Assembly (NCBI RefSeq): GCF_007004725.1
Contig: NZ_ML660167.1
Span: 434,001-498,000, forward strand
Direction: 5' to 3'
DNA: 64,000 bases
From: Aliikangiella coralliicola
GTDB lineage: Bacteria > Pseudomonadota > Gammaproteobacteria > Enterobacterales > Kangiellaceae
The translations under genes were made by a program, and so were the position numbers. The notes under the pieces were generated by a model that saw only the letters and a list, made by a program, of their open reading frames with translations, was not told where the DNA came from and did not search any database. Shown here one piece after another: positions 1-64,000 of this stretch (position 1 is its first letter; each line of letters starts with the position of its first letter).

Positions 1-3000
1 ATGCAGGACTTTGAGCGTACCATTAGAGGTTTTAGTCTCAACTTTTCTTGCAACGGCGATAAAATCATCAGACTCAATCCAGTAACGTTCTTTCGCAAAT
101 GGATACACAGGCAGACTGATACGTTTTGGCTTGTCTTGAGGGTAAAGCTTGTTCCAATCTATCTCTAATCCTTTCACCCATAAACCTAAAAGTTTGGAGA
201 GTTTTTGGCTGCCAATCCATTTATCAATTATCGTTTCCTTAACATCTTCATCCTGGCTGACGATACTCATACTTTCTTTGTTTTGATAAACCTGGCCAGT
301 ATAAACACCGTCGATTTTTTTATTTCCGCCTTGCACCTGCTCTTGTACATAGTTATCGAGTTTTTCAACCAATTGCTCTATGGAGTCAACCATAAAACCA
401 AGGCGTTCTTCCATCGGCTCGCGGCCTACTTGCAAAGTGTAACTCAGCGCAATGAGGTCCGGTTTCGTCTGGTTAGAGAAATTTTCTTTCGATAAGAAAT
501 TAAGTAAGTTGCTCGCGCTTTGTTGCAACTGCTCCTGAGTTTTAGCCGAAAGCGGTACGATAACTTTTGAGTTTTCGGTTATCACAGAAATGGTTTGATT
601 ATCTTGACCATTCGACGCACGCGCTTTCAGCGACGGAGCATGCTCAGCGACAACCATATGAACATTGGTACCGCTGAATCCGTATGAACTTATCGCGGCT
701 TGACGTCGTTCCTTATTTTGCACTTCCCAGTCACGCAACTGGTCGTTAACATAAAATGGGCTATTTTCCAGTCCGATATGTTCATTCAGTTTGGTAAAGT
801 TAATCGTTGGCGGCAGTTGTCTGTGTTTAATCGCCAGGATTAACTTTATTACCCCGGCAACACCGGCCGCGGTAACACAGTGACCAATGTTGCTTTTCAC
901 TGAACCAAGTGCGCAATAGTGCTGCTTGTCTGTATACTTTTTGAAGGATTTTTTCAGTCCTTCAACTTCAATAGGATCGCCTAACTTAGTACCGGTTCCA
1001 TGGGCTTCTATCAATTGTATGTTATTCGGGTCAATCTGATATTTGTCATAAACTTCCTGTTGCAGGCGAGTTTGCGATTGAGGATTTGGTGCAGTGATTC
1101 CGTTACTTTTTCCATCCTGATTAACCCCCCACCCTTGAATGACGCTTTGAATAATATCGCGATCTCTTTCCGCATCGTCGAGACGCTTTAACATCACAAC
1201 ACCAACGCCTTCACCAGGAACAAAACCATTCGCCTGTTGATCAAAAGTAAAGCAACGACCATCGGGAGATAACATGCCGGACTGCGCAGCTTTAATATGC
1301 ATGGCTGGCCCTGCCATTACATAAACACCACCAGCTAACGCCAAGTCACTACTGTTTGAGGTAAGGCTTTCACAAGCATTGGCGATGGCAACCAAAGATG
1401 ACGAACAGGCAGTCTCTATGGATAAGCATGGTCCCTGCAAATTCAAAAAGTAAGAAATACGCGCCGCTAAAATTGAAGTGGCGCCACCGGTAAATCCTTG
1501 CGCACTTAACTGTTGTTCAGCGGAGAATTGTTGATAATCACCGTTAGCACAACCGACAAAAACACCGCATTTACTACCTGAAAGTGTTTGCGCATTGTAA
1601 CCTGCATTTTCAATACTATGCCAACATGCCTGTAGAAATATTCGCTGTTGCGGATCCATATTTTCGGCTTCAATCGGCGAAATATTAAAAAACAAAGGAT
1701 CAAACATATCGTATTCAGGTAACGCTCCCATCCACTGACTGTTTGTTTTACCGGCGACAGGTTCTCCTTCCTGATAGTAGGTATTAATATCCCACCGCGT
1801 TTGTGGAATCTGCGTAATACAATTTTTACCCTGGGAAATGTTTTCCCAATATTCATCCAGGTTGTTCGCCTGTGGAAATTGTCCCGCCATACCAATGACA
1901 GCGATTGGTTGCGTTGAGTGGATTTGCGAGGGCGACGATTTTGAATTTGATAATTGGCGCCATGAAGTCAGTTTATTCACAATGAGTTGTGACGCGACTT
2001 CGACTTGATTAAGCGTATTAACATCGGCAGTTTGCTGTGCAATTTCTCCCGTTGTTAAAGGCTGACCAGCAGAAGATTCAGGCTGCTGCAATTCAGGCTG
2101 ACTTGAGCTAACAACTTCTGACTGCAGGGAAGTTGCAGTTTCAGAAATCACTTGTTCAAGGGATCCAGCTTGCTCAGCTTCTTCTTTCACATACTGGCTA
2201 AACTCAGCCAATGTCGGATAACTATAAACTTTGATCGCTTCTATCGAAACCTGGTATTTTTCATTCACTTTACGAACCCAGGTGACGCCGTAAATCGAAT
2301 CTAATCCTAAATCAACAAATTGCGCTTCCTCGTCGATTTCATCCAGTTCCATATGCAATTCGTCTGCAAGTAATTGCTTGAGGGTCGCAGTGATACTGGA
2401 CAAAGTGTCGACACTCGACTTTGTTGGAATAGCTTGGGTTTGTTGTGATTGTGGTTGTCGTTGTGGTTGCGTTTGAACCAGCTGTGTTTGAGCTTGTTGC
2501 GTCTGAGTGTTTCTGGGCTGCGCCAGGTCTGGTTGAGCAGCAGGAATATTCTGAGTCGACGCAGTGGTTATCACCGCGCCGTTCTTCTCAGCCTCTTCTT
2601 TTACATACTCACTAAACTCGGCTAAAGTCGGATAGCTGTATACTTTAATTGCCTCAATTGATACCTGGTATTTTTCGTTCACTTTGCGAACCCAGGTAAC
2701 GCCATAAATTGAATCTAAACCTAAGTCGACGAACTGAGCGTCTTCGTCGATCTCATCCAGTTCCATATGCAGTTCGTCAGCGAGCATCTGTTTTAAATTG
2801 GCGGTAATAGAAGACAGTTGTTCGCCAGCTTCCGGTTGCGAACTTTGTTGCGGTGTGGGACTGGTGCTCGCTTGTGATTCAACATTAGCAATCGCAACCG
2901 GCGAAACATTTGATACCGTTTTCGCGGCTTCAATTCGTGGTGATTCGATTTGTGCAACTTGTGCTGTTACGTTATTTGCTACGGTATTTGCTACAGTCGC

Positions 3001-6000
3001 AGCCGGCGCAGGTTGGCTTAAAGGTGTTTCCTCAACCGGGCTAGCCACTTTTTGCACTGTATTGTTATCAGCTTCTTCTTTTACAAACTCACTAAATTCC
3101 GCCAGAGTTGGATAGCTGTAAACTTTAATTGCCTCAATTGAAACCTGGTATTTTTCGTTCACTTTACGAACCCAGGTAACACCATAAATTGAATCTAAAC
3201 CTAAATCGACAAACTGAGCGTCTTCGTCGATTTCATCAAGCTCCATGTGTAGTTCATCGGCCAATAGTTGTTTCAACGTCGCAGTAATCGAAGTGAGAGA
3301 CTCGCTGGTCGGTGTATTGACCTGCTCTTCGTTAGATGGCTGCGCTAATTTGGCTGGTTGATTATTTTGCGAAACACTTTCTGAAGCAGGACTTTCCAGC
3401 GCCACTTTTTCCTGCTCTGCTTTACGGGCTTCACTTTGTCGTGCCTCAGCCAGATCGAAGAAGTTATTTTGGATTTGTTCGAGGGTATCAGCACGACCAA
3501 CGAAAGTTTTATCGTGCATTGCCAACTCTAATTCATAGGTTTGTTCCAGCGGCTTGTGTAACTGCTGAGTAAATTGATGTTTTAATCCAATTAACTGTTC
3601 ACGAGCGTTATTAGCAAGAGTTTTTGCCAATGCCATCGCTGCAGGTACAACTTCTTTTCTGGGCAATACTGGAATCGAAAGTCCCCGAGCTGCGAGTTCA
3701 CCGCCGGCAATCTCCTGCGCGGTTAGCAGACTTTCTCTCGCCAGATCATAGCCAAGTTGTTTTGGTAATATTAAAGTTGCACCAGCGCCCGGCGTAAATC
3801 CGAAATTCATGTAAGGGCTTAAGTATTTACTTTCTCTACTGAAGAATACGAAATCGGCAAACATTCCCAGCGCCCATCCCGCGCCAATTCCGTGTCCTTG
3901 CATAGCTGCGATCACCGGTAGTTTACACTCCATTGCTAAATGGTAAACTTTAACGTCAGTAAACTTGGCCTTACCTTCTTGAATAGCCACAAGATCGTCT
4001 TTGGTACCGCCGGTTGAGAAATAATTATCGTATCCCGTCAAAACGATTACTTTATAATCGGGCGCTGTTTCTATATGTGAAAATACTTCTATCAGGCCAT
4101 CTAAAATAGCATCGGAATGCATATTCTTAGCTTCCCGATCTTCCATTTTAATTTCCAGTATCCCTTCGGGGTGAACCGTCGCAGCGATCACTTTCGAAGC
4201 CAATTGAATTGTTGTCGGTGAGTCGGGTAATGTTTTACCTTTGCTCGACTTAACTTCAAACCATTGAGGCTGCTGTTCAAATTTTGCCTCAATGTAAGCA
4301 ACAGCCTGTTTTTTCCAGACCTTTAAATTTTCTAATGATTGTTGATTCCACTTTTCAGCCAGACGCAATGCCGTCGATAAAACTTCACCTTGCTTGCTGA
4401 CTAACAAACCTGGCAGATTCTGTTGTAACTCGGTACCGGAAAATTCCGCGCCGGTGAGTAATATCTGTTTCGCTAATTGATGCCCAACACGATAAGCAAA
4501 AATCATCGCCGCTTGTTTTGCCTGTTCAGAATTGGCGCTGATTCCAGCCATTGAATATTGGCCGTCAGCGAGGTAAATACAAGCATCGCAATATTGGCTA
4601 ACTAACCAGGTGATTCCTTTCGCACTGCAATTTAACGCTGCAATCACTGGAACACTTGATACTAAGATCGCACGCTGTAATGCCTGCGCCGCTTTATCAG
4701 TTATTTTTTGTGTGGCCTGAGTAAAGAAATCATCTGTTTCGCTGGTTAATACAACAGTTTGGTAATATTGGCTTTGATTAACCTGATCGAGAATTTTAGT
4801 TAAATGATTCGCCAGACCATTCGTATTAGAACGCTTACCCGCCGCGCCGACTTTGATCACTAGCGTCGTTTCAGCATGAACCGATAACTGAATTTGTTTA
4901 ACGGGCGAATTAATTTTTGGCGCGGATATTTTTTTCGACTGCAGCTTCGACGGCTGTTGTGCAGAAGATAAGTCAACTGGCGATAACTGATTGACTAATT
5001 CAACCATATGACGTGCCAGGTGCTGTTTCAATAATCTTAACGAGTGTTGCGGCTTTTCTGCTAATACCGTTGCAAGTTTTTGCCCATGCTCAACCACTTT
5101 TGCTTGCGGTAAGATTGGCGTTACCCAACCACTTTGTTTTAGTTGCTTACCGGTAAGGCCAGTGGATAAATTAACGAATTCGTGGGCGATAACATCACCG
5201 AAGCGCTCGCGTAGTAAGTTTTCTTCACTACCCGATAAACTTAAAGGCTCACAATATTGATAGCTGGCTTCTTCGCTGCAAACCATAAAGTCACATAGCG
5301 CCCCAACCAGGAATCCAGCACCCGCGGAATTCCCCTCCATTACAGCGATAACTGGGTAAGGAAACTCGACTATTGCATGGTAAAGCTTTTGGCTCACAGC
5401 CTGGTTAAAACACAGGCGATCACCGTTAATAAATTGCTGTGATATACCGTCAATCATTAATACTTTTAGCGCACTAATTTGTTTTACCCTGTTAAGCGCT
5501 TGTAACAGTTGCTCGATCACCTCGTTTAAAAGTGTATTGCCATTTTCGGCGTCGGAAATTTGAATAGAATGTATTCCCTGCCCTAAGTCAAACAGGCTGA
5601 CCAGCGGCACGCTTAAATCACGCACATCATCCGACACAGAAACCAGGTTGGCTTCCGTGACATTTGACAATGTAACGGTACCTTTTGGCAACACTTGCTC
5701 TGCATGTTGAATAACCGGCACTTCAGGCGCTGCCAAATCGATTTGGGTTGGTTTTTCAAGTGTTAGACTCGCGCCTGATGAAGCACTCAGCGCTTGCTCG
5801 TTCAGACGAACCGGCGTAGGTTGAGTCGACGGCTCTTGTTTGTCGCTAACCTCAATCGACTCAGGCTTAGCTAATAGAATTCCCGATGGTTTATCCACGG
5901 GATCCACTGATAGTGAATCTTCTTCGACTTCGCTCGTTTGAGAAAATACCGACTGAGCGGGATCACCAATTGACAACGCTAGCTCACTCTTCGAGTTGAA

Positions 6001-9000
6001 TGTAATCGGGATCCTTTTTGGTTGAGAGAATGTCGGCTGGGTGGATGTTGGCTGAGCTGAGCGGCTAACATTAGGAATATTTTCAGATGTAACTTCTAAT
6101 TCACTTGCAGGAACCGCCGTGGTGCCGATGTGAACAGCACTAGCGTTGCTCGTAGCAACAGTGTCTAGACGGTTTGAAATTCGTTGATAAGCAATACCTC
6201 TTATTTGAACACAAACATTGCCTTGTTCATCGCATAAATCCACATCCAGTTTAACCATATCGCTTTGCAAATCGCTTTTCGCTGAGTTGCGGATCCAGGC
6301 GAACATATTTTGAGTGCAGGCAAATATAATTCGGATTGAGTCAAGACCATTAGGTAACGCCGGTAAATAAGTGGTTAAACTTGAAGCAGAAGCATATTGG
6401 CTTGCTAAATAAAGCGAACTTTCCAGTGCCGCGTTTAATGCTTCGGGTTCAAGGATATAATCGCCCGAATGATTCTTCTCTGTGGCAAGTGGCAGTTGTG
6501 CTAACAATTGATTATCGCCAAGGAAAACTGACGCAACTCCCTCAACCGTTGAAGTTGTATTGGCTTCCACCATTTGTGATTTTAGTTGGGCAACGTCCAG
6601 TTTTTCCGGTGCCGGTTGGTAGCTAAAAAGAGAATATCCCTGACAATGAACGACTTCACTTGCACTTAAGTTGGCACTAGCTGTTAAGCCGTCATTTTGG
6701 TTTTGTAAACCCTCATTTTCTTCACCAGGATTTTTATCTTTGCTGTAAATTTCAAAATTGATATTTTCGCTATCTTGTGCGAATAAGGCGATGGCAATAG
6801 CCTGATTAGCGTTTACGATAGCGGGCTGGCCCCAAGCGATATTATGAAGTTCAAGTATGCGAGAATCTTGCTGAACAGGTGACGCATGCTCTATCGCCGC
6901 GCGAGCCATCTCAAGGTAAGCTGCAACCGGCAGTAATTTTTGGTTGTTTTCAGCGACACTGTCTGCCGGCTGGTTTAAGAAATTATCAACCAGAAAAGAT
7001 TCTGTTCCATTAAAGTGAGTTTCATAACTTTGCTGGTTAAGATCAGAAGTATTAGTATGCAACAAAGGATGAAGCCATTGGCTAGCCTGAGCGCCTGAGA
7101 CAGAGCTTAAAGCCGGTAGTTGATGAGTATCAATATCGATCCAGAAACGCTTTTTCGCAAAAGGATAAGTCGGCAAACTGATCTTGGCTGGTTTGTTTTC
7201 GTCATACAGTTGATCCCAATCAAGCGCGAGTCCTTTCACCCATAAATCGAGCAGCTTTGATAGTTTTTTACGGACAACCCATTTGTTGATGGCCTCTTTC
7301 ATATCATCGTCCTGGCCAATCAACATCATTTCTTTTTTATTTGCTTTAACTTGCCCCTGATAAAAATCTTCAATATTCCTTTGACCTTCGACAAAAGCTT
7401 TCAGATTTTCAATGAGCTGGTCGACAGAGTTGACCATAAAACCTAAACGCTCTTCCATCGCTTCGCGACCAACCTGCAGCGTGTAAGCCATATTAGCCAA
7501 ATCAATATTTTGTTTTTCGTTCACCACGAAATGATAAAGCTCGTTAGCCTTCTGGTTCAGCTGTTCGCTGGTTCTCGCCGAAAGTGGGATTACAACGTTG
7601 ACGTTTTGCTCAGCGCTCACTCTTTCTTGAGAATATTCTTCAATTATCATGTGCGCGTTTGCGCCGCCTGCACCGAAAGAGGAAATTCCAGCGATACGAG
7701 GAATATTTATTCCATCGACTAATGGCTGTTTCCACTCAGTCAATGTCTGGTTAACCACGAAAGGCGTGCTGTCGAAATCAATATGGGGATTAAGCGTCTT
7801 CGAATGCAACGATGGGAATACTTGTCTATGCTTCATCTGTAGCAATATTTTTGTCAACCCGGCAATTCCAGCCGCAGGTTCACAATGACCGATGTTCGAT
7901 TTAGCGGAGCCCACAAGGCAATAGCCAAATGCTTTTTCTAGCGGTGCACCGCTCGCATCGGTCGCTGGCGTTTGTTGATAAAAAGCTTTAGTTAAAGCGG
8001 CAATTTCAATGGGGTCGCCTAATTTTGTACCAGTGCCGTGGGCTTCAATATAACTGACATGGCGCGGGTCTGTATTGGCTTCGATTAATGCCTGACTTAT
8101 TGCGCTGGCTTGTGCCTGAGGGTTAGGTACCGTGTAGCCATTAACCTTACCGCCATGACTAAGGGCACTCCCTTTGATAACGCCATAGATGTGATCGCTA
8201 TCGCGCTGCGCTTCAGATAATCTTTTCAGAATAATCGCACCGACGCCTTCGCCGGGAATATAACCATCGCCACCGATACCAAAACTGTGACAAGCTCCTG
8301 TTGTGGAAATATATTGACCGGAACTTAAGATCAGGTATTTGTTAGGGTGAATGTTGACGTTAACACCACCGGCAATTGCAAGATCAGTACGACCTTGTTT
8401 CAGATCCTGGCAAGCTAGATGAATGGCGGTGAGCGATGACGAACACATGGTGTCGATGGTTAAACTCGGACCATGCAAATTCAACACATAAGAAACTCGG
8501 TTAGCAATATCCGCCAGACTACTGGCGAAACCCATCCGCTTACCGAGCAAACTAGATTCAGCGCCAATTAATTGATATTCGCCATACATGACGCCGACAT
8601 AAACCCCCACCTGACCCGGCAAATTTTGCTCATGGGGTATTTGCAAACTAGCACGAGTGTAGCCGGCGTCTTCGACGGCCATCCATGCGTGTTGCAGAAA
8701 AATTCGCTCTTGTGGATCGAGAATTTCTGCTTCTCTCGGTGAAATATTAAAGAACTTGGCGTCAAACTCATCGACACCTTTCATAAATCCACCAAGCTTA
8801 CTCAGGTGCACGCCTTCCTGGGTTCTGTCTTCAGAATAATAATCTCTCCAGTCCCACCTTTCCGGTGGAATTTCGGTGATGCAATTTTTACCATCACGTA
8901 AGTTGTGCCAAAATTGTTCGAGATTTTCTGACTCTGGGTATCTCCCACTTAACCCGATAATTGCGATAGGTTCCGCCTGAGAGTTTTGGGCTTTAGAGTT

Positions 9001-12000
9001 TTGGGTTTTAGAATTCTGAATAAATCCAGCAGAACTCTGTTGGTTCTCACTCGATTGCGCAGGTTGTCTCGAACCAAAGCGGCCGCCTGAAATCAGCTTG
9101 GTTAAACTACCAACCTTAATATCATTACTCGAGGCTAATTCTGACTTATTTTGAATGATTGCTTTTTGGCTTATTTCAGGCTTAGCTTCTTCGGCAGATT
9201 TTGCCACTGCTCCAGCATCAGTCACGGAGAACATTTGAGCAAGTTTTTCGGAATAAGACTCAACGAAATATTCTGCTAATTCCGCCACGGTTTGATATTC
9301 AAAAAGCAGCGTTTTAGAAAGCGAACCGAATGTTTTTTCTAACTGATTGGTTAAGTTAATCGCCAGGATGGAATCAATACCATAGTTTTCCAGCGGTGCC
9401 TGTGGATCAATTTGATGAGAGGGAATTTTGAATAAAGTCGCAAACTGCTTACGCAAATAATCTTGCGTTTGTTCAGAGAGATTTCCGGCATCAACTACCG
9501 CAGTGTTCGTTGCGGAAGTTGTTACCTCGACAGTTGACCCAGCAGAATCATGTAAACGTTGCGCTTTGATTTCGTTTCGTGTCGAATTTTCTAATGCCTT
9601 ATTTTCTCCAAGCGGCTTTTCTTCAACTGAACTTTTATTAACTTTGGATTCATCAGCTATGGACTCATCAAAAAGTCTTGCGCGAATTAAAGGCAGGTTG
9701 CCTTCAATCACTAAAGTTTGCGTCTGCTGCAATGCCAGACATTGATAAAACGCTTTTAAACCGGTTTCAGTTTGCATTGCTTGCATACCCGTGGTTTGCA
9801 GCAATGATTCTTCTGTTGCCTGATCGACACTCATTCCGCCATTTTTCCATAAGGGCCAGTTAATGGCGAGTGTGTGCCCGTGACGTTGCCCCTTGGTAAC
9901 TGATTGATTGCGATTGACGGCAAACTGATTCATAAAACCATTGGCACAGGCGTAGTCGGACTGTCCGAGACTTCCCAATGAAGACTCCGACGAAAACAGC
10001 ACCATAAAATCGAGATCAATATTCTGGCTGGCAAGATCCAGGTTGAGGGTTCCCGTTACTTTGGGCGCCATAACCTGACTAAATTCATCGACAGTTTTAC
10101 GTAAAATAAAATTGTCTGCGACCATGCCTGCGCTATGAATGATGCCATTAAGCTGGCCGTATTTTTTACGGATGGATTTAAAAACGTTGTTAATCTGCTT
10201 TGGATCAAGTAGATCAAGTTGTTGGTATTCCAATCGGCTATCGTTTATATCTGAATCCGACAGCTCTTCAGCAATTGCATTGAGCAGACTCTGCTTCTCG
10301 CTGGATAATTCCGCTCGACCAGTGACGATTACTTTAGCTTGACGGGTCTGTCGCAGAATTTCCTTGCTAAATATTACGCCCAGACCGCCGAGGCCGCCAG
10401 TAATCAAATAGACGCCGTCTTCTTTAAATGCGATGGTTTCTGAATTCGAACTTTCATTTTGTTCAAGTTGACTAACATCAGTCCAATCATTTGCTAATTC
10501 CTGCCAGCGGCGAACCATGCGCTGTCCGTCTTCATATTTCACTAATCCATCGTGTAGGAGACTTCGGTTTTGCGCGAGTATATTCGCTAATTCGTCAGTC
10601 GTTACATCGGGTTCAACGAAAATAATCTGGCCGATAAACTTTGGATTTTCCAGATTGGCAGTCGTCAACAGTCCGGTTAAGCCTGTGATTAAACTATTTT
10701 CTAAATCGTTAGCAACAATCAGTTGAAGCAGCACTTTTCCCTGAGGCTTACTTTTAATTATCGTTTGTACTTGCTCAAAACAATTCAAAGCGACACGAGT
10801 GAAATGAGCCGCCATATCGTCTGATGAGTTTCGCTGAGCCAACATCAGGCGCTGACTATCATCTAATAAAGCATTTAATTGTTTGTCATCAACATTAGTT
10901 AAATCCCCCAAAACAATTTCTTGCTGGGTAATATCGGCATTTAATCCTGCTAATTGATTGTTCGAATTGAATTCTGACGCTCTAGATGGTTGCCAAACAG
11001 GCTCTGCGTACAAAGTTCCAAAAGCGCGATTTTTAGCAGCGTCTGAACTTAGCTCCGAGGTTAAAACTCTGGACGAATAACCATGGATTTGTACACAAAT
11101 ATTGCCATCAAGATCGCAAATATCGATATCAACTTTAACGAGTTTATCTGTTGGTTTACTGCCCGATGAAAAGCGAACCCACGCGAGCATTTCTTTAGTG
11201 CAACTCGACACCATACGCAAAGATTCCAGCGCAAATGGGAGTGTTGTCTGGCTGGGCAATTGATTTAACCCGGCGATTAAAACCGTACAGGATTGTAGTG
11301 CTCCATCCATGATACTTGGGTGCAATTGGTACGTAGCTTCAGTACCTTCAACCGAGTCAGGTAAACTTAATCGCGCTAGCAACTCTGCTTGTCCCTGGTA
11401 AATTGCGCTGACGCCCTGATGGGATGGGCCAAAGTCAGTGCCCATTTCAGTAAAGGCGTCGTAAAGACTGCTAACATCTACACTTCCCTGCTGCATTCTC
11501 ACTTGAAGTTGTTCGATATCAAGCTTAGCTGGCTGTGGTTGCTGAGTTAATACTATCTGGCCCTGACAATGCACAACTTCCTCATTATCAAGTCCACTAT
11601 AAATTTCATAATCAATCTGTTCGTTTTCATTAATCGATAGAGCGATACCAGTTGGGCGTGGCTCGGTCACCACAATCGGTTGTGCCCAGACAACATTGTT
11701 TAGCTCAATGGAGATTGGTTGTTGCAAGGCAGGAATCGCTTCCATTACAGCCGCGCGAGCCATCTCAAGGTAAGCAACTGCCGGTAGAATTTTTTGTCCA
11801 TTAATCACATGGTCAGCCAGGAAAAATTCCTGACCGCTGAAAATTGACCGGTAACTTTGTTGACTTAAATCAGAAGTATTACTGTGCAATAACGGATGCA
11901 ACTGCGCTGTTGATGAAACAACGTTTGCGTCAGAAAAGCGAGCGTTAGAAGCATGGTCAGAAAAGTCAATCCAGTGACGCTCTTTTGCAAAAGGATAAGT

Positions 12001-15000
12001 TGGCAAACTCATGCGCAATGGTAGCGCTTGATCGTACAAGTCTCGCCATTGTAACTGGGTTCCATTTACCCAAAGTTTCGCGAGTTTATTAACCTTTTTC
12101 TTGGCCACCCAATGATTAATCAGCTCCTGAAAATCTTCGTCTTCCGCTAATGTCTCTCCTTCGAGTATGGCATCTGACTGATTATGAGTGAGAGTATTGC
12201 CGGTAAAATAATCGGGAGAACGTTTATTTTCTATAAAGCAAGATAACGCAGCTAACAATTCGTCTAGCTCTTTCACAACGAAAATGACACGATGCTCCAT
12301 CGCTTTTCTGCCGGTCTGCAGCGTGTAGGCCAGTCGAGTCAAGTCGATATTTTTTCTCTTAGTGTTAACTAGAAACACCTTCAGACTTTCAGCATAATCT
12401 TTAAGTACGGTTTCTTTTTTCGCTGACAAAGGAACCAGGTATTTTCTCGCAGCATTGGTTGCCGACGGATTATTTGATTGTGAATCGGCACTGGAAGTCA
12501 CAGGATACTCCTCGAGTATCGCGTGGGTATTCGTGCCACCGATTCCGAAAGAACTCAGCGCAGCACGCTTTGGCGACCGGCCATTTGTCCATGACTGTTC
12601 TTTGTCTGCCACATAAAAAGGCGAATTCTCGAAATCAATTTGCGGATTCGGTTTTGAATAATTGATCAGTGCCGGAAACTTTTTATGATAGAGGCTTAAC
12701 GCCAATTTAACGCAGCCAACTAATCCCGCGGCAGTATCCAGGTGCCCAATGTTCGGTTTAACTGAGCCAATTCCGCAGAACTGTTTTTTATCAGTATAGT
12801 CCTGATAAGCTTCGCTTAATGCCATTAGTTCAATCGGATCACCCAGCGCCGTGCCAGTTCCATGGGCTTCAACATAATCAATTGACTCGGGATTTATTCC
12901 CGTTTTGTCCAATACTTGTTGTATGACTGAAGATTGTCCACTAACACTCGGCGCATAAAACCCTGCCTTATCAGCACCATCGTTATTGATACTGATCCCT
13001 CTCAGTAAACAATAAATATTGTCGCCCGCCTTAATTGCATCGGCAGCTCGTTTCACCAGGATAACACTGACTCCCTCGCCTTCTACCATGCCATCGGCAT
13101 CGGCATCAAAAGTTTTACAGTGTCCATCGCTTGATAGATTTAAACCGGGTTGATGGATATAACCAAGCCCCAAAGTTGCAGAAAGTGACGCAGCACCAAC
13201 CAATGCCTGGTCAACGTCCTTCGACTGTAAACTTTGATAAGCGGAGTACAATCCAGTTAACGATGATGAGCAATTAGTGTGAACAAAAACGCTAGGTCCT
13301 TTTAAACCTAACTGATACGAAATCATCGTAGGAATAGTTCCTCCCTGTCCCATCAGCCAGGAAACAAATTCATCAGAATTTTCCATCACGTGCGCATCGA
13401 CGGGAATTTGGGTTGCAAGCGTCTGGTAAAAATGATTGCTGGCAGACATAAACACGCTGGTGCTTTCGATTTCCTCACAAAGATACCCGGCATCCTCAAC
13501 AGCTTTCCATGAATGCATCAAAAGCTGACGAAACTGTGGGTCCATTAGTGCAGCATTGCCCGAAGAAATTTTAAAAAACTCTGGGTCAAAAAGCTCTTTT
13601 CCTTCTAACCAGGGTTTTGTAGGTACATAGTCAGGGTGATCTAATATATCTGCTGAAATATTATTTCTCTTGGCTTCATCCCGTGAAATAAATTGAACGC
13701 TTTCTTTACCTTGCGCTAGATTTTCCCAAAACGCACGATGATCTTTCGCATCAGGAAAATGACAGGAAATTCCAACTATCGCCAGACTATCCTGGTAATA
13801 ATCTTGCTCTGCCTGTTCGATGAATTCGTCAGATTGAGCGACTTGCTCTTTTTGCTGAGAATGAACCTGACTGTTTTTCGAAACTTTTGTGTCTATCGTA
13901 TTTTGTGCTTGTGCAGTTTGATCTTCAACTGTCTGCTCTTCAACAAGCTGCTCTTCAACGGCCTGCTCTTCAAAAACACGCGGATTCGTTTGCTTCACGT
14001 GGTCATGCAGATGTTGGCTGATATCACGAATGGTATTATGTTTAAATAATGTAGCCGGTAAGAATTGACAAGACATCATCTTTTCAATATTGGTTGCCAA
14101 GGTAATGACATTCAACGAGTTGCCGCCGACAGCAAAGAAATTATCGTTTAAGCCGATGGTTTCCGCTTCTGTGTTAAGTATTTCCGCCCATAACTCGACA
14201 AGTTGTTTTTCTATTTCATTGCGCGGGGCCAAATAAGTTTGGTTGGACTGTAGACTCACGTTCATGTGCTCCAAAACACGGCGATTAACTTTGCCATTGG
14301 GGGTTAGCGGAATGGACTCCAGACTGACAAATGCAACTGGCACCATATATTCAGGCAAAACCTGTTGCAGGTGAGTTCTTAGATCTTCATTGGCCAACTC
14401 GACAAGATTGTTGTTATTCGTGGTGTTGTTATTCGTAGCGTTGTTATCTGCAGCGCTGTTATCTGCTGTGTTGCTATTATCAGTTACGTCGGTTTGAGTC
14501 GATTTAGCTTGATAAAACGCGACCAATTGCTTATTTTCGTTCTGCCCTTGAACAATCACCACGCTATCATTAATTTGCGGATGCTGATTGAGTTGCGCCT
14601 CGATTTCGCCGGTTTCAATTCGGAAGCCGCGAATTTTCACCTGAGTATCTATTCTACCCAGGTATTCAATATTGCCGTCATCTGACCAACGCGCTAAATC
14701 ACCACTTTTGTACATCTTACGGCTGGTATAAAAGTCGTTTCCATAAAATGGGTTAGGCACGAATTTCTCGTCAGTCAGCTCAGGTCGATTTCGGTAACCT
14801 CTGGCCAGGCCATCGCCGGCAATATGTAGTTCTCCTGGTACGCCTATCGGCTGTGGTCGATTATTTTTATCGAGGATAAAAATTTGAATGTTATCAATAG
14901 GTGCACCAATAGGCACCAGCGCCGAGTTAAGTTGTGAACAATCAAAAAACGTCACATCGATAGCAGCTTCGGTTGGACCATATAAATTGTGTAATAAGGC

Positions 15001-18000
15001 ATTAGGAAATTGTTCACGGTAATTTTCAACCGCTTTCTTGCCTAAGGCTTCACCACTACAAAAAACTTGTCTAACACTTTGACAATTATGCTTAGCATTT
15101 TCCAGATAAGTGTTAAGCATTGACGGAACAAAATGAAGCGTTGTTACATTCATTTTGTTCATCAGACTTTCAAGGTAATGAGGATCAGTATGCCCGCCAG
15201 GTTTGGCAAATACTACCGATGCACCTGTCATCATCGGCCAGAAAAATTCCCATACCGACACGTCAAAACTATAAGGCGTTTTTTGTAGTACGATATCGTT
15301 TTCGGTTAAGCAATAGCGACTCTGCATCCAGTGAACACGGTTCACTAACGCTTTGTGTTCAACCATCACGCCTTTAGGCTGACCGGTAGAGCCTGAGGTA
15401 TAAATCATGTAAGCCAGATTATCCGGCTCCACTTGCTGCTTTAATACTACTGATTGTTTTTTCAGTTTTGCTGAATGGTTTTCAATCGACTGCCATTGCT
15501 GATCAACTAGCACCAGTTGAGTGTCTTCTGCGACAAGCTTAGCTAGTTTGTTAGTTAACTTTTCCTGCGTGAGTACAATTGTCGCCTCACTGTTTTCCAC
15601 CATGTAGGCCAACCTGTCATCGGGATAATCAGGGTCAAGTGGTACATAAGCACCACCAGCCATCGTTATCCCCAATATTCCGATCATCATATCGGGCGAT
15701 CGTTCCAAACAAAGCCCAACCAGGCTATCAGGCGTTACTCCTTGTGCCTGTAAATACAATGCTAAATCATAGCTTTTTTGATAAAGCTCCTGATAGCTGA
15801 GGGTTTCTGTTGCTGCACTATCAGGCCCTTCAAATACAACCGCGGTTTTCTCCGGGTTACTTGCGACTTGCTCAACAAAAAACTCATGAATGCATTTTTC
15901 TTCCGGATAGTCTACTTGCGTTTGATTAAGTTGATAAAGTAACTGTGATTTTTCATCTTCGCTTAAATAATCTAAATCGCTAATTTTTGTTTCGTTACCT
16001 TGAACAATAGCCTGACACAGATTCACCAAATGTTTGCTCATTCGGCCAATAGTCTCAGGTTTGTATAGCTGAGTATTGAACTCAATGAGTCCATTTAAAC
16101 CTGCAGCTGTTTCGGTAAATTCAAGCGTCAAATCAAACTTGCTGGCCTCACGATCTAATGGAAATAGCTGAACCTTATCATTGGGTAATTCAAGTGGCGC
16201 GTTTTGCAAAATAACCATTATCTGGAACAAAGGGTTAATCGCAATATTTCGCTGAGGTTGAACCAACTCAACAATTTTTTCAAAAGGCGTATCTTGATGC
16301 TGATAAGCTTCCAGACAGGTAGTTTTTACTTTTGCCAAGAGTGTTTCGAATGTGTCCTGATCATCGAGTTGATCCCTTAACGCCAAGGTGTTAACAAACA
16401 TACCAACCAGATTTTCGGTTTCTTCATTCTGTCGATTCGCAATCGCGCTCCCCACACAGATATCTTCCTGACCCGTGTAACGGTAAAGCAGAATTTTGAA
16501 AGCAGACAATAACGCCATATAAAGCGTCGCATTTTGCTTTTCGGCTAATTGCTTGAGTTGCTCTGTTACGCGCTGATCTAGTTTAAAGGTTTGTGATGAG
16601 CCATCAAAACTCTGCATGCTCGGTCTCGGATAGTCTGTCGCCATGTCGAGGCTTTCAGGCACACCGGTCAGTTTTTCCTGCCAATAATTCAATTGTCGAT
16701 CGAGTTTTCCGCCCTGCGCTAACCACTGTCTCTGCCAGACGCTATAGTCCAGGTATTGGATGGGTAAATTCGGTAAATTTATTTCTTCTCCTCGCTGAAG
16801 CCAATCTATTGCCAGGAAAAGTTCTTTTAACATGACGCCTACTGACCAGTCATCACTGATAATGTGATGCATATTAAGCATCAGGATATGCTCGTTTTTA
16901 TTCAGGGTTATTAGTTTCGCTCTGAAGAGTGGTCCACTCGCTAAATCAAATGATGAAGCGACTTCTGTCTGGCATAGTTGTCTGGCTTTATTTTGGCGAG
17001 TCTTATCCGTTTTATAGTGACTCAGATCGATACTCTCTAGTTCGAAATCCAACTTATCTAGAATGACTTGTTTAACCTGACCGTTTTCCGAAGGGAAACA
17101 AGTGCGAAGCGTTTCATGACGCTCAATGACCAGATTAAATGCTTGAGTCAACAAAGCGCTGTCGACTTCAGTATTAATAGTTAGCGCAATCGGTACATTA
17201 TAACCGGCACTGTCGACATTTAATTGATCCACCGACCACAATCTTTGTTGAACAAAGCTGAGCGATTGAGATGGATCAACACGGCTGCGATCCACCGCCA
17301 CTAGCGGTGACATCTGACTCTGTTCAGACTGGGTAATCAAATTAGCGAGTTGACGAATGGTTGCCTGTTCAAATAACACCGTTTGCTCGACGTCGACATT
17401 AAAGCGACTTCGAATTAAGGAAATTAAACGTGTCGCTAATAACGAATGTCCGCCTAACTCGAAGAAGTTATCGTCGATACCGATGCTGTTTGAATCACGA
17501 TTGAATACTGTTGACCAGATATCAACGAGTTCAGTTTCTAATCCATTACTGGGTGCGACATATGTTGTCCCAGTCTCAATTAAAACTTCCATATTCTCTA
17601 GTTCGCGGCGATTAATTTTTCCATTTTGTGTTAACGGAATCGAATCGAGTACAACAAAAGTTGCTGGTATCATGTACTCAGGTAAACTTTGTTGAAGGTA
17701 AACTTTTAAATCTTCGTTAGTTATTGTGTGCGAACCTTCAGTTGAGTTAACATCTTCAACCACGTAAAAACCGACCAACTGCTTGCTCCCACTCTCCCCC
17801 TGCGCGACCACAACACTTTCCTTAATCTCCGGGTGCGAGTTTAGCTGTGCCTCTATTTCACCGATTTCAATTCGGAATCCCCTGATTTTGACCTGGGTAT
17901 CAATCCGACCTAAATATTCCAAAGTCCCGTTATCCAACCAACGTGCCAAATCTCCGGTTTTATACAAACGCGTTCCCGGGTTAAAAACATTATCAATAAA

Positions 18001-20103
18001 CTTTTCATCCGTCAGCGCCGGTTGATTCAGATAACCCCGCGCTAATCCGTCACCGGCAATATGGAGTTCTCCTGGTACACCAATCGGTTGAGGATTTTGA
18101 TGTTTATCCAACAGGTAAACTTGAGTATTGGCAATCGGCCGACCGATACTCTGCGGTGCGTTCTTTTCTCTTAAAATAAATGTCGAGTAAGTGGTATCTT
18201 CTGAGGGACCATACAAATCATAAACTTTACTCACCTGACTGTTATCGTAAATTTTATCCACCAGGGTCGGTAACAGAGGTTCACCTGCCAGGTTGATGGT
18301 TTGCACAGAATCAGGAATGGCATTGAGTCGCACCAACTCTTCCATCGCCGAAGGAACAGTGTTGATTAATGTCACTGAGTTTTTATCGGCTAAATTCGGT
18401 AGTTCCAGCGCATTCGGCGCGAGGATAATTTTACCGCCATTGGCTAATGTCAGGAAGATTTCATAAACCGATAAATCAAAACAGATTGAGGTTGATGCTA
18501 ATACCCCTGCTAACTCTTCTTGACTATAAACTTCGCTCCCCCACTGCACTAATGTCACCGGACTGTGGTGCTCTATCGCCACGCCTTTCGGCTGACCGGT
18601 TGAGCCGGAGGTATAAATGATGTAAGCCAGATTATTCTCGTTGGCTGTCTGTTTTAATTCAATGGCCTGCTCCGTTAATCGGGCCGCTTCTGCTTCAATA
18701 TCTGACCATTGCTGGTCTAGCTCTATCAATTGTCTGTTTTGTGCACCATCAAATGTCGATAGTCTTTCTTTGAGCGATGCTTGAGTTAACAGGATTTTTG
18801 CCTGACTGTCTTTGAGAATATATGACAAGCGATCATCGGGGTAATCTGGATCCAGCGGCACGTAGGCACCACCGGCCTGAAGGATCCCCAGCATTGCCAC
18901 AATCATATCCGGACCTCGGTCGACACAAAGTCCTATCAGGTCATCGGGTTTGACTCCTTGTTGTTGCAGATACAAAGCTAAGGTAGTGCTTTTCTCAAAC
19001 AATTGTTGGTAGCTCAGCTCAGTTTGATTAAAGCTGATTGCTATTTTTTCCGGTTCGCGTTTAACCTGCTCTACAAATAAATCATGCAAGCATTTTCCCT
19101 GGGGATAGTTTGCTTGCGTATTATTAAAAGATTCTAATACTTTTTTACTTTCTTGCGGCGGAAGAATTGAGTATTCGCCCAAGGGTCGATCGGCTTGTTG
19201 ACTAATCGTTTTCAACAACGCGCAAAAACGCTTATAAAAATCGCCCATCACTTCTTTTGAATATAAAGCATCGCTGTATTCCAAGTGAAAGTGAAAAGTT
19301 TTTTTGTTTTCGACAACTTGTAACAACAGTTCGAAACGATGCACCGATGCCAACGAAACGAAGTCACTACTCGATTTATTTTCTGAAAAACTGTAGCCAA
19401 CCGGAAAAACTGATTCACTGCTAGACTGTTGAGACTTTAGTAGGGCTTGTATTTGCGAAAACGGAACTGAATGGGTCAGAATATCTTTCAACTTTGCGCT
19501 GACACTTTGTTGAAAACTGTCCAAATTCAACTTTTCATCTAGAGGCAGGCGAAACGGTAATATGGTTTCATTCGCGCCGTATTCCTTTCGATTCTTTTGG
19601 CCCTTTGCTTTCAAATCCCCAAAACAATCTTTGCCAGTAGCTAGTCCAATAACGATATCTTCTTGCCCGGTATATTTGTGCAGTAAAATTCGAAAAACTG
19701 TCAGCAATACCTCTGAAGGTTGCATTGCGCTTGCTTTAGCATAGTCAACTAACCGCTTACTTAAATCCTTTGACAACTTCTTTGATAAAAGTTGATATTC
19801 GGAGTTACTTTCAGTCAAGCGATGCAAATTGGGGAGCAGTTCATAACGCGGTAGTTCAATGTCCAACTCTTGCCGCCAATAGTCCATTTCTATCGAAGCT
19901 GAACTTGCAATTTCATTTTGTTGTTCCATTTTCTGAGACTTTTTTAAGTGGCGAATAATTTCTGGTTCGAGCTCGTTAATTCTGGCCTCAATGCGCTTGG
20001 TAAGTAAGCGTTTTGGCGCGTCAAAAGTTAACTGCTCTCCCTTTAGAGATAATTGAATCCCCTTACCCGCTAGCTCTTTTAAAAATTCTATTACTTTTTC
20101 CAT
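1..20103 (-). CDS. Giant hybrid NRPS/trans-AT PKS, 3' end outside window (over 6701 aa)
   Basis: One uninterrupted frame from ATG at 20103 to the window edge (6701 codons, no stop). Domains by approximate residue: TubC-like docking 1-55; C-terminal lobe only of a condensation domain 72-325; adenylation 325-840 (code read as DLYNNALTY, Ala-like); T (Ser887); C with HHIISDDWS (His1079/1080); A with code DVWHFSLID, serine-like; T (Ser1996); KS1 (Cys2278); DH with HxxxGxxxxP (His2765) and Asp2933; KR (TGGLGGLG, Tyr3384); ACP (Ser3578); KS2 (Cys3887); DH-like domain without catalytic His; three ECH-like domains 4830-5550; three ACPs (Ser5638, 5798, 5936); KS3 (Cys6233). No AT, so malonyl is supplied in trans. 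The KR has the Asp of B-type reductases. Start: only a weak AAGAGC ribosome site, but the docking domain begins immediately. It is the first gene of a separate block, 355 bp after the START-domain gene. The product stays enzyme-bound, so the protein is cytosolic. Confidence 0.95.
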   Translation of the reverse strand, partial: MEKVIEFLKELAGKGIQLSLKGEQLTFDAPKRLLTKRIEARINELEPEIIRHLKKSQKMEQQNEIASSASIEMDYWRQELDIELPRYELLPNLHRLTESNSEYQLLSKKLSKDLSKRLVDYAKASAMQPSEVLLTVFRILLHKYTGQEDIVIGLATGKDCFGDLKAKGQKNRKEYGANETILPFRLPLDEKLNLDSFQQSVSAKLKDILTHSVPFSQIQALLKSQQSSSESVFPVGYSFSENKSSSDFVSLASVHRFELLLQVVENKKTFHFHLEYSDALYSKEVMGDFYKRFCALLKTISQQADRPLGEYSILPPQESKKVLESFNNTQANYPQGKCLHDLFVEQVKREPEKIAISFNQTELSYQQLFEKSTTLALYLQQQGVKPDDLIGLCVDRGPDMIVAMLGILQAGGAYVPLDPDYPDDRLSYILKDSQAKILLTQASLKERLSTFDGAQNRQLIELDQQWSDIEAEAARLTEQAIELKQTANENNLAYIIYTSGSTGQPKGVAIEHHSPVTLVQWGSEVYSQEELAGVLASTSICFDLSVYEIFLTLANGGKIILAPNALELPNLADKNSVTLINTVPSAMEELVRLNAIPDSVQTINLAGEPLLPTLVDKIYDNSQVSKVYDLYGPSEDTTYSTFILREKNAPQSIGRPIANTQVYLLDKHQNPQPIGVPGELHIAGDGLARGYLNQPALTDEKFIDNVFNPGTRLYKTGDLARWLDNGTLEYLGRIDTQVKIRGFRIEIGEIEAQLNSHPEIKESVVVAQGESGSKQLVGFYVVEDVNSTEGSHTITNEDLKVYLQQSLPEYMIPATFVVLDSIPLTQNGKINRRELENMEVLIETGTTYVAPSNGLETELVDIWSTVFNRDSNSIGIDDNFFELGGHSLLATRLISLIRSRFNVDVEQTVLFEQATIRQLANLITQSEQSQMSPLVAVDRSRVDPSQSLSFVQQRLWSVDQLNVDSAGYNVPIALTINTEVDSALLTQAFNLVIERHETLRTCFPSENGQVKQVILDKLDFELESIDLSHYKTDKTRQNKARQLCQTEVASSFDLASGPLFRAKLITLNKNEHILMLNMHHIISDDWSVGVMLKELFLAIDWLQRGEEINLPNLPIQYLDYSVWQRQWLAQGGKLDRQLNYWQEKLTGVPESLDMATDYPRPSMQSFDGSSQTFKLDQRVTEQLKQLAEKQNATLYMALLSAFKILLYRYTGQEDICVGSAIANRQNEETENLVGMFVNTLALRDQLDDQDTFETLLAKVKTTCLEAYQHQDTPFEKIVELVQPQRNIAINPLFQIMVILQNAPLELPNDKVQLFPLDREASKFDLTLEFTETAAGLNGLIEFNTQLYKPETIGRMSKHLVNLCQAIVQGNETKISDLDYLSEDEKSQLLYQLNQTQVDYPEEKCIHEFFVEQVASNPEKTAVVFEGPDSAATETLSYQELYQKSYDLALYLQAQGVTPDSLVGLCLERSPDMMIGILGITMAGGAYVPLDPDYPDDRLAYMVENSEATIVLTQEKLTNKLAKLVAEDTQLVLVDQQWQSIENHSAKLKKQSVVLKQQVEPDNLAYMIYTSGSTGQPKGVMVEHKALVNRVHWMQSRYCLTENDIVLQKTPYSFDVSVWEFFWPMMTGASVVFAKPGGHTDPHYLESLMNKMNVTTLHFVPSMLNTYLENAKHNCQSVRQVFCSGEALGKKAVENYREQFPNALLHNLYGPTEAAIDVTFFDCSQLNSALVPIGAPIDNIQIFILDKNNRPQPIGVPGELHIAGDGLARGYRNRPELTDEKFVPNPFYGNDFYTSRKMYKSGDLARWSDDGNIEYLGRIDTQVKIRGFRIETGEIEAQLNQHPQINDSVVIVQGQNENKQLVAFYQAKSTQTDVTDNSNTADNSAADNNATNNNTTNNNNLVELANEDLRTHLQQVLPEYMVPVAFVSLESIPLTPNGKVNRRVLEHMNVSLQSNQTYLAPRNEIEKQLVELWAEILNTEAETIGLNDNFFAVGGNSLNVITLATNIEKMMSCQFLPATLFKHNTIRDISQHLHDHVKQTNPRVFEEQAVEEQLVEEQTVEDQTAQAQNTIDTKVSKNSQVHSQQKEQVAQSDEFIEQAEQDYYQDSLAIVGISCHFPDAKDHRAFWENLAQGKESVQFISRDEAKRNNISADILDHPDYVPTKPWLEGKELFDPEFFKISSGNAALMDPQFRQLLMHSWKAVEDAGYLCEEIESTSVFMSASNHFYQTLATQIPVDAHVMENSDEFVSWLMGQGGTIPTMISYQLGLKGPSVFVHTNCSSSLTGLYSAYQSLQSKDVDQALVGAASLSATLGLGYIHQPGLNLSSDGHCKTFDADADGMVEGEGVSVILVKRAADAIKAGDNIYCLLRGISINNDGADKAGFYAPSVSGQSSVIQQVLDKTGINPESIDYVEAHGTGTALGDPIELMALSEAYQDYTDKKQFCGIGSVKPNIGHLDTAAGLVGCVKLALSLYHKKFPALINYSKPNPQIDFENSPFYVADKEQSWTNGRSPKRAALSSFGIGGTNTHAILEEYPVTSSADSQSNNPSATNAARKYLVPLSAKKETVLKDYAESLKVFLVNTKRKNIDLTRLAYTLQTGRKAMEHRVIFVVKELDELLAALSCFIENKRSPDYFTGNTLTHNQSDAILEGETLAEDEDFQELINHWVAKKKVNKLAKLWVNGTQLQWRDLYDQALPLRMSLPTYPFAKERHWIDFSDHASNARFSDANVVSSTAQLHPLLHSNTSDLSQQSYRSIFSGQEFFLADHVINGQKILPAVAYLEMARAAVMEAIPALQQPISIELNNVVWAQPIVVTEPRPTGIALSINENEQIDYEIYSGLDNEEVVHCQGQIVLTQQPQPAKLDIEQLQVRMQQGSVDVSSLYDAFTEMGTDFGPSHQGVSAIYQGQAELLARLSLPDSVEGTEATYQLHPSIMDGALQSCTVLIAGLNQLPSQTTLPFALESLRMVSSCTKEMLAWVRFSSGSKPTDKLVKVDIDICDLDGNICVQIHGYSSRVLTSELSSDAAKNRAFGTLYAEPVWQPSRASEFNSNNQLAGLNADITQQEIVLGDLTNVDDKQLNALLDDSQRLMLAQRNSSDDMAAHFTRVALNCFEQVQTIIKSKPQGKVLLQLIVANDLENSLITGLTGLLTTANLENPKFIGQIIFVEPDVTTDELANILAQNRSLLHDGLVKYEDGQRMVRRWQELANDWTDVSQLEQNESSNSETIAFKEDGVYLITGGLGGLGVIFSKEILRQTRQAKVIVTGRAELSSEKQSLLNAIAEELSDSDINDSRLEYQQLDLLDPKQINNVFKSIRKKYGQLNGIIHSAGMVADNFILRKTVDEFSQVMAPKVTGTLNLDLASQNIDLDFMVLFSSESSLGSLGQSDYACANGFMNQFAVNRNQSVTKGQRHGHTLAINWPLWKNGGMSVDQATEESLLQTTGMQAMQTETGLKAFYQCLALQQTQTLVIEGNLPLIRARLFDESIADESKVNKSSVEEKPLGENKALENSTRNEIKAQRLHDSAGSTVEVTTSATNTAVVDAGNLSEQTQDYLRKQFATLFKIPSHQIDPQAPLENYGIDSILAINLTNQLEKTFGSLSKTLLFEYQTVAELAEYFVESYSEKLAQMFSVTDAGAVAKSAEEAKPEISQKAIIQNKSELASSNDIKVGSLTKLISGGRFGSRQPAQSSENQQSSAGFIQNSKTQNSKAQNSQAEPIAIIGLSGRYPESENLEQFWHNLRDGKNCITEIPPERWDWRDYYSEDRTQEGVHLSKLGGFMKGVDEFDAKFFNISPREAEILDPQERIFLQHAWMAVEDAGYTRASLQIPHEQNLPGQVGVYVGVMYGEYQLIGAESSLLGKRMGFASSLADIANRVSYVLNLHGPSLTIDTMCSSSLTAIHLACQDLKQGRTDLAIAGGVNVNIHPNKYLILSSGQYISTTGACHSFGIGGDGYIPGEGVGAIILKRLSEAQRDSDHIYGVIKGSALSHGGKVNGYTVPNPQAQASAISQALIEANTDPRHVSYIEAHGTGTKLGDPIEIAALTKAFYQQTPATDASGAPLEKAFGYCLVGSAKSNIGHCEPAAGIAGLTKILLQMKHRQVFPSLHSKTLNPHIDFDSTPFVVNQTLTEWKQPLVDGINIPRIAGISSFGAGGANAHMIIEEYSQERVSAEQNVNVVIPLSARTSEQLNQKANELYHFVVNEKQNIDLANMAYTLQVGREAMEERLGFMVNSVDQLIENLKAFVEGQRNIEDFYQGQVKANKKEMMLIGQDDDMKEAINKWVVRKKLSKLLDLWVKGLALDWDQLYDENKPAKISLPTYPFAKKRFWIDIDTHQLPALSSVSGAQASQWLHPLLHTNTSDLNQQSYETHFNGTESFLVDNFLNQPADSVAENNQKLLPVAAYLEMARAAIEHASPVQQDSRILELHNIAWGQPAIVNANQAIAIALFAQDSENINFEIYSKDKNPGEENEGLQNQNDGLTASANLSASEVVHCQGYSLFSYQPAPEKLDVAQLKSQMVEANTTSTVEGVASVFLGDNQLLAQLPLATEKNHSGDYILEPEALNAALESSLYLASQYASASSLTTYLPALPNGLDSIRIIFACTQNMFAWIRNSAKSDLQSDMVKLDVDLCDEQGNVCVQIRGIAYQRISNRLDTVATSNASAVHIGTTAVPASELEVTSENIPNVSRSAQPTSTQPTFSQPKRIPITFNSKSELALSIGDPAQSVFSQTSEVEEDSLSVDPVDKPSGILLAKPESIEVSDKQEPSTQPTPVRLNEQALSASSGASLTLEKPTQIDLAAPEVPVIQHAEQVLPKGTVTLSNVTEANLVSVSDDVRDLSVPLVSLFDLGQGIHSIQISDAENGNTLLNEVIEQLLQALNRVKQISALKVLMIDGISQQFINGDRLCFNQAVSQKLYHAIVEFPYPVIAVMEGNSAGAGFLVGALCDFMVCSEEASYQYCEPLSLSGSEENLLRERFGDVIAHEFVNLSTGLTGKQLKQSGWVTPILPQAKVVEHGQKLATVLAEKPQHSLRLLKQHLARHMVELVNQLSPVDLSSAQQPSKLQSKKISAPKINSPVKQIQLSVHAETTLVIKVGAAGKRSNTNGLANHLTKILDQVNQSQYYQTVVLTSETDDFFTQATQKITDKAAQALQRAILVSSVPVIAALNCSAKGITWLVSQYCDACIYLADGQYSMAGISANSEQAKQAAMIFAYRVGHQLAKQILLTGAEFSGTELQQNLPGLLVSKQGEVLSTALRLAEKWNQQSLENLKVWKKQAVAYIEAKFEQQPQWFEVKSSKGKTLPDSPTTIQLASKVIAATVHPEGILEIKMEDREAKNMHSDAILDGLIEVFSHIETAPDYKVIVLTGYDNYFSTGGTKDDLVAIQEGKAKFTDVKVYHLAMECKLPVIAAMQGHGIGAGWALGMFADFVFFSRESKYLSPYMNFGFTPGAGATLILPKQLGYDLARESLLTAQEIAGGELAARGLSIPVLPRKEVVPAAMALAKTLANNAREQLIGLKHQFTQQLHKPLEQTYELELAMHDKTFVGRADTLEQIQNNFFDLAEARQSEARKAEQEKVALESPASESVSQNNQPAKLAQPSNEEQVNTPTSESLTSITATLKQLLADELHMELDEIDEDAQFVDLGLDSIYGVTWVRKVNEKYQVSIEAIKVYSYPTLAEFSEFVKEEADNNTVQKVASPVEETPLSQPAPAATVANTVANNVTAQVAQIESPRIEAAKTVSNVSPVAIANVESQASTSPTPQQSSQPEAGEQLSSITANLKQMLADELHMELDEIDEDAQFVDLGLDSIYGVTWVRKVNEKYQVSIEAIKVYSYPTLAEFSEYVKEEAEKNGAVITTASTQNIPAAQPDLAQPRNTQTQQAQTQLVQTQPQRQPQSQQTQAIPTKSSVDTLSSITATLKQLLADELHMELDEIDEEAQFVDLGLDSIYGVTWVRKVNEKYQVSIEAIKVYSYPTLAEFSQYVKEEAEQAGSLEQVISETATSLQSEVVSSSQPELQQPESSAGQPLTTGEIAQQTADVNTLNQVEVASQLIVNKLTSWRQLSNSKSSPSQIHSTQPIAVIGMAGQFPQANNLDEYWENISQGKNCITQIPQTRWDINTYYQEGEPVAGKTNSQWMGALPEYDMFDPLFFNISPIEAENMDPQQRIFLQACWHSIENAGYNAQTLSGSKCGVFVGCANGDYQQFSAEQQLSAQGFTGGATSILAARISYFLNLQGPCLSIETACSSSLVAIANACESLTSNSSDLALAGGVYVMAGPAMHIKAAQSGMLSPDGRCFTFDQQANGFVPGEGVGVVMLKRLDDAERDRDIIQSVIQGWGVNQDGKSNGITAPNPQSQTRLQQEVYDKYQIDPNNIQLIEAHGTGTKLGDPIEVEGLKKSFKKYTDKQHYCALGSVKSNIGHCVTAAGVAGVIKLILAIKHRQLPPTINFTKLNEHIGLENSPFYVNDQLRDWEVQNKERRQAAISSYGFSGTNVHMVVAEHAPSLKARASNGQDNQTISVITENSKVIVPLSAKTQEQLQQSASNLLNFLSKENFSNQTKPDLIALSYTLQVGREPMEERLGFMVDSIEQLVEKLDNYVQEQVQGGNKKIDGVYTGQVYQNKESMSIVSQDEDVKETIIDKWIGSQKLSKLLGLWVKGLEIDWNKLYPQDKPKRISLPVYPFAKERYWIESDDFIAVARKVETKTSNGTLKVLH
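2182..3305 (-). other. Three tandem ACPs with beta-branching Trp signature
   Basis: Three near-identical carrier domains with phosphopantetheine serines at residues 5638, 5798 and 5936. All share LGLDSIYGVTWVRKVN, so a Trp lies six residues after the serine (Trp5644 in the first). That Trp is the known mark of ACPs recognised by HMG-synthase cassettes. Linkers of about 60-80 residues are Gln/Ala/Thr-rich and differ, while the domains are nearly identical, which points to recent tandem duplication. Repeated ACPs commonly raise throughput at beta-branching steps. Confidence 0.88.
3455..5640 (-). other. Three tandem enoyl-CoA hydratase-like (crotonase) domains
   Basis: Inside the giant synthase, between a dead DH and the ACP triplet. 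Unit 1 (residues about 4830-5040) has PVIAVMEGNSAGAGF; unit 2 (about 5065-5280) has PVIAALNCSAKGITW, which breaks the Gly-rich oxyanion loop; unit 3 (about 5305-5550) has PVIAAMQGHGIGAGW and GFTPGAGATLILP. The GFTPGxGAT motif is typical of the decarboxylating ECH2 enzymes (PksI/MupK group) used in polyketide beta-branching. Unit 3 looks active, unit 2 degenerate, unit 1 uncertain. Their place in a KR-less module agrees with beta-branching of its ketone. Confidence 0.8.
13915..13980 (-). repeat. Glu/Gln-rich tandem repeat in T-KS linker
   Basis: Repeats of about 21-24 bases encode EEQLVEEQTVEDQT-like units in the linker between the second T domain and KS1 of the giant synthase. Likely a flexible acidic linker made by slippage; no catalytic role seen. 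Confidence 0.65.
14395..14492 (-). repeat. Asn-rich in-frame microsatellite in the Ser adenylation domain
   Basis: Short degenerate repeats of about 15 bases encode an Asn/Asp/Thr/Ala-rich loop (segments like TNNNTTNNNN) inside the C-terminal subdomain of the serine adenylation domain of the giant synthase. The other A domains of the cluster lack it. It keeps the frame and most likely arose by slipped-strand expansion in a surface loop. Confidence 0.7.
17615..19106 (-). repeat. Duplicated Ala adenylation segment, copy 1
   Basis: About 1.5 kb nearly identical in DNA to 27922-29398, covering most of the Ala-like A domain. Apart from a 15-base indel near 17722-17740 the two align without gaps. 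The neighbouring C and T domains are much less alike, so the unit exchanged is the A domain alone. Confidence 0.85.
19130..19890 (-). other. Truncated condensation domain lacking the HHxxxDG lobe
   Basis: Directly after the docking domain the protein resumes at YWRQEL, the segment that in the intact C domains of this cluster follows the catalytic lobe. About 200 residues that should carry HHxxxDG are absent. The rest (HKYTGQEDIVIG and onward) is recognisable and resembles the first C domain of the 3221-aa synthetase. It probably cannot make a peptide bond, so the following alanine-type module may start a chain. This is domain-boundary reading by eye. Confidence 0.75.
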
Positions 20104-20458
20104 TATAGGCTCTTATTAAAATGTTATTTTTGCATAGTGACCAACATCTGAGCGACTCTAGGATTTACCCTTGCACGAACCACTCAATACCAATTTGCAC
20201 TTACCATTTTGTAAGTATTAGTAAAACCTTGATTAAGTATTGTTGCCCTGACCAATTTTTTTGACTAGAAAATTAACACGTTTATTTTTGTTATTTTGGA
20301 ACTTCAGCTTTACGAATGTTCTTGAATTTATTTTTAGTCGCCTCACCTTTTCAATCTCTAACAAACCAAAGGAGATAGAACGACTGGATCATCATGATGG
20401 GTAGTATCTAATCCATCATGATGATTGATGACTCGGAAAATAATTGCTCAGAAAATAA
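20104..20458. other. Non-coding gap before the giant synthase gene
   Basis: 355 bp without a credible gene. It holds a strong 13-bp inverted repeat (20388-20425) and a small one (ACTTAC/GTAAGT, 20199-20216, 6-bp loop). The promoter of the giant gene should lie here if the hairpin ends upstream transcription, but no convincing -35/-10 pair was found on the minus strand. Confidence 0.6.
20388..20425 (-). terminator. Perfect 13-bp stem hairpin after the START gene
   Basis: ATCATCATGATGG and its exact reverse complement are separated by 12 bases. It begins 33 bp past the stop of the START-domain gene. It may terminate the accessory genes or act in the leader of the giant gene. There is no strong T-run on the minus strand after it, so Rho-independent termination is only a possibility. 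Confidence 0.4.
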
Positions 20459-21199
20459 TTACTCGGCGCTAGTCACTTCAACCGCAGCGACTTCGTCATA
20501 TTCCATGACATAATCCACTTTTGCAGCCTGGTATTCTTTCTTGTCCAATATTTCTTGTAGTGCCGGAATTTCCAGGTGCATGGTATCAGTGAATTCCGCA
20601 TTAACTAAAAAGTAAGGCAGCATTCCACCCGGATGATTATCCATAATGAACTCTACCTCGACTTCACCATTTCCTAGCGGTTTAAATTTCCAGATATTAT
20701 GCATATGGGTTACGCGAACGCAGCAGTCATTCGGTGGTAATTTATCAACTGCGGCTTTGTAGTCAACGTAAATTTCTTTACTTTCAGGGTCCTGGTGGAA
20801 CTCTGACAACACCACAAACTCTCTCGGTAGAAATGGATCTGGCATATCGTATCGAAAGGTGTAATGAACAAACCGTGGATAGTCTTCTTTATCAATAATA
20901 TAGGATTCGTTACAACCAACATCCTCACAACTGTCAGGATCTCGCATTAACTTCATGATGCCTGATAAAGACGACTTAAACTTTCCATTAACTTTGTATT
21001 TCATAATCACAGATCCAGGTTCTTTCATAGAATGAACCACTACGCCGTCTATTTCGTGAACAAACTCCCATTCACCTGTGCCGGAACTTTTCCATACCCA
21101 GTGTGAAATAAAAAGTATCACGATGATCGACAACAATCCGTACAGCAAAAACTTTCTGACCAGTTTTTTAGGTTTATTGATAGTATTGTTATTTTCCAT
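20459..21199 (-). CDS. Membrane-anchored START/SRPBCC-fold lipid-binding protein
   Basis: 246 aa. The N terminus is a short basic stretch (NKPKKLVRKF) followed by one transmembrane helix (about residues 14-34). The rest reads as a START-like domain: EWEFVHEIDGVVVHSM at its start and PFLPREFVVLSEF and HNIWKFKPL further in. START domains bind lipids or other hydrophobic ligands in a cavity; the ligand here is unknown. The start is taken at the ATG at 21199, four bases after GGAGAG, rather than an in-frame TTG at 21211. It lies between the two synthase blocks with MATE and DoxX-like genes, so a role in handling a lipophilic product or membrane protection is possible but is inference. Confidence 0.75.
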   Translation of the reverse strand: MENNNTINKPKKLVRKFLLYGLLSIIVILFISHWVWKSSGTGEWEFVHEIDGVVVHSMKEPGSVIMKYKVNGKFKSSLSGIMKLMRDPDSCEDVGCNESYIIDKEDYPRFVHYTFRYDMPDPFLPREFVVLSEFHQDPESKEIYVDYKAAVDKLPPNDCCVRVTHMHNIWKFKPLGNGEVEVEFIMDNHPGGMLPYFLVNAEFTDTMHLEIPALQEILDKKEYQAAKVDYVMEYDEVAAVEVTSAE

Positions 21200-21419
21200 T
21201 TTTCTCTCCAAATGGTGGATTTTAAGCGCGATAATTCAAACAGGTTAAGTCGGCTCAATGTTATTGTTGATATCCCTTATAGCCACAAAGCTCTCGCTAG
21301 AAACTCATTCTAAGGGAAGGAAATATTTGGCTATTTTCTTCTAACTAGAATCGTCCTCTAATTAGAACTCTTATGCACAGGAGACCTCTTGTTTTTCAAC
21401 CCCATGTCTCCCAATTTTT

Positions 21420-21818
21420 TTACTTTTCTCCTCGCCAGGGATGACTCATCAGCAACGGTTCATAACTCTTCGAGTAAGCTCTACCCAAAATAATGGTCGC
21501 AATAATTATCATTACGCCAATGATGGCGAAATCAGTCAGGATGAAAAAGTAGAACAAGCACATACCGGCTGAAATCGGCGTTATTAAAGCCAGCCCCAAC
21601 GCCGGTTTATAATTAAACAGTAAGCTTGCGGTTCCAATAGTTTGAACTATCTTCAAGAATATCCAAAACCATGTTGTGTTAACCAATGTGGATAGAAATA
21701 GTGTAACCGGTTCACCTGTAAGATAAACATCGAACAAAATGACTCCCCAACCATCCACAACACAAATCAAAAACCACAATGCCAGAAAATAACGCGCTAA
21801 TACCTCTACCCACTTCAT
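21420..21818 (-). CDS. Small four-helix membrane protein, DoxX-like
   Basis: 132 aa from the ATG at 21818, preceded by AAGGGTG at a good distance; a GTG nine bases upstream is the alternative. Four hydrophobic segments can be seen (ARYFLALWFLICVV, LFLSTLVNTTWFWIFL, ALGLALITPISAGMCLFYFF, FAIIGVMIIIATIIL). The opening with a Trp/Gly-rich first helix resembles DoxX/DoxD-type proteins, but no diagnostic residue proves this. It sits 133 bp after the MATE gene and 220 bp before the START gene. Function unknown; an inner-membrane accessory of the pathway is a guess. Confidence 0.6.
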   Translation of the reverse strand: MKWVEVLARYFLALWFLICVVDGWGVILFDVYLTGEPVTLFLSTLVNTTWFWIFLKIVQTIGTASLLFNYKPALGLALITPISAGMCLFYFFILTDFAIIGVMIIIATIILGRAYSKSYEPLLMSHPWRGEK

Positions 21819-21908
21819 AGTAATCACCCTTATAGTTGAAATTAAATATAGCTAAACTGTTGCACTAGAAATAGCTGAACAGTTTAACCGTCCCCTGAAA
21901 ATTACTTG

Positions 21909-21946
21909 TTTAACTTGCTGATATTTTGATATCAAAATAAGTTAAA
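21909..21946 (-). terminator. AT-rich hairpin right after the MATE gene
   Basis: An 18-bp perfect palindrome (TATTTTGATATCAAAATA, 21922-21939) is flanked by an outer repeat TTTAACTT (21909-21916) / AAGTTAAA (21939-21946). It starts six bases past the MATE stop. It may end the main biosynthetic operon, or be an operator for the next gene. The stem is AT-rich, so termination is uncertain. Confidence 0.4.
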
Positions 21947-21951
21947 ACCGC

Positions 21952-23277
21952 TTAAAGCTTAATTTCTTTCCATCGCCCATCACACCAAAGCATCGTCATC
22001 AACACCGTTGCGATTAAAGCGTAAACAGTTTGAACCAACCAGATCTCTAAAAGCCCATAATTTAAGTAAGGACCGATAACCCAGACCGCAGGCAAGAAAA
22101 ACATCCATTGCGTAGTGAACGAGACAATTAACACGCGTTTTCCGTCACCTAAACTCACCAGAGTATAAGCAAATATAAAAATTAAGCTGGTAACACCGGT
22201 TAAAGCACCGGTAATTTGTAGTGGCACAATTGCTACCGCGACGGCCGCGGGGTCGGTAAGAAACAAAGATAAAAACCATTCAGGAAAAAGGAAAAGTGGT
22301 AGTCCTAATAAAGTTATCCAGACAATTCCAACTTTGCCAGAATCCCATCCCCATTCGTTGGCAGCGGCAACATCACCCTTACCTAATGCGCCTGACACCA
22401 GCGTCGCTGAAGCCATGCCAAGAGCCAATGGAAATAAACTCATAACCAATGCCACTCGAATCAATACATTGGTGGCTGCCAATTCTAACGTGCCTATTTT
22501 TCCTACTAACCAATAAAAAACGACGTATCCGAGGGAAAATAATGCTTCGCGAATGCTCTCTGGTAAGCCTACATTAAAAATTCGAACAACCAGTTCTCGC
22601 GCTGGTTTGATACTAAGAAAGCCCTCTGTGCGAAAGTGCACAAAGGTCACAATAAAATAAGCGAGTGCACCAATAAAAACGGACATAGTTGAGGCAACAC
22701 CGGCTCCTAAAGTTCCTAATGCTGGTGCGCCAAAATTTCCGAAAATAAACATATAGTTAAACAAAATATTCAGGCTGTTCATAAAAAGAATATTTAACAT
22801 ATAAACTTTCGTTTTTGACATGCCCGCCCAATGCCCGCGGAAAGCTTCACCAACTCCAACAGCCACTAAGGACAGAAAAAGTGCTCTTAGATAAGGAACG
22901 CCTTCACTGGTGACTAAAGGATCCGAAGAAATCAACGCAAAATATGATGGGGTCAACAAATAACAGAACAACGTCAGTGGAACACCTATCATTAATACTA
23001 ATAATAAACCCGCATTCAATGGCAGACATTTCGGCTCTTCAGATTCTTCGCCTTCGCGTCGGGAAACGACACCTTGCACTGCGGGTGCCACGCCAATGAC
23101 AAAAGCCAGAATCAGCGTGTAACTAAAACCAGCCAGGCCGATCGCCGCTAACGCTGCAGTGCCAAGCACGCCAACCATCGCCAGATCGACAAAAACCATG
23201 ATGAATGAAGACGCCAGCCCGACAGTCAACGGCAACGCTAACTTTAAAATAGTTACAACTCTATCTTTGGTTATCAC
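21952..23277 (-). CDS. MATE-family multidrug efflux transporter
   Basis: 441 aa, the usual MATE length, with about 12 hydrophobic helices and family-like opening TILKLALPLTVGLASSFIMVFVDLAMVG and internal repeat halves; loops such as RREGEESEEP break the helices. MATE proteins export cationic or amphipathic compounds using Na+ or H+ gradients across the inner membrane. The start codon is GTG (23277) without a clear Shine-Dalgarno site. It lies 51 bp after the thioesterase-containing NRPS gene, so it is likely co-transcribed with the assembly line and a candidate for product export and self-resistance. Substrate not provable from sequence. Confidence 0.9.
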   Translation of the reverse strand: MITKDRVVTILKLALPLTVGLASSFIMVFVDLAMVGVLGTAALAAIGLAGFSYTLILAFVIGVAPAVQGVVSRREGEESEEPKCLPLNAGLLLVLMIGVPLTLFCYLLTPSYFALISSDPLVTSEGVPYLRALFLSLVAVGVGEAFRGHWAGMSKTKVYMLNILFMNSLNILFNYMFIFGNFGAPALGTLGAGVASTMSVFIGALAYFIVTFVHFRTEGFLSIKPARELVVRIFNVGLPESIREALFSLGYVVFYWLVGKIGTLELAATNVLIRVALVMSLFPLALGMASATLVSGALGKGDVAAANEWGWDSGKVGIVWITLLGLPLFLFPEWFLSLFLTDPAAVAVAIVPLQITGALTGVTSLIFIFAYTLVSLGDGKRVLIVSFTTQWMFFLPAVWVIGPYLNYGLLEIWLVQTVYALIATVLMTMLWCDGRWKEIKL

Positions 23278-23328
23278 AAAAAATATCCAGTATTTAATCT
23301 ATCAATGAAAAATGAAAAGTTCGGTAAG

Positions 23329-26300
23329 TTATCGGGTAGTTGTTAATGTATTAAGAATGCTATCGGCAATTTTTCCAATATGCTCTTTTTCTAATAGAGA
23401 AAAGTGATCCGCATGTACATCTTGTATATCAACAGAGTTGTTTAACAACTCTCCCCAACCGTAATCATCAGCTAACTTTAGAATATCGCCATTTCCTTGA
23501 ACTGCGCGATACAAATACACCTTGATATTTTTCGGTAAAAGTAACGGATGATAGTCTCGATAACAGCGCTCGTTGGCTTCAAACACTTTATAGTAGGTAT
23601 TGAACTGTTCGACACTGATATCAACACCCTGAGTTATCATCAGCTGCGCAACATAATTATTTCGCTCGCTTTGAGCCACTTGTTGTAGTGTCTCGACATT
23701 AAGTGTCAGTTGAATATCTGATAATTCAGCGATCTTGGTACATACTTCGATAAGCGTAGTAATTTCGTCACTGACAACTTGTTTTCTGGCAATCGACGGT
23801 GCCACTGAATCTAATAAAATAAGTGAGTGGATTTCTTCATTTTGCTCAAGTAACAATCTGGCCATCTCGAAAGCAACAACCCCGCCATAAGAATGACCAA
23901 GAAGACGATAAGGTCCCTTCTGTTGAATTCTTCTGAGCGCATTGACATTGGCCACAGCCGTCTGCTCCACACTATAGAATGGGGTGCTTTTGCCATCAAC
24001 TCCAACGGCTTGTAAGCCATAAAATGGTTGAGTATTACCTAAAGCTCGACTAAGGGGTTGTAAAGATAATACATTTCCTCCAACTCCCGGCATCGCAAAT
24101 ACAGGCGGGTTATTTCCCTCAGGTTGTATTGGAACCAGAATATCAAATACGGTGGTATTTTTGCTACGTAACTTTTCCGCTAGAGAAGCAATATCTGGCG
24201 TCGCGAATAGTATCGATAAAGGTAACGACTGTCGAAATTGTTGATTGATTTTTGCCAATAATTGAACCGCTAACAATGAATGACCGCCAAGTTCAAAAAA
24301 GTTATCATTAACGCCAATTTTCTCCGCATCAAGGTTTAATACCTCTGCCCATATTTTGGTCAGTATTTTTTCTGATTGATTGCTTGGTGCAACGTAGACT
24401 TGACTCGATTCCAGACTGACTTCCAAACTCTCCAAAACTCGACGGTTTATTTTGCCATTCTGAGTCAGCGGAATAGTTTCGAGACTAACGAAGTTTGCAG
24501 GTAACATATATTCTGGCAAAGACTGCTTCAGATAGTTCTTAAGTGAGTCGTTAGTTATCGAATTATTGGCTGGTGAAGAGTCAGAATGATTAATAACATA
24601 AAATGCCACAAGCTGTTTACCCGCACCTTCGCCCTGGGCAACAACCGCGCAACTTTTTATTTGAGGATGATCATTTAATTGTGATTCTATTTCACCAATT
24701 TCAATACGGAATCCACGAATTTTAACTTGAGTATCAATTCTTCCTAAGTATTCAATGGTTCCATTATCGAGCCAACGCGCCAGATCGCCAGTTCTATATA
24801 AGCGAGATTTTGTGCTGCTCTTGTGAGAAGTTGTTTCTTCTGAATAAAAAGGATTCTCGATAAACTTCTCATGCGTGAGTTGCGGTTGATTGAGATAACC
24901 TCGCGCAAGGCCGTCACCAGCAATGTGCAATTCGCCAGGCACACCTATCGGTTGGGAATTTAAATTTTGGTCAAGTATATAGACTTGCGTATTAGCGATT
25001 GGTCGACCGATTGTTTGCGGCGCATTTTTTTCTCTTAAAATAAACGTCGAATAAGTTGTATCTTCAGAGGGCCCGTATAAATCATAAACTTTTTTCACCT
25101 GGCTATGTTGATAAATTTTGTCAACTAAAGTTGGTAAGAGCGGCTCACCGGCCAGATTAATTGTTTGGACCGATTCTGGGATCGCGTTGAGTCTGACTAA
25201 CTCCTCTATCGCTGAAGGTACAGTATTAATAAGCGATACCGCACTTTTATCTTCAAGATTCACGATCTCCAATGCATTTGGCACTAAAATAATTTTTCCA
25301 CCATTAGCCAAGGTTAAAAATATTTCATAAACAGACAAGTCAAAACAAATCGATGTGGATGCCAATACGCCACTCAATTCCTGACGACTATACACATCAC
25401 TCGCCCAGTTTATCAGTGTAACAGGACTATGATGTTCGATAGCAACGCCTTTCGGTTGACCCGTTGAACCCGAAGTATAAATAATATAAGCCAAGTTTTC
25501 CGGCGCGGCTAACTGACGCAACTCAACATTGTGATTTTTTAATTCTGCCACACATTTGCTAATTTCGGCGCCCTGTTGATCGATAGCAATCAGCTGAGTA
25601 TTGGCAGCAACTAATTGGTTAAGCTTCTCTTTTAATTTCTTTTCAGTTAAAACAATATGAGCTTGACTGTCTTTGAGAATATACGCCAGTCTTTCATCTG
25701 GATACTCTGGATCTAATGGTACGTAAGCAGCGCCTGCCTGCAAGATGCCAAGCATTGCGATCAACATTGAAGGAGAACGGCGTAAACAAATTCCGACTAG
25801 GTCGTCAGGTTTGATCCCTTGATCTTGTAAATAAAAAGCCAACTCGCTACTTTTTTCAAACAGCTGTCGATAAGTCATCTGTGTCTGTTCAAACACTACC
25901 GCAACATTATCTGGATTGCATTTCGCCTGAGCTGCAAATAGTTGATGCAGGCATTGGTCTTTCGGATAGTCTACAGCAGTATTATTAAATTCAATCAGCA
26001 ATCGATCTTGTTCTTTCTTCTCAATAAAATTGAAACTCTTAATTTTCGTTTCTGGAGCGGCAACAATTGCGTTACACAAATGGCGAAAATGTTCTGCCAT
26101 TCGCACCATTGTATCTGATTTAAACAATGCAGTGCTATATTCGAAAAGTGCAGATAGTCCTTGTGATGTTTCGGTAAACTCAACCGTCAAATCAAACTTA
26201 CTGATACTGGTGTCCAGCGGATAAGGTTGTATTTGGGAATCGAGAGAATCGGTCTCGATATTTTGCAGAATAACCATCACCTGAAACAACGGGCTCATCG

Positions 26301-27567
26301 CCATATTACGTTGAGGTTGTACTCGTTCAACAATTTTTTCGAATGGTGTGTCCTGATGCTCATAGGCTTCCAGACAAGTTCTTTTAACCTTGTTTAATAC
26401 CGTTTCGAATGAATCCTCACCAGTCAGTTCACTTCTCAATGCCAGCGTATTGACAAACATCCCAATTAAGCTTTCCGTCTCACCATATTGACGATTGGCG
26501 ATCGGACTGCCGACACAGATATCTTCCTGCCCGCTATAGCGAAACAACAAGACTTTAAAAGCCGCCAATAATGTCATAAATAAAGTGCAACCATTTTGTT
26601 CGGACAATTCTTTCAATTTCTCAGTCAACGGACTTTCAAGTTTGAACGAATAATTAGCACCGTTAAAACTCTGTACACTCTGACGCGGGTAATCCGTTGC
26701 CAATGCCAGGCTTTCAGCTACCCCATCAAGTTTCTGTTGCCAATAGGTAAGTTGTTGTTCCAGTACGCCGCCCTCTTCCAACCATTTTCTTTGCCATACA
26801 CTATAATCAACGTATTGAATTGGCAGTGGCGGAAGCATATTTTCATTACCCTGTTCTAATCCCTCCATAATCGCACCAAACTCTTTAATTAGCACAGCGA
26901 TCGACCAACCGTCACTGATAATATGGTGCATATTGAGTATCAGAATGTGGGCATGTTGAGCCAGCTTAATGATCTTCCCTCGAATAAGAGGGCCGGAAGC
27001 TAAATCAAACGGTGTGGCGGCTTCAACCTGACACAATTGTTTTGCTTTTTTCAGAGTTGACTCTTTCACGTCTTCAAGATTGATACTTTTATCTTCGTTG
27101 AGATCAATGATTTCTAGCTTGAAATCAATTTCTTCCAGTATTTTCTGCTGAGCAACACCATTCTCTGTTGGAAAAGTCGTCCTTAAATTATCATGGCGAG
27201 CAACAATTATGCTAAATGCCTTTTCAACTTGCGCAATATCAAGTTCGCTTTTTATCATTAACGCGCCGGGGACATTGTAACTAGCACCAGGCCCCTCGAG
27301 TTGTTCAATAAACCAGAGTCTTTCCTGGGCAAAACTGAGCGGAAGTTGTTGGTGTTCGTTTCTATCTACCGGCAATATCGGCGGGATTTTATTCGTTGTA
27401 GATACCTGCTGTAAAAAAGCAATAATGTCACTTTTATTAGCCACTAACTGTTCGCGAATTTCTTCGGTTAAAGCACCTTTTGGCGTTTTTAACTTTAACT
27501 GTCCACCTTCTTCCCACAATTTAATCCCTTTCGCATGGACTTTATTGATCAAAGCAAAAACGGTCAT
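23329..27567 (-). CDS. NRPS termination module: docking-C-A-T-TE
   Basis: 1412 aa. TubC-like docking domain 1-55 (KGIKLWEEGGQLKLKTPKG); LCL-type C domain with HHIISDGWS; A domain about 530-1040 with FDLSVYEIF and code read as DLYNNALTY, close to the DLFNNALTY alanine code known from cyanobacterial synthetases; T domain (LGGHSLLAV) near 1097; type I thioesterase from about 1150 with GHSYGG (Ser1226), Asp1253 and His1388 as the triad. It releases the finished chain by hydrolysis or cyclisation. It begins by an ATGA overlap with the previous gene, with GAGGAAG upstream. Unlike the other synthetases here it has no acidic docking tail, as expected for the last protein. No epimerase domain. Confidence 0.95.
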   Translation of the reverse strand: MTVFALINKVHAKGIKLWEEGGQLKLKTPKGALTEEIREQLVANKSDIIAFLQQVSTTNKIPPILPVDRNEHQQLPLSFAQERLWFIEQLEGPGASYNVPGALMIKSELDIAQVEKAFSIIVARHDNLRTTFPTENGVAQQKILEEIDFKLEIIDLNEDKSINLEDVKESTLKKAKQLCQVEAATPFDLASGPLIRGKIIKLAQHAHILILNMHHIISDGWSIAVLIKEFGAIMEGLEQGNENMLPPLPIQYVDYSVWQRKWLEEGGVLEQQLTYWQQKLDGVAESLALATDYPRQSVQSFNGANYSFKLESPLTEKLKELSEQNGCTLFMTLLAAFKVLLFRYSGQEDICVGSPIANRQYGETESLIGMFVNTLALRSELTGEDSFETVLNKVKRTCLEAYEHQDTPFEKIVERVQPQRNMAMSPLFQVMVILQNIETDSLDSQIQPYPLDTSISKFDLTVEFTETSQGLSALFEYSTALFKSDTMVRMAEHFRHLCNAIVAAPETKIKSFNFIEKKEQDRLLIEFNNTAVDYPKDQCLHQLFAAQAKCNPDNVAVVFEQTQMTYRQLFEKSSELAFYLQDQGIKPDDLVGICLRRSPSMLIAMLGILQAGAAYVPLDPEYPDERLAYILKDSQAHIVLTEKKLKEKLNQLVAANTQLIAIDQQGAEISKCVAELKNHNVELRQLAAPENLAYIIYTSGSTGQPKGVAIEHHSPVTLINWASDVYSRQELSGVLASTSICFDLSVYEIFLTLANGGKIILVPNALEIVNLEDKSAVSLINTVPSAIEELVRLNAIPESVQTINLAGEPLLPTLVDKIYQHSQVKKVYDLYGPSEDTTYSTFILREKNAPQTIGRPIANTQVYILDQNLNSQPIGVPGELHIAGDGLARGYLNQPQLTHEKFIENPFYSEETTSHKSSTKSRLYRTGDLARWLDNGTIEYLGRIDTQVKIRGFRIEIGEIESQLNDHPQIKSCAVVAQGEGAGKQLVAFYVINHSDSSPANNSITNDSLKNYLKQSLPEYMLPANFVSLETIPLTQNGKINRRVLESLEVSLESSQVYVAPSNQSEKILTKIWAEVLNLDAEKIGVNDNFFELGGHSLLAVQLLAKINQQFRQSLPLSILFATPDIASLAEKLRSKNTTVFDILVPIQPEGNNPPVFAMPGVGGNVLSLQPLSRALGNTQPFYGLQAVGVDGKSTPFYSVEQTAVANVNALRRIQQKGPYRLLGHSYGGVVAFEMARLLLEQNEEIHSLILLDSVAPSIARKQVVSDEITTLIEVCTKIAELSDIQLTLNVETLQQVAQSERNNYVAQLMITQGVDISVEQFNTYYKVFEANERCYRDYHPLLLPKNIKVYLYRAVQGNGDILKLADDYGWGELLNNSVDIQDVHADHFSLLEKEHIGKIADSILNTLTTTR

Positions 27568-30500
27568 AGCGATACTTCCTCAAGTTCCGATTCATCAACT
27601 TTCACATCAAGCATTTGTTCACTTTGTTCTTTAATTGCTTTAATCGCGTCAGCGGAGTCAGCTAAAGAGTAAACATCAAAAAGTGTTTTTAATGGTAAGT
27701 CGACGACCAGTTGTTCGCGAATTTTCGCGACCAACTGAGTGGCTAATAACGAATGTCCACCTAACTCGAAAAAATTATCGTTGACGCCTATTTTCTCTAC
27801 TTGCAGATTTAAAATCTCGGCCCAAATTTCGACAAGCTGCTTTTCCATTTCATTGCGAGGTGCAAGGTAATCTCGACTAGATTCAAAACTGACTTTTTCG
27901 TTCTCTAACGCACGACGATTGATTTTTCCATTTTGTGTTAGCGGAATCGAATCGAGTACAACAAAAGTTGCCGGTATCATATACTCAGGTAAACTTTGTT
28001 GAAGATAAACTTTTAAATCGTCGTTAGTCATAGCTTGATTAACATCTTCAACCACGTAAAAACCGACCAACTGCTTGCTCCCACTCTCCCCCTGCGCGAC
28101 CACAACACTTTCTTTAATCTTCGGGTGCGAGTTTAGCTGTGCCTCTATTTCACCGATTTCAATTCGGAATCCCCTGATTTTGACCTGGGTATCAATCCGA
28201 CCTAAATATTCCAAAGTCCCGTTATCCAGCCAACGTGCCAAATCTCCGGTTTTATACAAACGCGTTCCCGGGTTAAAAACATTATCAATAAACTTTTCAT
28301 CGGTCAGCGCCGGTTGATTCAGATAACCCCGTGCTAATCCGTCACCGGCAATATGCAATTCTCCTGGTACTCCAATCGGTTGAGGATTCTGATGTTTATC
28401 CAACAGATAAACTTGGGTGTTGGCAATCGGCCGACCGATACTCTGCGGTGCGTTCTTTTCCCTTAAAATAAATGTCGAGTAGGTGGTATCTTCTGAGGGA
28501 CCATACAAATCATAAACTTTACTCACCTGACTGTTATCGTAAATTTTATCCACCAGGGTCGGTAACAGAGGTTCACCTGCCAGGTTGATGGTTTTCACAG
28601 AATCGGGAATGGCATTGAGTCGCACCAACTCTTCCATCGCCGAAGGCACAGTGTTGATTAAAGTCACTGAATCTTTATCCGCCAGATTCGGCAATTCCAG
28701 TGCATTCGGTGCGAGGATAATTTTCCCGCCATTGGCTAATGTCAGGAAGATTTCATAAATCGACAAATCAAAGCAGATTGAGGTTGACGCTAAAACTCCC
28801 GCTAACTCTTCTTGACTATAAACCTCGCTCCCCCAGTGCACTAATGTCACCGGACTGTGGTGCTCTATCGCCACGCCTTTCGGCTGACCGGTTGAGCCGG
28901 AGGTATAAATGATGTAAGCCAGATTATTCTCGTTGGCTGTCTGTTTTAATTCAATGGCCTGCTCCGTTAATCGGGCCGCTTCTGCTTCAATATCTGACCA
29001 TTGCTGGTCTAGCTCTATCAATTGTCTGTTTTGTGCACCATCAAATGTCGATAGTCTTTCTTTGAGCGATGCTTGAGTTAACAGGATTTTTGCCTGACTG
29101 TCTTTGAGAATATATGACAAGCGATCATCGGGGTAATCTGGATCCAGCGGCACGTAGGCACCACCGGCCTGAAGGATCCCCAGCATTGCCACAATCATAT
29201 CCGGACCTCGGTCGACACAAAGTCCTATCAGGTTATCGGGTTTGACTCCTTGTTGTTGCAGATACAAAGCTAAGGTAGTGCTTTTCTCAAACAATTGTTG
29301 GTAGCTCAGCTCGGTTTGATTAAAGCTGACTGCTATTTTTTCCGGTTCGCGTTTAACCTGCTCTGCAAATAAATCATGCAAGCATTTTCCCTTGGGATAA
29401 CTAGCTTGTGTATGATTGAAGTCCTTCAATAATTTTTGCGTTTCTACCTCATCAGTGTATCGCAATTCAGTTAGGTTATTTTCAGGCTGAGCGATTATGG
29501 CTTTACACAATTCGGAAAAATGCCTGACTAGTCGTTTAATGGTTTGTGACTTAAATAGCGCAGTACTATATTCGATAGTAGCCGCTAATCCATCGGCATT
29601 TTCGGTAAATTCAAACGTCAGGTCAAAGTTGCTTATGCTTGTTTCAAGCTCATAAGGTTTAATTTGCTGATCCAGTACTTCCATCTCAGTGTTTTGTAAA
29701 ATAACCATCACCTGAAATAATGGACTCATAGCCAAGTTACGCTTCGGCTGTACAACTTCAACGATTTTTTCAAAGGGAGTGTCTTGGTGCTCATAAGCCT
29801 CAAGACAGGTATTTTTCACCTTGCTTAATATATTGTTAAAGTTATCTTTGTCATCAAATTGACTTCTTAGCGCTAAGGTATTAACAAACATGCCGATTAA
29901 TTTTTCAGTTTCGCCATACTGCCGATTCGCAATAGGACTACCGACACAAATATCCGCTTGTCCAGTGTAACGGTAAAGTAGTGTTTTGACGGCTGCCAGC
30001 AAAGCCATATACAAAGTACAACCCTTCGATTCAGCGAGCTTACTCAATGCTCTGGTCAACTGAGAATTCAGAACAAAAGATTCGCTGTCTCCTGCAAAGC
30101 TTTGCACGCTTGGTCTGGGGAAGTCGGTAGCTAAATCTAAGCTCTCAGGCACGCCAGCTAATTTTTTACGCCAATATGATAGTTGTTGTTGAAGAACACC
30201 GCCTTGCTCTAACCAATTTTTCTGCCAAACACTATAGTCGACGTACTGAATTGGTAACTCTGGTAACTCCGGCGTTTGACCGAGTGCAAAAGCATTCATT
30301 ATCGAACTCAACTCTGCTAGCAATACACCCAGAGACCAGCCGTCACTGATAATATGATGCATATTAAGTAGCAAAATATGCTGCTGTTGCGAAAATTTGA
30401 TCACCTTACCTCTAATCAAAGGGCCCTTTGTTAAGTCAAATGGCTTTGTCGCTTCTTGCAAGCAATATTTTTTAGCGCGAGTATCTCGTTCTTTCGGATC

Positions 30501-33500
30501 GGTTATCTCGCTAAGATCAAGGTAATCCAGTTTAAATTCTAACTTCTCTAAAATAACTTGTTGTGCTTTACCATTCTCACTGGGAAAAATCGTTCTTAAA
30601 TTATCATGACGCTCAATAATTAAGTTAAACGCGCTTTCCAGCTCCTCAACATCTAGCTTTCCTTCTATACTCAAAGCACCCGCCGCATTATAACCGACAC
30701 TGCCGGGCTCTAGTTGATCGATAAACCAGAGTCTTTCCTGGGCAAAACTGAGCGGTAATCGATCATATTGTGTTTTATCAACGGGTTTAATTGCTGGAAT
30801 TTGGCTTTTTTCAGCATTAACGATTAACTGGCTAAATCCAGCGACGCTAGTATTTTCAAACAAAGCTTTCAATGGCAATTCAATATCGAACTTGCTACGA
30901 ACTTTGGAGATTAACTGAGTAGCTAATAAAGAGTGCCCCCCCATTTCAAAGAAACTATCATTAATACCAACCTTCGCAGATTGTAAATTTAAAACATCAG
31001 CCCAAATATCAACCAACTGCCGTTCTGTTTCATTACGCGGCGCTAAGTAAACTTGACTTGACTCAATGGTCACCTGATAACTTTCCAGAGCGCGGCGATC
31101 AACTTTACTATTCGGCGTTAGTGGAATTTTATCGAGACAGACTAAAGCCGTTGGTAGCATATACTCTGGCAGCCGTTGCTGTAAGTGAGCTCTTAATTCA
31201 CTATTTGCCTGCTCGTGATTTTTCACACCGTTGATGTTCTTATCTTTCGCTACGTAAAAAGCGATCAAATGTTGGTTGCCAGATTCTCCCTGCGCCACTA
31301 CAACACAATCCTTTACCACTGGATGTTGAATGAGTTCGGCCTCGATTTCTTCCATCTCAATTCTGTAACCGCGAATCTTTACCTGATTATCAATTCGTCC
31401 GAGGTATTCGATAGTGCCATCATCTAACCAGCGAGCGAGATCGCCACTTTTATACATTCTTTCGCTCGTCTTAGCAGCAACCGTTTCTGAACTAGCGATT
31501 TTTTCAATGCCGTCATTGGGTTCAATATAAAACGGATTGGTAACGAATTTTTCCTCAGTCAACTCCGGACGGTTCAGATAACCTCGAGCAAGACCATCAC
31601 CTGCAATATGTAGTTCTCCAGGTACACCAACAGGCTGAGGATTGCTATTTTTATCTAGAATAAATATTTGAGTATTCGCAATCGGTTTGCCGATTGGCAC
31701 ATTAGGGTATTTTTCCAGAACTGATTGAGTTACTAAAATCGAAGTGCTAATAACCGTTGTTTCTGTCGGCCCATAAGTATTATGAACGCTGACATGTGGG
31801 TAACGCCGAAGAAACTCACCCGCTTTTAAATGATCCAGTTTTTCACCGCCAAAAATCATTTTGTCAACACTGCCTAAATCAATGCCCGATATTGCCAGTT
31901 GATGAAAAAAAGCGGTTGGCACATTCAATGTTGTCACACCGTAAGTTTCGATCATACCTTTCAGGTAATCCAGAGTTAACAAATTGTTCTTTTGTTCTAA
32001 AATTAATCGAGCGCCCTGGTTTAAAATAACAAAAGCTTCTTCGACAAATAAATCAAAGCTAATACTAGAAAATTGAATTTGTGTATCGGCTTCGGTGATC
32101 CCGAACTGTTTTATTGCATATTGGTTGTGATTGACCATACTGCGATGCTCTACCATTACGCCTTTCGGATGCCCGGTGGAGCCAGAGGTATAAATCACAT
32201 AAGCAAGATGATTGGGTTTAACCTCTTGTTTCAATTTGATCGACCGAGACATGAGTTCGGTCGTAACCTCACAGATTTCTGACCATTGAACATCTAACTT
32301 GATCAACTGAGTTTGCTCACCGACAAAAGCGCTTAATTTGTCATGAAGCTTTTGCTGGGTGAGGACAACATCAGCCTCGCAATCTTTTAGCATATAGGCT
32401 AAGCGATCATCGGGATAATCCGGATCTAAGGGCACATAAGCACCACCAGCCAATAGAATGCCGTAGAGACCTATCAGCATATCCAGTGAACGTTCAACGC
32501 AAAGCGCAACCAAGCTATCAGGTTTAACACCCTGTGACTGCAAATATAGGGCTAACTGCGCGCTTTTATCATAAAGCTGTTGATAGGTGAGTTGTTGTTG
32601 GTTAAAAACAACAGCGATATTGTCAGGTGTTCGCTTGACCTGCTCCGCAAATAATTGGTGAATGCATTTTCCTTGCGGATATTCCGTTTGACTCTCGTTG
32701 TAGTTAATTAACAATCGTTTTTTTTCAGATTGCTTAAGGTAATCTAGCGCGTCAATTTTTGCGTTTGGTTGTTCAGTTATAACACGACACAAGGTATCGA
32801 AATGCGTAATAAGGCGTTCGATAGTTTTTGGCTTATAAAGTGCAGTGCAATAGTCAACAGTACCGACCAAGCCTTCTGCAGTATCAGTAAACTCTATGGT
32901 GAGTTCAAACTGGCTGACGCCGCTATCTAACGGATAAACCTGTACATTATCGTCGAGCATCTGCATTGGCGCATTTTGCAATACCAGCATCACTTGAAAT
33001 AATGGACTGATTGCCATATTTCTTTTCGGTTGAATAAGATCAACAATTTTTTCAAAAGGCGTATCTTGATGCTCGTAAGCTTCAAGGCAAGTGTTTTTGA
33101 CGGTAGATAAAAACGCATTAAAACTTTCGTCGCCGCTCACCTGATTTCTTAAAGCAAGTGTATTCACGAACATTCCAATTAAGCTTTCTGTTTCACCATA
33201 TTGACGATTGGCAATAGGACTACCGACACAAATATCTTGTTGATCTGTGTAGCGGAAAAGTAGCACATTGAAAGCTGCGAGTAACGTCATAAATAAAGTA
33301 CAACCTTGCTGTTCAGCTAAACCTTTCAGCGAGTTAGTCAACGCCGCATCTAAGTTGAAAGTCTGGCTTGCACCATCAAAATTTAATGTGTTAGGTCGCG
33401 GAAAGTCCGTGGCTAGATTCAGAGTTTCAGAAACACCTGTTAATTTCTGTTGCCAATAAGCAAGCTGCCGATCAAGTATTCCGCTTTGCTCCAACCAGTT

Positions 33501-34262
33501 TTTTTGCCAAACACTGTAATCAACATATTGAATTGGCAAGGCGGGTAAGTTAACTTGCCGCCCTTCTCTCAACGCATCCAGAATTAAACTAAACTCATAA
33601 ATCAAAACGCCCATCGACCAACCATCACTGATGATGTGGTGCATATTCAACAAAAACAGGTGCTTTTCCGGTTCGACCTTAATGACCATGCTTCTGATTA
33701 ATGGGCCTGTCGCCAAATTAAATGGTTTAACCGCGTCATTCAAGCAAGCTTGTGCTGCTCTTTCTTCCCTTGTTTCTGACGACTCTTCCTGACTGAGATC
33801 GATTACTTTTAATTCAAAATTTAGTTCATCCAATATGAGCTGTCGTGCGCTACCATTTTCACTCGGGAAAACAGTACGCAGATTATCATGTCTGGCAATA
33901 ATGACTTTTAACGCCTTTTCTACATGTTGAGTATCGAGCACACCTTTGATAGAGACTGCGCCGGGAATATTATAACTCGCGCTATCTGGTTCTAGTTGAT
34001 TAATAAACCAAAGTCTTTCCTGCGCAAAACTCAATGGTAGTTGGTCAAACTCACTTCGATTGAGTGGTAGTATCGGTGGTATTTGACTAGCCGTAGAAAG
34101 CTGCTGCAAAAACGAAATAATATCCGCTTTGTTATTAATAAGTTGTTCACGAATGTCTCCTGTTAAAGCACCTTTTGGGGCTTTAAATTTCAGTTCTCCA
34201 TTCTCTTGCCATAGCTTTATTTTTTTCGCTCGCAACTGTTTGAACAACGTATTAATTGTCAT
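27564..34262 (-). CDS. Two-module NRPS: docking-C-A-T-C-A-T
   Basis: 2232 aa. TubC-like docking domain 1-55; C (HHIISDGWS); A1 about 515-1020; T (Ser near 1111); C2 from about 1165 (HHIISDGWS); A2 from about 1640; T (near 2174); acidic C-terminal tail ending ELEEVSL. A1 pocket residues read as DLENIGTVI (FDLFVEEAF, TTLNVPTAF, IFGGEKL, TYGPTETTVI); I do not recognise this code. The Glu at the third position suggests a polar or basic side chain, at low confidence. A2 reads DLYNNALTY, Ala-like, and is nearly identical in DNA to A1 of the giant synthase. ATGA overlaps at both ends couple it to the KS0 protein before it and the thioesterase protein after it; AGAGGG precedes the start. No epimerase. 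Confidence 0.94.
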   Translation of the reverse strand: MTINTLFKQLRAKKIKLWQENGELKFKAPKGALTGDIREQLINNKADIISFLQQLSTASQIPPILPLNRSEFDQLPLSFAQERLWFINQLEPDSASYNIPGAVSIKGVLDTQHVEKALKVIIARHDNLRTVFPSENGSARQLILDELNFELKVIDLSQEESSETREERAAQACLNDAVKPFNLATGPLIRSMVIKVEPEKHLFLLNMHHIISDGWSMGVLIYEFSLILDALREGRQVNLPALPIQYVDYSVWQKNWLEQSGILDRQLAYWQQKLTGVSETLNLATDFPRPNTLNFDGASQTFNLDAALTNSLKGLAEQQGCTLFMTLLAAFNVLLFRYTDQQDICVGSPIANRQYGETESLIGMFVNTLALRNQVSGDESFNAFLSTVKNTCLEAYEHQDTPFEKIVDLIQPKRNMAISPLFQVMLVLQNAPMQMLDDNVQVYPLDSGVSQFELTIEFTDTAEGLVGTVDYCTALYKPKTIERLITHFDTLCRVITEQPNAKIDALDYLKQSEKKRLLINYNESQTEYPQGKCIHQLFAEQVKRTPDNIAVVFNQQQLTYQQLYDKSAQLALYLQSQGVKPDSLVALCVERSLDMLIGLYGILLAGGAYVPLDPDYPDDRLAYMLKDCEADVVLTQQKLHDKLSAFVGEQTQLIKLDVQWSEICEVTTELMSRSIKLKQEVKPNHLAYVIYTSGSTGHPKGVMVEHRSMVNHNQYAIKQFGITEADTQIQFSSISFDLFVEEAFVILNQGARLILEQKNNLLTLDYLKGMIETYGVTTLNVPTAFFHQLAISGIDLGSVDKMIFGGEKLDHLKAGEFLRRYPHVSVHNTYGPTETTVISTSILVTQSVLEKYPNVPIGKPIANTQIFILDKNSNPQPVGVPGELHIAGDGLARGYLNRPELTEEKFVTNPFYIEPNDGIEKIASSETVAAKTSERMYKSGDLARWLDDGTIEYLGRIDNQVKIRGYRIEMEEIEAELIQHPVVKDCVVVAQGESGNQHLIAFYVAKDKNINGVKNHEQANSELRAHLQQRLPEYMLPTALVCLDKIPLTPNSKVDRRALESYQVTIESSQVYLAPRNETERQLVDIWADVLNLQSAKVGINDSFFEMGGHSLLATQLISKVRSKFDIELPLKALFENTSVAGFSQLIVNAEKSQIPAIKPVDKTQYDRLPLSFAQERLWFIDQLEPGSVGYNAAGALSIEGKLDVEELESAFNLIIERHDNLRTIFPSENGKAQQVILEKLEFKLDYLDLSEITDPKERDTRAKKYCLQEATKPFDLTKGPLIRGKVIKFSQQQHILLLNMHHIISDGWSLGVLLAELSSIMNAFALGQTPELPELPIQYVDYSVWQKNWLEQGGVLQQQLSYWRKKLAGVPESLDLATDFPRPSVQSFAGDSESFVLNSQLTRALSKLAESKGCTLYMALLAAVKTLLYRYTGQADICVGSPIANRQYGETEKLIGMFVNTLALRSQFDDKDNFNNILSKVKNTCLEAYEHQDTPFEKIVEVVQPKRNLAMSPLFQVMVILQNTEMEVLDQQIKPYELETSISNFDLTFEFTENADGLAATIEYSTALFKSQTIKRLVRHFSELCKAIIAQPENNLTELRYTDEVETQKLLKDFNHTQASYPKGKCLHDLFAEQVKREPEKIAVSFNQTELSYQQLFEKSTTLALYLQQQGVKPDNLIGLCVDRGPDMIVAMLGILQAGGAYVPLDPDYPDDRLSYILKDSQAKILLTQASLKERLSTFDGAQNRQLIELDQQWSDIEAEAARLTEQAIELKQTANENNLAYIIYTSGSTGQPKGVAIEHHSPVTLVHWGSEVYSQEELAGVLASTSICFDLSIYEIFLTLANGGKIILAPNALELPNLADKDSVTLINTVPSAMEELVRLNAIPDSVKTINLAGEPLLPTLVDKIYDNSQVSKVYDLYGPSEDTTYSTFILREKNAPQSIGRPIANTQVYLLDKHQNPQPIGVPGELHIAGDGLARGYLNQPALTDEKFIDNVFNPGTRLYKTGDLARWLDNGTLEYLGRIDTQVKIRGFRIEIGEIEAQLNSHPKIKESVVVAQGESGSKQLVGFYVVEDVNQAMTNDDLKVYLQQSLPEYMIPATFVVLDSIPLTQNGKINRRALENEKVSFESSRDYLAPRNEMEKQLVEIWAEILNLQVEKIGVNDNFFELGGHSLLATQLVAKIREQLVVDLPLKTLFDVYSLADSADAIKAIKEQSEQMLDVKVDESELEEVSL
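27922..29398 (-). repeat. Duplicated Ala adenylation segment, copy 2
   Basis: Partner of 17615-19106, in the second module of the 2232-aa NRPS. A third, diverged relative lies in the thioesterase-containing NRPS (about 24400-25970). Confidence 0.85.
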
Positions 34263-37228
34263 AGCGCGCCCTCTTCGAATTCAGCGTCTAACTCGTCATC
34301 AACGTCGACTTGTTCTTGTTGATATTTGATTGACTCAATGACTTCGGCTGCACCAGCAATAGTGCTCACATCAAGAAAAGCCATCAAGGGTAAATCAATT
34401 TGCAACTGGCTACGGATCTTAGATACAAGCTGAGTAGCTAACAAAGAGTTTCCGCCCATCTCAAAGAAGTTGTCATTTACGCCTACTTTTTCAGGATCAA
34501 TATCAACTGCCTTCGCCCAAATCTCAACGAGTTGTTTTTCAGTTTCGCTAGTGGGTGCTTGATAGGTTTTACTTGATTCATAATCTGATGGGTCAAACTT
34601 TTCTATTTCTTCGTTGATGATTGATTGTTGAGAAATTTTTGGCCCATCTAATTCTTGCTCGTCACTACTCGACAACCAGTACCTTTGTTTCGCAAAAGGA
34701 TAAGCCGGTAAGGAGGTTCGTTGAACCGACTTCCCTTGCCAAATCTCCATCCAGGGAACGAACACACCATTCGTCCACAACAAAGCAACCTGCTGCCACT
34801 GAGCCGTTTGAACACTCTCCCCAACCATCTGGCTCGCCATTTCTTCAGTGATGGAATCCACCAACGGATTTTTTTCTGCCTGGTTTAAGTCACAGTGATA
34901 AATGCCCCGACTTTCAAACTCGCTGGCTTTACCTTGCCCATTCAGAAAGTTGGAGTCCTTAATCAAAGTCAACTTATTAAGTAATTCATCAGCCGATGTC
35001 GCAATCACCGCCAACCTTTCTGTCATCGCCTCCCGACCAGTCTGTAAACTGTAAATCAAATCTGCAAATTCAACGTCCGATTCAGCTGTAAGAAAATCAA
35101 TATACCGGTCAACATAATCGGCCAGTCGAGCCCGGTCCTTCGCTGAAAGAATAAATAACTGCGCCTGATTGACCGCAGCAGTTTCCTGTTGAAGATGATT
35201 GTTTTGTTTCGAGGTGACATACTCCTCCAACACAATATGGACATTCGCCCCGCTATCGGCAAAGGAATTAACCCCTGCACGAATAAGCCTGTCCTGCTCC
35301 CCGCGAATGCCCTCAAACTCGATTGCATGGTCCGCAATATAAAGCGGGTGGGATTTCTGCTTGATATCAATAAAATCACTCACCTGACGTTTCGTTATCG
35401 TCGCCGGGAATCTCCGGTGCTTCAGCGACAACGCCACTTTTATCACACTGGCAATCCCACTCGCCGGCTCAAGATGACCGATATTGCCTTTTACACTGCC
35501 TAATGCACAATGTTTATGGCGATTGGGTTTATGGCCTGGCTTCTGCCCCTTAAACACATTCTTAATCCCTTCAAACTCAAACGAGTCGCCCCATTTGGTT
35601 GAATAACCATCCACTTCAATATAATCGATTGTTTCCGGATTAATACCTGCCTTGTCATAACAATCCCCTATCACCCGGGTTATCGCTTCATGTTTAATTT
35701 CCGACAGGTCATTAGCACCACCCCGGTTATTCTGATGACAGGCTTTTATCACCCCGTAAATGCGATTGTTATCTCGCTCAGCATCGGCCAGGCGTCTTAA
35801 TATCACCACACCAACCCCTTCTCCCCGGGTAAAACCGTTGGCATTATCATCAAACACACCACAGGTCCCATCCGGGGATAACATCCCATACTGCGAGCCG
35901 GTGATATAGTCATTCACAAACAGGTTCAGACAGACACCGCCCGCCACTGCCACTTCACTTTCCTGGTTCAGCAGTGAATAGTAAGCCCGGTTAATCGCCA
36001 CTGCCGAAGAAGCGCAATTGGTATTAATCGATTCACTCGGTCCACAGAAATCAAACAGGTAGGATAGCCGGTTGGCCAGGTAATAGGTCGGACTCGATGA
36101 GTTAAACAGCGGGGCATTCTCTATCTGGCCTGCATGGTCTCTTAAGTACTGCTCATACTCAGCATATTCATAACCGATAAACACCCCGGTATTGGAGCCG
36201 CGCAGACGCCCCGCATCTATCCCGGCATCTTCTAACCCCAGGTAGACCTGTTGCAATAACAAACGCTCCTGGGGGTCGAGCACTTTGGCTTCATCGGCTG
36301 ACAGGTTAAAAAACGTTGGGTCGAAACAATCCACATCCTCAATCAGCGCGCCCCATTTGGTTACTGTCTTTCCCGGTGTCGGGGCTTCGGCGTAATGTTC
36401 TTCCCAGTCCCAGCGTGACTTGGGGATTTCTCGAATACTATTTTTCTCTGTTACCAGGTTATTCCAGAATGTCCTGGCATCGGGGGCATCGGGAAAGTGG
36501 CAGCTTAATCCGACTATCGCAATGTCCATTGTTTGCAACGGATGCTGGCGCGCAATTTGATCATTTGTCAGCGAAGTTTTTTCAATCGGTGATTTGAGAA
36601 AGTTTTTTTCAATCGACTCAGCACTATTAGATATCCCATAATGCGCCATTAAATCGTCGAAATGATTAGCAACTAAAACCTCAACAACTTCGTCAACATT
36701 TGCAAATGATCGACTCCCTAAATCCACTGAGTATTTTTCTTCAATGTAGTTTAATAAATTTTGAAGTGCCGGTTGACGGTTCGCTTTTCTACTATTATTT
36801 CTTCGCAAAGACTGTTGTCTTAAAGTTTGTGAATTTCGTAATTTAGCCCGACTAGTCTGCTGATGTACTTGAGAACTAGCATTTCTCTGCAATTCAATAC
36901 TCGACAGATCAAGCTCACTAGCGTTTTGTCCAGCTGTTTGAATGTCTACCTGACTTTCAACCTCCACAGCACTGTCATTTTCGACAAGACTTTCTTTAAT
37001 CGTGCTAGCCAATTCGCTAACAGTGTTAACATCAGTAAATTGTGCAGGAGTAATCGACACGTCGAATTTTTTTGATAAATTAGTCATCAATTCCATGGTA
37101 ATGATGGAATCCATTCCGAAACTTTCAAATTCAGCGTCAACATCTAATTTGCCCGCGGGCATTTTTAATGTTGATTCAACTATCTTGCTTACTTCGCTTA
37201 ATACATTTAGCTCTGCCGCCGCCTGCAT
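34259..37228 (-). CDS. ACP - non-elongating KS - PCP bridging protein
   Basis: 989 aa. ACP 1-85 (FGMDSIITMELM, Ser41); a carrier-like half segment without serine (NLLNYIEEKYSVDL, then DEVVEVLV); KS with nucleophile TNCASSA (Cys405) but EVDGYSTKWGD where EAHGTGTxLGD is expected, so Asp540 replaces the catalytic His; the later NIGH motif is intact. Such KS0 domains pass a chain on without extending it. Then a post-KS linker (SLPAYPFAKQRYW), a PCP (GGNSLLA, Ser928) and an acidic tail ending AEFEEGAL. Start: ATG at 37228, seven bases after GAGGAG; an upstream in-frame ATG at 37264 lacks such a site. It is a paralogue of the first third of the 3221-aa protein and feeds the next NRPS through an ATGA overlap. 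Confidence 0.93.
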   Translation of the reverse strand: MQAAAELNVLSEVSKIVESTLKMPAGKLDVDAEFESFGMDSIITMELMTNLSKKFDVSITPAQFTDVNTVSELASTIKESLVENDSAVEVESQVDIQTAGQNASELDLSSIELQRNASSQVHQQTSRAKLRNSQTLRQQSLRRNNSRKANRQPALQNLLNYIEEKYSVDLGSRSFANVDEVVEVLVANHFDDLMAHYGISNSAESIEKNFLKSPIEKTSLTNDQIARQHPLQTMDIAIVGLSCHFPDAPDARTFWNNLVTEKNSIREIPKSRWDWEEHYAEAPTPGKTVTKWGALIEDVDCFDPTFFNLSADEAKVLDPQERLLLQQVYLGLEDAGIDAGRLRGSNTGVFIGYEYAEYEQYLRDHAGQIENAPLFNSSSPTYYLANRLSYLFDFCGPSESINTNCASSAVAINRAYYSLLNQESEVAVAGGVCLNLFVNDYITGSQYGMLSPDGTCGVFDDNANGFTRGEGVGVVILRRLADAERDNNRIYGVIKACHQNNRGGANDLSEIKHEAITRVIGDCYDKAGINPETIDYIEVDGYSTKWGDSFEFEGIKNVFKGQKPGHKPNRHKHCALGSVKGNIGHLEPASGIASVIKVALSLKHRRFPATITKRQVSDFIDIKQKSHPLYIADHAIEFEGIRGEQDRLIRAGVNSFADSGANVHIVLEEYVTSKQNNHLQQETAAVNQAQLFILSAKDRARLADYVDRYIDFLTAESDVEFADLIYSLQTGREAMTERLAVIATSADELLNKLTLIKDSNFLNGQGKASEFESRGIYHCDLNQAEKNPLVDSITEEMASQMVGESVQTAQWQQVALLWTNGVFVPWMEIWQGKSVQRTSLPAYPFAKQRYWLSSSDEQELDGPKISQQSIINEEIEKFDPSDYESSKTYQAPTSETEKQLVEIWAKAVDIDPEKVGVNDNFFEMGGNSLLATQLVSKIRSQLQIDLPLMAFLDVSTIAGAAEVIESIKYQQEQVDVDDELDAEFEEGAL
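34620..36525 (-). repeat. Duplicated KS0 and linker segment, copy 1
   Basis: About 1.9 kb nearly identical to 44400-46305 at a constant offset of 9780 with no indel seen. It covers the KS0 and its post-KS linker and stops sharply at both ends. Confidence 0.88.
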
Positions 37229-37235
37229 TTTAAAT

Positions 37236-37241
37236 CTCCTC
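37236..37241 (-). promoter_or_regulatory. Ribosome binding site deciding the KS0-protein start
   Basis: GAGGAG on the minus strand, seven bases before the ATG at 37228. It argues for the internal start over the in-frame ATG 36 bases upstream (37264), and the paralogous protein also begins at the equivalent ACP residues. Confidence 0.75.
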
Positions 37242-37334
37242 TTCTGGGAAGTTTCGTAAATCAACTTTGATAAAGTTCACTTGTTTTATAAAATAATTTT
37301 TGCTTGATTAGATCGTGTTTACCGAGAACGACGA

Positions 37335-40300
37335 CTATAGTGAGATTTCTTCAAACTCAGTATCGCTATCGATAACGTCAGAATTACTCTTTTCGATATC
37401 AATCATTTGTTCTGTTTGAGCCTTAATAGCTTTGATAACCGATGCGATATCTGCCAAGTTATTGACATCAAATAAGACTTTTAAAGGTATATCTACCGCT
37501 AGTTGTTCGCGGATCATTGAAATGAACTGAGTAGCAAGTAAAGAATGCCCGCCAAGTTCAAAGAAATTATCATTGATGCCAATCTTCTCTGATTTAAGGT
37601 TGAGTAACTGCCCGCAGATAATTGTGAGTTGCTGTTCAATTTCGTTACTTGGCGCAACATACTCATTAGTCGATGCTATGCTTATTGGCATCTGCTCAAG
37701 CGCGCTGCGATCAACTTTTCCGTTGGCTGTTAACGGAATCGCTTTAAGACCAGCAAAAGTTGCGGGAACCATGTAAACCGGTAGAGTTTGCTGTAAGTGT
37801 GCCTTCAGTTTTTCGGTTGAAACGCTGGTAAAATCCCCCGTCTCACTATCAATAGCCAGATAAAATGCTACTAACTGAGGATTACCATTATGTTCCTGAA
37901 CCACAACCACACTGTCTTTTATTTCAGGATATAAATTAAGCTGAGTTTCAATTTCACCCACTTCAATTCGAAATCCGCGAATTTTCACCTGGGTATCTAC
38001 TCGACCTAGATATTCAATCGTGCCATCTACTAACCAGCGAGCCATGTCACCGGTTTTATACAAACGAGTACCGGGATTAAATACATTGTCGATAAACTTT
38101 TCATCGGTCAATTCAGGTTGATTGAGATAACCTCTCGCTAACCCATCACCGGCAATATGTAATTCGCCGGCAACTCCAACCGGTTGTGGATGATGATTAG
38201 CATCCAGAATATAAACTTGAGTATTTGCTATCGGACGACCGATATTCTGAATCGGGAAATCCCCTTCGATTGGGAATGACGTGGCCACAACCGTCGATTC
38301 TGTTGGGCCATAATTATTCACCACGGTAAATGGATAATTTTTATCTTCATACTTTGATAACTTATCGCCGCCAATTAACAGGTATTGTAATTTCGTTTGC
38401 TCGGCCTGTTGGCTCTTGCCGTCAAATTGTTGCAGCAGCTGTTGCGCGATTGGGGTGACCAGAAAGCTATGAGTGATTTCATTATCAATAATCAACTGGT
38501 TCAGTTGCCCAATATCTAAACTCAACTCATTAGGCACAATCACCAGACTGGCTGAATGCAATAAATAAGGCCAGATTTCCCAGGTGGCCGCATCAAATGC
38601 AATGTTCGCGACTTGAGTCGCCCGACTTTTCTCGGTTACTTCAAAGGCTTTTTTATGCCAGGCACAAAGTGACTGCAGACTTTGATGTTCAACCATCACC
38701 CCTTTCGGTTGACCGGTTGAACCTGAGGTGTAAATCACATAAGCCAGATTATCCGGCTTAACTGTTTGGCGTAATTTGAACGACTGCTTTTTAAGCTTGG
38801 CAACACGATGACTGATTGTCGACCAGTTATCCAGGTCAACTAACTGGGTTTCATCAGCAACCAGCTTGTTCAGTTTGTCTTGCAATTTTCCCTGGGTGAG
38901 TACAATGCTGGTCTCATTGTGCCGGGAAATATCTTGCAGCATATAACTCAAGCGCTCTTCCGGGTAATTGGGATCTAACGGCACATAGGCACCGCCTGCT
39001 TGCAAAATTCCCAGCATACCAACGAGCATATCCAGTGACCGTTCTACGCACAATCCTACCAGGCTATCGGGTTTGACACCTTGCCCTTGTAAATACAACG
39101 CCAGCTTGCTGCTTTTCTTATACAACTGCTGATAACTCAGTTTTTCCTGGCCAAACACCGCCGCAATTTTGTCGGGGTGACGTTTAGCCTGTTTAGCGAA
39201 TAATTGATGAATACATTGTTTACGCGGATAACTCATTTTGGTTTGATTGTTATCAACGAGCAACCCTTGTTTTTCAGAATCACCTACATAGTCCAGAGCT
39301 GCAATTGGCGTATCTGGTTCATTCATCAGTACTTGGCACAAAGTCGTAAAGTGTTCAACCATGCGAGAAATAGTCTCTGGTTTAAACAACGCCTTACAGT
39401 ATTGAATGGAACCACTTAAGCCATTCTCGACTTCAGCAAACTCAAACGTCAAATCAAACTGACTGATTTCATTGTCTAATGAAAAATCTTCAATTTCGAA
39501 AGGAAGATTTTGTTTTTCTACCTCACCGCGTTTCGTTCTATCAAGGTCTGTGTTTTGCAAAACAAACATCACCTGAAATAATGGGCTCATTGCCATATTT
39601 CGTTGCGGCCTCAGCAAGTCCACAATCTTTTCAAACGGCGTATCCTGATTTTCGTATGCCTCTAAGCAAGTATCTTTAACTTTCGAGACTAAGTCAGCCA
39701 AAGTGTCCTGGTCTTTTATTTGGCTTCTCAAAGCTAGCGTGTTGACAAACATGCCGACTAATTTTTCAGTTTCACCATATTGACGATTTGCAATAGGACT
39801 ACCAACGCAAATATCTTCCTGGCCGGTGTAGCGATACATCAACACTTTAAAAGCAGAAAGCAAAGTCATATAAAGCGTGCAACTGTGTTTTTCTGAAAAT
39901 TGTTGTAATGACTTTGTCAGTTGGCTATCAAACGAAAACGATAGATTAGCCCCGGTAAAACTTTGTACGCCAGGTCGCGGAAAATCAGTCATTAAATTTA
40001 AACTTTCAGGTAAACCTGCCAACTTTTCTTGCCAATAAGCTAGCTGCCGCTTTAATACCCCTTCATTCTCTAACCAGTTTCTTTGCCATGCACTGTAGTC
40101 CGCGTACTGAATTGCAAGTGGCGGCAAGGAGATCGACTTATTTTGTTCTGGATGGTATTGGCTTAGTTCATTTAAGATCAATTCAAATTCATTAATGAGT
40201 ACCACCATAGACCAGCCGTCACTGACAATATGATGCATGTTGAGCATAAGAACATGTTCTTGTGCCGCAAGCTTGATCACGATTCCTCTGATAAGCGGCC

Positions 40301-43300
40301 CAGTTGCCAATTTGAATGGCTTGATTGCATCAGCCTGGCAGAGTTGAATCGCCTTTTTGTGACGTGTTTTTCTGGCTTTACAATGGCTAAAATCCGCTCG
40401 CTCCAATTTGAAACTGAATCCTTCTTGTATCAATTGTTGGGCTTGACCATTTTCAACTGGAAAAGTTGTACGCAAATTTTCGTGACGTGCAATAATCAGA
40501 TTAAATGCCTGCTCTATCAGGTTAATATCAATATCGCCCTTAAGAACAACTGCACCAGGAATATTGTAAGTTGCATTGTCGGATTCCAGTTGATCAATAA
40601 ACCAGAGTCTTTCCTGCGCGTAACTTAGCGGTAAGCTTTCTAGCTTTGAGCGGTCCACTGGAATAATGGCAGGCGTTGCTTGTTCTTCACACTGACTGAT
40701 TATCTGCGCTAATGCTTTGATGCTGCCATGTTCAAATACAGCTTTTAGTGGTAACTCAATTTTTAGTTCACTGCGAATCATTGAAATAAGTTGAGTCACA
40801 ATGAGAGAGTGCCCGCCAAGTTCAAAGAAATTATCATTGACACCAATATTTTCAGAATCCAGATTCAGTAGCTCTCCCCAAATAGTCACTAGCTGTTTTT
40901 CTATTTCTGTAGTTGCGGCTGAAAAAACTTGAGTCGACTCAATATTAACGGTTCTTTTTTCTAAACTTTTACGATCAACTTTTCCGTTAGCCGTTAATGG
41001 AATCGCTTTAAGACCAGCAAAAGTTGCGGGAACCATGTAAACCGGTAGAGTTTGCTGTAAGTGTGCCTTCAGTTTTTCGGTTGAAACGCTGGTAAAATCC
41101 CCCATCTCACTATCAATAGCCAGATAAAATGCCACTAACTGCGGATTACCATTATGTTCCTGAACCACAACCACACTGTCTTTTATTTCAGGATATAAAT
41201 TAAGCTGAGTTTCAATTTCACCCACTTCAATTCGAAATCCGCGAATTTTCACCTGGGTATCTACTCGACCTAAATATTCAATCGTGCCATCTGCTAACCA
41301 GCGAGCCATGTCACCGGTTTTATACAATCGAGTACCAGGATTAAATACATTGTCGATAAACTTTTCATCGGTCAATTCAGGTTGATTGAGATAACCTCTC
41401 GCTAACCCATCACCGGCAATATGTAATTCGCCGGCAACGCCAACTGGTTGTGGATGATGATTAGCATCCAGAATATAAACTTGAGTATTCCCTATCGGAC
41501 GACCGATATTTTGAATCGGGAAATTCCCTTCAATTGGGAATGACGTGGCCACAACCGTCGATTCTGTTGGGCCATAATTATTCACCACAGTAAAGGGATA
41601 ATTTTTATCTTCATACTTTGATAACTTATCGCCGCCAATTAACAGGTATTCTAATTTCGTTTGCTCGGCCTGTTGGCTCTTGCCATCAAATTGTTGCAGC
41701 AGCTGTTGTGCTATTGGTGTGACCAAAAAGCTATGGGTGATTTCATTATCGACAATCAACTGGTTCAGTTGCTCAATATCTAAACTCAACTCATTAGGCA
41801 CAATCACCAGACTGGCTGAATGCAATAAATAAGGCCAGATTTCCCAGGTGGCCGCATCAAATGCAATGTTCGCGACTTGAGTCGCCCGACTTTTCTCGGT
41901 TACTTCAAAGGCTTTTTTATGCCAGGCACAAAGTGACTGCAGACTTTGATGTTCAACCATTACCCCTTTCGGTTGACCGGTTGACCCTGAGGTGTAAATC
42001 ACATAAGCCAGATTATCCGGCTTAACTGTTTGGCGTAATTTGAACGATTGCTTTTTAAGCTCGGCAACACGATGACTGATTGTCGACCAGTTATCCAGGT
42101 CAACTAATTGGGTTTCATCAGCCACCAGCTTGTTCAGTTTGTCTTGCAATTTTTCCTGGGTCAGAACAATGCTTGTCTCATTGTGCTGGGAAATATCTTG
42201 CAGCATATAACTCAAGCGCTCTTCCGGGTAATTGGGATCTAACGGCACATAGGCACCGCCTGCTTGCAAAATTCCCAGCATACCAACGAGCATATCCAGT
42301 GAGCGTTCTACGCACAATCCTACCAGGCTATCGGGTTTGACACCTTGCCCTTGTAAATACAACGCCAGCTTGCTGCTTTTCTTATACAACTGCTGATAAC
42401 TCAGTTTTTCCTGGCCAAACACCGCCGCAATTTTGTCGGGGTGACGTTTAGCCTGTTTAGCGAACAATTGATGAATACATTGTTTGCGCGGATAACTCAT
42501 TTTGGTTTGATTGTTATCAATGAGTAACCTACGCTTTTCATCAGCGTCGATGATCGGATAGTCACCGATATTCAAATCAGGTGAATTAGCAATTTCCTTG
42601 AATAAGACACAATAATTTTCAAACAAACGTTGAATAGAATCTTGAGAATAAAGATCTGAGTTATATTTTAAGTAAGCACTAAATGACTCTTGATCTTCCG
42701 AAATTTCCAAACCCAAATCAAAGTCACCTTCTTGGCTTACTTGGTTTAGTGTTTCAATTTCTAGCGCTTCAAGATGTGGAAACAATGAATAGTCTGCTTC
42801 CGGCACAAAATTGTGGTAAGCGTAAGACACTTGAAAAACTGGATTTTTCTCTCCTTGATTTAACTGTAGCCTTTCCAACATCAAAGGAAATGGATAACTG
42901 GAATGATATAACGCATCCAACATATTCGACTGCACATTACGAAGAAACGCTTTGAATTTAAGGCTGGGTGAACAGTTGTTACGCAATGGCAACATGTTAA
43001 TAAAATAACCAATTTCATTAGCGAATTCTCGCTCGGTGCGTCCCATTACCGGCATCCCGATAATGATATCTTCTTGACTGGTATATTTATGAAGCAAGAG
43101 TTGAAATACAGCCAGAAATATTGCTGAAGGTTGTACCGATTGTGACTGAGAAATTTGATGAACCCATTGTGCAATTTCGGCGGGCAACTCTTGAATGAGT
43201 GTTTTACCCTCAAAGGTTGTTGTCTGTGTTTTAGATGTTTCGCTAAATAATTCAAAACTGGGCAATTCACCACTGAGCTGCTGTTGCCAATATTCTCCAT

Positions 43301-46300
43301 GGGAAATCCCTTCGTTAGAATTAATAAGCGACTCTTCCCAGGAAACATAGCTTTGGTATCCAGCTAATCCCTCTTGCAGAAAAACTTTATCTCCCTGACA
43401 CAGCTGTTGATAAAAAGTAAATAGCGAACGCAATAACACTTCAGCAGAAGCACCGTCAAATATGATGTGGTGAATTGTGATCAATATAATGTAGCAATCA
43501 TTTGGCGCTTTTTGCTTTCCGTTATTTTTAGATCTGGAGTCTTTCAGAGCGAATAATTCGATTCGAGTGAGCGGCCCATGATTGAGGTCAAAAGATTGTT
43601 TCGCTCGATCTTGTAAGAAAGCTAAAAGTTCTTGTTCATCATCGAGATCGATATCTAGCTCGATAGTTTGTTTTTGAAACGATGTTTCACACTGCTCATC
43701 AAGTTGATGATACAAGACACCATCTACCTCACTAATTCGCGCTGTCAATATTGGAAATTGCTTTTGTAAAAATAGCCAGGCCTGTGCCAGCGCTTCAAGG
43801 TTGAGTTTTTGGCTCACCTTAAAGCACAACGGTACATTGTATGCGCTCATTTCAGGATGAAGTTTTTGTAGAATATAAAGTCCTTTTTCGCCGATGGACA
43901 ATGGAAACTCTCGGCATTGCTCCTCTCTTTTTTTATTCACTTTCTTAACTGTGGTTAGCGGTGCCGATTCAACTGTAACGGCGCCGCGCTCACCTTGTCT
44001 GATTGCTAATTTTTTGCTTTTAGTAGCAGTAAGTCCGTCAACTTTCTCAGGAAAAGATTCCACCAGGTAGTCGCTTAGCTTTTTAATATCCATGTATTTA
44101 AATACTAAGCTGGGTGAAAGTTTTTCTTGAAGAAGTTGGTTAGTTTGTTGAATAAGATCTGCGATCCCCAAAGAGTTCATACCCAGTTCGAGGTAGTTTT
44201 GTTCAATGTCAATCTCATTGAGTTTCTTATCAAGTTGCCGCGCTACGACTTGTTGCAAAAACAATCTGATTTTTTCAACGGAGTCCATAGCAACAGCTTG
44301 ACTTGATTGGTTACTATCTGCAGAAATAACCCATTCTTCTGTCAATGCAGTCTCAACAAACGGCTCTTCGTTTAGCGTATTGTTCTGAATTTCATTCAAG
44401 GGTGATTGTTGAGAAATCTTTGGCCCATCTAATTCTTGTTCGTCACTACTCGACAACCAGTACCTTTGTTTCGCAAAAGGATAAGCCGGTAAGGAGGTTC
44501 GTTGAACCGACTTCCCTTGCCAAATCTCCATCCAGGGAACGACCACACCATTCGTCCACAACAAAGCAACCTGCTGCCACTGAGCCGTTTGAACACTCTC
44601 CCCAACCATCTGGCTCGCCATTTCTTCAGTGATGGAATCCACCAACGGATTTTTTTCTGCCTGGTTTAAATCACAGTGATAAATGCCCCGACTTTCAAAC
44701 TCGCTGGCTTTACCTGCCCCATTCAGAAAGTTGAAGTCCTTAATCAAAGTCAATTTCTTAAGTAATTCATCAGCCGATGTCGCAATCACCGCCAATCTTT
44801 CTGTCATCGCCTCCCGGCCAGTCTGTAAACTGTAAATCAAATCTGCAAATTCAACCCCCGACTCCGCCGAGAGAAAATCAATATACCGGTCAACATAATC
44901 GGCCAGTCGAGCCCGGTCCTTCGCCGAAAGAATGAATAACTGCGCCTGATTGACCGCAGCAGTTTCCTGTTGAAGATGATTGTTTTGTTTCGAGGTGACA
45001 TACTCCTCCAGCACAATATGAACATTCGCCCCACTATCGGCAAAGGAATTAACCCCTGCACGAATGAGCCTGTCCTGCTCCCCGCGGATTCCCTCAAACT
45101 CGATTTCCCGGTCCGCAATATAAAGCGGGTGGGATTTCTGCTTGATATCAATAAAATCACTCACCTGACGTTTCGTTATCGTCGCCGGGAATTTCCGGTG
45201 CTTCAGCGACAACGCCACTTTTATCACACTGGCAATACCACTCGCCGGTTCAAGATGACCGATATTGCCTTTCACACTGCCTAATGCACAGTGTTTATGG
45301 CGATTGGGTTTATGGCCTGGCTTCTGCCCCTTAAACACATTCTTAATCCCTTCAAACTCAAAGGAATCACCCCATTTGGTCGAGTAACCATCCACTTCAA
45401 TATAATCGATTGTTTCCGGATTAATACCTGCCTTGTCATAACAATCCCCTATCACCCGGGTTATCGCTTCATGTTTGATTTCCGACAGGTCATTCGCACC
45501 GCCCCGGTTATTCTGATGACAGGCTTTTATCACCCCGTAGATATGATTGTTATCTCGCTCAGCATCGGCCAGGCGTTTTAATACCACCACGCCAACCCCC
45601 TCTCCCCGGGTAAAGCCGTTGGCATTATCATCAAACACACCACAGGTCCCATCCGGCGATAACATCCCATACTGCGAGCCGGTGATATAGTCATTCACAA
45701 ACAGGTTCAGACAGACACCGCCCGCCACTGCCACTTCACTTTCCTGGTTCAGCAGTGAATAGTAAGCCCGGTTAATCGCCACTGCCGAAGAAGCGCAATT
45801 GGTATTAATTGATTCACTCGGTCCACAGAAATCAAACAGGTAGGATAGCCGGTTGGCCAGGTAATAGGTCGGACTCGATGAGTTAAACAGCGGCGCATTC
45901 GCTATCTGGCCTGCATGGTCTCTTAAGTATTGCTCATACTCGGCATATTCATAACCGATAAACACCCCGGTATTGGAGCCGCGCAGACGCCCCGCATCTA
46001 TCCCGGCATCTTCTAACCCCAGGTAGACCTGTTGCAGTAACAAACGCTCCTGGGGGTCGAGCACTTTGGCTTCATCGGCTGACAGGTTAAAAAACGATGG
46101 GTCGAAACAATCCACATCCTCAATCAACGCGCCCCATTTGGTCACCGTCTTTCCCGGTGTTGGCTCTTGGGCGTAATGTTCTTCCCAGTCCCAGCGCGAC
46201 TTGGGGATTTCTCGAATACTGTTTTTCTCTGTTACCAGGTTATTCCAGAATGTCCTGGCATCTGGTGCATCGGGAAAGCGGCAGCTCAGGCCTACTATGG

Positions 46301-47000
46301 CCACATCAAAATGATGCATTAATGTCTGATCAAAATCAGAGTCGGCTCTACTGGTGTAGTTATCACCACTAATTAACGAAGCCTCTGTTAATTGATAATG
46401 AGATAGCAAATCTTCAAAATGTTGAGAAACTAAAACCTCGACAACTTCGTCGAGAGTTCTGAAAGATTGATGGCTCAAATCAATCGAAAACTTTTGTTTG
46501 ATGTAGTTCAACAAGTTTTCGAAGTAGGACTGGTTCGAGACTTTACTGCTTTTCTCATTTTTAATAAAACGGCGATTACTCTTATGAGAAAGTCGATTCG
46601 ATTGCAAAGCATTAAAGTTAAAAGTATTAAAGTTGGCGGCAGCTATTAATTCTGGCGAGTTTATTTTTGCGTTGTCAAGTTGATTGATTTTGTGTTTACC
46701 AACTTCAGCGTTATCCTTTTGGGTGTCAGCCTGTTCTTTAGTATCAACAGCTACATCGGCCAAATTTTCCTGTATCGTTCTGGCCAGTTCATTAACTGTA
46801 TTGACATCGGAAAATTGTGCCGGAGTCATAGACACATCGAATTTTTTTGACAAATTAGTCATCAATTCCATAGTAATGATGGAATCTAACCCAAAACTTT
46901 CTAACTCAGCGTCAACATCTAACTTACCAGCAGGCAACTTTAATGTTGACTCAACTATTTTGCTTACCTCGCTTAAGACATTAAGCTCAACCGCCCCCAT
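37335..47000 (-). CDS. PKS-NRPS: ACP-KS0-ACP-C-A(Leu)-T-C-A(Leu)-T
   Basis: 3221 aa. ACP 1-80 (FGLDSIITMELM, Ser40); serine-less half carrier segment about 160-210; KS about 231-660 with TNCASSA (Cys402) and EVDGYSTKWGD, so Asp537 stands in for the HGTGT His and chain extension is unlikely; ACP (LGMNSLG, Ser943); C1 with HHIIFDGAS (His1177/1178); A1; T; C2 with HHIVSDGWS; A2; T (near 3151); acidic tail ending TEFEEISL. Both A domains give code DAWFLGNVV (FDAATWEIW, IGGDKL, NYGPTESTVV), a standard leucine code. The start ATG is one base past the aminotransferase stop, with AAGGGA upstream. The first ACP probably receives the chain built by the last KS of the 3632-aa PKS. No AT, no epimerase. 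Confidence 0.95.
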   Translation of the reverse strand: MGAVELNVLSEVSKIVESTLKLPAGKLDVDAELESFGLDSIITMELMTNLSKKFDVSMTPAQFSDVNTVNELARTIQENLADVAVDTKEQADTQKDNAEVGKHKINQLDNAKINSPELIAAANFNTFNFNALQSNRLSHKSNRRFIKNEKSSKVSNQSYFENLLNYIKQKFSIDLSHQSFRTLDEVVEVLVSQHFEDLLSHYQLTEASLISGDNYTSRADSDFDQTLMHHFDVAIVGLSCRFPDAPDARTFWNNLVTEKNSIREIPKSRWDWEEHYAQEPTPGKTVTKWGALIEDVDCFDPSFFNLSADEAKVLDPQERLLLQQVYLGLEDAGIDAGRLRGSNTGVFIGYEYAEYEQYLRDHAGQIANAPLFNSSSPTYYLANRLSYLFDFCGPSESINTNCASSAVAINRAYYSLLNQESEVAVAGGVCLNLFVNDYITGSQYGMLSPDGTCGVFDDNANGFTRGEGVGVVVLKRLADAERDNNHIYGVIKACHQNNRGGANDLSEIKHEAITRVIGDCYDKAGINPETIDYIEVDGYSTKWGDSFEFEGIKNVFKGQKPGHKPNRHKHCALGSVKGNIGHLEPASGIASVIKVALSLKHRKFPATITKRQVSDFIDIKQKSHPLYIADREIEFEGIRGEQDRLIRAGVNSFADSGANVHIVLEEYVTSKQNNHLQQETAAVNQAQLFILSAKDRARLADYVDRYIDFLSAESGVEFADLIYSLQTGREAMTERLAVIATSADELLKKLTLIKDFNFLNGAGKASEFESRGIYHCDLNQAEKNPLVDSITEEMASQMVGESVQTAQWQQVALLWTNGVVVPWMEIWQGKSVQRTSLPAYPFAKQRYWLSSSDEQELDGPKISQQSPLNEIQNNTLNEEPFVETALTEEWVISADSNQSSQAVAMDSVEKIRLFLQQVVARQLDKKLNEIDIEQNYLELGMNSLGIADLIQQTNQLLQEKLSPSLVFKYMDIKKLSDYLVESFPEKVDGLTATKSKKLAIRQGERGAVTVESAPLTTVKKVNKKREEQCREFPLSIGEKGLYILQKLHPEMSAYNVPLCFKVSQKLNLEALAQAWLFLQKQFPILTARISEVDGVLYHQLDEQCETSFQKQTIELDIDLDDEQELLAFLQDRAKQSFDLNHGPLTRIELFALKDSRSKNNGKQKAPNDCYIILITIHHIIFDGASAEVLLRSLFTFYQQLCQGDKVFLQEGLAGYQSYVSWEESLINSNEGISHGEYWQQQLSGELPSFELFSETSKTQTTTFEGKTLIQELPAEIAQWVHQISQSQSVQPSAIFLAVFQLLLHKYTSQEDIIIGMPVMGRTEREFANEIGYFINMLPLRNNCSPSLKFKAFLRNVQSNMLDALYHSSYPFPLMLERLQLNQGEKNPVFQVSYAYHNFVPEADYSLFPHLEALEIETLNQVSQEGDFDLGLEISEDQESFSAYLKYNSDLYSQDSIQRLFENYCVLFKEIANSPDLNIGDYPIIDADEKRRLLIDNNQTKMSYPRKQCIHQLFAKQAKRHPDKIAAVFGQEKLSYQQLYKKSSKLALYLQGQGVKPDSLVGLCVERSLDMLVGMLGILQAGGAYVPLDPNYPEERLSYMLQDISQHNETSIVLTQEKLQDKLNKLVADETQLVDLDNWSTISHRVAELKKQSFKLRQTVKPDNLAYVIYTSGSTGQPKGVMVEHQSLQSLCAWHKKAFEVTEKSRATQVANIAFDAATWEIWPYLLHSASLVIVPNELSLDIEQLNQLIVDNEITHSFLVTPIAQQLLQQFDGKSQQAEQTKLEYLLIGGDKLSKYEDKNYPFTVVNNYGPTESTVVATSFPIEGNFPIQNIGRPIGNTQVYILDANHHPQPVGVAGELHIAGDGLARGYLNQPELTDEKFIDNVFNPGTRLYKTGDMARWLADGTIEYLGRVDTQVKIRGFRIEVGEIETQLNLYPEIKDSVVVVQEHNGNPQLVAFYLAIDSEMGDFTSVSTEKLKAHLQQTLPVYMVPATFAGLKAIPLTANGKVDRKSLEKRTVNIESTQVFSAATTEIEKQLVTIWGELLNLDSENIGVNDNFFELGGHSLIVTQLISMIRSELKIELPLKAVFEHGSIKALAQIISQCEEQATPAIIPVDRSKLESLPLSYAQERLWFIDQLESDNATYNIPGAVVLKGDIDINLIEQAFNLIIARHENLRTTFPVENGQAQQLIQEGFSFKLERADFSHCKARKTRHKKAIQLCQADAIKPFKLATGPLIRGIVIKLAAQEHVLMLNMHHIVSDGWSMVVLINEFELILNELSQYHPEQNKSISLPPLAIQYADYSAWQRNWLENEGVLKRQLAYWQEKLAGLPESLNLMTDFPRPGVQSFTGANLSFSFDSQLTKSLQQFSEKHSCTLYMTLLSAFKVLMYRYTGQEDICVGSPIANRQYGETEKLVGMFVNTLALRSQIKDQDTLADLVSKVKDTCLEAYENQDTPFEKIVDLLRPQRNMAMSPLFQVMFVLQNTDLDRTKRGEVEKQNLPFEIEDFSLDNEISQFDLTFEFAEVENGLSGSIQYCKALFKPETISRMVEHFTTLCQVLMNEPDTPIAALDYVGDSEKQGLLVDNNQTKMSYPRKQCIHQLFAKQAKRHPDKIAAVFGQEKLSYQQLYKKSSKLALYLQGQGVKPDSLVGLCVERSLDMLVGMLGILQAGGAYVPLDPNYPEERLSYMLQDISRHNETSIVLTQGKLQDKLNKLVADETQLVDLDNWSTISHRVAKLKKQSFKLRQTVKPDNLAYVIYTSGSTGQPKGVMVEHQSLQSLCAWHKKAFEVTEKSRATQVANIAFDAATWEIWPYLLHSASLVIVPNELSLDIGQLNQLIIDNEITHSFLVTPIAQQLLQQFDGKSQQAEQTKLQYLLIGGDKLSKYEDKNYPFTVVNNYGPTESTVVATSFPIEGDFPIQNIGRPIANTQVYILDANHHPQPVGVAGELHIAGDGLARGYLNQPELTDEKFIDNVFNPGTRLYKTGDMARWLVDGTIEYLGRVDTQVKIRGFRIEVGEIETQLNLYPEIKDSVVVVQEHNGNPQLVAFYLAIDSETGDFTSVSTEKLKAHLQQTLPVYMVPATFAGLKAIPLTANGKVDRSALEQMPISIASTNEYVAPSNEIEQQLTIICGQLLNLKSEKIGINDNFFELGGHSLLATQFISMIREQLAVDIPLKVLFDVNNLADIASVIKAIKAQTEQMIDIEKSNSDVIDSDTEFEEISL
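37711..39265 (-). repeat. Duplicated Leu adenylation segment, copy 1
   Basis: About 1.55 kb nearly identical to 40975-42529 at constant offset 3264, both inside the same gene. Covers the second Leu A domain. Confidence 0.88.
40975..42529 (-). repeat. Duplicated Leu adenylation segment, copy 2
   Basis: Partner of 37711-39265, the first Leu A domain. The flanking C domains differ strongly, so only the A domain was copied or converted. Confidence 0.88.
44400..46305 (-). repeat. Duplicated KS0 and linker segment, copy 2
   Basis: Partner of 34620-36525. Both copies share the Asp-for-His change at the HGTGT site, so the change predates the duplication or was spread by conversion. Confidence 0.88.
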
Positions 47001-47001
47001 C

Positions 47002-48849
47002 TTAATTCCCTTGCTCTTCTTGGAAATTCTGCAAGTCCGCTTTAATTAAATTCATCAACTTTTCAATCTGTTCATTATTGACTTGTCCCGAACTAACTTG
47101 ACTGGACTCTAATTGACCGGACTCTTTTTGACCACCAACAGACGCAGACTGACCGAAATTATTTTGGCGAAGGTTGTCAAGCGTTGCTACATTTTTAGAA
47201 GGCGCAAGATGATGTTCCGTCGCGAACGACTGGGTGTTATTCTGTTCCTCCTGCTCAACTTCGCAGAAAAAGTTTTGTGCTATAAGCGTTTCTAAGCTTT
47301 CTTTTACGCCTTTGATTACAAATTCAATATCGTCATCGGTATGTGCGGTGGTTAAAAAGCAATTTCCCTGAATGTTAGTTTCAATTCCCTTCATTCTAAG
47401 CAAAATGAAAAATAACGCCTCGGTGATCCCCCAGTAACTATCGATAAATCTAAATCGAAACAATGAGCCAAAATCATCAATGGTAATTGGTAAATTTTTT
47501 GCCAGGAAAAATGCGTTCAGATTCTCAACCAGGTATTTGGTTTTCGCATTCAGTTCTTTCTGAAAATATTGGCAATTATCACTCTGAAGGTCGCCTTTAC
47601 AGCGTTTCTTAATCTCAGATAAAGTCGCATAGACTGAAGCTATTTTAAGTGGGTTTTGCGAATGGGTTCCAGCCATACCGGTACGCTTAGATTTCGGCAT
47701 GGTATCATCGTCTAAGTTCCAGGTACCACCGTCTACCAAGTCCATATATTTAGGCGATCCAGCAATAACGCCAGTGGGTAAACCGCCGCCTGGAATTTTT
47801 CCATAAGTCGCGATATCGGCCTTAATGTTAAAGTAACCTTGCGCTCCGCGATGGCTAATTCTAAAACCGGTGATCATCTCGTCGAAAATTAACGCCATGT
47901 TTTTTTCCAGCGTTAGTTTGCGAACTTCTTTGAGAAACTCAACCGGCTGAATATAAGGGTGTCTGGATTGAACCGGCTCGACTAAAACGCAAGCAATCTC
48001 ATCAGCGTGCGCTTCAATAATATCGAGGTGCTCCATATTTCCATATTCAAGAACAATGATTTGCTCTGCAAACTCTTGCAGCATTCCGGGGCCCATCGCC
48101 AGGCTTCTGCCATGTTGATCGCTCATCGCCGTTACAGCGTCTGACAACCCGTGGTAAGAACCTTCAAAAATCACAATTTTCTTTTTGTTTGTCGCAGCTC
48201 TCGCGATACGCACCGCAAACATAACGGCTTCGGTTCCAGATTGGGTAAATAATACGCGTTCATGTCCGGTGATCTCAGAAAACAGCTTTGATGTTTCAAA
48301 GATTTTCTCGGAATAGCCCGCGAGTGGAATTCCCTGGTCAAGGCTATCTTTTACGGCATTAATTATAAATTCAGGTTTATGCCCGAATAAGTTGACCCCC
48401 ATATCACCAGAGATATCGACGTATTTATTTCCATCGATATCGTACACGTAAGCGCCTTCGGCTTTTTGATAGGTGATTTGGAAATGTAATTTTTTCAAGT
48501 CTTTAATCAGATGAAATGGCCTTCGCTGATCAACAAAATAGTGTTGGTGTTTGGCGATATTTTTCTTAGATTCAGGGACAAACTTCTCATATTCCTGATT
48601 GAGTTGCTCGATATAATTTTGATGTTCTTCGGTAAGGTTCCTCTGATCAATTGCTTTAAGTGTGCTACCTGCCGCCTTAGCAGATAGTTTGTTCTTTAAA
48701 GCATCATCGCCAGACAACTTAACTTTCAACTGCGAGGTTAAAAGATCTTTTTCTTCCTCAGATAGTTTCTGAAAGTTTCGCAATGCTTCCTGCTTATCAA
48801 TATTCTTTGAAAGAATTTTGTCCGCAATTTCATTCATTTCAACCGACAT
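47002..48849 (-). CDS. Class III PLP aminotransferase (GSA-aminotransferase-like)
   Basis: 615 aa from the preferred ATG (48849). The core from about residue 120 shows fold-type I class III motifs: TQSGTEAVMFAVR, EGSYHG, IFDEMITGFR and ATYGKIPGGGLPTG with the PLP lysine at 351. The nearest functional analogues are the aminotransferase domains of iturin/mycosubtilin and microcystin synthases, which convert a beta-ketoacyl carrier thioester to a beta-amino one. Here it is a separate protein, with about 110 extra N-terminal residues and a Gln/Ser-rich C-terminal tail (SGQLESSQVSSGQ). AGAGGA (48858-48863) lies eight bases before this ATG and overlaps the previous stop; the ATG at 48858 is too close to it. 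Position between a KR-less last module and the ACP that would carry its product supports beta-amination; the amino donor is unknown. Confidence 0.88.
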   Translation of the reverse strand: MSVEMNEIADKILSKNIDKQEALRNFQKLSEEEKDLLTSQLKVKLSGDDALKNKLSAKAAGSTLKAIDQRNLTEEHQNYIEQLNQEYEKFVPESKKNIAKHQHYFVDQRRPFHLIKDLKKLHFQITYQKAEGAYVYDIDGNKYVDISGDMGVNLFGHKPEFIINAVKDSLDQGIPLAGYSEKIFETSKLFSEITGHERVLFTQSGTEAVMFAVRIARAATNKKKIVIFEGSYHGLSDAVTAMSDQHGRSLAMGPGMLQEFAEQIIVLEYGNMEHLDIIEAHADEIACVLVEPVQSRHPYIQPVEFLKEVRKLTLEKNMALIFDEMITGFRISHRGAQGYFNIKADIATYGKIPGGGLPTGVIAGSPKYMDLVDGGTWNLDDDTMPKSKRTGMAGTHSQNPLKIASVYATLSEIKKRCKGDLQSDNCQYFQKELNAKTKYLVENLNAFFLAKNLPITIDDFGSLFRFRFIDSYWGITEALFFILLRMKGIETNIQGNCFLTTAHTDDDIEFVIKGVKESLETLIAQNFFCEVEQEEQNNTQSFATEHHLAPSKNVATLDNLRQNNFGQSASVGGQKESGQLESSQVSSGQVNNEQIEKLMNLIKADLQNFQEEQGN

Positions 48850-48861
48850 GTTAATCATCCT

Positions 48862-51800
48862 CTAATAAAGCTTTTCTAGTAATTCTTCAAATGTATAATC
48901 GCTGACCGTTTCTTGATGCTGAGAAGCATTCGAGTTTGAGTCGTATATCGAATCTAATAACGACTCAAAGTCACTTTGTTGTGCTTTGGCTTTCGGCGGC
49001 AAAAAGTCATTATTAAAGGTCAGTGATTTCATGGTTACACAAACTTTGCCCTGACTATCCAGCAGATCAATATCCAGCTTAAGCATTTCATCTAAGGTGC
49101 TACTTCCTCTTGAGTAGCGAATCCAGGCGTACATATCATTCGTGCACGGTGAATTCACTTTGAGATAATCAAGTGCAAATGGCATTGCCGGCTGAGTAGC
49201 TAACTTTTCAAGATCCGAAATTAGACCGGTAGCCGCTTGTAGCACACTTTCCATTGTGCTTGGATGTAAACTGAACTCACCCGCTTCGTTTTCGATGCTT
49301 TTCGGCAATTCCAGTCGTACAAGTTGCTGTTGCTCTCCTTGATAAATTGCTTTGAGTGCGCGCAGAGATTGACTGTAATTAACGCCGGTTTTCTCGATAG
49401 CACCATAAAGCTGCTCAAGGTCTAACTGATTATTTCCAATCTGATCGGCGAGTTGTTCCAAGTCCAGTTTCGGTGCTTTTGTGATAGGGTTCAACACCGC
49501 GGTTCCCTGACAATGAATAATATCTTCAGCACTGTCGCTAGTTGAATTTGCCGTTTCGTTATCTGAGCTCTCGCTGCTGAAAATCTCAAAATCAATTTGA
49601 CCGTTTTCAACTTCAAATAACGCGATAGAAACTTGCCTGTTCTCATCAACCGCAATCGGCTCTCCCCAGGCCGTATCGTATAACTCGATAGTTGTTGTGT
49701 CTTTCTGCAAACGGGTTGCCTGAGTTATTGCTTCATGGACCATTTCAAGACAAGCCATCTCAGGCAACACTTTTATGGAGGAATGCTTTAATGCATCAAG
49801 CGCGTTCTCAGAATTTTCTGATACTAGCTGTTGTTCTTTTAAGAAAAATTCTTTTCCGTTAAAACGCGAACTATAGCTTTGCTGGCTCAGTACCGAAGTA
49901 TTGGTGTGCAACAACGGATGTATCACAGCGGTTGTGGCATTTTTAGAACCCTGGTCACTATTCTTGGTGTCAAACCAGTATCTCTCGCGCTCAAACGGAT
50001 AAGTCGGTAAGCTGATTCTTTTTGGTTTGTTATTTGAAACCGAGCCGGCTTGATTTGAGTTCGACTGATAAAGTCGATTCCAGTCAATCTCTTGACCTTT
50101 AACCCAGGCGCTGATTAGCTCATCATAGTTTCTCTCGTTAACCCACTCACCGATAGTATTATCATCAGCTTCAAGTTCATCTTTTTTCCGGCTAATTCTT
50201 CCCTGATAAACACCATCAAGTTTATCGGTAGAAATTGCCTGCTCATTCGCATCATCCACAGCAAAAGCACTCAGTTTTTCAACTAATTGTTCAACCGAGT
50301 TAGCAACAAACCCCATGCGTTCTTCCATGGCGTCACGACCAATCTGTAGCGTGTAAGCAAAATTAACCAGGTTGACTTCATATTTTTCCAGATGAGACAA
50401 CATTAAATTGGCGTAGGCTTTAAGTCTTTCTTTGTTCTTTGCTGAAAGCACAAATACCAAAGGTTCTTCGCTAACAGATAGTGGTTGATTCTGGTCGCAA
50501 ATAAATTCCTCTAACACTACATGGACATTGGCACCACCAAAACCAAACGAACTCACACCTGCTCGGCGTGGTAGTTCATTACCAGCTTCATCCAGAATCG
50601 CATCCCACGGACGAGTTTTATCCACCATATAAAAAGGCGTGCCTTTTAGATTGATATATGGGTTGAGCTTTTCAAAATGAAGTAACGCTGGAATCTGCTT
50701 GTTTTTAATGGATAACAAGACTTTCAAAATACCGGCGATGCCCGCAGCAGTTTCCAGGTGACCAATATTGGTTTTAGCCGAGGTCAAACCAACATGCGGA
50801 GTTTTAGCCGGGCCTTTGTTATGCTTTTTATACAACTCAGAAAATGCTTTCTTCATTGCCTGAATTTCAATCGGATCACCGAGACTGGTTCCGGTACCGT
50901 GACATTCAATGTAACCTACTGTGGTTGGATCAACTTGCGCTTTCGAATAGGCTTCGACTAATAGATCCGCTTGTGCATTCGGATTCGGCGCAGTCAACAT
51001 GGTTGCTTTACCGCCATGATTTTCTGCCGTTGCTTTAATCAGCGCGTAGATATGATTGCCATCAGCCTCAGCCATGGAGAGAGGCTTAATGAAAATGGCC
51101 CCGGAACCTTCTCCCCTGACGTAACCGTCAGCTCTTTCGTCGAAAGTTTTACATTTTCCATCAGAAGCTAACATTCCCGCCGCGCCGAATGAAATAAACG
51201 CAGCGGCGGTTAACATCACTTGAACACCGCCCACAATCGCCATGTCACAGCTGCCAGTGTGAATTGATTCAATGGCTCGGTGAAGTGCGACTAATGAACT
51301 GGAACATGCCGTGTCGAGCGGTGCACTTGGACCATGTAGGTTAAGCAAAAAAGAAATACGATTAGCTAAAATAGCGTGAGAGGTTCCTGATGCCGAATAA
51401 CCGTCGAGTTCGGCGTTCTCCGCAGCCATCAGGTCAATGTAATCTCTGGTTGCCGCACCGACGAACAGACCAGTTTTAGTTCCTGATAATTCCGAAACTT
51501 TGTGACCGGCATCTTCGATGGCGTTCCAGACTGTTTCCAGAAAGACACGTTGTTGAGGATCCATCATTTCAGCTTCACGTGGTGAAATTCCCCAGAAAAG
51601 CGGGTCGAATTTATCAACCTCTTTCATAAAACCGCCCCATATGGATTTGGTTTTATTTTCTTCTTCTAGAGGGTCTCCATAGTACTCTTCCCAACTCCAT
51701 CGATCTTCGGGAATAACAGTCACCATGTTATTCTCCGCATTCTTCAATTTTTCCCAATATTCTTCTAAATCCTCAGATTGCGGCATCACACCGCTAGCGC

Positions 51801-54800
51801 CAACAATCGCAATAGGCTGTTGCACAAATCTTAAGTCTGGTGAAAAACTTCCTTCGGCCACCGGCGCGTTAGAAACCTGGTCTGCTTGCGGAGCCCAACC
51901 TTTGTTAATGATAATTGGGTCTTGATTATCAGTAACAGCATTAGTTGATTCAGGCTGCGAGCTTGCTGCAGCAGGACTTGAACTGCTTGAAGTTTGATGA
52001 ACTTTTAGTACTTCATCGGTATGTTCCTCGGCAATATATTTTGCAATTTCTCGAATGTTAGGATATTCGAAAAATAATACCGGCGTTACATCTAACGGAT
52101 AAATATCATTAACCGCATTGGCGAAAGTGGTTAGTCCAATTGAGTCAAATCCAAGGTCAAGTAAAATGGTGTCAAGATCAACGTCTTCTGCATCCAATTT
52201 CAGAAAATCCATGACAATCTTAGAGAGTTCGGTTTGGACTAAAATGGTTAACTCGCCATCGGCCTCAGTGTTCGAGGATGATTCCGCACCAGAAGATTCA
52301 GCATCAACAGAAGTAATTGTTTCAGGCACCTCTTCTTCAATCAGCCCCCAAGCTCGCTCAATTTTTTCCTGAACGCCTTCAATAACAGCGAAGTTTGCCT
52401 TACTCGATCCCAAACCCTTGATGAAGGTTTCAAGTCCAGTTTCACTACTTAGTGGTTTGATGCCCAGATTCTTTCTGAAGAAAAGCTCGGTTTGTTCATC
52501 TAGCTGCATTCCTCCACCAGCCCAGATTGACCAGTTAAGACTCAAGGTTTTTCCTGTACGCTCCCCTTTCATTCGCGCAAGCTCACGTTTGTGCGCGAAT
52601 GAATCCATAAAGTGATTGGCAAAAGAATAATCACTTTGACCTGCGTTTCCGGCGAGCGCGGCCAGCGAGGAGAACATGACGAAAAAGTCCAGGTTCTCAT
52701 TTTTAGTTAGCTCATCTAAATGCGTTGTTCCGTATAACTTGGGCGCAAAAACGGCTTTCATTTCATCGAGCGTTTTGTTCCTGACATAAGAATCTCTCAG
52801 CACACCTGCGCTATGAATGATGCCGTTTATTTCGCCAAAGTGAGATTTGCTTTCTTGAATTAAATTCTTGACCGATTCGTGCTTAGATACATCGGCTGGT
52901 ACATAGAGTATTTCGGCGCCTGATTTTCTCAGCTCATCTAGTTGACTTTCTCGCTCCGCTAATAACTTAGAGCGACCAGTTAATATCAACTTAGCACGGC
53001 ACTCTTTGGCTAAATACTCCGCAAAGATAAGGCCGAGACCGCCTGCACCACCAGTGATTAAATAAACACCATTTTCCTTTATTCTGAGGTGTTCCGACGA
53101 TTCGCTTTTAGCGTTTTCATCAGCGTTCAGGGTTTGCTCTAGATTAAGCTCTTTGATGTGCTTAACAGATCGCTCCTGTTGTTGATAGCGAACGGTTAAA
53201 TCGTAGCGTGTATCCAGCAGAAATTCGGACAAAACGACATTCAGCAGGCTATCGATGCTTGTATCATCTTGTTGTGTTTCTTGTTGTGTTTCTTGTTGTA
53301 CTTCTTGTAGCTGAACTTCGAGAATTTTACATCTTAGCCGCGGGCTTTCAGCTAACAGAATTTTTGCGAAACCATTGATTGCTTCATTGTGAGGTTGTGG
53401 TTCATCTACATTCACCTGGTAAAGGTAAAGTAACTCGATCTTGCTTTCGAGTTTTTGCTCGATTATTGATTGACACAACGGAAGGAAAGAATAAACACCT
53501 CTTTCCAATGGTTCTTGTAATAAAGTATCTCGATCGCTCTTGTTATTTTTAACTTGAGTTGGCCAGGCAAAACAAACCTTACCGAATTCCCAACTATTGT
53601 CTTTTAAAGTTTCGAACAATTTAACAAAGTCGTCGCTCTTATTTGTGTTAACTGTGTAATTTCCATTGTCCAGCACTTTGAAAGTTTTACCCGGCTTAAC
53701 CAAAACGATATCGTCTTCATTTCGCCCTGCTTGTTTGAGCCTCTTGCGATAAGCATCTGTGAGTTTTTCGTCTGTATCGAAGAGTAAAATTGACGGCAAA
53801 TCACTATTAGAGTCAAGTACCCCGGCTAAAGGTGTACTTTCCCATTCGGATGAGTAGTAGAGTTTGGAAAATTCATCGTCATCACTTTCTGCTGCGGGCT
53901 TTTCGTGAACATCAGTTAAGGGAACGCCGACAGAGTCTTTGACTTTTACCAGGACTTTTCCGTCTTCACCAACAATAAAAACATTCTTTTTCGATAAGCC
54001 CGAATTCGACTTTTTGCCGCCGGTCGCGTCAGTCACATAGGTATAACAATTTTCAGTCAGCGGATGGAGGACTTCGACCTCGCCTAGAGAGTAAGGTACG
54101 ATCATTTCGCCCGAAGCATCTCCTCCGAGTGATGCGCCCATAAATGCCTGGAAAGAACCATCGACTAACGACGGGTGCAGTATGTACTCATGAAAATCAT
54201 TCATGCGAATTTCTGGTATCTTTAGTTCACCAAGAACTTCGTCATCATTTTTGTAGATGTCCTGTAAAACCTGAAAGCTAGGCCCCAAATCTAATCCAAG
54301 GGACTTAAATAACGGATAAGATGATTTTCCGTCGGTCACTTTGACACATCGAGAACGAATGCTTTCAACGTCGATGTATTCGTCTTCTGCTTCTAGTTCC
54401 TGTTGAGTCGCATAAAAAAGTTTTCCCTGTGAATAGAGCTGTTTGCCGCCATCTTCTCTTTCACTAAATACTTCAAATTGAACTGAATCGCCGCTGGGCT
54501 TCAGTTCAATAAAAGTTTCATTAGGAATCGAGTCCTCTACAGTAAGTGGGCTAACCCAAACAATATTTTTAATTTTCTGAACTTTTCTGCCAGCGGCTAT
54601 CTCACCGGCTTTGCGGGCAAAATCCAGGTATCCAACACCGGGAAGCGTCGGGATCTCTGATACCAGATGGTCATAAATGAAAAATTCATTTTCATTAAAG
54701 GTTTTCTTGAAAACCTGGCGCTCAAAGGTCGATTCATTCGAATCGATTAGTGGGTGCATTCCCGAAATCATTGCACCGCTGTTAGATATTCCTTCTTGCC

Positions 54801-57800
54801 CATCGATTCTGGATATCCAATGACGCTTATCCGCAAAAGGATACGTGGGTAGTGAAATTCTTTTTCCTGTTTCATTCGCTGAACTTTGAGACTGCATTCC
54901 TTGCCAATCAGTCAGTAAACCATCAATCCAGAGTTGTGCTAACTTTTGCGCATTTCTGCCCTGGGAAAGCAAACCAATGAATTCTTCTTTTTCTTTACGA
55001 TTAAGTAATTTGGTAATGCCTTCAGCATTTTTGACGTTGCCCGTCAGAATTTTTTCGTCTTTTTTGCCTTCAATAAAAAGATTAAGAAGTGTTGTCAGTT
55101 CCTTTTTATTTTTCGCGATCGCGACCAAGCGGTGGTCGAATGATTTTCTGCCGACCTGTAAGGTATGCGCAATATCATTAATATCCGACTGTCGTTCTTT
55201 ATCTTGCGCAAGATCAGTTTGTAAATAGTGTTTGAGGCGTTTCGCTGATTCGCGTAATTGATCTTCATTGCGCGCCGATAACGGAAATATCAAATTTTGA
55301 GAAGGCTGCTTTTTCGATTCACTTTTCGCCGTATCCTCTATCGGTTGCGATTCATACTTTTCGATAATGATATGTGCGTTGGAGCCGCCAGCGCCAAATG
55401 AACTGATCCCGGCTCTTAGCGGGTATCGCTTTCCATCAACTTCTTTTTCTTTCCACTCTTCAACTTTTTGCTCGACATAGAACGGAGAGTTGTGAAATTC
55501 AATAAACTCATTGAGCTCAGATGAATGCAGGGAAGGAACCAGCTTGCGGTGTCTCATTTGTAGGAGAACTTTGCACACGCCAACGATTCCCGCAGCAGCT
55601 TCTAAATGTCCAATATTGGTTTTTACAGAGCCAATAGCACAGGTTTGATTTTCAACTTCATAATTCTCGAAAGCATTTGTTAATCCAGTAATTTCGATCG
55701 GATCACCAAGTTCGGTACCTGTTCCGTGGGCCTCGATATATCCAATGGTGCGCGCATCGATATCAGCTTTTTTAAGCGCCGCCAACACTAAATCGCCTTG
55801 AGCTTTAGGGTTTGGCACCGAGTAACCACTGGTGCGTCCGCCGTGGTTAATCGCAATACTTTTAATCACGCCGTAAATATTGTCATTATCTTGCGCAGCT
55901 TTCGCTAGGGGCTTAAGAACTATTGCGCCGATACCTTCTCCAGGAACATAGCCATTAGCCCCCTTACCAAAGGTACGGCATAAACCATCTTCTGACAGTA
56001 AGCCACCGGCAACAGTAATTTCCTGTTTACATTGATGAACATCCAGGTTGACACCACCGACAATGGCGCTAGAACATTCTCCTTTCTGAATGGCTTCGCT
56101 GGCGAGATAAATCGCTGTCAGACTCGCCGAGCAAGCAGTATCGACGGCAAGGCTCGGCCCTGAAAGATTCATAAAGTAAGACACGCGATTAGCGATACTC
56201 CAAAGAAAAGAGCTTGCAATCGCTTCGTTTCCAGCAAGTCTTTCTTCCGCGCCAACTGTCTGATACATTGCCCATACCGCGCCTACAAATACGCCTATGT
56301 CACGCTGCTTACCATCTTGATTGGCAGGATTATCTTTCGCCAGAGATTCAGGATAGTAGCCCGCATCTTCCAAAGCCTCCCAGGCAACTTCCATGAAAAT
56401 TCTTTCTTGAGGATCGAGAGTCTCAGCTTCCCGTGGAGAAATGTTGAAAAACAATGAATCAAATCTATCAACGTCATCAATAAAGCCACCGCGATATTTT
56501 TTACTGGTCTCCCGCTGACGTCTTCTGCTAAAACGTGTATCTGGAATATCACCGATGCAGTCTTTTCCATCTACCAGGTTTTGCCACATCTCATCCATAT
56601 TCTTCGCTTGGGGATAACGACCGGACATACCGACGATAGCAATTTCTTTAGCCTTGTTTTCGCTTGAAGATATTGACTCGGTTGAAAGATCATTCTCTGT
56701 CAGCAATTGATTTGATTCGAATGACTTGGATGGTTGAGATGCTGATGGTTCGCCTCCTGCCAGGTGGGAACCTGTATCGCTTCCAGTTGTATACTTGGAA
56801 ATTGAATCGACAGGCGTATTTTCTAATTGAGTTTCTGCTTCGGTTTCTCGCACAACACTGGGAGAAACCATTTTTGCAGAAAGATTATGATACTGTTTTA
56901 AAACATAATTACTATTAACATTTCCAATCGCACTTGAGCCGTCCGTGGTAGCCACCACTTCAGGAATATTTTCTTTTCTGCTGAAAAGTCCTACTAGCTT
57001 GGTTGCTATCTCTTCAGCCGATTCTCGCGATAATCCGACAGGGATTGCCAGTCGTACCAAATCATTGAGAGAAGTATTTTTTTGCATTCCAACGCTATGC
57101 TCTCCAGCACGAATACCCGTATTGAGGTACAACCAGGCTAAAAAGGATTCGACTGGTTTTTCAAAGTCTTTAAACTCAGCAATTTGCTTGACGTCGATTA
57201 AAATACAATGCCCGCCGACAGGTTGTACGATAGGGATTTGGTTTTGCAGTAACGCTTTTGAGATAAGTTTGACCGACTGCATTCTTCGCAATGTCTGAAT
57301 TTCGATTTGTTTCTTATTTTGCAGCGCAAGCCCGATCAGCTTCTTATCGATTACATTTAGCCCACTTCCCTCTTCCTCAGATTGCTTTTGCAATCGTTCA
57401 AAGAGTTTGGCGTCATTAGTAGCGATTAACCCGCCTTTATTAATGCAGAAATCCTTGGCTAAACTCACAGTGATGGCATCAGCATAGGAATATATTTCTT
57501 GAACCACCGACCAAACGTCCTTCTCTGCATACTCAGTTTCGTTTTCTCGTATATACTGCGCATTTTCAACTACGCGAGTCCCATCAATAACCAGAGGAAT
57601 CGAGTGTTTGGTTAATAAGGACTTAACCTGCTTTAGATGCTGCATGGAGATTGGATGACCGCCAACAGCATTGTCGCTCACTTCAAGACAAACAAAAGCA
57701 ATTGAATCTGGTTCATGTTCCACTTTCTTCTGCAGTGCTTCCCATTCTAGCTCTCCTTTATAAATCTGGTTCGAGTCTAACTTGAAAACCTCTGAAGACG

Positions 57801-59760
57801 GGATTTCCTGAGGCGTAAAACCGTTTTCGATCTGACTGAATATCCAGGTAGGAAAAAGTAGGTTTTGAGGTACTGTTCCCTTCTTAGGCCAGGCTTTACA
57901 GAAGATGCTTTCAGCGGCTCGGCCTGACTCAGTTAACAAAAAGTATGAGAAAGGGAAAATTGCTCTCAAGCTTTTCTCAAGGCTTCCAGGTCGCTGGAGT
58001 TGGCTGTGTAAAAGTTTCATCTGTTTGTCGATACAAGGCATTTTCAACTGCGCCCACGAGTCGGTTTTCAAATCAAACTCGACTTGTTCGCAAGGAACAT
58101 TGAGAGGGTTGTAACCAAAATCAGATAAAACAAGCGAACGCTTCTCTCCTTCAATAACCATTTCAGCAAATGAGCTTTGCACTGATGAAGGTGCTGTTTG
58201 TACTGTTTTATTTTTGGAAGAAGTTTTTTCTTCGACGATTGTTTTATCTTCGACAATAGTCTGTGAGTTTTCTACTTTTGACTCGACAACAAGATGTGGG
58301 CTCGGAAGCGCCTGCGCTGAAGAATTTGTTTTCGAGGGATCAGCAATCATCATGATAATATCGATAACATTATCGGGGTTGCTACTACCCACTTCACGGC
58401 ATAAATAAATGGTTTTATTCTCAGGACGAAACTTATTTTTAAACTGCAAATTACCTTCATCATTGAAAATATTTTGATCACGTAATTCGTCAAGGATTTG
58501 GTCGACAGCGGGATCTGCAGTTGGAGAAGACTCTAGTTTACAACCATAAGTGCCGCCGAGGCTGAGCATATTGCTACCTTCGGCAACAAGAATTTCAATA
58601 ATTTTGACGATGGCAAATTCTAACCCGCCGAGCGGCATACTTTTGGGATAGAACTCCAAATCCATTAGATAGCCATTTTGCTCCGATGACATTGAGGAAA
58701 TCAATATCGCGTTTTGTAGAACATCATTGCTGTAAGTGATAAAAACGCGATGTTGGTCACTGAGCTTACCAGCCAGGATTTCCTCTTTGACAATATGAAT
58801 CAGCGGATTGACCATCGTTCTGGTCTCACACCATTGGTCAATGATGTCGGCGATATTTTGATCAATCTGAGGATTAGAACCACAACGATATTCTTCAGTG
58901 TGACACTTACCCGCCTTTTCAAACTTAGAGACTTGATATCTAAGGCGACGCATTGAACCGCCTTTCAGAGTAAATTTTTGCAGGTCTAACACACGTTGTA
59001 CAACACCAAAAGGAGTCGCCGAAAACTGAACCTCGCCAACTTTATCGATGGGATGTCCAGAAAACATGTTCAATTCAAAGTTATTCTCAACGCAGTATTG
59101 GCGCAATTCCTCTGCGATAACGTCTAAATATTCATTGGGCCCCGTATAGGCATAAACAAGGATAATATTTTTGCCGTGGCTAAAATTGAAATAACCTTTC
59201 TTTTCACCGCCAACAAAAAGATAAGGCGCGATATTTCTGGTGCCTCTTGATACCGAAGTTTCATTTTTATAGTCTTCAAATAACTGTTGCACTGTCGCAT
59301 TTAATTGGGCGTCTTTAGAAACCTCTTTTTCTAAAATGACAATAGGAAGTTTTTTAGACGATGCTTGAATTTGAGACGCTTCAGCCGCGTGTTCTTTTAG
59401 TTCAGTTTTGCTCGCTGTTTCACTCGGTTCCTTTGCTATGTCTTTCGAACCTGTATCGGTTGACTGAGTTGAATTTTCTAATTCTGCTGCAAACTTGGTG
59501 TTTAGCGTCTTATCGTGCTTTTTCACAAAATAAAGCGCTAAATCATTAATGTTGAAGTTTTCAAAAAGCAGCGTTTTAGGCAAAGTTCCAAAATCGGCTT
59601 CCAGCTTCTTAATAATTTTGAGCACGTGAAACGAGTTAACTCCCAGCTCTCCAAAAGGAGCGAAGGAATCAAAATTTGCACTTAACGAGTCTGCGGCCTC
59701 TGACATTAGCGACTTAAGATAAGACTCTGTCAATTCTTGTAATAATTCTTGATCAATCAT
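48862..59760 (-). CDS. Trans-AT PKS with embedded GNAT-like and PLP C-X lyase domains
   Basis: 3632 aa, start ATG 59760 after AGAGAG. Order: ACP 1-85 (LGVNSFHVL, Ser43); GNAT/DUF2156-like domain about 135-480 (MRRLRYQVSKFEKAGK); beta-eliminating lyase domain about 545-955; KS1 from 1038 (DTACSAS, Cys1210; HGTGT present); DH (His1698 in DHLVSEIPTLP, where the motif Gly is Glu; Asp1867); KR (TGGAGGLG, Tyr2378, Asp of B-type); ACP (GFDSIGL, Ser2540); KS2 (Cys2819; HGTGT present); DH-like domain 3240-3570 with no catalytic His and Glu for Asp (HPSTMES). It ends TFEELLEKLY with no ACP, so the last module is completed by another protein, probably the ACP of the 3221-aa protein. No AT. It is the first biosynthetic gene after a 691-bp non-coding region. 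Confidence 0.93.
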   Translation of the reverse strand: MIDQELLQELTESYLKSLMSEAADSLSANFDSFAPFGELGVNSFHVLKIIKKLEADFGTLPKTLLFENFNINDLALYFVKKHDKTLNTKFAAELENSTQSTDTGSKDIAKEPSETASKTELKEHAAEASQIQASSKKLPIVILEKEVSKDAQLNATVQQLFEDYKNETSVSRGTRNIAPYLFVGGEKKGYFNFSHGKNIILVYAYTGPNEYLDVIAEELRQYCVENNFELNMFSGHPIDKVGEVQFSATPFGVVQRVLDLQKFTLKGGSMRRLRYQVSKFEKAGKCHTEEYRCGSNPQIDQNIADIIDQWCETRTMVNPLIHIVKEEILAGKLSDQHRVFITYSNDVLQNAILISSMSSEQNGYLMDLEFYPKSMPLGGLEFAIVKIIEILVAEGSNMLSLGGTYGCKLESSPTADPAVDQILDELRDQNIFNDEGNLQFKNKFRPENKTIYLCREVGSSNPDNVIDIIMMIADPSKTNSSAQALPSPHLVVESKVENSQTIVEDKTIVEEKTSSKNKTVQTAPSSVQSSFAEMVIEGEKRSLVLSDFGYNPLNVPCEQVEFDLKTDSWAQLKMPCIDKQMKLLHSQLQRPGSLEKSLRAIFPFSYFLLTESGRAAESIFCKAWPKKGTVPQNLLFPTWIFSQIENGFTPQEIPSSEVFKLDSNQIYKGELEWEALQKKVEHEPDSIAFVCLEVSDNAVGGHPISMQHLKQVKSLLTKHSIPLVIDGTRVVENAQYIRENETEYAEKDVWSVVQEIYSYADAITVSLAKDFCINKGGLIATNDAKLFERLQKQSEEEGSGLNVIDKKLIGLALQNKKQIEIQTLRRMQSVKLISKALLQNQIPIVQPVGGHCILIDVKQIAEFKDFEKPVESFLAWLYLNTGIRAGEHSVGMQKNTSLNDLVRLAIPVGLSRESAEEIATKLVGLFSRKENIPEVVATTDGSSAIGNVNSNYVLKQYHNLSAKMVSPSVVRETEAETQLENTPVDSISKYTTGSDTGSHLAGGEPSASQPSKSFESNQLLTENDLSTESISSSENKAKEIAIVGMSGRYPQAKNMDEMWQNLVDGKDCIGDIPDTRFSRRRQRETSKKYRGGFIDDVDRFDSLFFNISPREAETLDPQERIFMEVAWEALEDAGYYPESLAKDNPANQDGKQRDIGVFVGAVWAMYQTVGAEERLAGNEAIASSFLWSIANRVSYFMNLSGPSLAVDTACSASLTAIYLASEAIQKGECSSAIVGGVNLDVHQCKQEITVAGGLLSEDGLCRTFGKGANGYVPGEGIGAIVLKPLAKAAQDNDNIYGVIKSIAINHGGRTSGYSVPNPKAQGDLVLAALKKADIDARTIGYIEAHGTGTELGDPIEITGLTNAFENYEVENQTCAIGSVKTNIGHLEAAAGIVGVCKVLLQMRHRKLVPSLHSSELNEFIEFHNSPFYVEQKVEEWKEKEVDGKRYPLRAGISSFGAGGSNAHIIIEKYESQPIEDTAKSESKKQPSQNLIFPLSARNEDQLRESAKRLKHYLQTDLAQDKERQSDINDIAHTLQVGRKSFDHRLVAIAKNKKELTTLLNLFIEGKKDEKILTGNVKNAEGITKLLNRKEKEEFIGLLSQGRNAQKLAQLWIDGLLTDWQGMQSQSSANETGKRISLPTYPFADKRHWISRIDGQEGISNSGAMISGMHPLIDSNESTFERQVFKKTFNENEFFIYDHLVSEIPTLPGVGYLDFARKAGEIAAGRKVQKIKNIVWVSPLTVEDSIPNETFIELKPSGDSVQFEVFSEREDGGKQLYSQGKLFYATQQELEAEDEYIDVESIRSRCVKVTDGKSSYPLFKSLGLDLGPSFQVLQDIYKNDDEVLGELKIPEIRMNDFHEYILHPSLVDGSFQAFMGASLGGDASGEMIVPYSLGEVEVLHPLTENCYTYVTDATGGKKSNSGLSKKNVFIVGEDGKVLVKVKDSVGVPLTDVHEKPAAESDDDEFSKLYYSSEWESTPLAGVLDSNSDLPSILLFDTDEKLTDAYRKRLKQAGRNEDDIVLVKPGKTFKVLDNGNYTVNTNKSDDFVKLFETLKDNSWEFGKVCFAWPTQVKNNKSDRDTLLQEPLERGVYSFLPLCQSIIEQKLESKIELLYLYQVNVDEPQPHNEAINGFAKILLAESPRLRCKILEVQLQEVQQETQQETQQDDTSIDSLLNVVLSEFLLDTRYDLTVRYQQQERSVKHIKELNLEQTLNADENAKSESSEHLRIKENGVYLITGGAGGLGLIFAEYLAKECRAKLILTGRSKLLAERESQLDELRKSGAEILYVPADVSKHESVKNLIQESKSHFGEINGIIHSAGVLRDSYVRNKTLDEMKAVFAPKLYGTTHLDELTKNENLDFFVMFSSLAALAGNAGQSDYSFANHFMDSFAHKRELARMKGERTGKTLSLNWSIWAGGGMQLDEQTELFFRKNLGIKPLSSETGLETFIKGLGSSKANFAVIEGVQEKIERAWGLIEEEVPETITSVDAESSGAESSSNTEADGELTILVQTELSKIVMDFLKLDAEDVDLDTILLDLGFDSIGLTTFANAVNDIYPLDVTPVLFFEYPNIREIAKYIAEEHTDEVLKVHQTSSSSSPAAASSQPESTNAVTDNQDPIIINKGWAPQADQVSNAPVAEGSFSPDLRFVQQPIAIVGASGVMPQSEDLEEYWEKLKNAENNMVTVIPEDRWSWEEYYGDPLEEENKTKSIWGGFMKEVDKFDPLFWGISPREAEMMDPQQRVFLETVWNAIEDAGHKVSELSGTKTGLFVGAATRDYIDLMAAENAELDGYSASGTSHAILANRISFLLNLHGPSAPLDTACSSSLVALHRAIESIHTGSCDMAIVGGVQVMLTAAAFISFGAAGMLASDGKCKTFDERADGYVRGEGSGAIFIKPLSMAEADGNHIYALIKATAENHGGKATMLTAPNPNAQADLLVEAYSKAQVDPTTVGYIECHGTGTSLGDPIEIQAMKKAFSELYKKHNKGPAKTPHVGLTSAKTNIGHLETAAGIAGILKVLLSIKNKQIPALLHFEKLNPYINLKGTPFYMVDKTRPWDAILDEAGNELPRRAGVSSFGFGGANVHVVLEEFICDQNQPLSVSEEPLVFVLSAKNKERLKAYANLMLSHLEKYEVNLVNFAYTLQIGRDAMEERMGFVANSVEQLVEKLSAFAVDDANEQAISTDKLDGVYQGRISRKKDELEADDNTIGEWVNERNYDELISAWVKGQEIDWNRLYQSNSNQAGSVSNNKPKRISLPTYPFERERYWFDTKNSDQGSKNATTAVIHPLLHTNTSVLSQQSYSSRFNGKEFFLKEQQLVSENSENALDALKHSSIKVLPEMACLEMVHEAITQATRLQKDTTTIELYDTAWGEPIAVDENRQVSIALFEVENGQIDFEIFSSESSDNETANSTSDSAEDIIHCQGTAVLNPITKAPKLDLEQLADQIGNNQLDLEQLYGAIEKTGVNYSQSLRALKAIYQGEQQQLVRLELPKSIENEAGEFSLHPSTMESVLQAATGLISDLEKLATQPAMPFALDYLKVNSPCTNDMYAWIRYSRGSSTLDEMLKLDIDLLDSQGKVCVTMKSLTFNNDFLPPKAKAQQSDFESLLDSIYDSNSNASQHQETVSDYTFEELLEKLY
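53270..53320 (-). repeat. Gln/Glu microsatellite in the PKS DH-KR linker
   Basis: A 12-base unit repeated about three times encodes QQETQQETQQ in the structural part before the KR of the 3632-aa PKS. In frame; likely replication slippage. Confidence 0.7.
56895..58130 (-). other. Tyrosine phenol-lyase/tryptophanase-like domain in the PKS
   Basis: Residues about 545-955 of the 3632-aa PKS. Visible matches to tyrosine phenol-lyase: SGRAAES (Arg614, for Arg100), VVSD-type strand then NAVGGHPISM, VIDGTRVVENA (Asp726 and Arg729, for Asp214 and Arg217), AKDFCINKGG (Lys769, for the PLP lysine 257) and VRLAIP (Arg903, for carboxylate-binding Arg404). The Asp-to-Lys spacing is 43 residues in both. The Tyr that assists phenol departure is not evident, so the leaving group probably differs. 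The domain should cleave a C-beta to heteroatom bond of an amino acid or amino-acid adduct, perhaps on the adjacent ACP. Confidence 0.82.
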
Positions 59761-60070
59761 TTTGTCTCTCTTGACATTTTGGAATGAGCTTTAGTTTGGT
59801 CTAGTAAAACACTCATATGCTTTATTCGAAATGGCGACACACACGACTAGATAATCTGACGTTAAAAGCAACGATCAGCATTAACGAAAAGATTCATTAA
59901 ATTAAAAATTTAGAATGTGCGATCAATATCAGGTTGTTTCGTCAATCGTTGACAAGCCAATTTGCAACCGCTCGTTCGAACAATGTGGCCTATCTAATAA
60001 ACCCCAACTCGAGATAAGAAAATCGATTTTCATTAGTGAATCGAGATCTGGAAAATTACTCAGTTAAAAT

Positions 60071-60102
60071 ACCTGAACTGAGGCAATAGGGCCTCTTCAG
60101 GT
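60071..60102 (-). terminator. Hairpin, candidate terminator of the exporter operon
   Basis: ACCTGAA and GAGGC pair with GCCTC and TTCAGGT around a short loop, with a two-base bulge. On the minus strand it is followed by ATTTTAACT, a short T-run, so it could stop transcription coming from the ABC permease gene. It is nearly symmetrical and could work both ways. Confidence 0.45.
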
Positions 60103-60353
60103 TAATTGATTTAAATTTCAGGAACGACCAATGGCCAATGCTCACAATGGTCTTCATTGCTAACAGTGTTTATCTTATCAACGGGGTGATAACACGGATT
60201 TAATCAGCCTATTAGTGGCTATTCAGGATACTTCCCTTCGTAACTTTTCCATGTCTTGTTCCATCTCCTTTTCTAGATTTCTATCAAAGCTTTTATAGCA
60301 TGAGCTTTCTTAACATACTTTGTGTTGCAATAAATTTAAACTGTAAAGAAGTC

Positions 60354-60415
60354 AGCCTAACTTAAACTGAAATCATATTCCCTGGTTTAGGTTGATTTTC
60401 AAATTAAGTTAGGCT
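60354..60415. repeat. 12-bp inverted repeat with 38-bp spacer
   Basis: AGCCTAACTTAA and its exact reverse complement TTAAGTTAGGCT flank 38 bases, 37 bp past the permease stop. No T-run follows. It could be a paired operator or a remnant of a mobile element end; function not known. Confidence 0.5.
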
Positions 60416-60451
60416 TGTTCGTTCAACTAAAAGATCAGTTGATCTTGACTA

Positions 60452-62878
60452 TTATTCGTGACGTAATGCCTGACTTGGCTCCATTTGAAGCGCACGCTTT
60501 GTTGGCAAATAGGTCGCCATTAATACAGTGCCTCCAATAATTAGAACCAGTGACAATGAAACGAGTAGCAAATCAGCGTTACCGACTCCTAACATTGATG
60601 ACATAGCAAATCCCATTCCGCATCCAGCGAGTAATCCGGGTATTCCGCCCCACAATAGTTGTTTCACGCCTGACATTAAGAACTCTTTAGTAATTCTTTG
60701 TTCGACAGCGCCTAGTGCGCGCTTAACACCAATTTCCTGTGTTCTCTGGTTAATGGTGTTAGACATAACACCGTAAATACCACTGGTCGCCAGAACGATT
60801 GCCGCAATTCCAAAAAGTAAAAATACTGAAGTGATAAACAACATCGGGCCAGTATGACGAGTGAAACTTTCAGCGTAGGCTTCAACTCTAAACGCAGGAA
60901 GTTCTGGATCAATTGACTCTAATGTTTTTCGCAATGTCCGAATAACCTTATCACTGTCCAATTTCATTTCCATGGCGACAGTCATTTGAGTTCTTGGAGA
61001 TTGTGCGAAAGGTCTGAATACCGACGGCGCTTTACCACTTTCTTCATAAGAAGCGCCTTGAATTGTATGCTCAACAACGCCAACGATTGTTAACCAGTTG
61101 GGCTGATCACCATCTAATTCAACGGTGCGGATACGCTTTCCGATTGGAGATTCATTTGGAAAATGACGCGCAACGAAACTATCGGTCACAATGACAGAAC
61201 CCTTGCCTAACCCTTCGTCACTGGTATTAAAGTAACGTCCTTTTTTCAGCTCGACACCCAGCTTTGCTAATGAGCCTGGAGTCACAACAATATAGTTTGC
61301 TCGGGGGTAACCTTTATCTTCGGTATATTCCCGACCTTCTAAAGCCAGTGCAGGTGTTGAGGTATAAGAGCCCGGTAAAGCTGACGCGATCATTACGTCG
61401 CCAATACCGACAGTGTTTTCCAATCGCGATTGTAATGCCTTAGCAAACTGCGCCTGTTTTTCTGGTGTATCGTATTTAGACTCAGTTAGCAGTACAGCGG
61501 CGGTTAAAATATTTTCCGTTTTGGCACCATAATCCGCTCTGGTGGCTTTAAAGTTTCCTACCATCATAACTGTGGCTGCGATCAAAACTGTCAATGAGAC
61601 GAATATCTGGCTGATAATCAGAAAGCGGTTAAGTCGACCTGATTTTTTACTTAAGGCGCCTCTAGTGCCATCGCGAAGTACGGCATTGAAATCAGCACCG
61701 GAGTTTTTCCAGGCTGGAAGTAACCCCGTAATTAAAATCGTGCCGACTACGAAAATAAAGAATAATTTAATCGTAAATGCGTCGATACCAAACTGCCACC
61801 AAAACGGTGGTTTGTCGACGAAAAAGGTTTTTGTGATAGCTTGCGTTGCTTCAAGCCCCCATGCCAAAACTAATAAACCAACAATGCCACCGACGGTGCA
61901 GATAATAATACTTTCCCACAACATCTGGCTAATCAATCTCGAACGTGGAGCGCCGAGCGCAACCCGAATGGCAGTTTCTTTGCCCCGCTCTACAGCTCTT
62001 GATAACAACAGGTTTCCGACGTTAACGGATGCTAAAATCAAGATTAATATGGCGATAATATGAACTGAATAAATAACCGCAACAGTATCCGCATCACCTG
62101 CCAGAGGAATAGTTGAAATATAAGCGCCAATACCATTATTGGTTTTAGGATATTTCTGTTCAATGCGCTGCATTACTAGCGCTAATTGGCGGTTAAGCTC
62201 TTCCATTGAGACGCCATCTTGAATGTGAGCTAGACCAATAACATCACCAGAGTTTCCGCGGGTGAGTTGGGTGGCGTCTTCGCGTAATGGTGTCCAAAGT
62301 TCGGTGTTGGTAGGAAAAACGTAGCCTGCTGGCATTACGCCGATTATTCGGTGGCTAATGCCACTAATACGGAGTGTTTGGTCAATGATTTTAGGGTCGC
62401 CGCCGAATTGGTTTTGCCACATATCATAGCCAATCACAACTACTCGTTCTGCCCCAGCTTGATTTTCAGCTTTGGTAAATTCTCGTCCCAGTATGGGTTT
62501 GGTGCGAGTCAATTGAAAAATATTTGGCTCAGCCGCCACTGCACTATATCTTCTCGCGCCATCTCGCCCTGAAACATTCAGGTTAGAGACAGAATAAGCG
62601 CCGAACTCTGAAAGTCCTTTAAGGTTTGTTCTTATCTCTTGATAATCATGTAAATTAATTGGGCCAGCATTCCTGACACCATTTTGTGATGAGCTAAGCT
62701 GAACTAATGAATCACCATCTTCAAACGGCATTTCTTTAAAAACCATTGTGTTAAAAAATGAAAACAGGTAAATGCTAAGCCCAATACCTGCAGCCATTAC
62801 AATAGTCGTTAAAATGGTAAAACCGGGACTTTTAGATAGCAATCTAATCGCGTATTTTAAGTCACTCAAAACCATCAT
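60452..62878 (-). CDS. MacB/FtsX-type ABC transporter permease
   Basis: 808 aa. Reads as a duplicated unit: an N-terminal helix (FTILTTIVMAAGIGLSIYLF), a periplasmic MacB-type domain, three helices (from AIILILILASVNVGNLLL), then a second helix, periplasmic domain and three helices at the end. AIRVALGAPRSRL and GVKRALGAVEQRI are the cytoplasmic coupling motifs of FtsX-family permeases. It starts by an ATGA overlap with the ATPase gene, after GGAAGGGG. With the ATPase and adaptor it should form a tripartite efflux pump working with an outer-membrane channel. Being next to the cluster it may export the product, but such pumps are also common elsewhere. Confidence 0.92.
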   Translation of the reverse strand: MMVLSDLKYAIRLLSKSPGFTILTTIVMAAGIGLSIYLFSFFNTMVFKEMPFEDGDSLVQLSSSQNGVRNAGPINLHDYQEIRTNLKGLSEFGAYSVSNLNVSGRDGARRYSAVAAEPNIFQLTRTKPILGREFTKAENQAGAERVVVIGYDMWQNQFGGDPKIIDQTLRISGISHRIIGVMPAGYVFPTNTELWTPLREDATQLTRGNSGDVIGLAHIQDGVSMEELNRQLALVMQRIEQKYPKTNNGIGAYISTIPLAGDADTVAVIYSVHIIAILILILASVNVGNLLLSRAVERGKETAIRVALGAPRSRLISQMLWESIIICTVGGIVGLLVLAWGLEATQAITKTFFVDKPPFWWQFGIDAFTIKLFFIFVVGTILITGLLPAWKNSGADFNAVLRDGTRGALSKKSGRLNRFLIISQIFVSLTVLIAATVMMVGNFKATRADYGAKTENILTAAVLLTESKYDTPEKQAQFAKALQSRLENTVGIGDVMIASALPGSYTSTPALALEGREYTEDKGYPRANYIVVTPGSLAKLGVELKKGRYFNTSDEGLGKGSVIVTDSFVARHFPNESPIGKRIRTVELDGDQPNWLTIVGVVEHTIQGASYEESGKAPSVFRPFAQSPRTQMTVAMEMKLDSDKVIRTLRKTLESIDPELPAFRVEAYAESFTRHTGPMLFITSVFLLFGIAAIVLATSGIYGVMSNTINQRTQEIGVKRALGAVEQRITKEFLMSGVKQLLWGGIPGLLAGCGMGFAMSSMLGVGNADLLLVSLSLVLIIGGTVLMATYLPTKRALQMEPSQALRHE

Positions 62879-63639
62879 GATAAAGCCCCTTCCGCCTCAA
62901 CTGCTTTGGCTTCGTTAGACGTTTCCATGGCAACTACTTTCTCGGCAATATTCATTTTTTTATCTGCAACGACAAGGCCATCAAGGACGTCAATTCTACG
63001 CTCTGCTCTAGACGCCGAGCGCGGGTCATGAGTAACCATGCAGATGGTTGCGCCTTCTGCGTGTAACTTATCTAACAAGTCCATAACGGCTTCTGCGTTC
63101 TTGGTATCCAGGTTTCCAGTTGGCTCATCCGCCAGTAAAATAGAAGGATTACCAGCAATCGCCCGAGCAACAGCAACCCGCTGCTGCTGACCGCCTGATA
63201 ACTGTGAAGGAAAATGCTTACCTCTATGTGCCATATCCACTTTTTCCAGTGCTTTTTTCACCATTTCTTTACGTTGATTTTTATCAAGGTTAGAGCGATA
63301 AGTTAGCGGCAGCTCAACATTTTCTTCTACATCCAAATCACTAATTAAATTAAATGACTGAAAAATGAAGCCTATTTCTTCGTTACGAATTCTCGCTCGC
63401 TCTTTTTTAGAAATATTCGAAACTTCGTGGCCGGCAAGCGTATATTTGCCTTCGGTAGAAGTATCTAATAAGCCAAGTAATGAAAGCAAAGTTGACTTGC
63501 CGCATCCAGAAGGCCCAGAGATTGAAATGTATTCACCTTTGTTGATAGTGAAAGTGATATTGCTTAACGCATGAGTTTCAACTTCTTCCGTATAAAATAT
63601 TTTTTTTACCTTTTCTAATTTAATTAATACGTCGCTCAT
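62875..63639 (-). CDS. ABC transporter ATP-binding protein (MacB/LolD type)
   Basis: 254 aa. Walker A GPSGCGKST (42-50), Q-loop FIFQSFNL, signature LSGGQQQRVAVARA (from 147), Walker B ILLADEP (167-173) and the H-loop MVTHDPRSA are all intact, so it should hydrolyse ATP. FIFQSFNLI and DEPTGNLD are typical of the MacB/LolD branch. A C-terminal extension of about 25 residues follows the usual end of the fold. AGGAGG lies nine bases before the ATG. It is 35 bp after the adaptor gene and overlaps the permease gene by four bases, forming one operon. Confidence 0.95.
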   Translation of the reverse strand: MSDVLIKLEKVKKIFYTEEVETHALSNITFTINKGEYISISGPSGCGKSTLLSLLGLLDTSTEGKYTLAGHEVSNISKKERARIRNEEIGFIFQSFNLISDLDVEENVELPLTYRSNLDKNQRKEMVKKALEKVDMAHRGKHFPSQLSGGQQQRVAVARAIAGNPSILLADEPTGNLDTKNAEAVMDLLDKLHAEGATICMVTHDPRSASRAERRIDVLDGLVVADKKMNIAEKVVAMETSNEAKAVEAEGALS

Positions 63640-63674
63640 AACTTATTGCCTCCTGACTATTTTTCTGAATAGTT

Positions 63675-64000
63675 TTAATTGATGCGGAATTTTTCGTAGG
63701 TTTCGAAACGGGTTGGATCTGAAGTCACGATCTTGTCGCCGACCTGCAAGCCTTCGAGAATTTGAATTTGATTCACCGAACCATAACCCACTTTTACCTC
63801 GACTCTTTCAGCAAATTGACCATCCTCACTTAACTTATAAAATGCAGAGTTACTCTTACTTTGTACAAATAGCGGACGATCAACATACAGGGCATCAGCT
63901 ATTTCAGTAATTTTAATTTCACCGTCAACACTCAAATCAGGTCGAGCGTCATCGGGTAATGTTTCCGAAAAAGCAACATCCACTTGAACATTGCCGTTGA
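63675..64000 (-). CDS. Periplasmic adaptor (HlyD/MacA-like), C-terminal end only
   Basis: The frame is open to the right edge of the window; only the last 108 or so residues are present. The visible part fits the beta-barrel and membrane-proximal end of an RND/MacA-type adaptor: VDGEIKITEIADALYVDRPLF, a strand with FVQSKSNSAFYKL, RVEVKVGYGS and EGLQVGDKIVTSDPTRF. Adaptors bridge the inner-membrane pump and the outer-membrane channel. First of three co-directional genes (adaptor, ATPase, permease). The N-terminal signal or anchor is not in view. Confidence 0.85.
   Translation of the reverse strand, partial: NGNVQVDVAFSETLPDDARPDLSVDGEIKITEIADALYVDRPLFVQSKSNSAFYKLSEDGQFAERVEVKVGYGSVNQIQILEGLQVGDKIVTSDPTRFETYEKFRIN

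Follow-up and report, generated by a model that had tools for sequence, protein, structure and literature searches.

Predicted sulfur installation by the N-terminal ACP-DUF-SH unit of a trans-AT polyketide synthase from Aliikangiella coralliicola

What does a PLP-dependent domain of the tyrosine phenol-lyase (TPL) superfamily do at the very start of a polyketide synthase (PKS)? The question is raised by a 64,000-nucleotide stretch of DNA from Aliikangiella coralliicola, referred to as the window, which covers positions 434001-498000 of contig 8 in a 7.04-Mb genome. A sequence-only reading of this DNA had proposed a PKS beginning with an ACP, a GNAT-like domain and a PLP lyase, and had pointed to the DUF-SH didomain of LnmJ, from leinamycin biosynthesis, as its closest parallel.

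The DUF-SH didomain of the window PKS

The PKS gene occupies the minus strand between 59760 and 48862 (coordinates are those of the window unless a contig or locus is named), starts with ATG and encodes 3632 residues, of which residues 1-955 correspond to 56895-59760. On this protein, Pfam models matched two PP-binding stretches, LPG_synthase_C at residues 207-455 (1.1e-15) and Beta_elim_lyase at residues 593-881 (1.7e-29), as well as KS, DH and KR; the LPG_synthase_C/DUF2156 domain lies immediately N-terminal to the PF01212 domain. With the addition of models built for this analysis, from which the domain order was derived, the product of 48862..59760 (minus strand) was read as a trans-AT PKS protein with the order ACP-DUF-SH-KS-DH-KR-ACP-KS-DH. 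The proposed start of the protein was thus confirmed. The N-terminal ACP (residues 1-90; 59491..59760) carries the motif K-T-L-L-F and no Trp flag, and is followed by the DUF domain (58297..59346) and the SH domain (56956..58143, residues 540-935, borders approximate), all on the minus strand. In one scan of genome_contigs, DUF-SH relatives were confirmed at 121 places, so that the tridomain is real and chance can be excluded as its origin.

The SH domain was compared with proteins of solved structure. The top match was 9cen, a PKS domain (5.5e-62, 213.2 bits), with TPL ranking after it (7.2e-49, 169.8 bits) and tryptophanase further down. A grouping with catabolic lyases only, which would have spoken against the leinamycin parallel, was therefore not found. 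The four residues that had been picked out from the sequence, Lys769 (the PLP lysine, codon 57454..57456, minus strand), Asp726, Arg614 and Arg903, were all correct, as they align with Lys257, Asp214, Arg100 and Arg404 of TPL. In the same alignment, Asn697, Phe636 and Arg729 correspond to TPL positions 185, 123 and 217. The suspected loss of the Tyr that helps phenol leave was also borne out, with Leu588 at the position of TPL Tyr71, and the sequence supports a leaving group other than phenol; TPL Arg381 is deleted. When the best 80 of the 121 relatives were counted, Lys257, Asp214 and Arg217 (TPL numbering) were retained in 80/80, Arg404 in 78 (with a gap in the other two) and Arg100 in 70; Tyr71 was present in none and Arg381 was deleted in all 80, the leinamycin-type members included. 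A 2013 paper had already reported that Arg381 is missing from the PKS members compared, leinamycin's included, and that the TPL Tyr is replaced in a Lysobacter model (PMC3870968; here and below, papers are cited from the portions of their text available to us).

The window SH domain scores below the NCBIfam cut-off for TPL (183.1 of 720.7 bits) and, also by the changes at Tyr71 and Arg381, does not belong to the TPLs. It has the traits of a DUF-SH didomain, in that the PLP Lys, Asp and Arg are kept, Arg381 is deleted and 9cen is nearer than TPL. With the SH domain of Streptomyces sp. CB01635 (L117), named as a leinamycin producer in PMC8479088, it shares 35.7% identity. The sequence thus supports the parallel to LnmJ, and we regard the domain as a predicted C-S lyase.

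Concerning the DUF domain, LPG_synthase_C was matched by 47/47 members of the DUF alignment (E up to 0.001), and in the opposite direction the DUF profile found MprF/LpiA chains in the PDB, the best at 3.1e-12. A D-L-M-R stretch in these chains reads D-L-E-F in the DUF, where D, E and F are invariant in the 47 members. The Arg of D-L-M-R is essential in MprF. Our literature search found no paper on essential MprF residues, and none that pairs a GNAT domain with a beta-eliminating lyase. Judging from the profile matches and from D-L-E-F in place of D-L-M-R, the DUF is a remote MprF-type relative of the aminoacyl-tRNA-dependent transferases with an altered centre. In the leinamycin literature, conjugate addition of thiocysteine has been proposed as its role (PMC7618002).

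Classes of relatives and their partner ACP

The best 80 of the 121 relatives fall into few architectures. Forty-four start with ACP-DUF-SH-KS, five start with DUF-SH-KS and have a separate ACP ORF on the same strand just upstream, and one is an ACP-DUF-SH in a split ORF. A further 19 have the leinamycin-type arrangement KS-ACP-ACP(-ACP)-DUF-SH-TE, seven carry the unit mid-protein after KR (six) or DH (one), and four are cut by contig ends. In a DUF-SH tree of these relatives, from which five of the 80 were omitted (L080, L126, L113, L105 and L095) and to which the window was added, the N-terminal class is set off by a single branch (50 rows including the window, support 98). Another branch sets off the leinamycin type (19 rows, support 100), apart from the N-terminal class. 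The window belongs to the N-terminal class on both grounds, since ACP-DUF-SH comes first in its protein with KS next, and its row lies inside the support-98 group.

Members of the N-terminal class were found in Bacteroidota, Pseudomonadota and Acidobacteriota. The smallest starred tree group that contains the window has four rows, among them two Kangiellaceae and a Marinicella; nevertheless, the shortest paths from the window lead to Bacteroidota rows, and transfer of ACP-DUF-SH between phyla is therefore likely. In the order of the window the DUF is present in 4 of 394 genomes, the window's own included; in a second Kangiellaceae genome (G721, L121) the match lies inside a 2937-residue open frame. 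Leinamycin-type terminal modules also occur outside actinobacteria, in the two gammaproteobacteria Endozoicomonas sp. G2_1 (L122, with three ACPs) and Pseudomonas sp. H3(2019) (L112). A highly divergent DUF-SH on a long branch was seen in a Spirochaetales MAG (L123, 10001-12469), and the DUF-SH search patterns used gave no match in viral contigs. An apparent absence of SH from two leinamycin-type plasmid clusters in tblastn was rejected, as reading the sequences revealed SH in both.

The ACP next to the DUF proved to be of a distinct type. The motif G..[KQ]TL[LM]F was present in the DUF-adjacent ACPs of 46/46 N-terminal-class, 7/7 mid-protein and 19/19 leinamycin-type loci (72/72, or 74/74 with the two cut loci L110 and L126, which were outside the first grouping and were added afterwards), and in 5/5 separate ACP ORFs. 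Among controls it was found in 0/19 upstream leinamycin ACPs, 0/12 ECH-module ACPs and 5/55 ordinary KR-module ACPs; at one locus (L094) both tandem ACPs carry it. A model of the N-terminal-class ACP outscored two control models on 19/19 DUF-adjacent leinamycin ACPs and on 1/19 upstream ones. On the seven mid-protein ACPs this model was best in three and the ordinary model in four, so the grouping of these seven relies on the motif.

In leinamycin biosynthesis, beta-branching takes place on the first tandem ACP only, and the residues concerned have been named (PMC7618002). Three of them, Arg39, Asp/Glu41 and Tyr60, are all absent in 46/46 N-terminal-class ACPs; in the upstream leinamycin ACPs (18 of the 19, L122's being omitted) they are present in 17/18, 17/18 and 18/18, respectively. 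The count covered these three and the Asp before the ACP serine, leaving aside Asp63. That Asp, also listed in PMC7618002, is present in 39/46 N-terminal-class ACPs, yet in 54/55 ordinary ACPs as well. By its motif and its missing residues, the N-terminal-class ACP is the counterpart of the second leinamycin ACP, and a role as acceptor for HMGS is unlikely. Since both classes have this ACP type, the comparison also suggests that the second leinamycin ACP serves DUF-SH as well as the TE, which off-loads from it (PMC7618002).

The cluster, the feeding module and the proposed reaction

The PKS/NRPS locus extends over about 107 kb of contig 8 (386637-493760), all on one strand, and the DUF-SH gene is its first PKS gene. 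Next to it lies a class-III aminotransferase gene (47002..48858, minus strand), and a gene of this kind also comes directly after the DUF-SH gene in the clusters of Kordia, Aquimarina and Fulvivirga. The minus strand further encodes a 3221-residue protein, ACP-KS0-ACP-C-A-PCP-C-A-PCP, whose KS0 lacks the first catalytic His (37335..47000); an ACP-KS0-ACP protein followed by NRPS and NRPS-TE proteins (23329..37264); and an NRPS-PKS protein that extends beyond the window edge and includes an ECH beta-branching module and three Trp-flag ACPs (1..20103). After the PKS/NRPS genes come an MBL-fold gene, HMGS, two ECHs, PvcA-like and TauD-like genes, a HAD hydrolase, a discrete KS and two acyltransferases. 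The beta-branching context noted earlier is thus genuine, with ECH domains and Trp-flag ACPs present and the one HMGS of the genome inside the cluster. The supposed Ala-type NRPS opening is not an A-first one, since a TubC_N docking domain stands at the start of that protein, ahead of C-A-PCP-C-A-PCP.

Several other features of these clusters were observed. Three DNA-repeat pairs lie inside the window's cluster (34622-36505 with 44403-46286, 96.3% identical; 37509-39265 with 40773-42529, 93.7%; 17594-19125 with 27901-29417, 95.1%), and their identity of 93.7-96.3% over 1.5-1.9 kb points to recent copying or conversion of modules. Outside the window and near HMGS, a DIT1/PvcA isonitrile-synthase-like gene (PF05141, 2e-82; contig 8, 380325-382117) adjoins the TauD-like gene, a pair present only in the window's cluster among the seven laid out; the product of this cluster may carry an isonitrile. 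A START-like protein of 250 residues is encoded at 20459-21211, with relatives in five of the six other laid-out clusters of the class, Caballeronia being the exception. In Kordia (L128, 3227-3790), a NusG-like gene (PF02357) that looks like an operon-specific antiterminator directly precedes the DUF-SH gene.

For the N-terminal class, clusters were laid out from the window, Kordia, Aquimarina, Lysobacter, Steroidobacter, Fulvivirga and Caballeronia. All seven contain a PKS protein ending KS-KR-ACP-KS-DH. Matched by free ends, this KS-DH is the only candidate feeder of the DUF-SH protein in Caballeronia and in Lysobacter, whose cluster showed no TE protein. For Aquimarina, Fulvivirga and Steroidobacter several orders fit by ends, and a KS-DH feeder there requires that the proteins act in the order of their genes. 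An additional DH-KR-ACP-KS protein, with an ambiguous place in the line, occurs in the window and in Kordia, so that in these two a KS lacking a DH may be the direct feeder. The His and Asp of the feeding DH are retained in 7/7 split modules and in the three mid-protein cases aligned (three of the seven such loci); the Gly of HxxxGxxxxP is replaced in four of these ten DHs (Kordia, Aquimarina, Steroidobacter and L101). In the split module no KR is present in cis and the Cys-His-His triad of the KS is complete, so that the module does not clearly qualify as a non-elongating bimodule. Taking into account the terminal KS-DH, the kept His and Asp, and the KR or DH that precedes the ACP in mid-protein relatives, the acceptor is probably an enoyl chain; this is the simplest reading, despite the lack of a cis KR and the intact triad.

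The KS domains on both sides of the unit were also placed in trees. Both KS trees were restricted to pieces of more than 350 residues, or more than 300 for the loci added to the first tree. The 111-row tree held the seven clusters and up to 13 hand-chosen loci; from the 243-row tree seven loci repeating laid-out clusters were omitted, and its 'contiguous' row L126 is a cut leinamycin-type locus. In the 243-KS tree, the terminal feeding KSs form one clade in 7/7 cases (support 100), and 58/58 KSs that follow SH, including that of the window (55081..56673, minus strand, borders approximate), fall in one clade (support 99). A joining of the feeding KSs with contiguous-module KSs, seen in the 111-row tree with support 92, was not recovered in the 243-row tree and was dropped. 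KS clades of trans-AT PKSs tend to track the incoming substrate. By this trend, the single clade of post-SH KSs suggests that these domains have a common, probably sulfur-bearing substrate.

From these sequence features we consider it probable that ACP-DUF-SH is a sulfur-installing unit in a mid-line trans-AT PKS module, fed with an enoyl chain by KS-DH. The upstream KS-DH at the C-terminus of another protein would load the N-terminal ACP with an alpha,beta-unsaturated chain, and L-thiocysteine (or L-cysteine) would be added at the beta carbon with the aid of the DUF. SH would then bind the adduct as an external aldimine and break the C-S bond within it, so that pyruvate and ammonia depart while the chain retains -SSH (or -SH), and the specialised KS would forward the sulfur-bearing chain. 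We infer the protein order, the enoyl acceptor and the sulfur donor, as we do the DUF and SH reactions, that of SH by analogy with GnmT-, LnmJ- and WsmR-SH, which have been assayed as active (PMC8479088).

A different acceptor was also considered: as in module 8 of leinamycin, HMGS would build a beta-branch on the ACP at the N-terminus. HMGS is present in 17/17 genomes checked (16 chosen and the window's own) and lies inside the cluster in 8/8 clusters laid out, the split module offers no cis KR, and leinamycin-type DUF-SH does use a beta-branched acceptor (PMC7618002). Nevertheless, these clusters also contain ECH modules with Trp- or Phe-flag ACPs, which account for the HMGS, and we therefore rejected its presence as a sign of beta-branching at the DUF ACP. 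The latter, without the three named residues in every case, resembles the leinamycin ACP that is inactive in beta-branching (PMC7618002), and we judge an HMGS-made acceptor unlikely.

More improbable still is a loading module in which the DUF charges the ACP with an amino acid and SH eliminates the side chain to leave a starter. The position of the DUF-SH gene as first PKS gene of its locus would suit such a role, as would the unit's place at the protein start at 49 of the best 80 of 121 loci (five with the separate upstream ACP ORF) and in one split ORF, and the kinship of the DUF to tRNA-dependent aminoacyl-phosphatidylglycerol synthases. On the other hand, ACP-KS0-ACP-TE comes after the DUF-SH protein (two ORFs in Caballeronia) in the Kordia, Aquimarina, Fulvivirga and Caballeronia clusters, where other proteins still have a free KS or KS-DH end; the seven mid-protein relatives carry the unit after KR or DH; and the kept carboxylate-binding Arg suits a free amino acid adduct rather than a thioester. 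As for an SH without catalytic activity, or with a different PLP function, in the N-terminal class, the loss of the TPL phenol-protonating residues might be taken as a sign, but the same residues are gone in leinamycin-type SH, a type of domain whose activity has been shown in assays (PMC8479088), and the invariance of Lys257, Asp214 and Arg217 in the 80 relatives counted speaks against it, leaving this reading very little probability.

Comparison with known DUF-SH systems

The window unit is an instance of the DUF-SH didomain known from leinamycin research, and its architecture is already in print. The earlier suggestion that such a PKS would be notable for lying outside the actinobacterial group does not stand: CP-DUF2156-PLP3-KS-KR-CP-KS proteins, of the same layout as the window PKS, were tabulated in 2013 for Kordia algicida (A9ECY5) and Lysobacter sp. 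ATCC 53042 (F8TUA6) (Table 2, PMC3870968), three non-leinamycin DUF-SH families were reported in 2021 (PMC8479088), and DUF-SH modules outside the leinamycin family with one ACP and no TE have been noted (PMC7618002). The available text of PMC11260071 and PMC7930024 holds nothing further on the N-terminal DUF-SH class, and among the papers listed by our literature search no product structure for it appeared. With the tridomain known, what is new here is the type of partner ACP, the feeding DH and the clade of post-SH KSs.

With TPL and tryptophanase the SH domain shares the superfamily, the PLP Lys, Asp214, Arg217 and Arg404; it differs from TPL (28.5% identity) in lacking Tyr71 and Arg381 and in being fused into a PKS. 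The C-terminal domain of the MprF/LpiA aminoacyl-phosphatidylglycerol synthases is homologous to the DUF by profile and differs in the D-L-M-R stretch. The leinamycin-family DUF-SH (LnmJ, GnmT and WsmR; PMC8479088) has the same pair of domains in the same order, the same ACP type and catalytic residues, and the same losses relative to TPL. The leinamycin-type module is terminal, with tandem ACPs before the didomain and TE after it, whereas the window unit has a single ACP before it and KS after it. The window lacks such a terminal module, its DUF-SH lies outside the leinamycin tree group, and a query with an annotated LnmK (L034) found no LnmK-like acyltransferase/decarboxylase in its cluster; the same query matched Endozoicomonas at 4.8e-83 and Aquimarina weakly. 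The leinamycin logic ascribed to the cluster thus fails in its details, as the one ACP is of the non-beta-branching type, a KS takes the place of the TE, and the feeder is probably a dehydratase rather than an HMGS branch.

These differences raise the possibility, to which we give slightly less than even weight, that the N-terminal class follows a second, internal sulfur logic, in which a DH-made enoyl is held on a DUF-dedicated ACP, the persulfide or thiol remains line-bound, and a specialised KS clade carries the chain on; by the same homology, the leinamycin sulfur step would occur on the second tandem ACP. PMC7618002 leaves open which tandem ACP receives the sulfur (pathways a and b), and a step on the second, if true, would settle that choice. 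A large class in which DUF-SH functions with one ACP only and in the absence of a TE amounts to a natural experiment that points to the ACP needed by the sulfur chemistry, and it makes the leinamycin question testable with purified domains. Were the proposal correct, ACP-DUF-SH would be a portable cassette, placeable after an ordinary dehydrating module, and the N-terminal class should give polyketides with internal sulfur. The closest known counterpart of the window cluster in plan is that of Kordia algicida OT-1 (L063), which belongs to the same tree class and has the same general organisation; to this plan the window adds NRPS modules after the ACP-KS0-ACP parts and the isonitrile-synthase-like gene.
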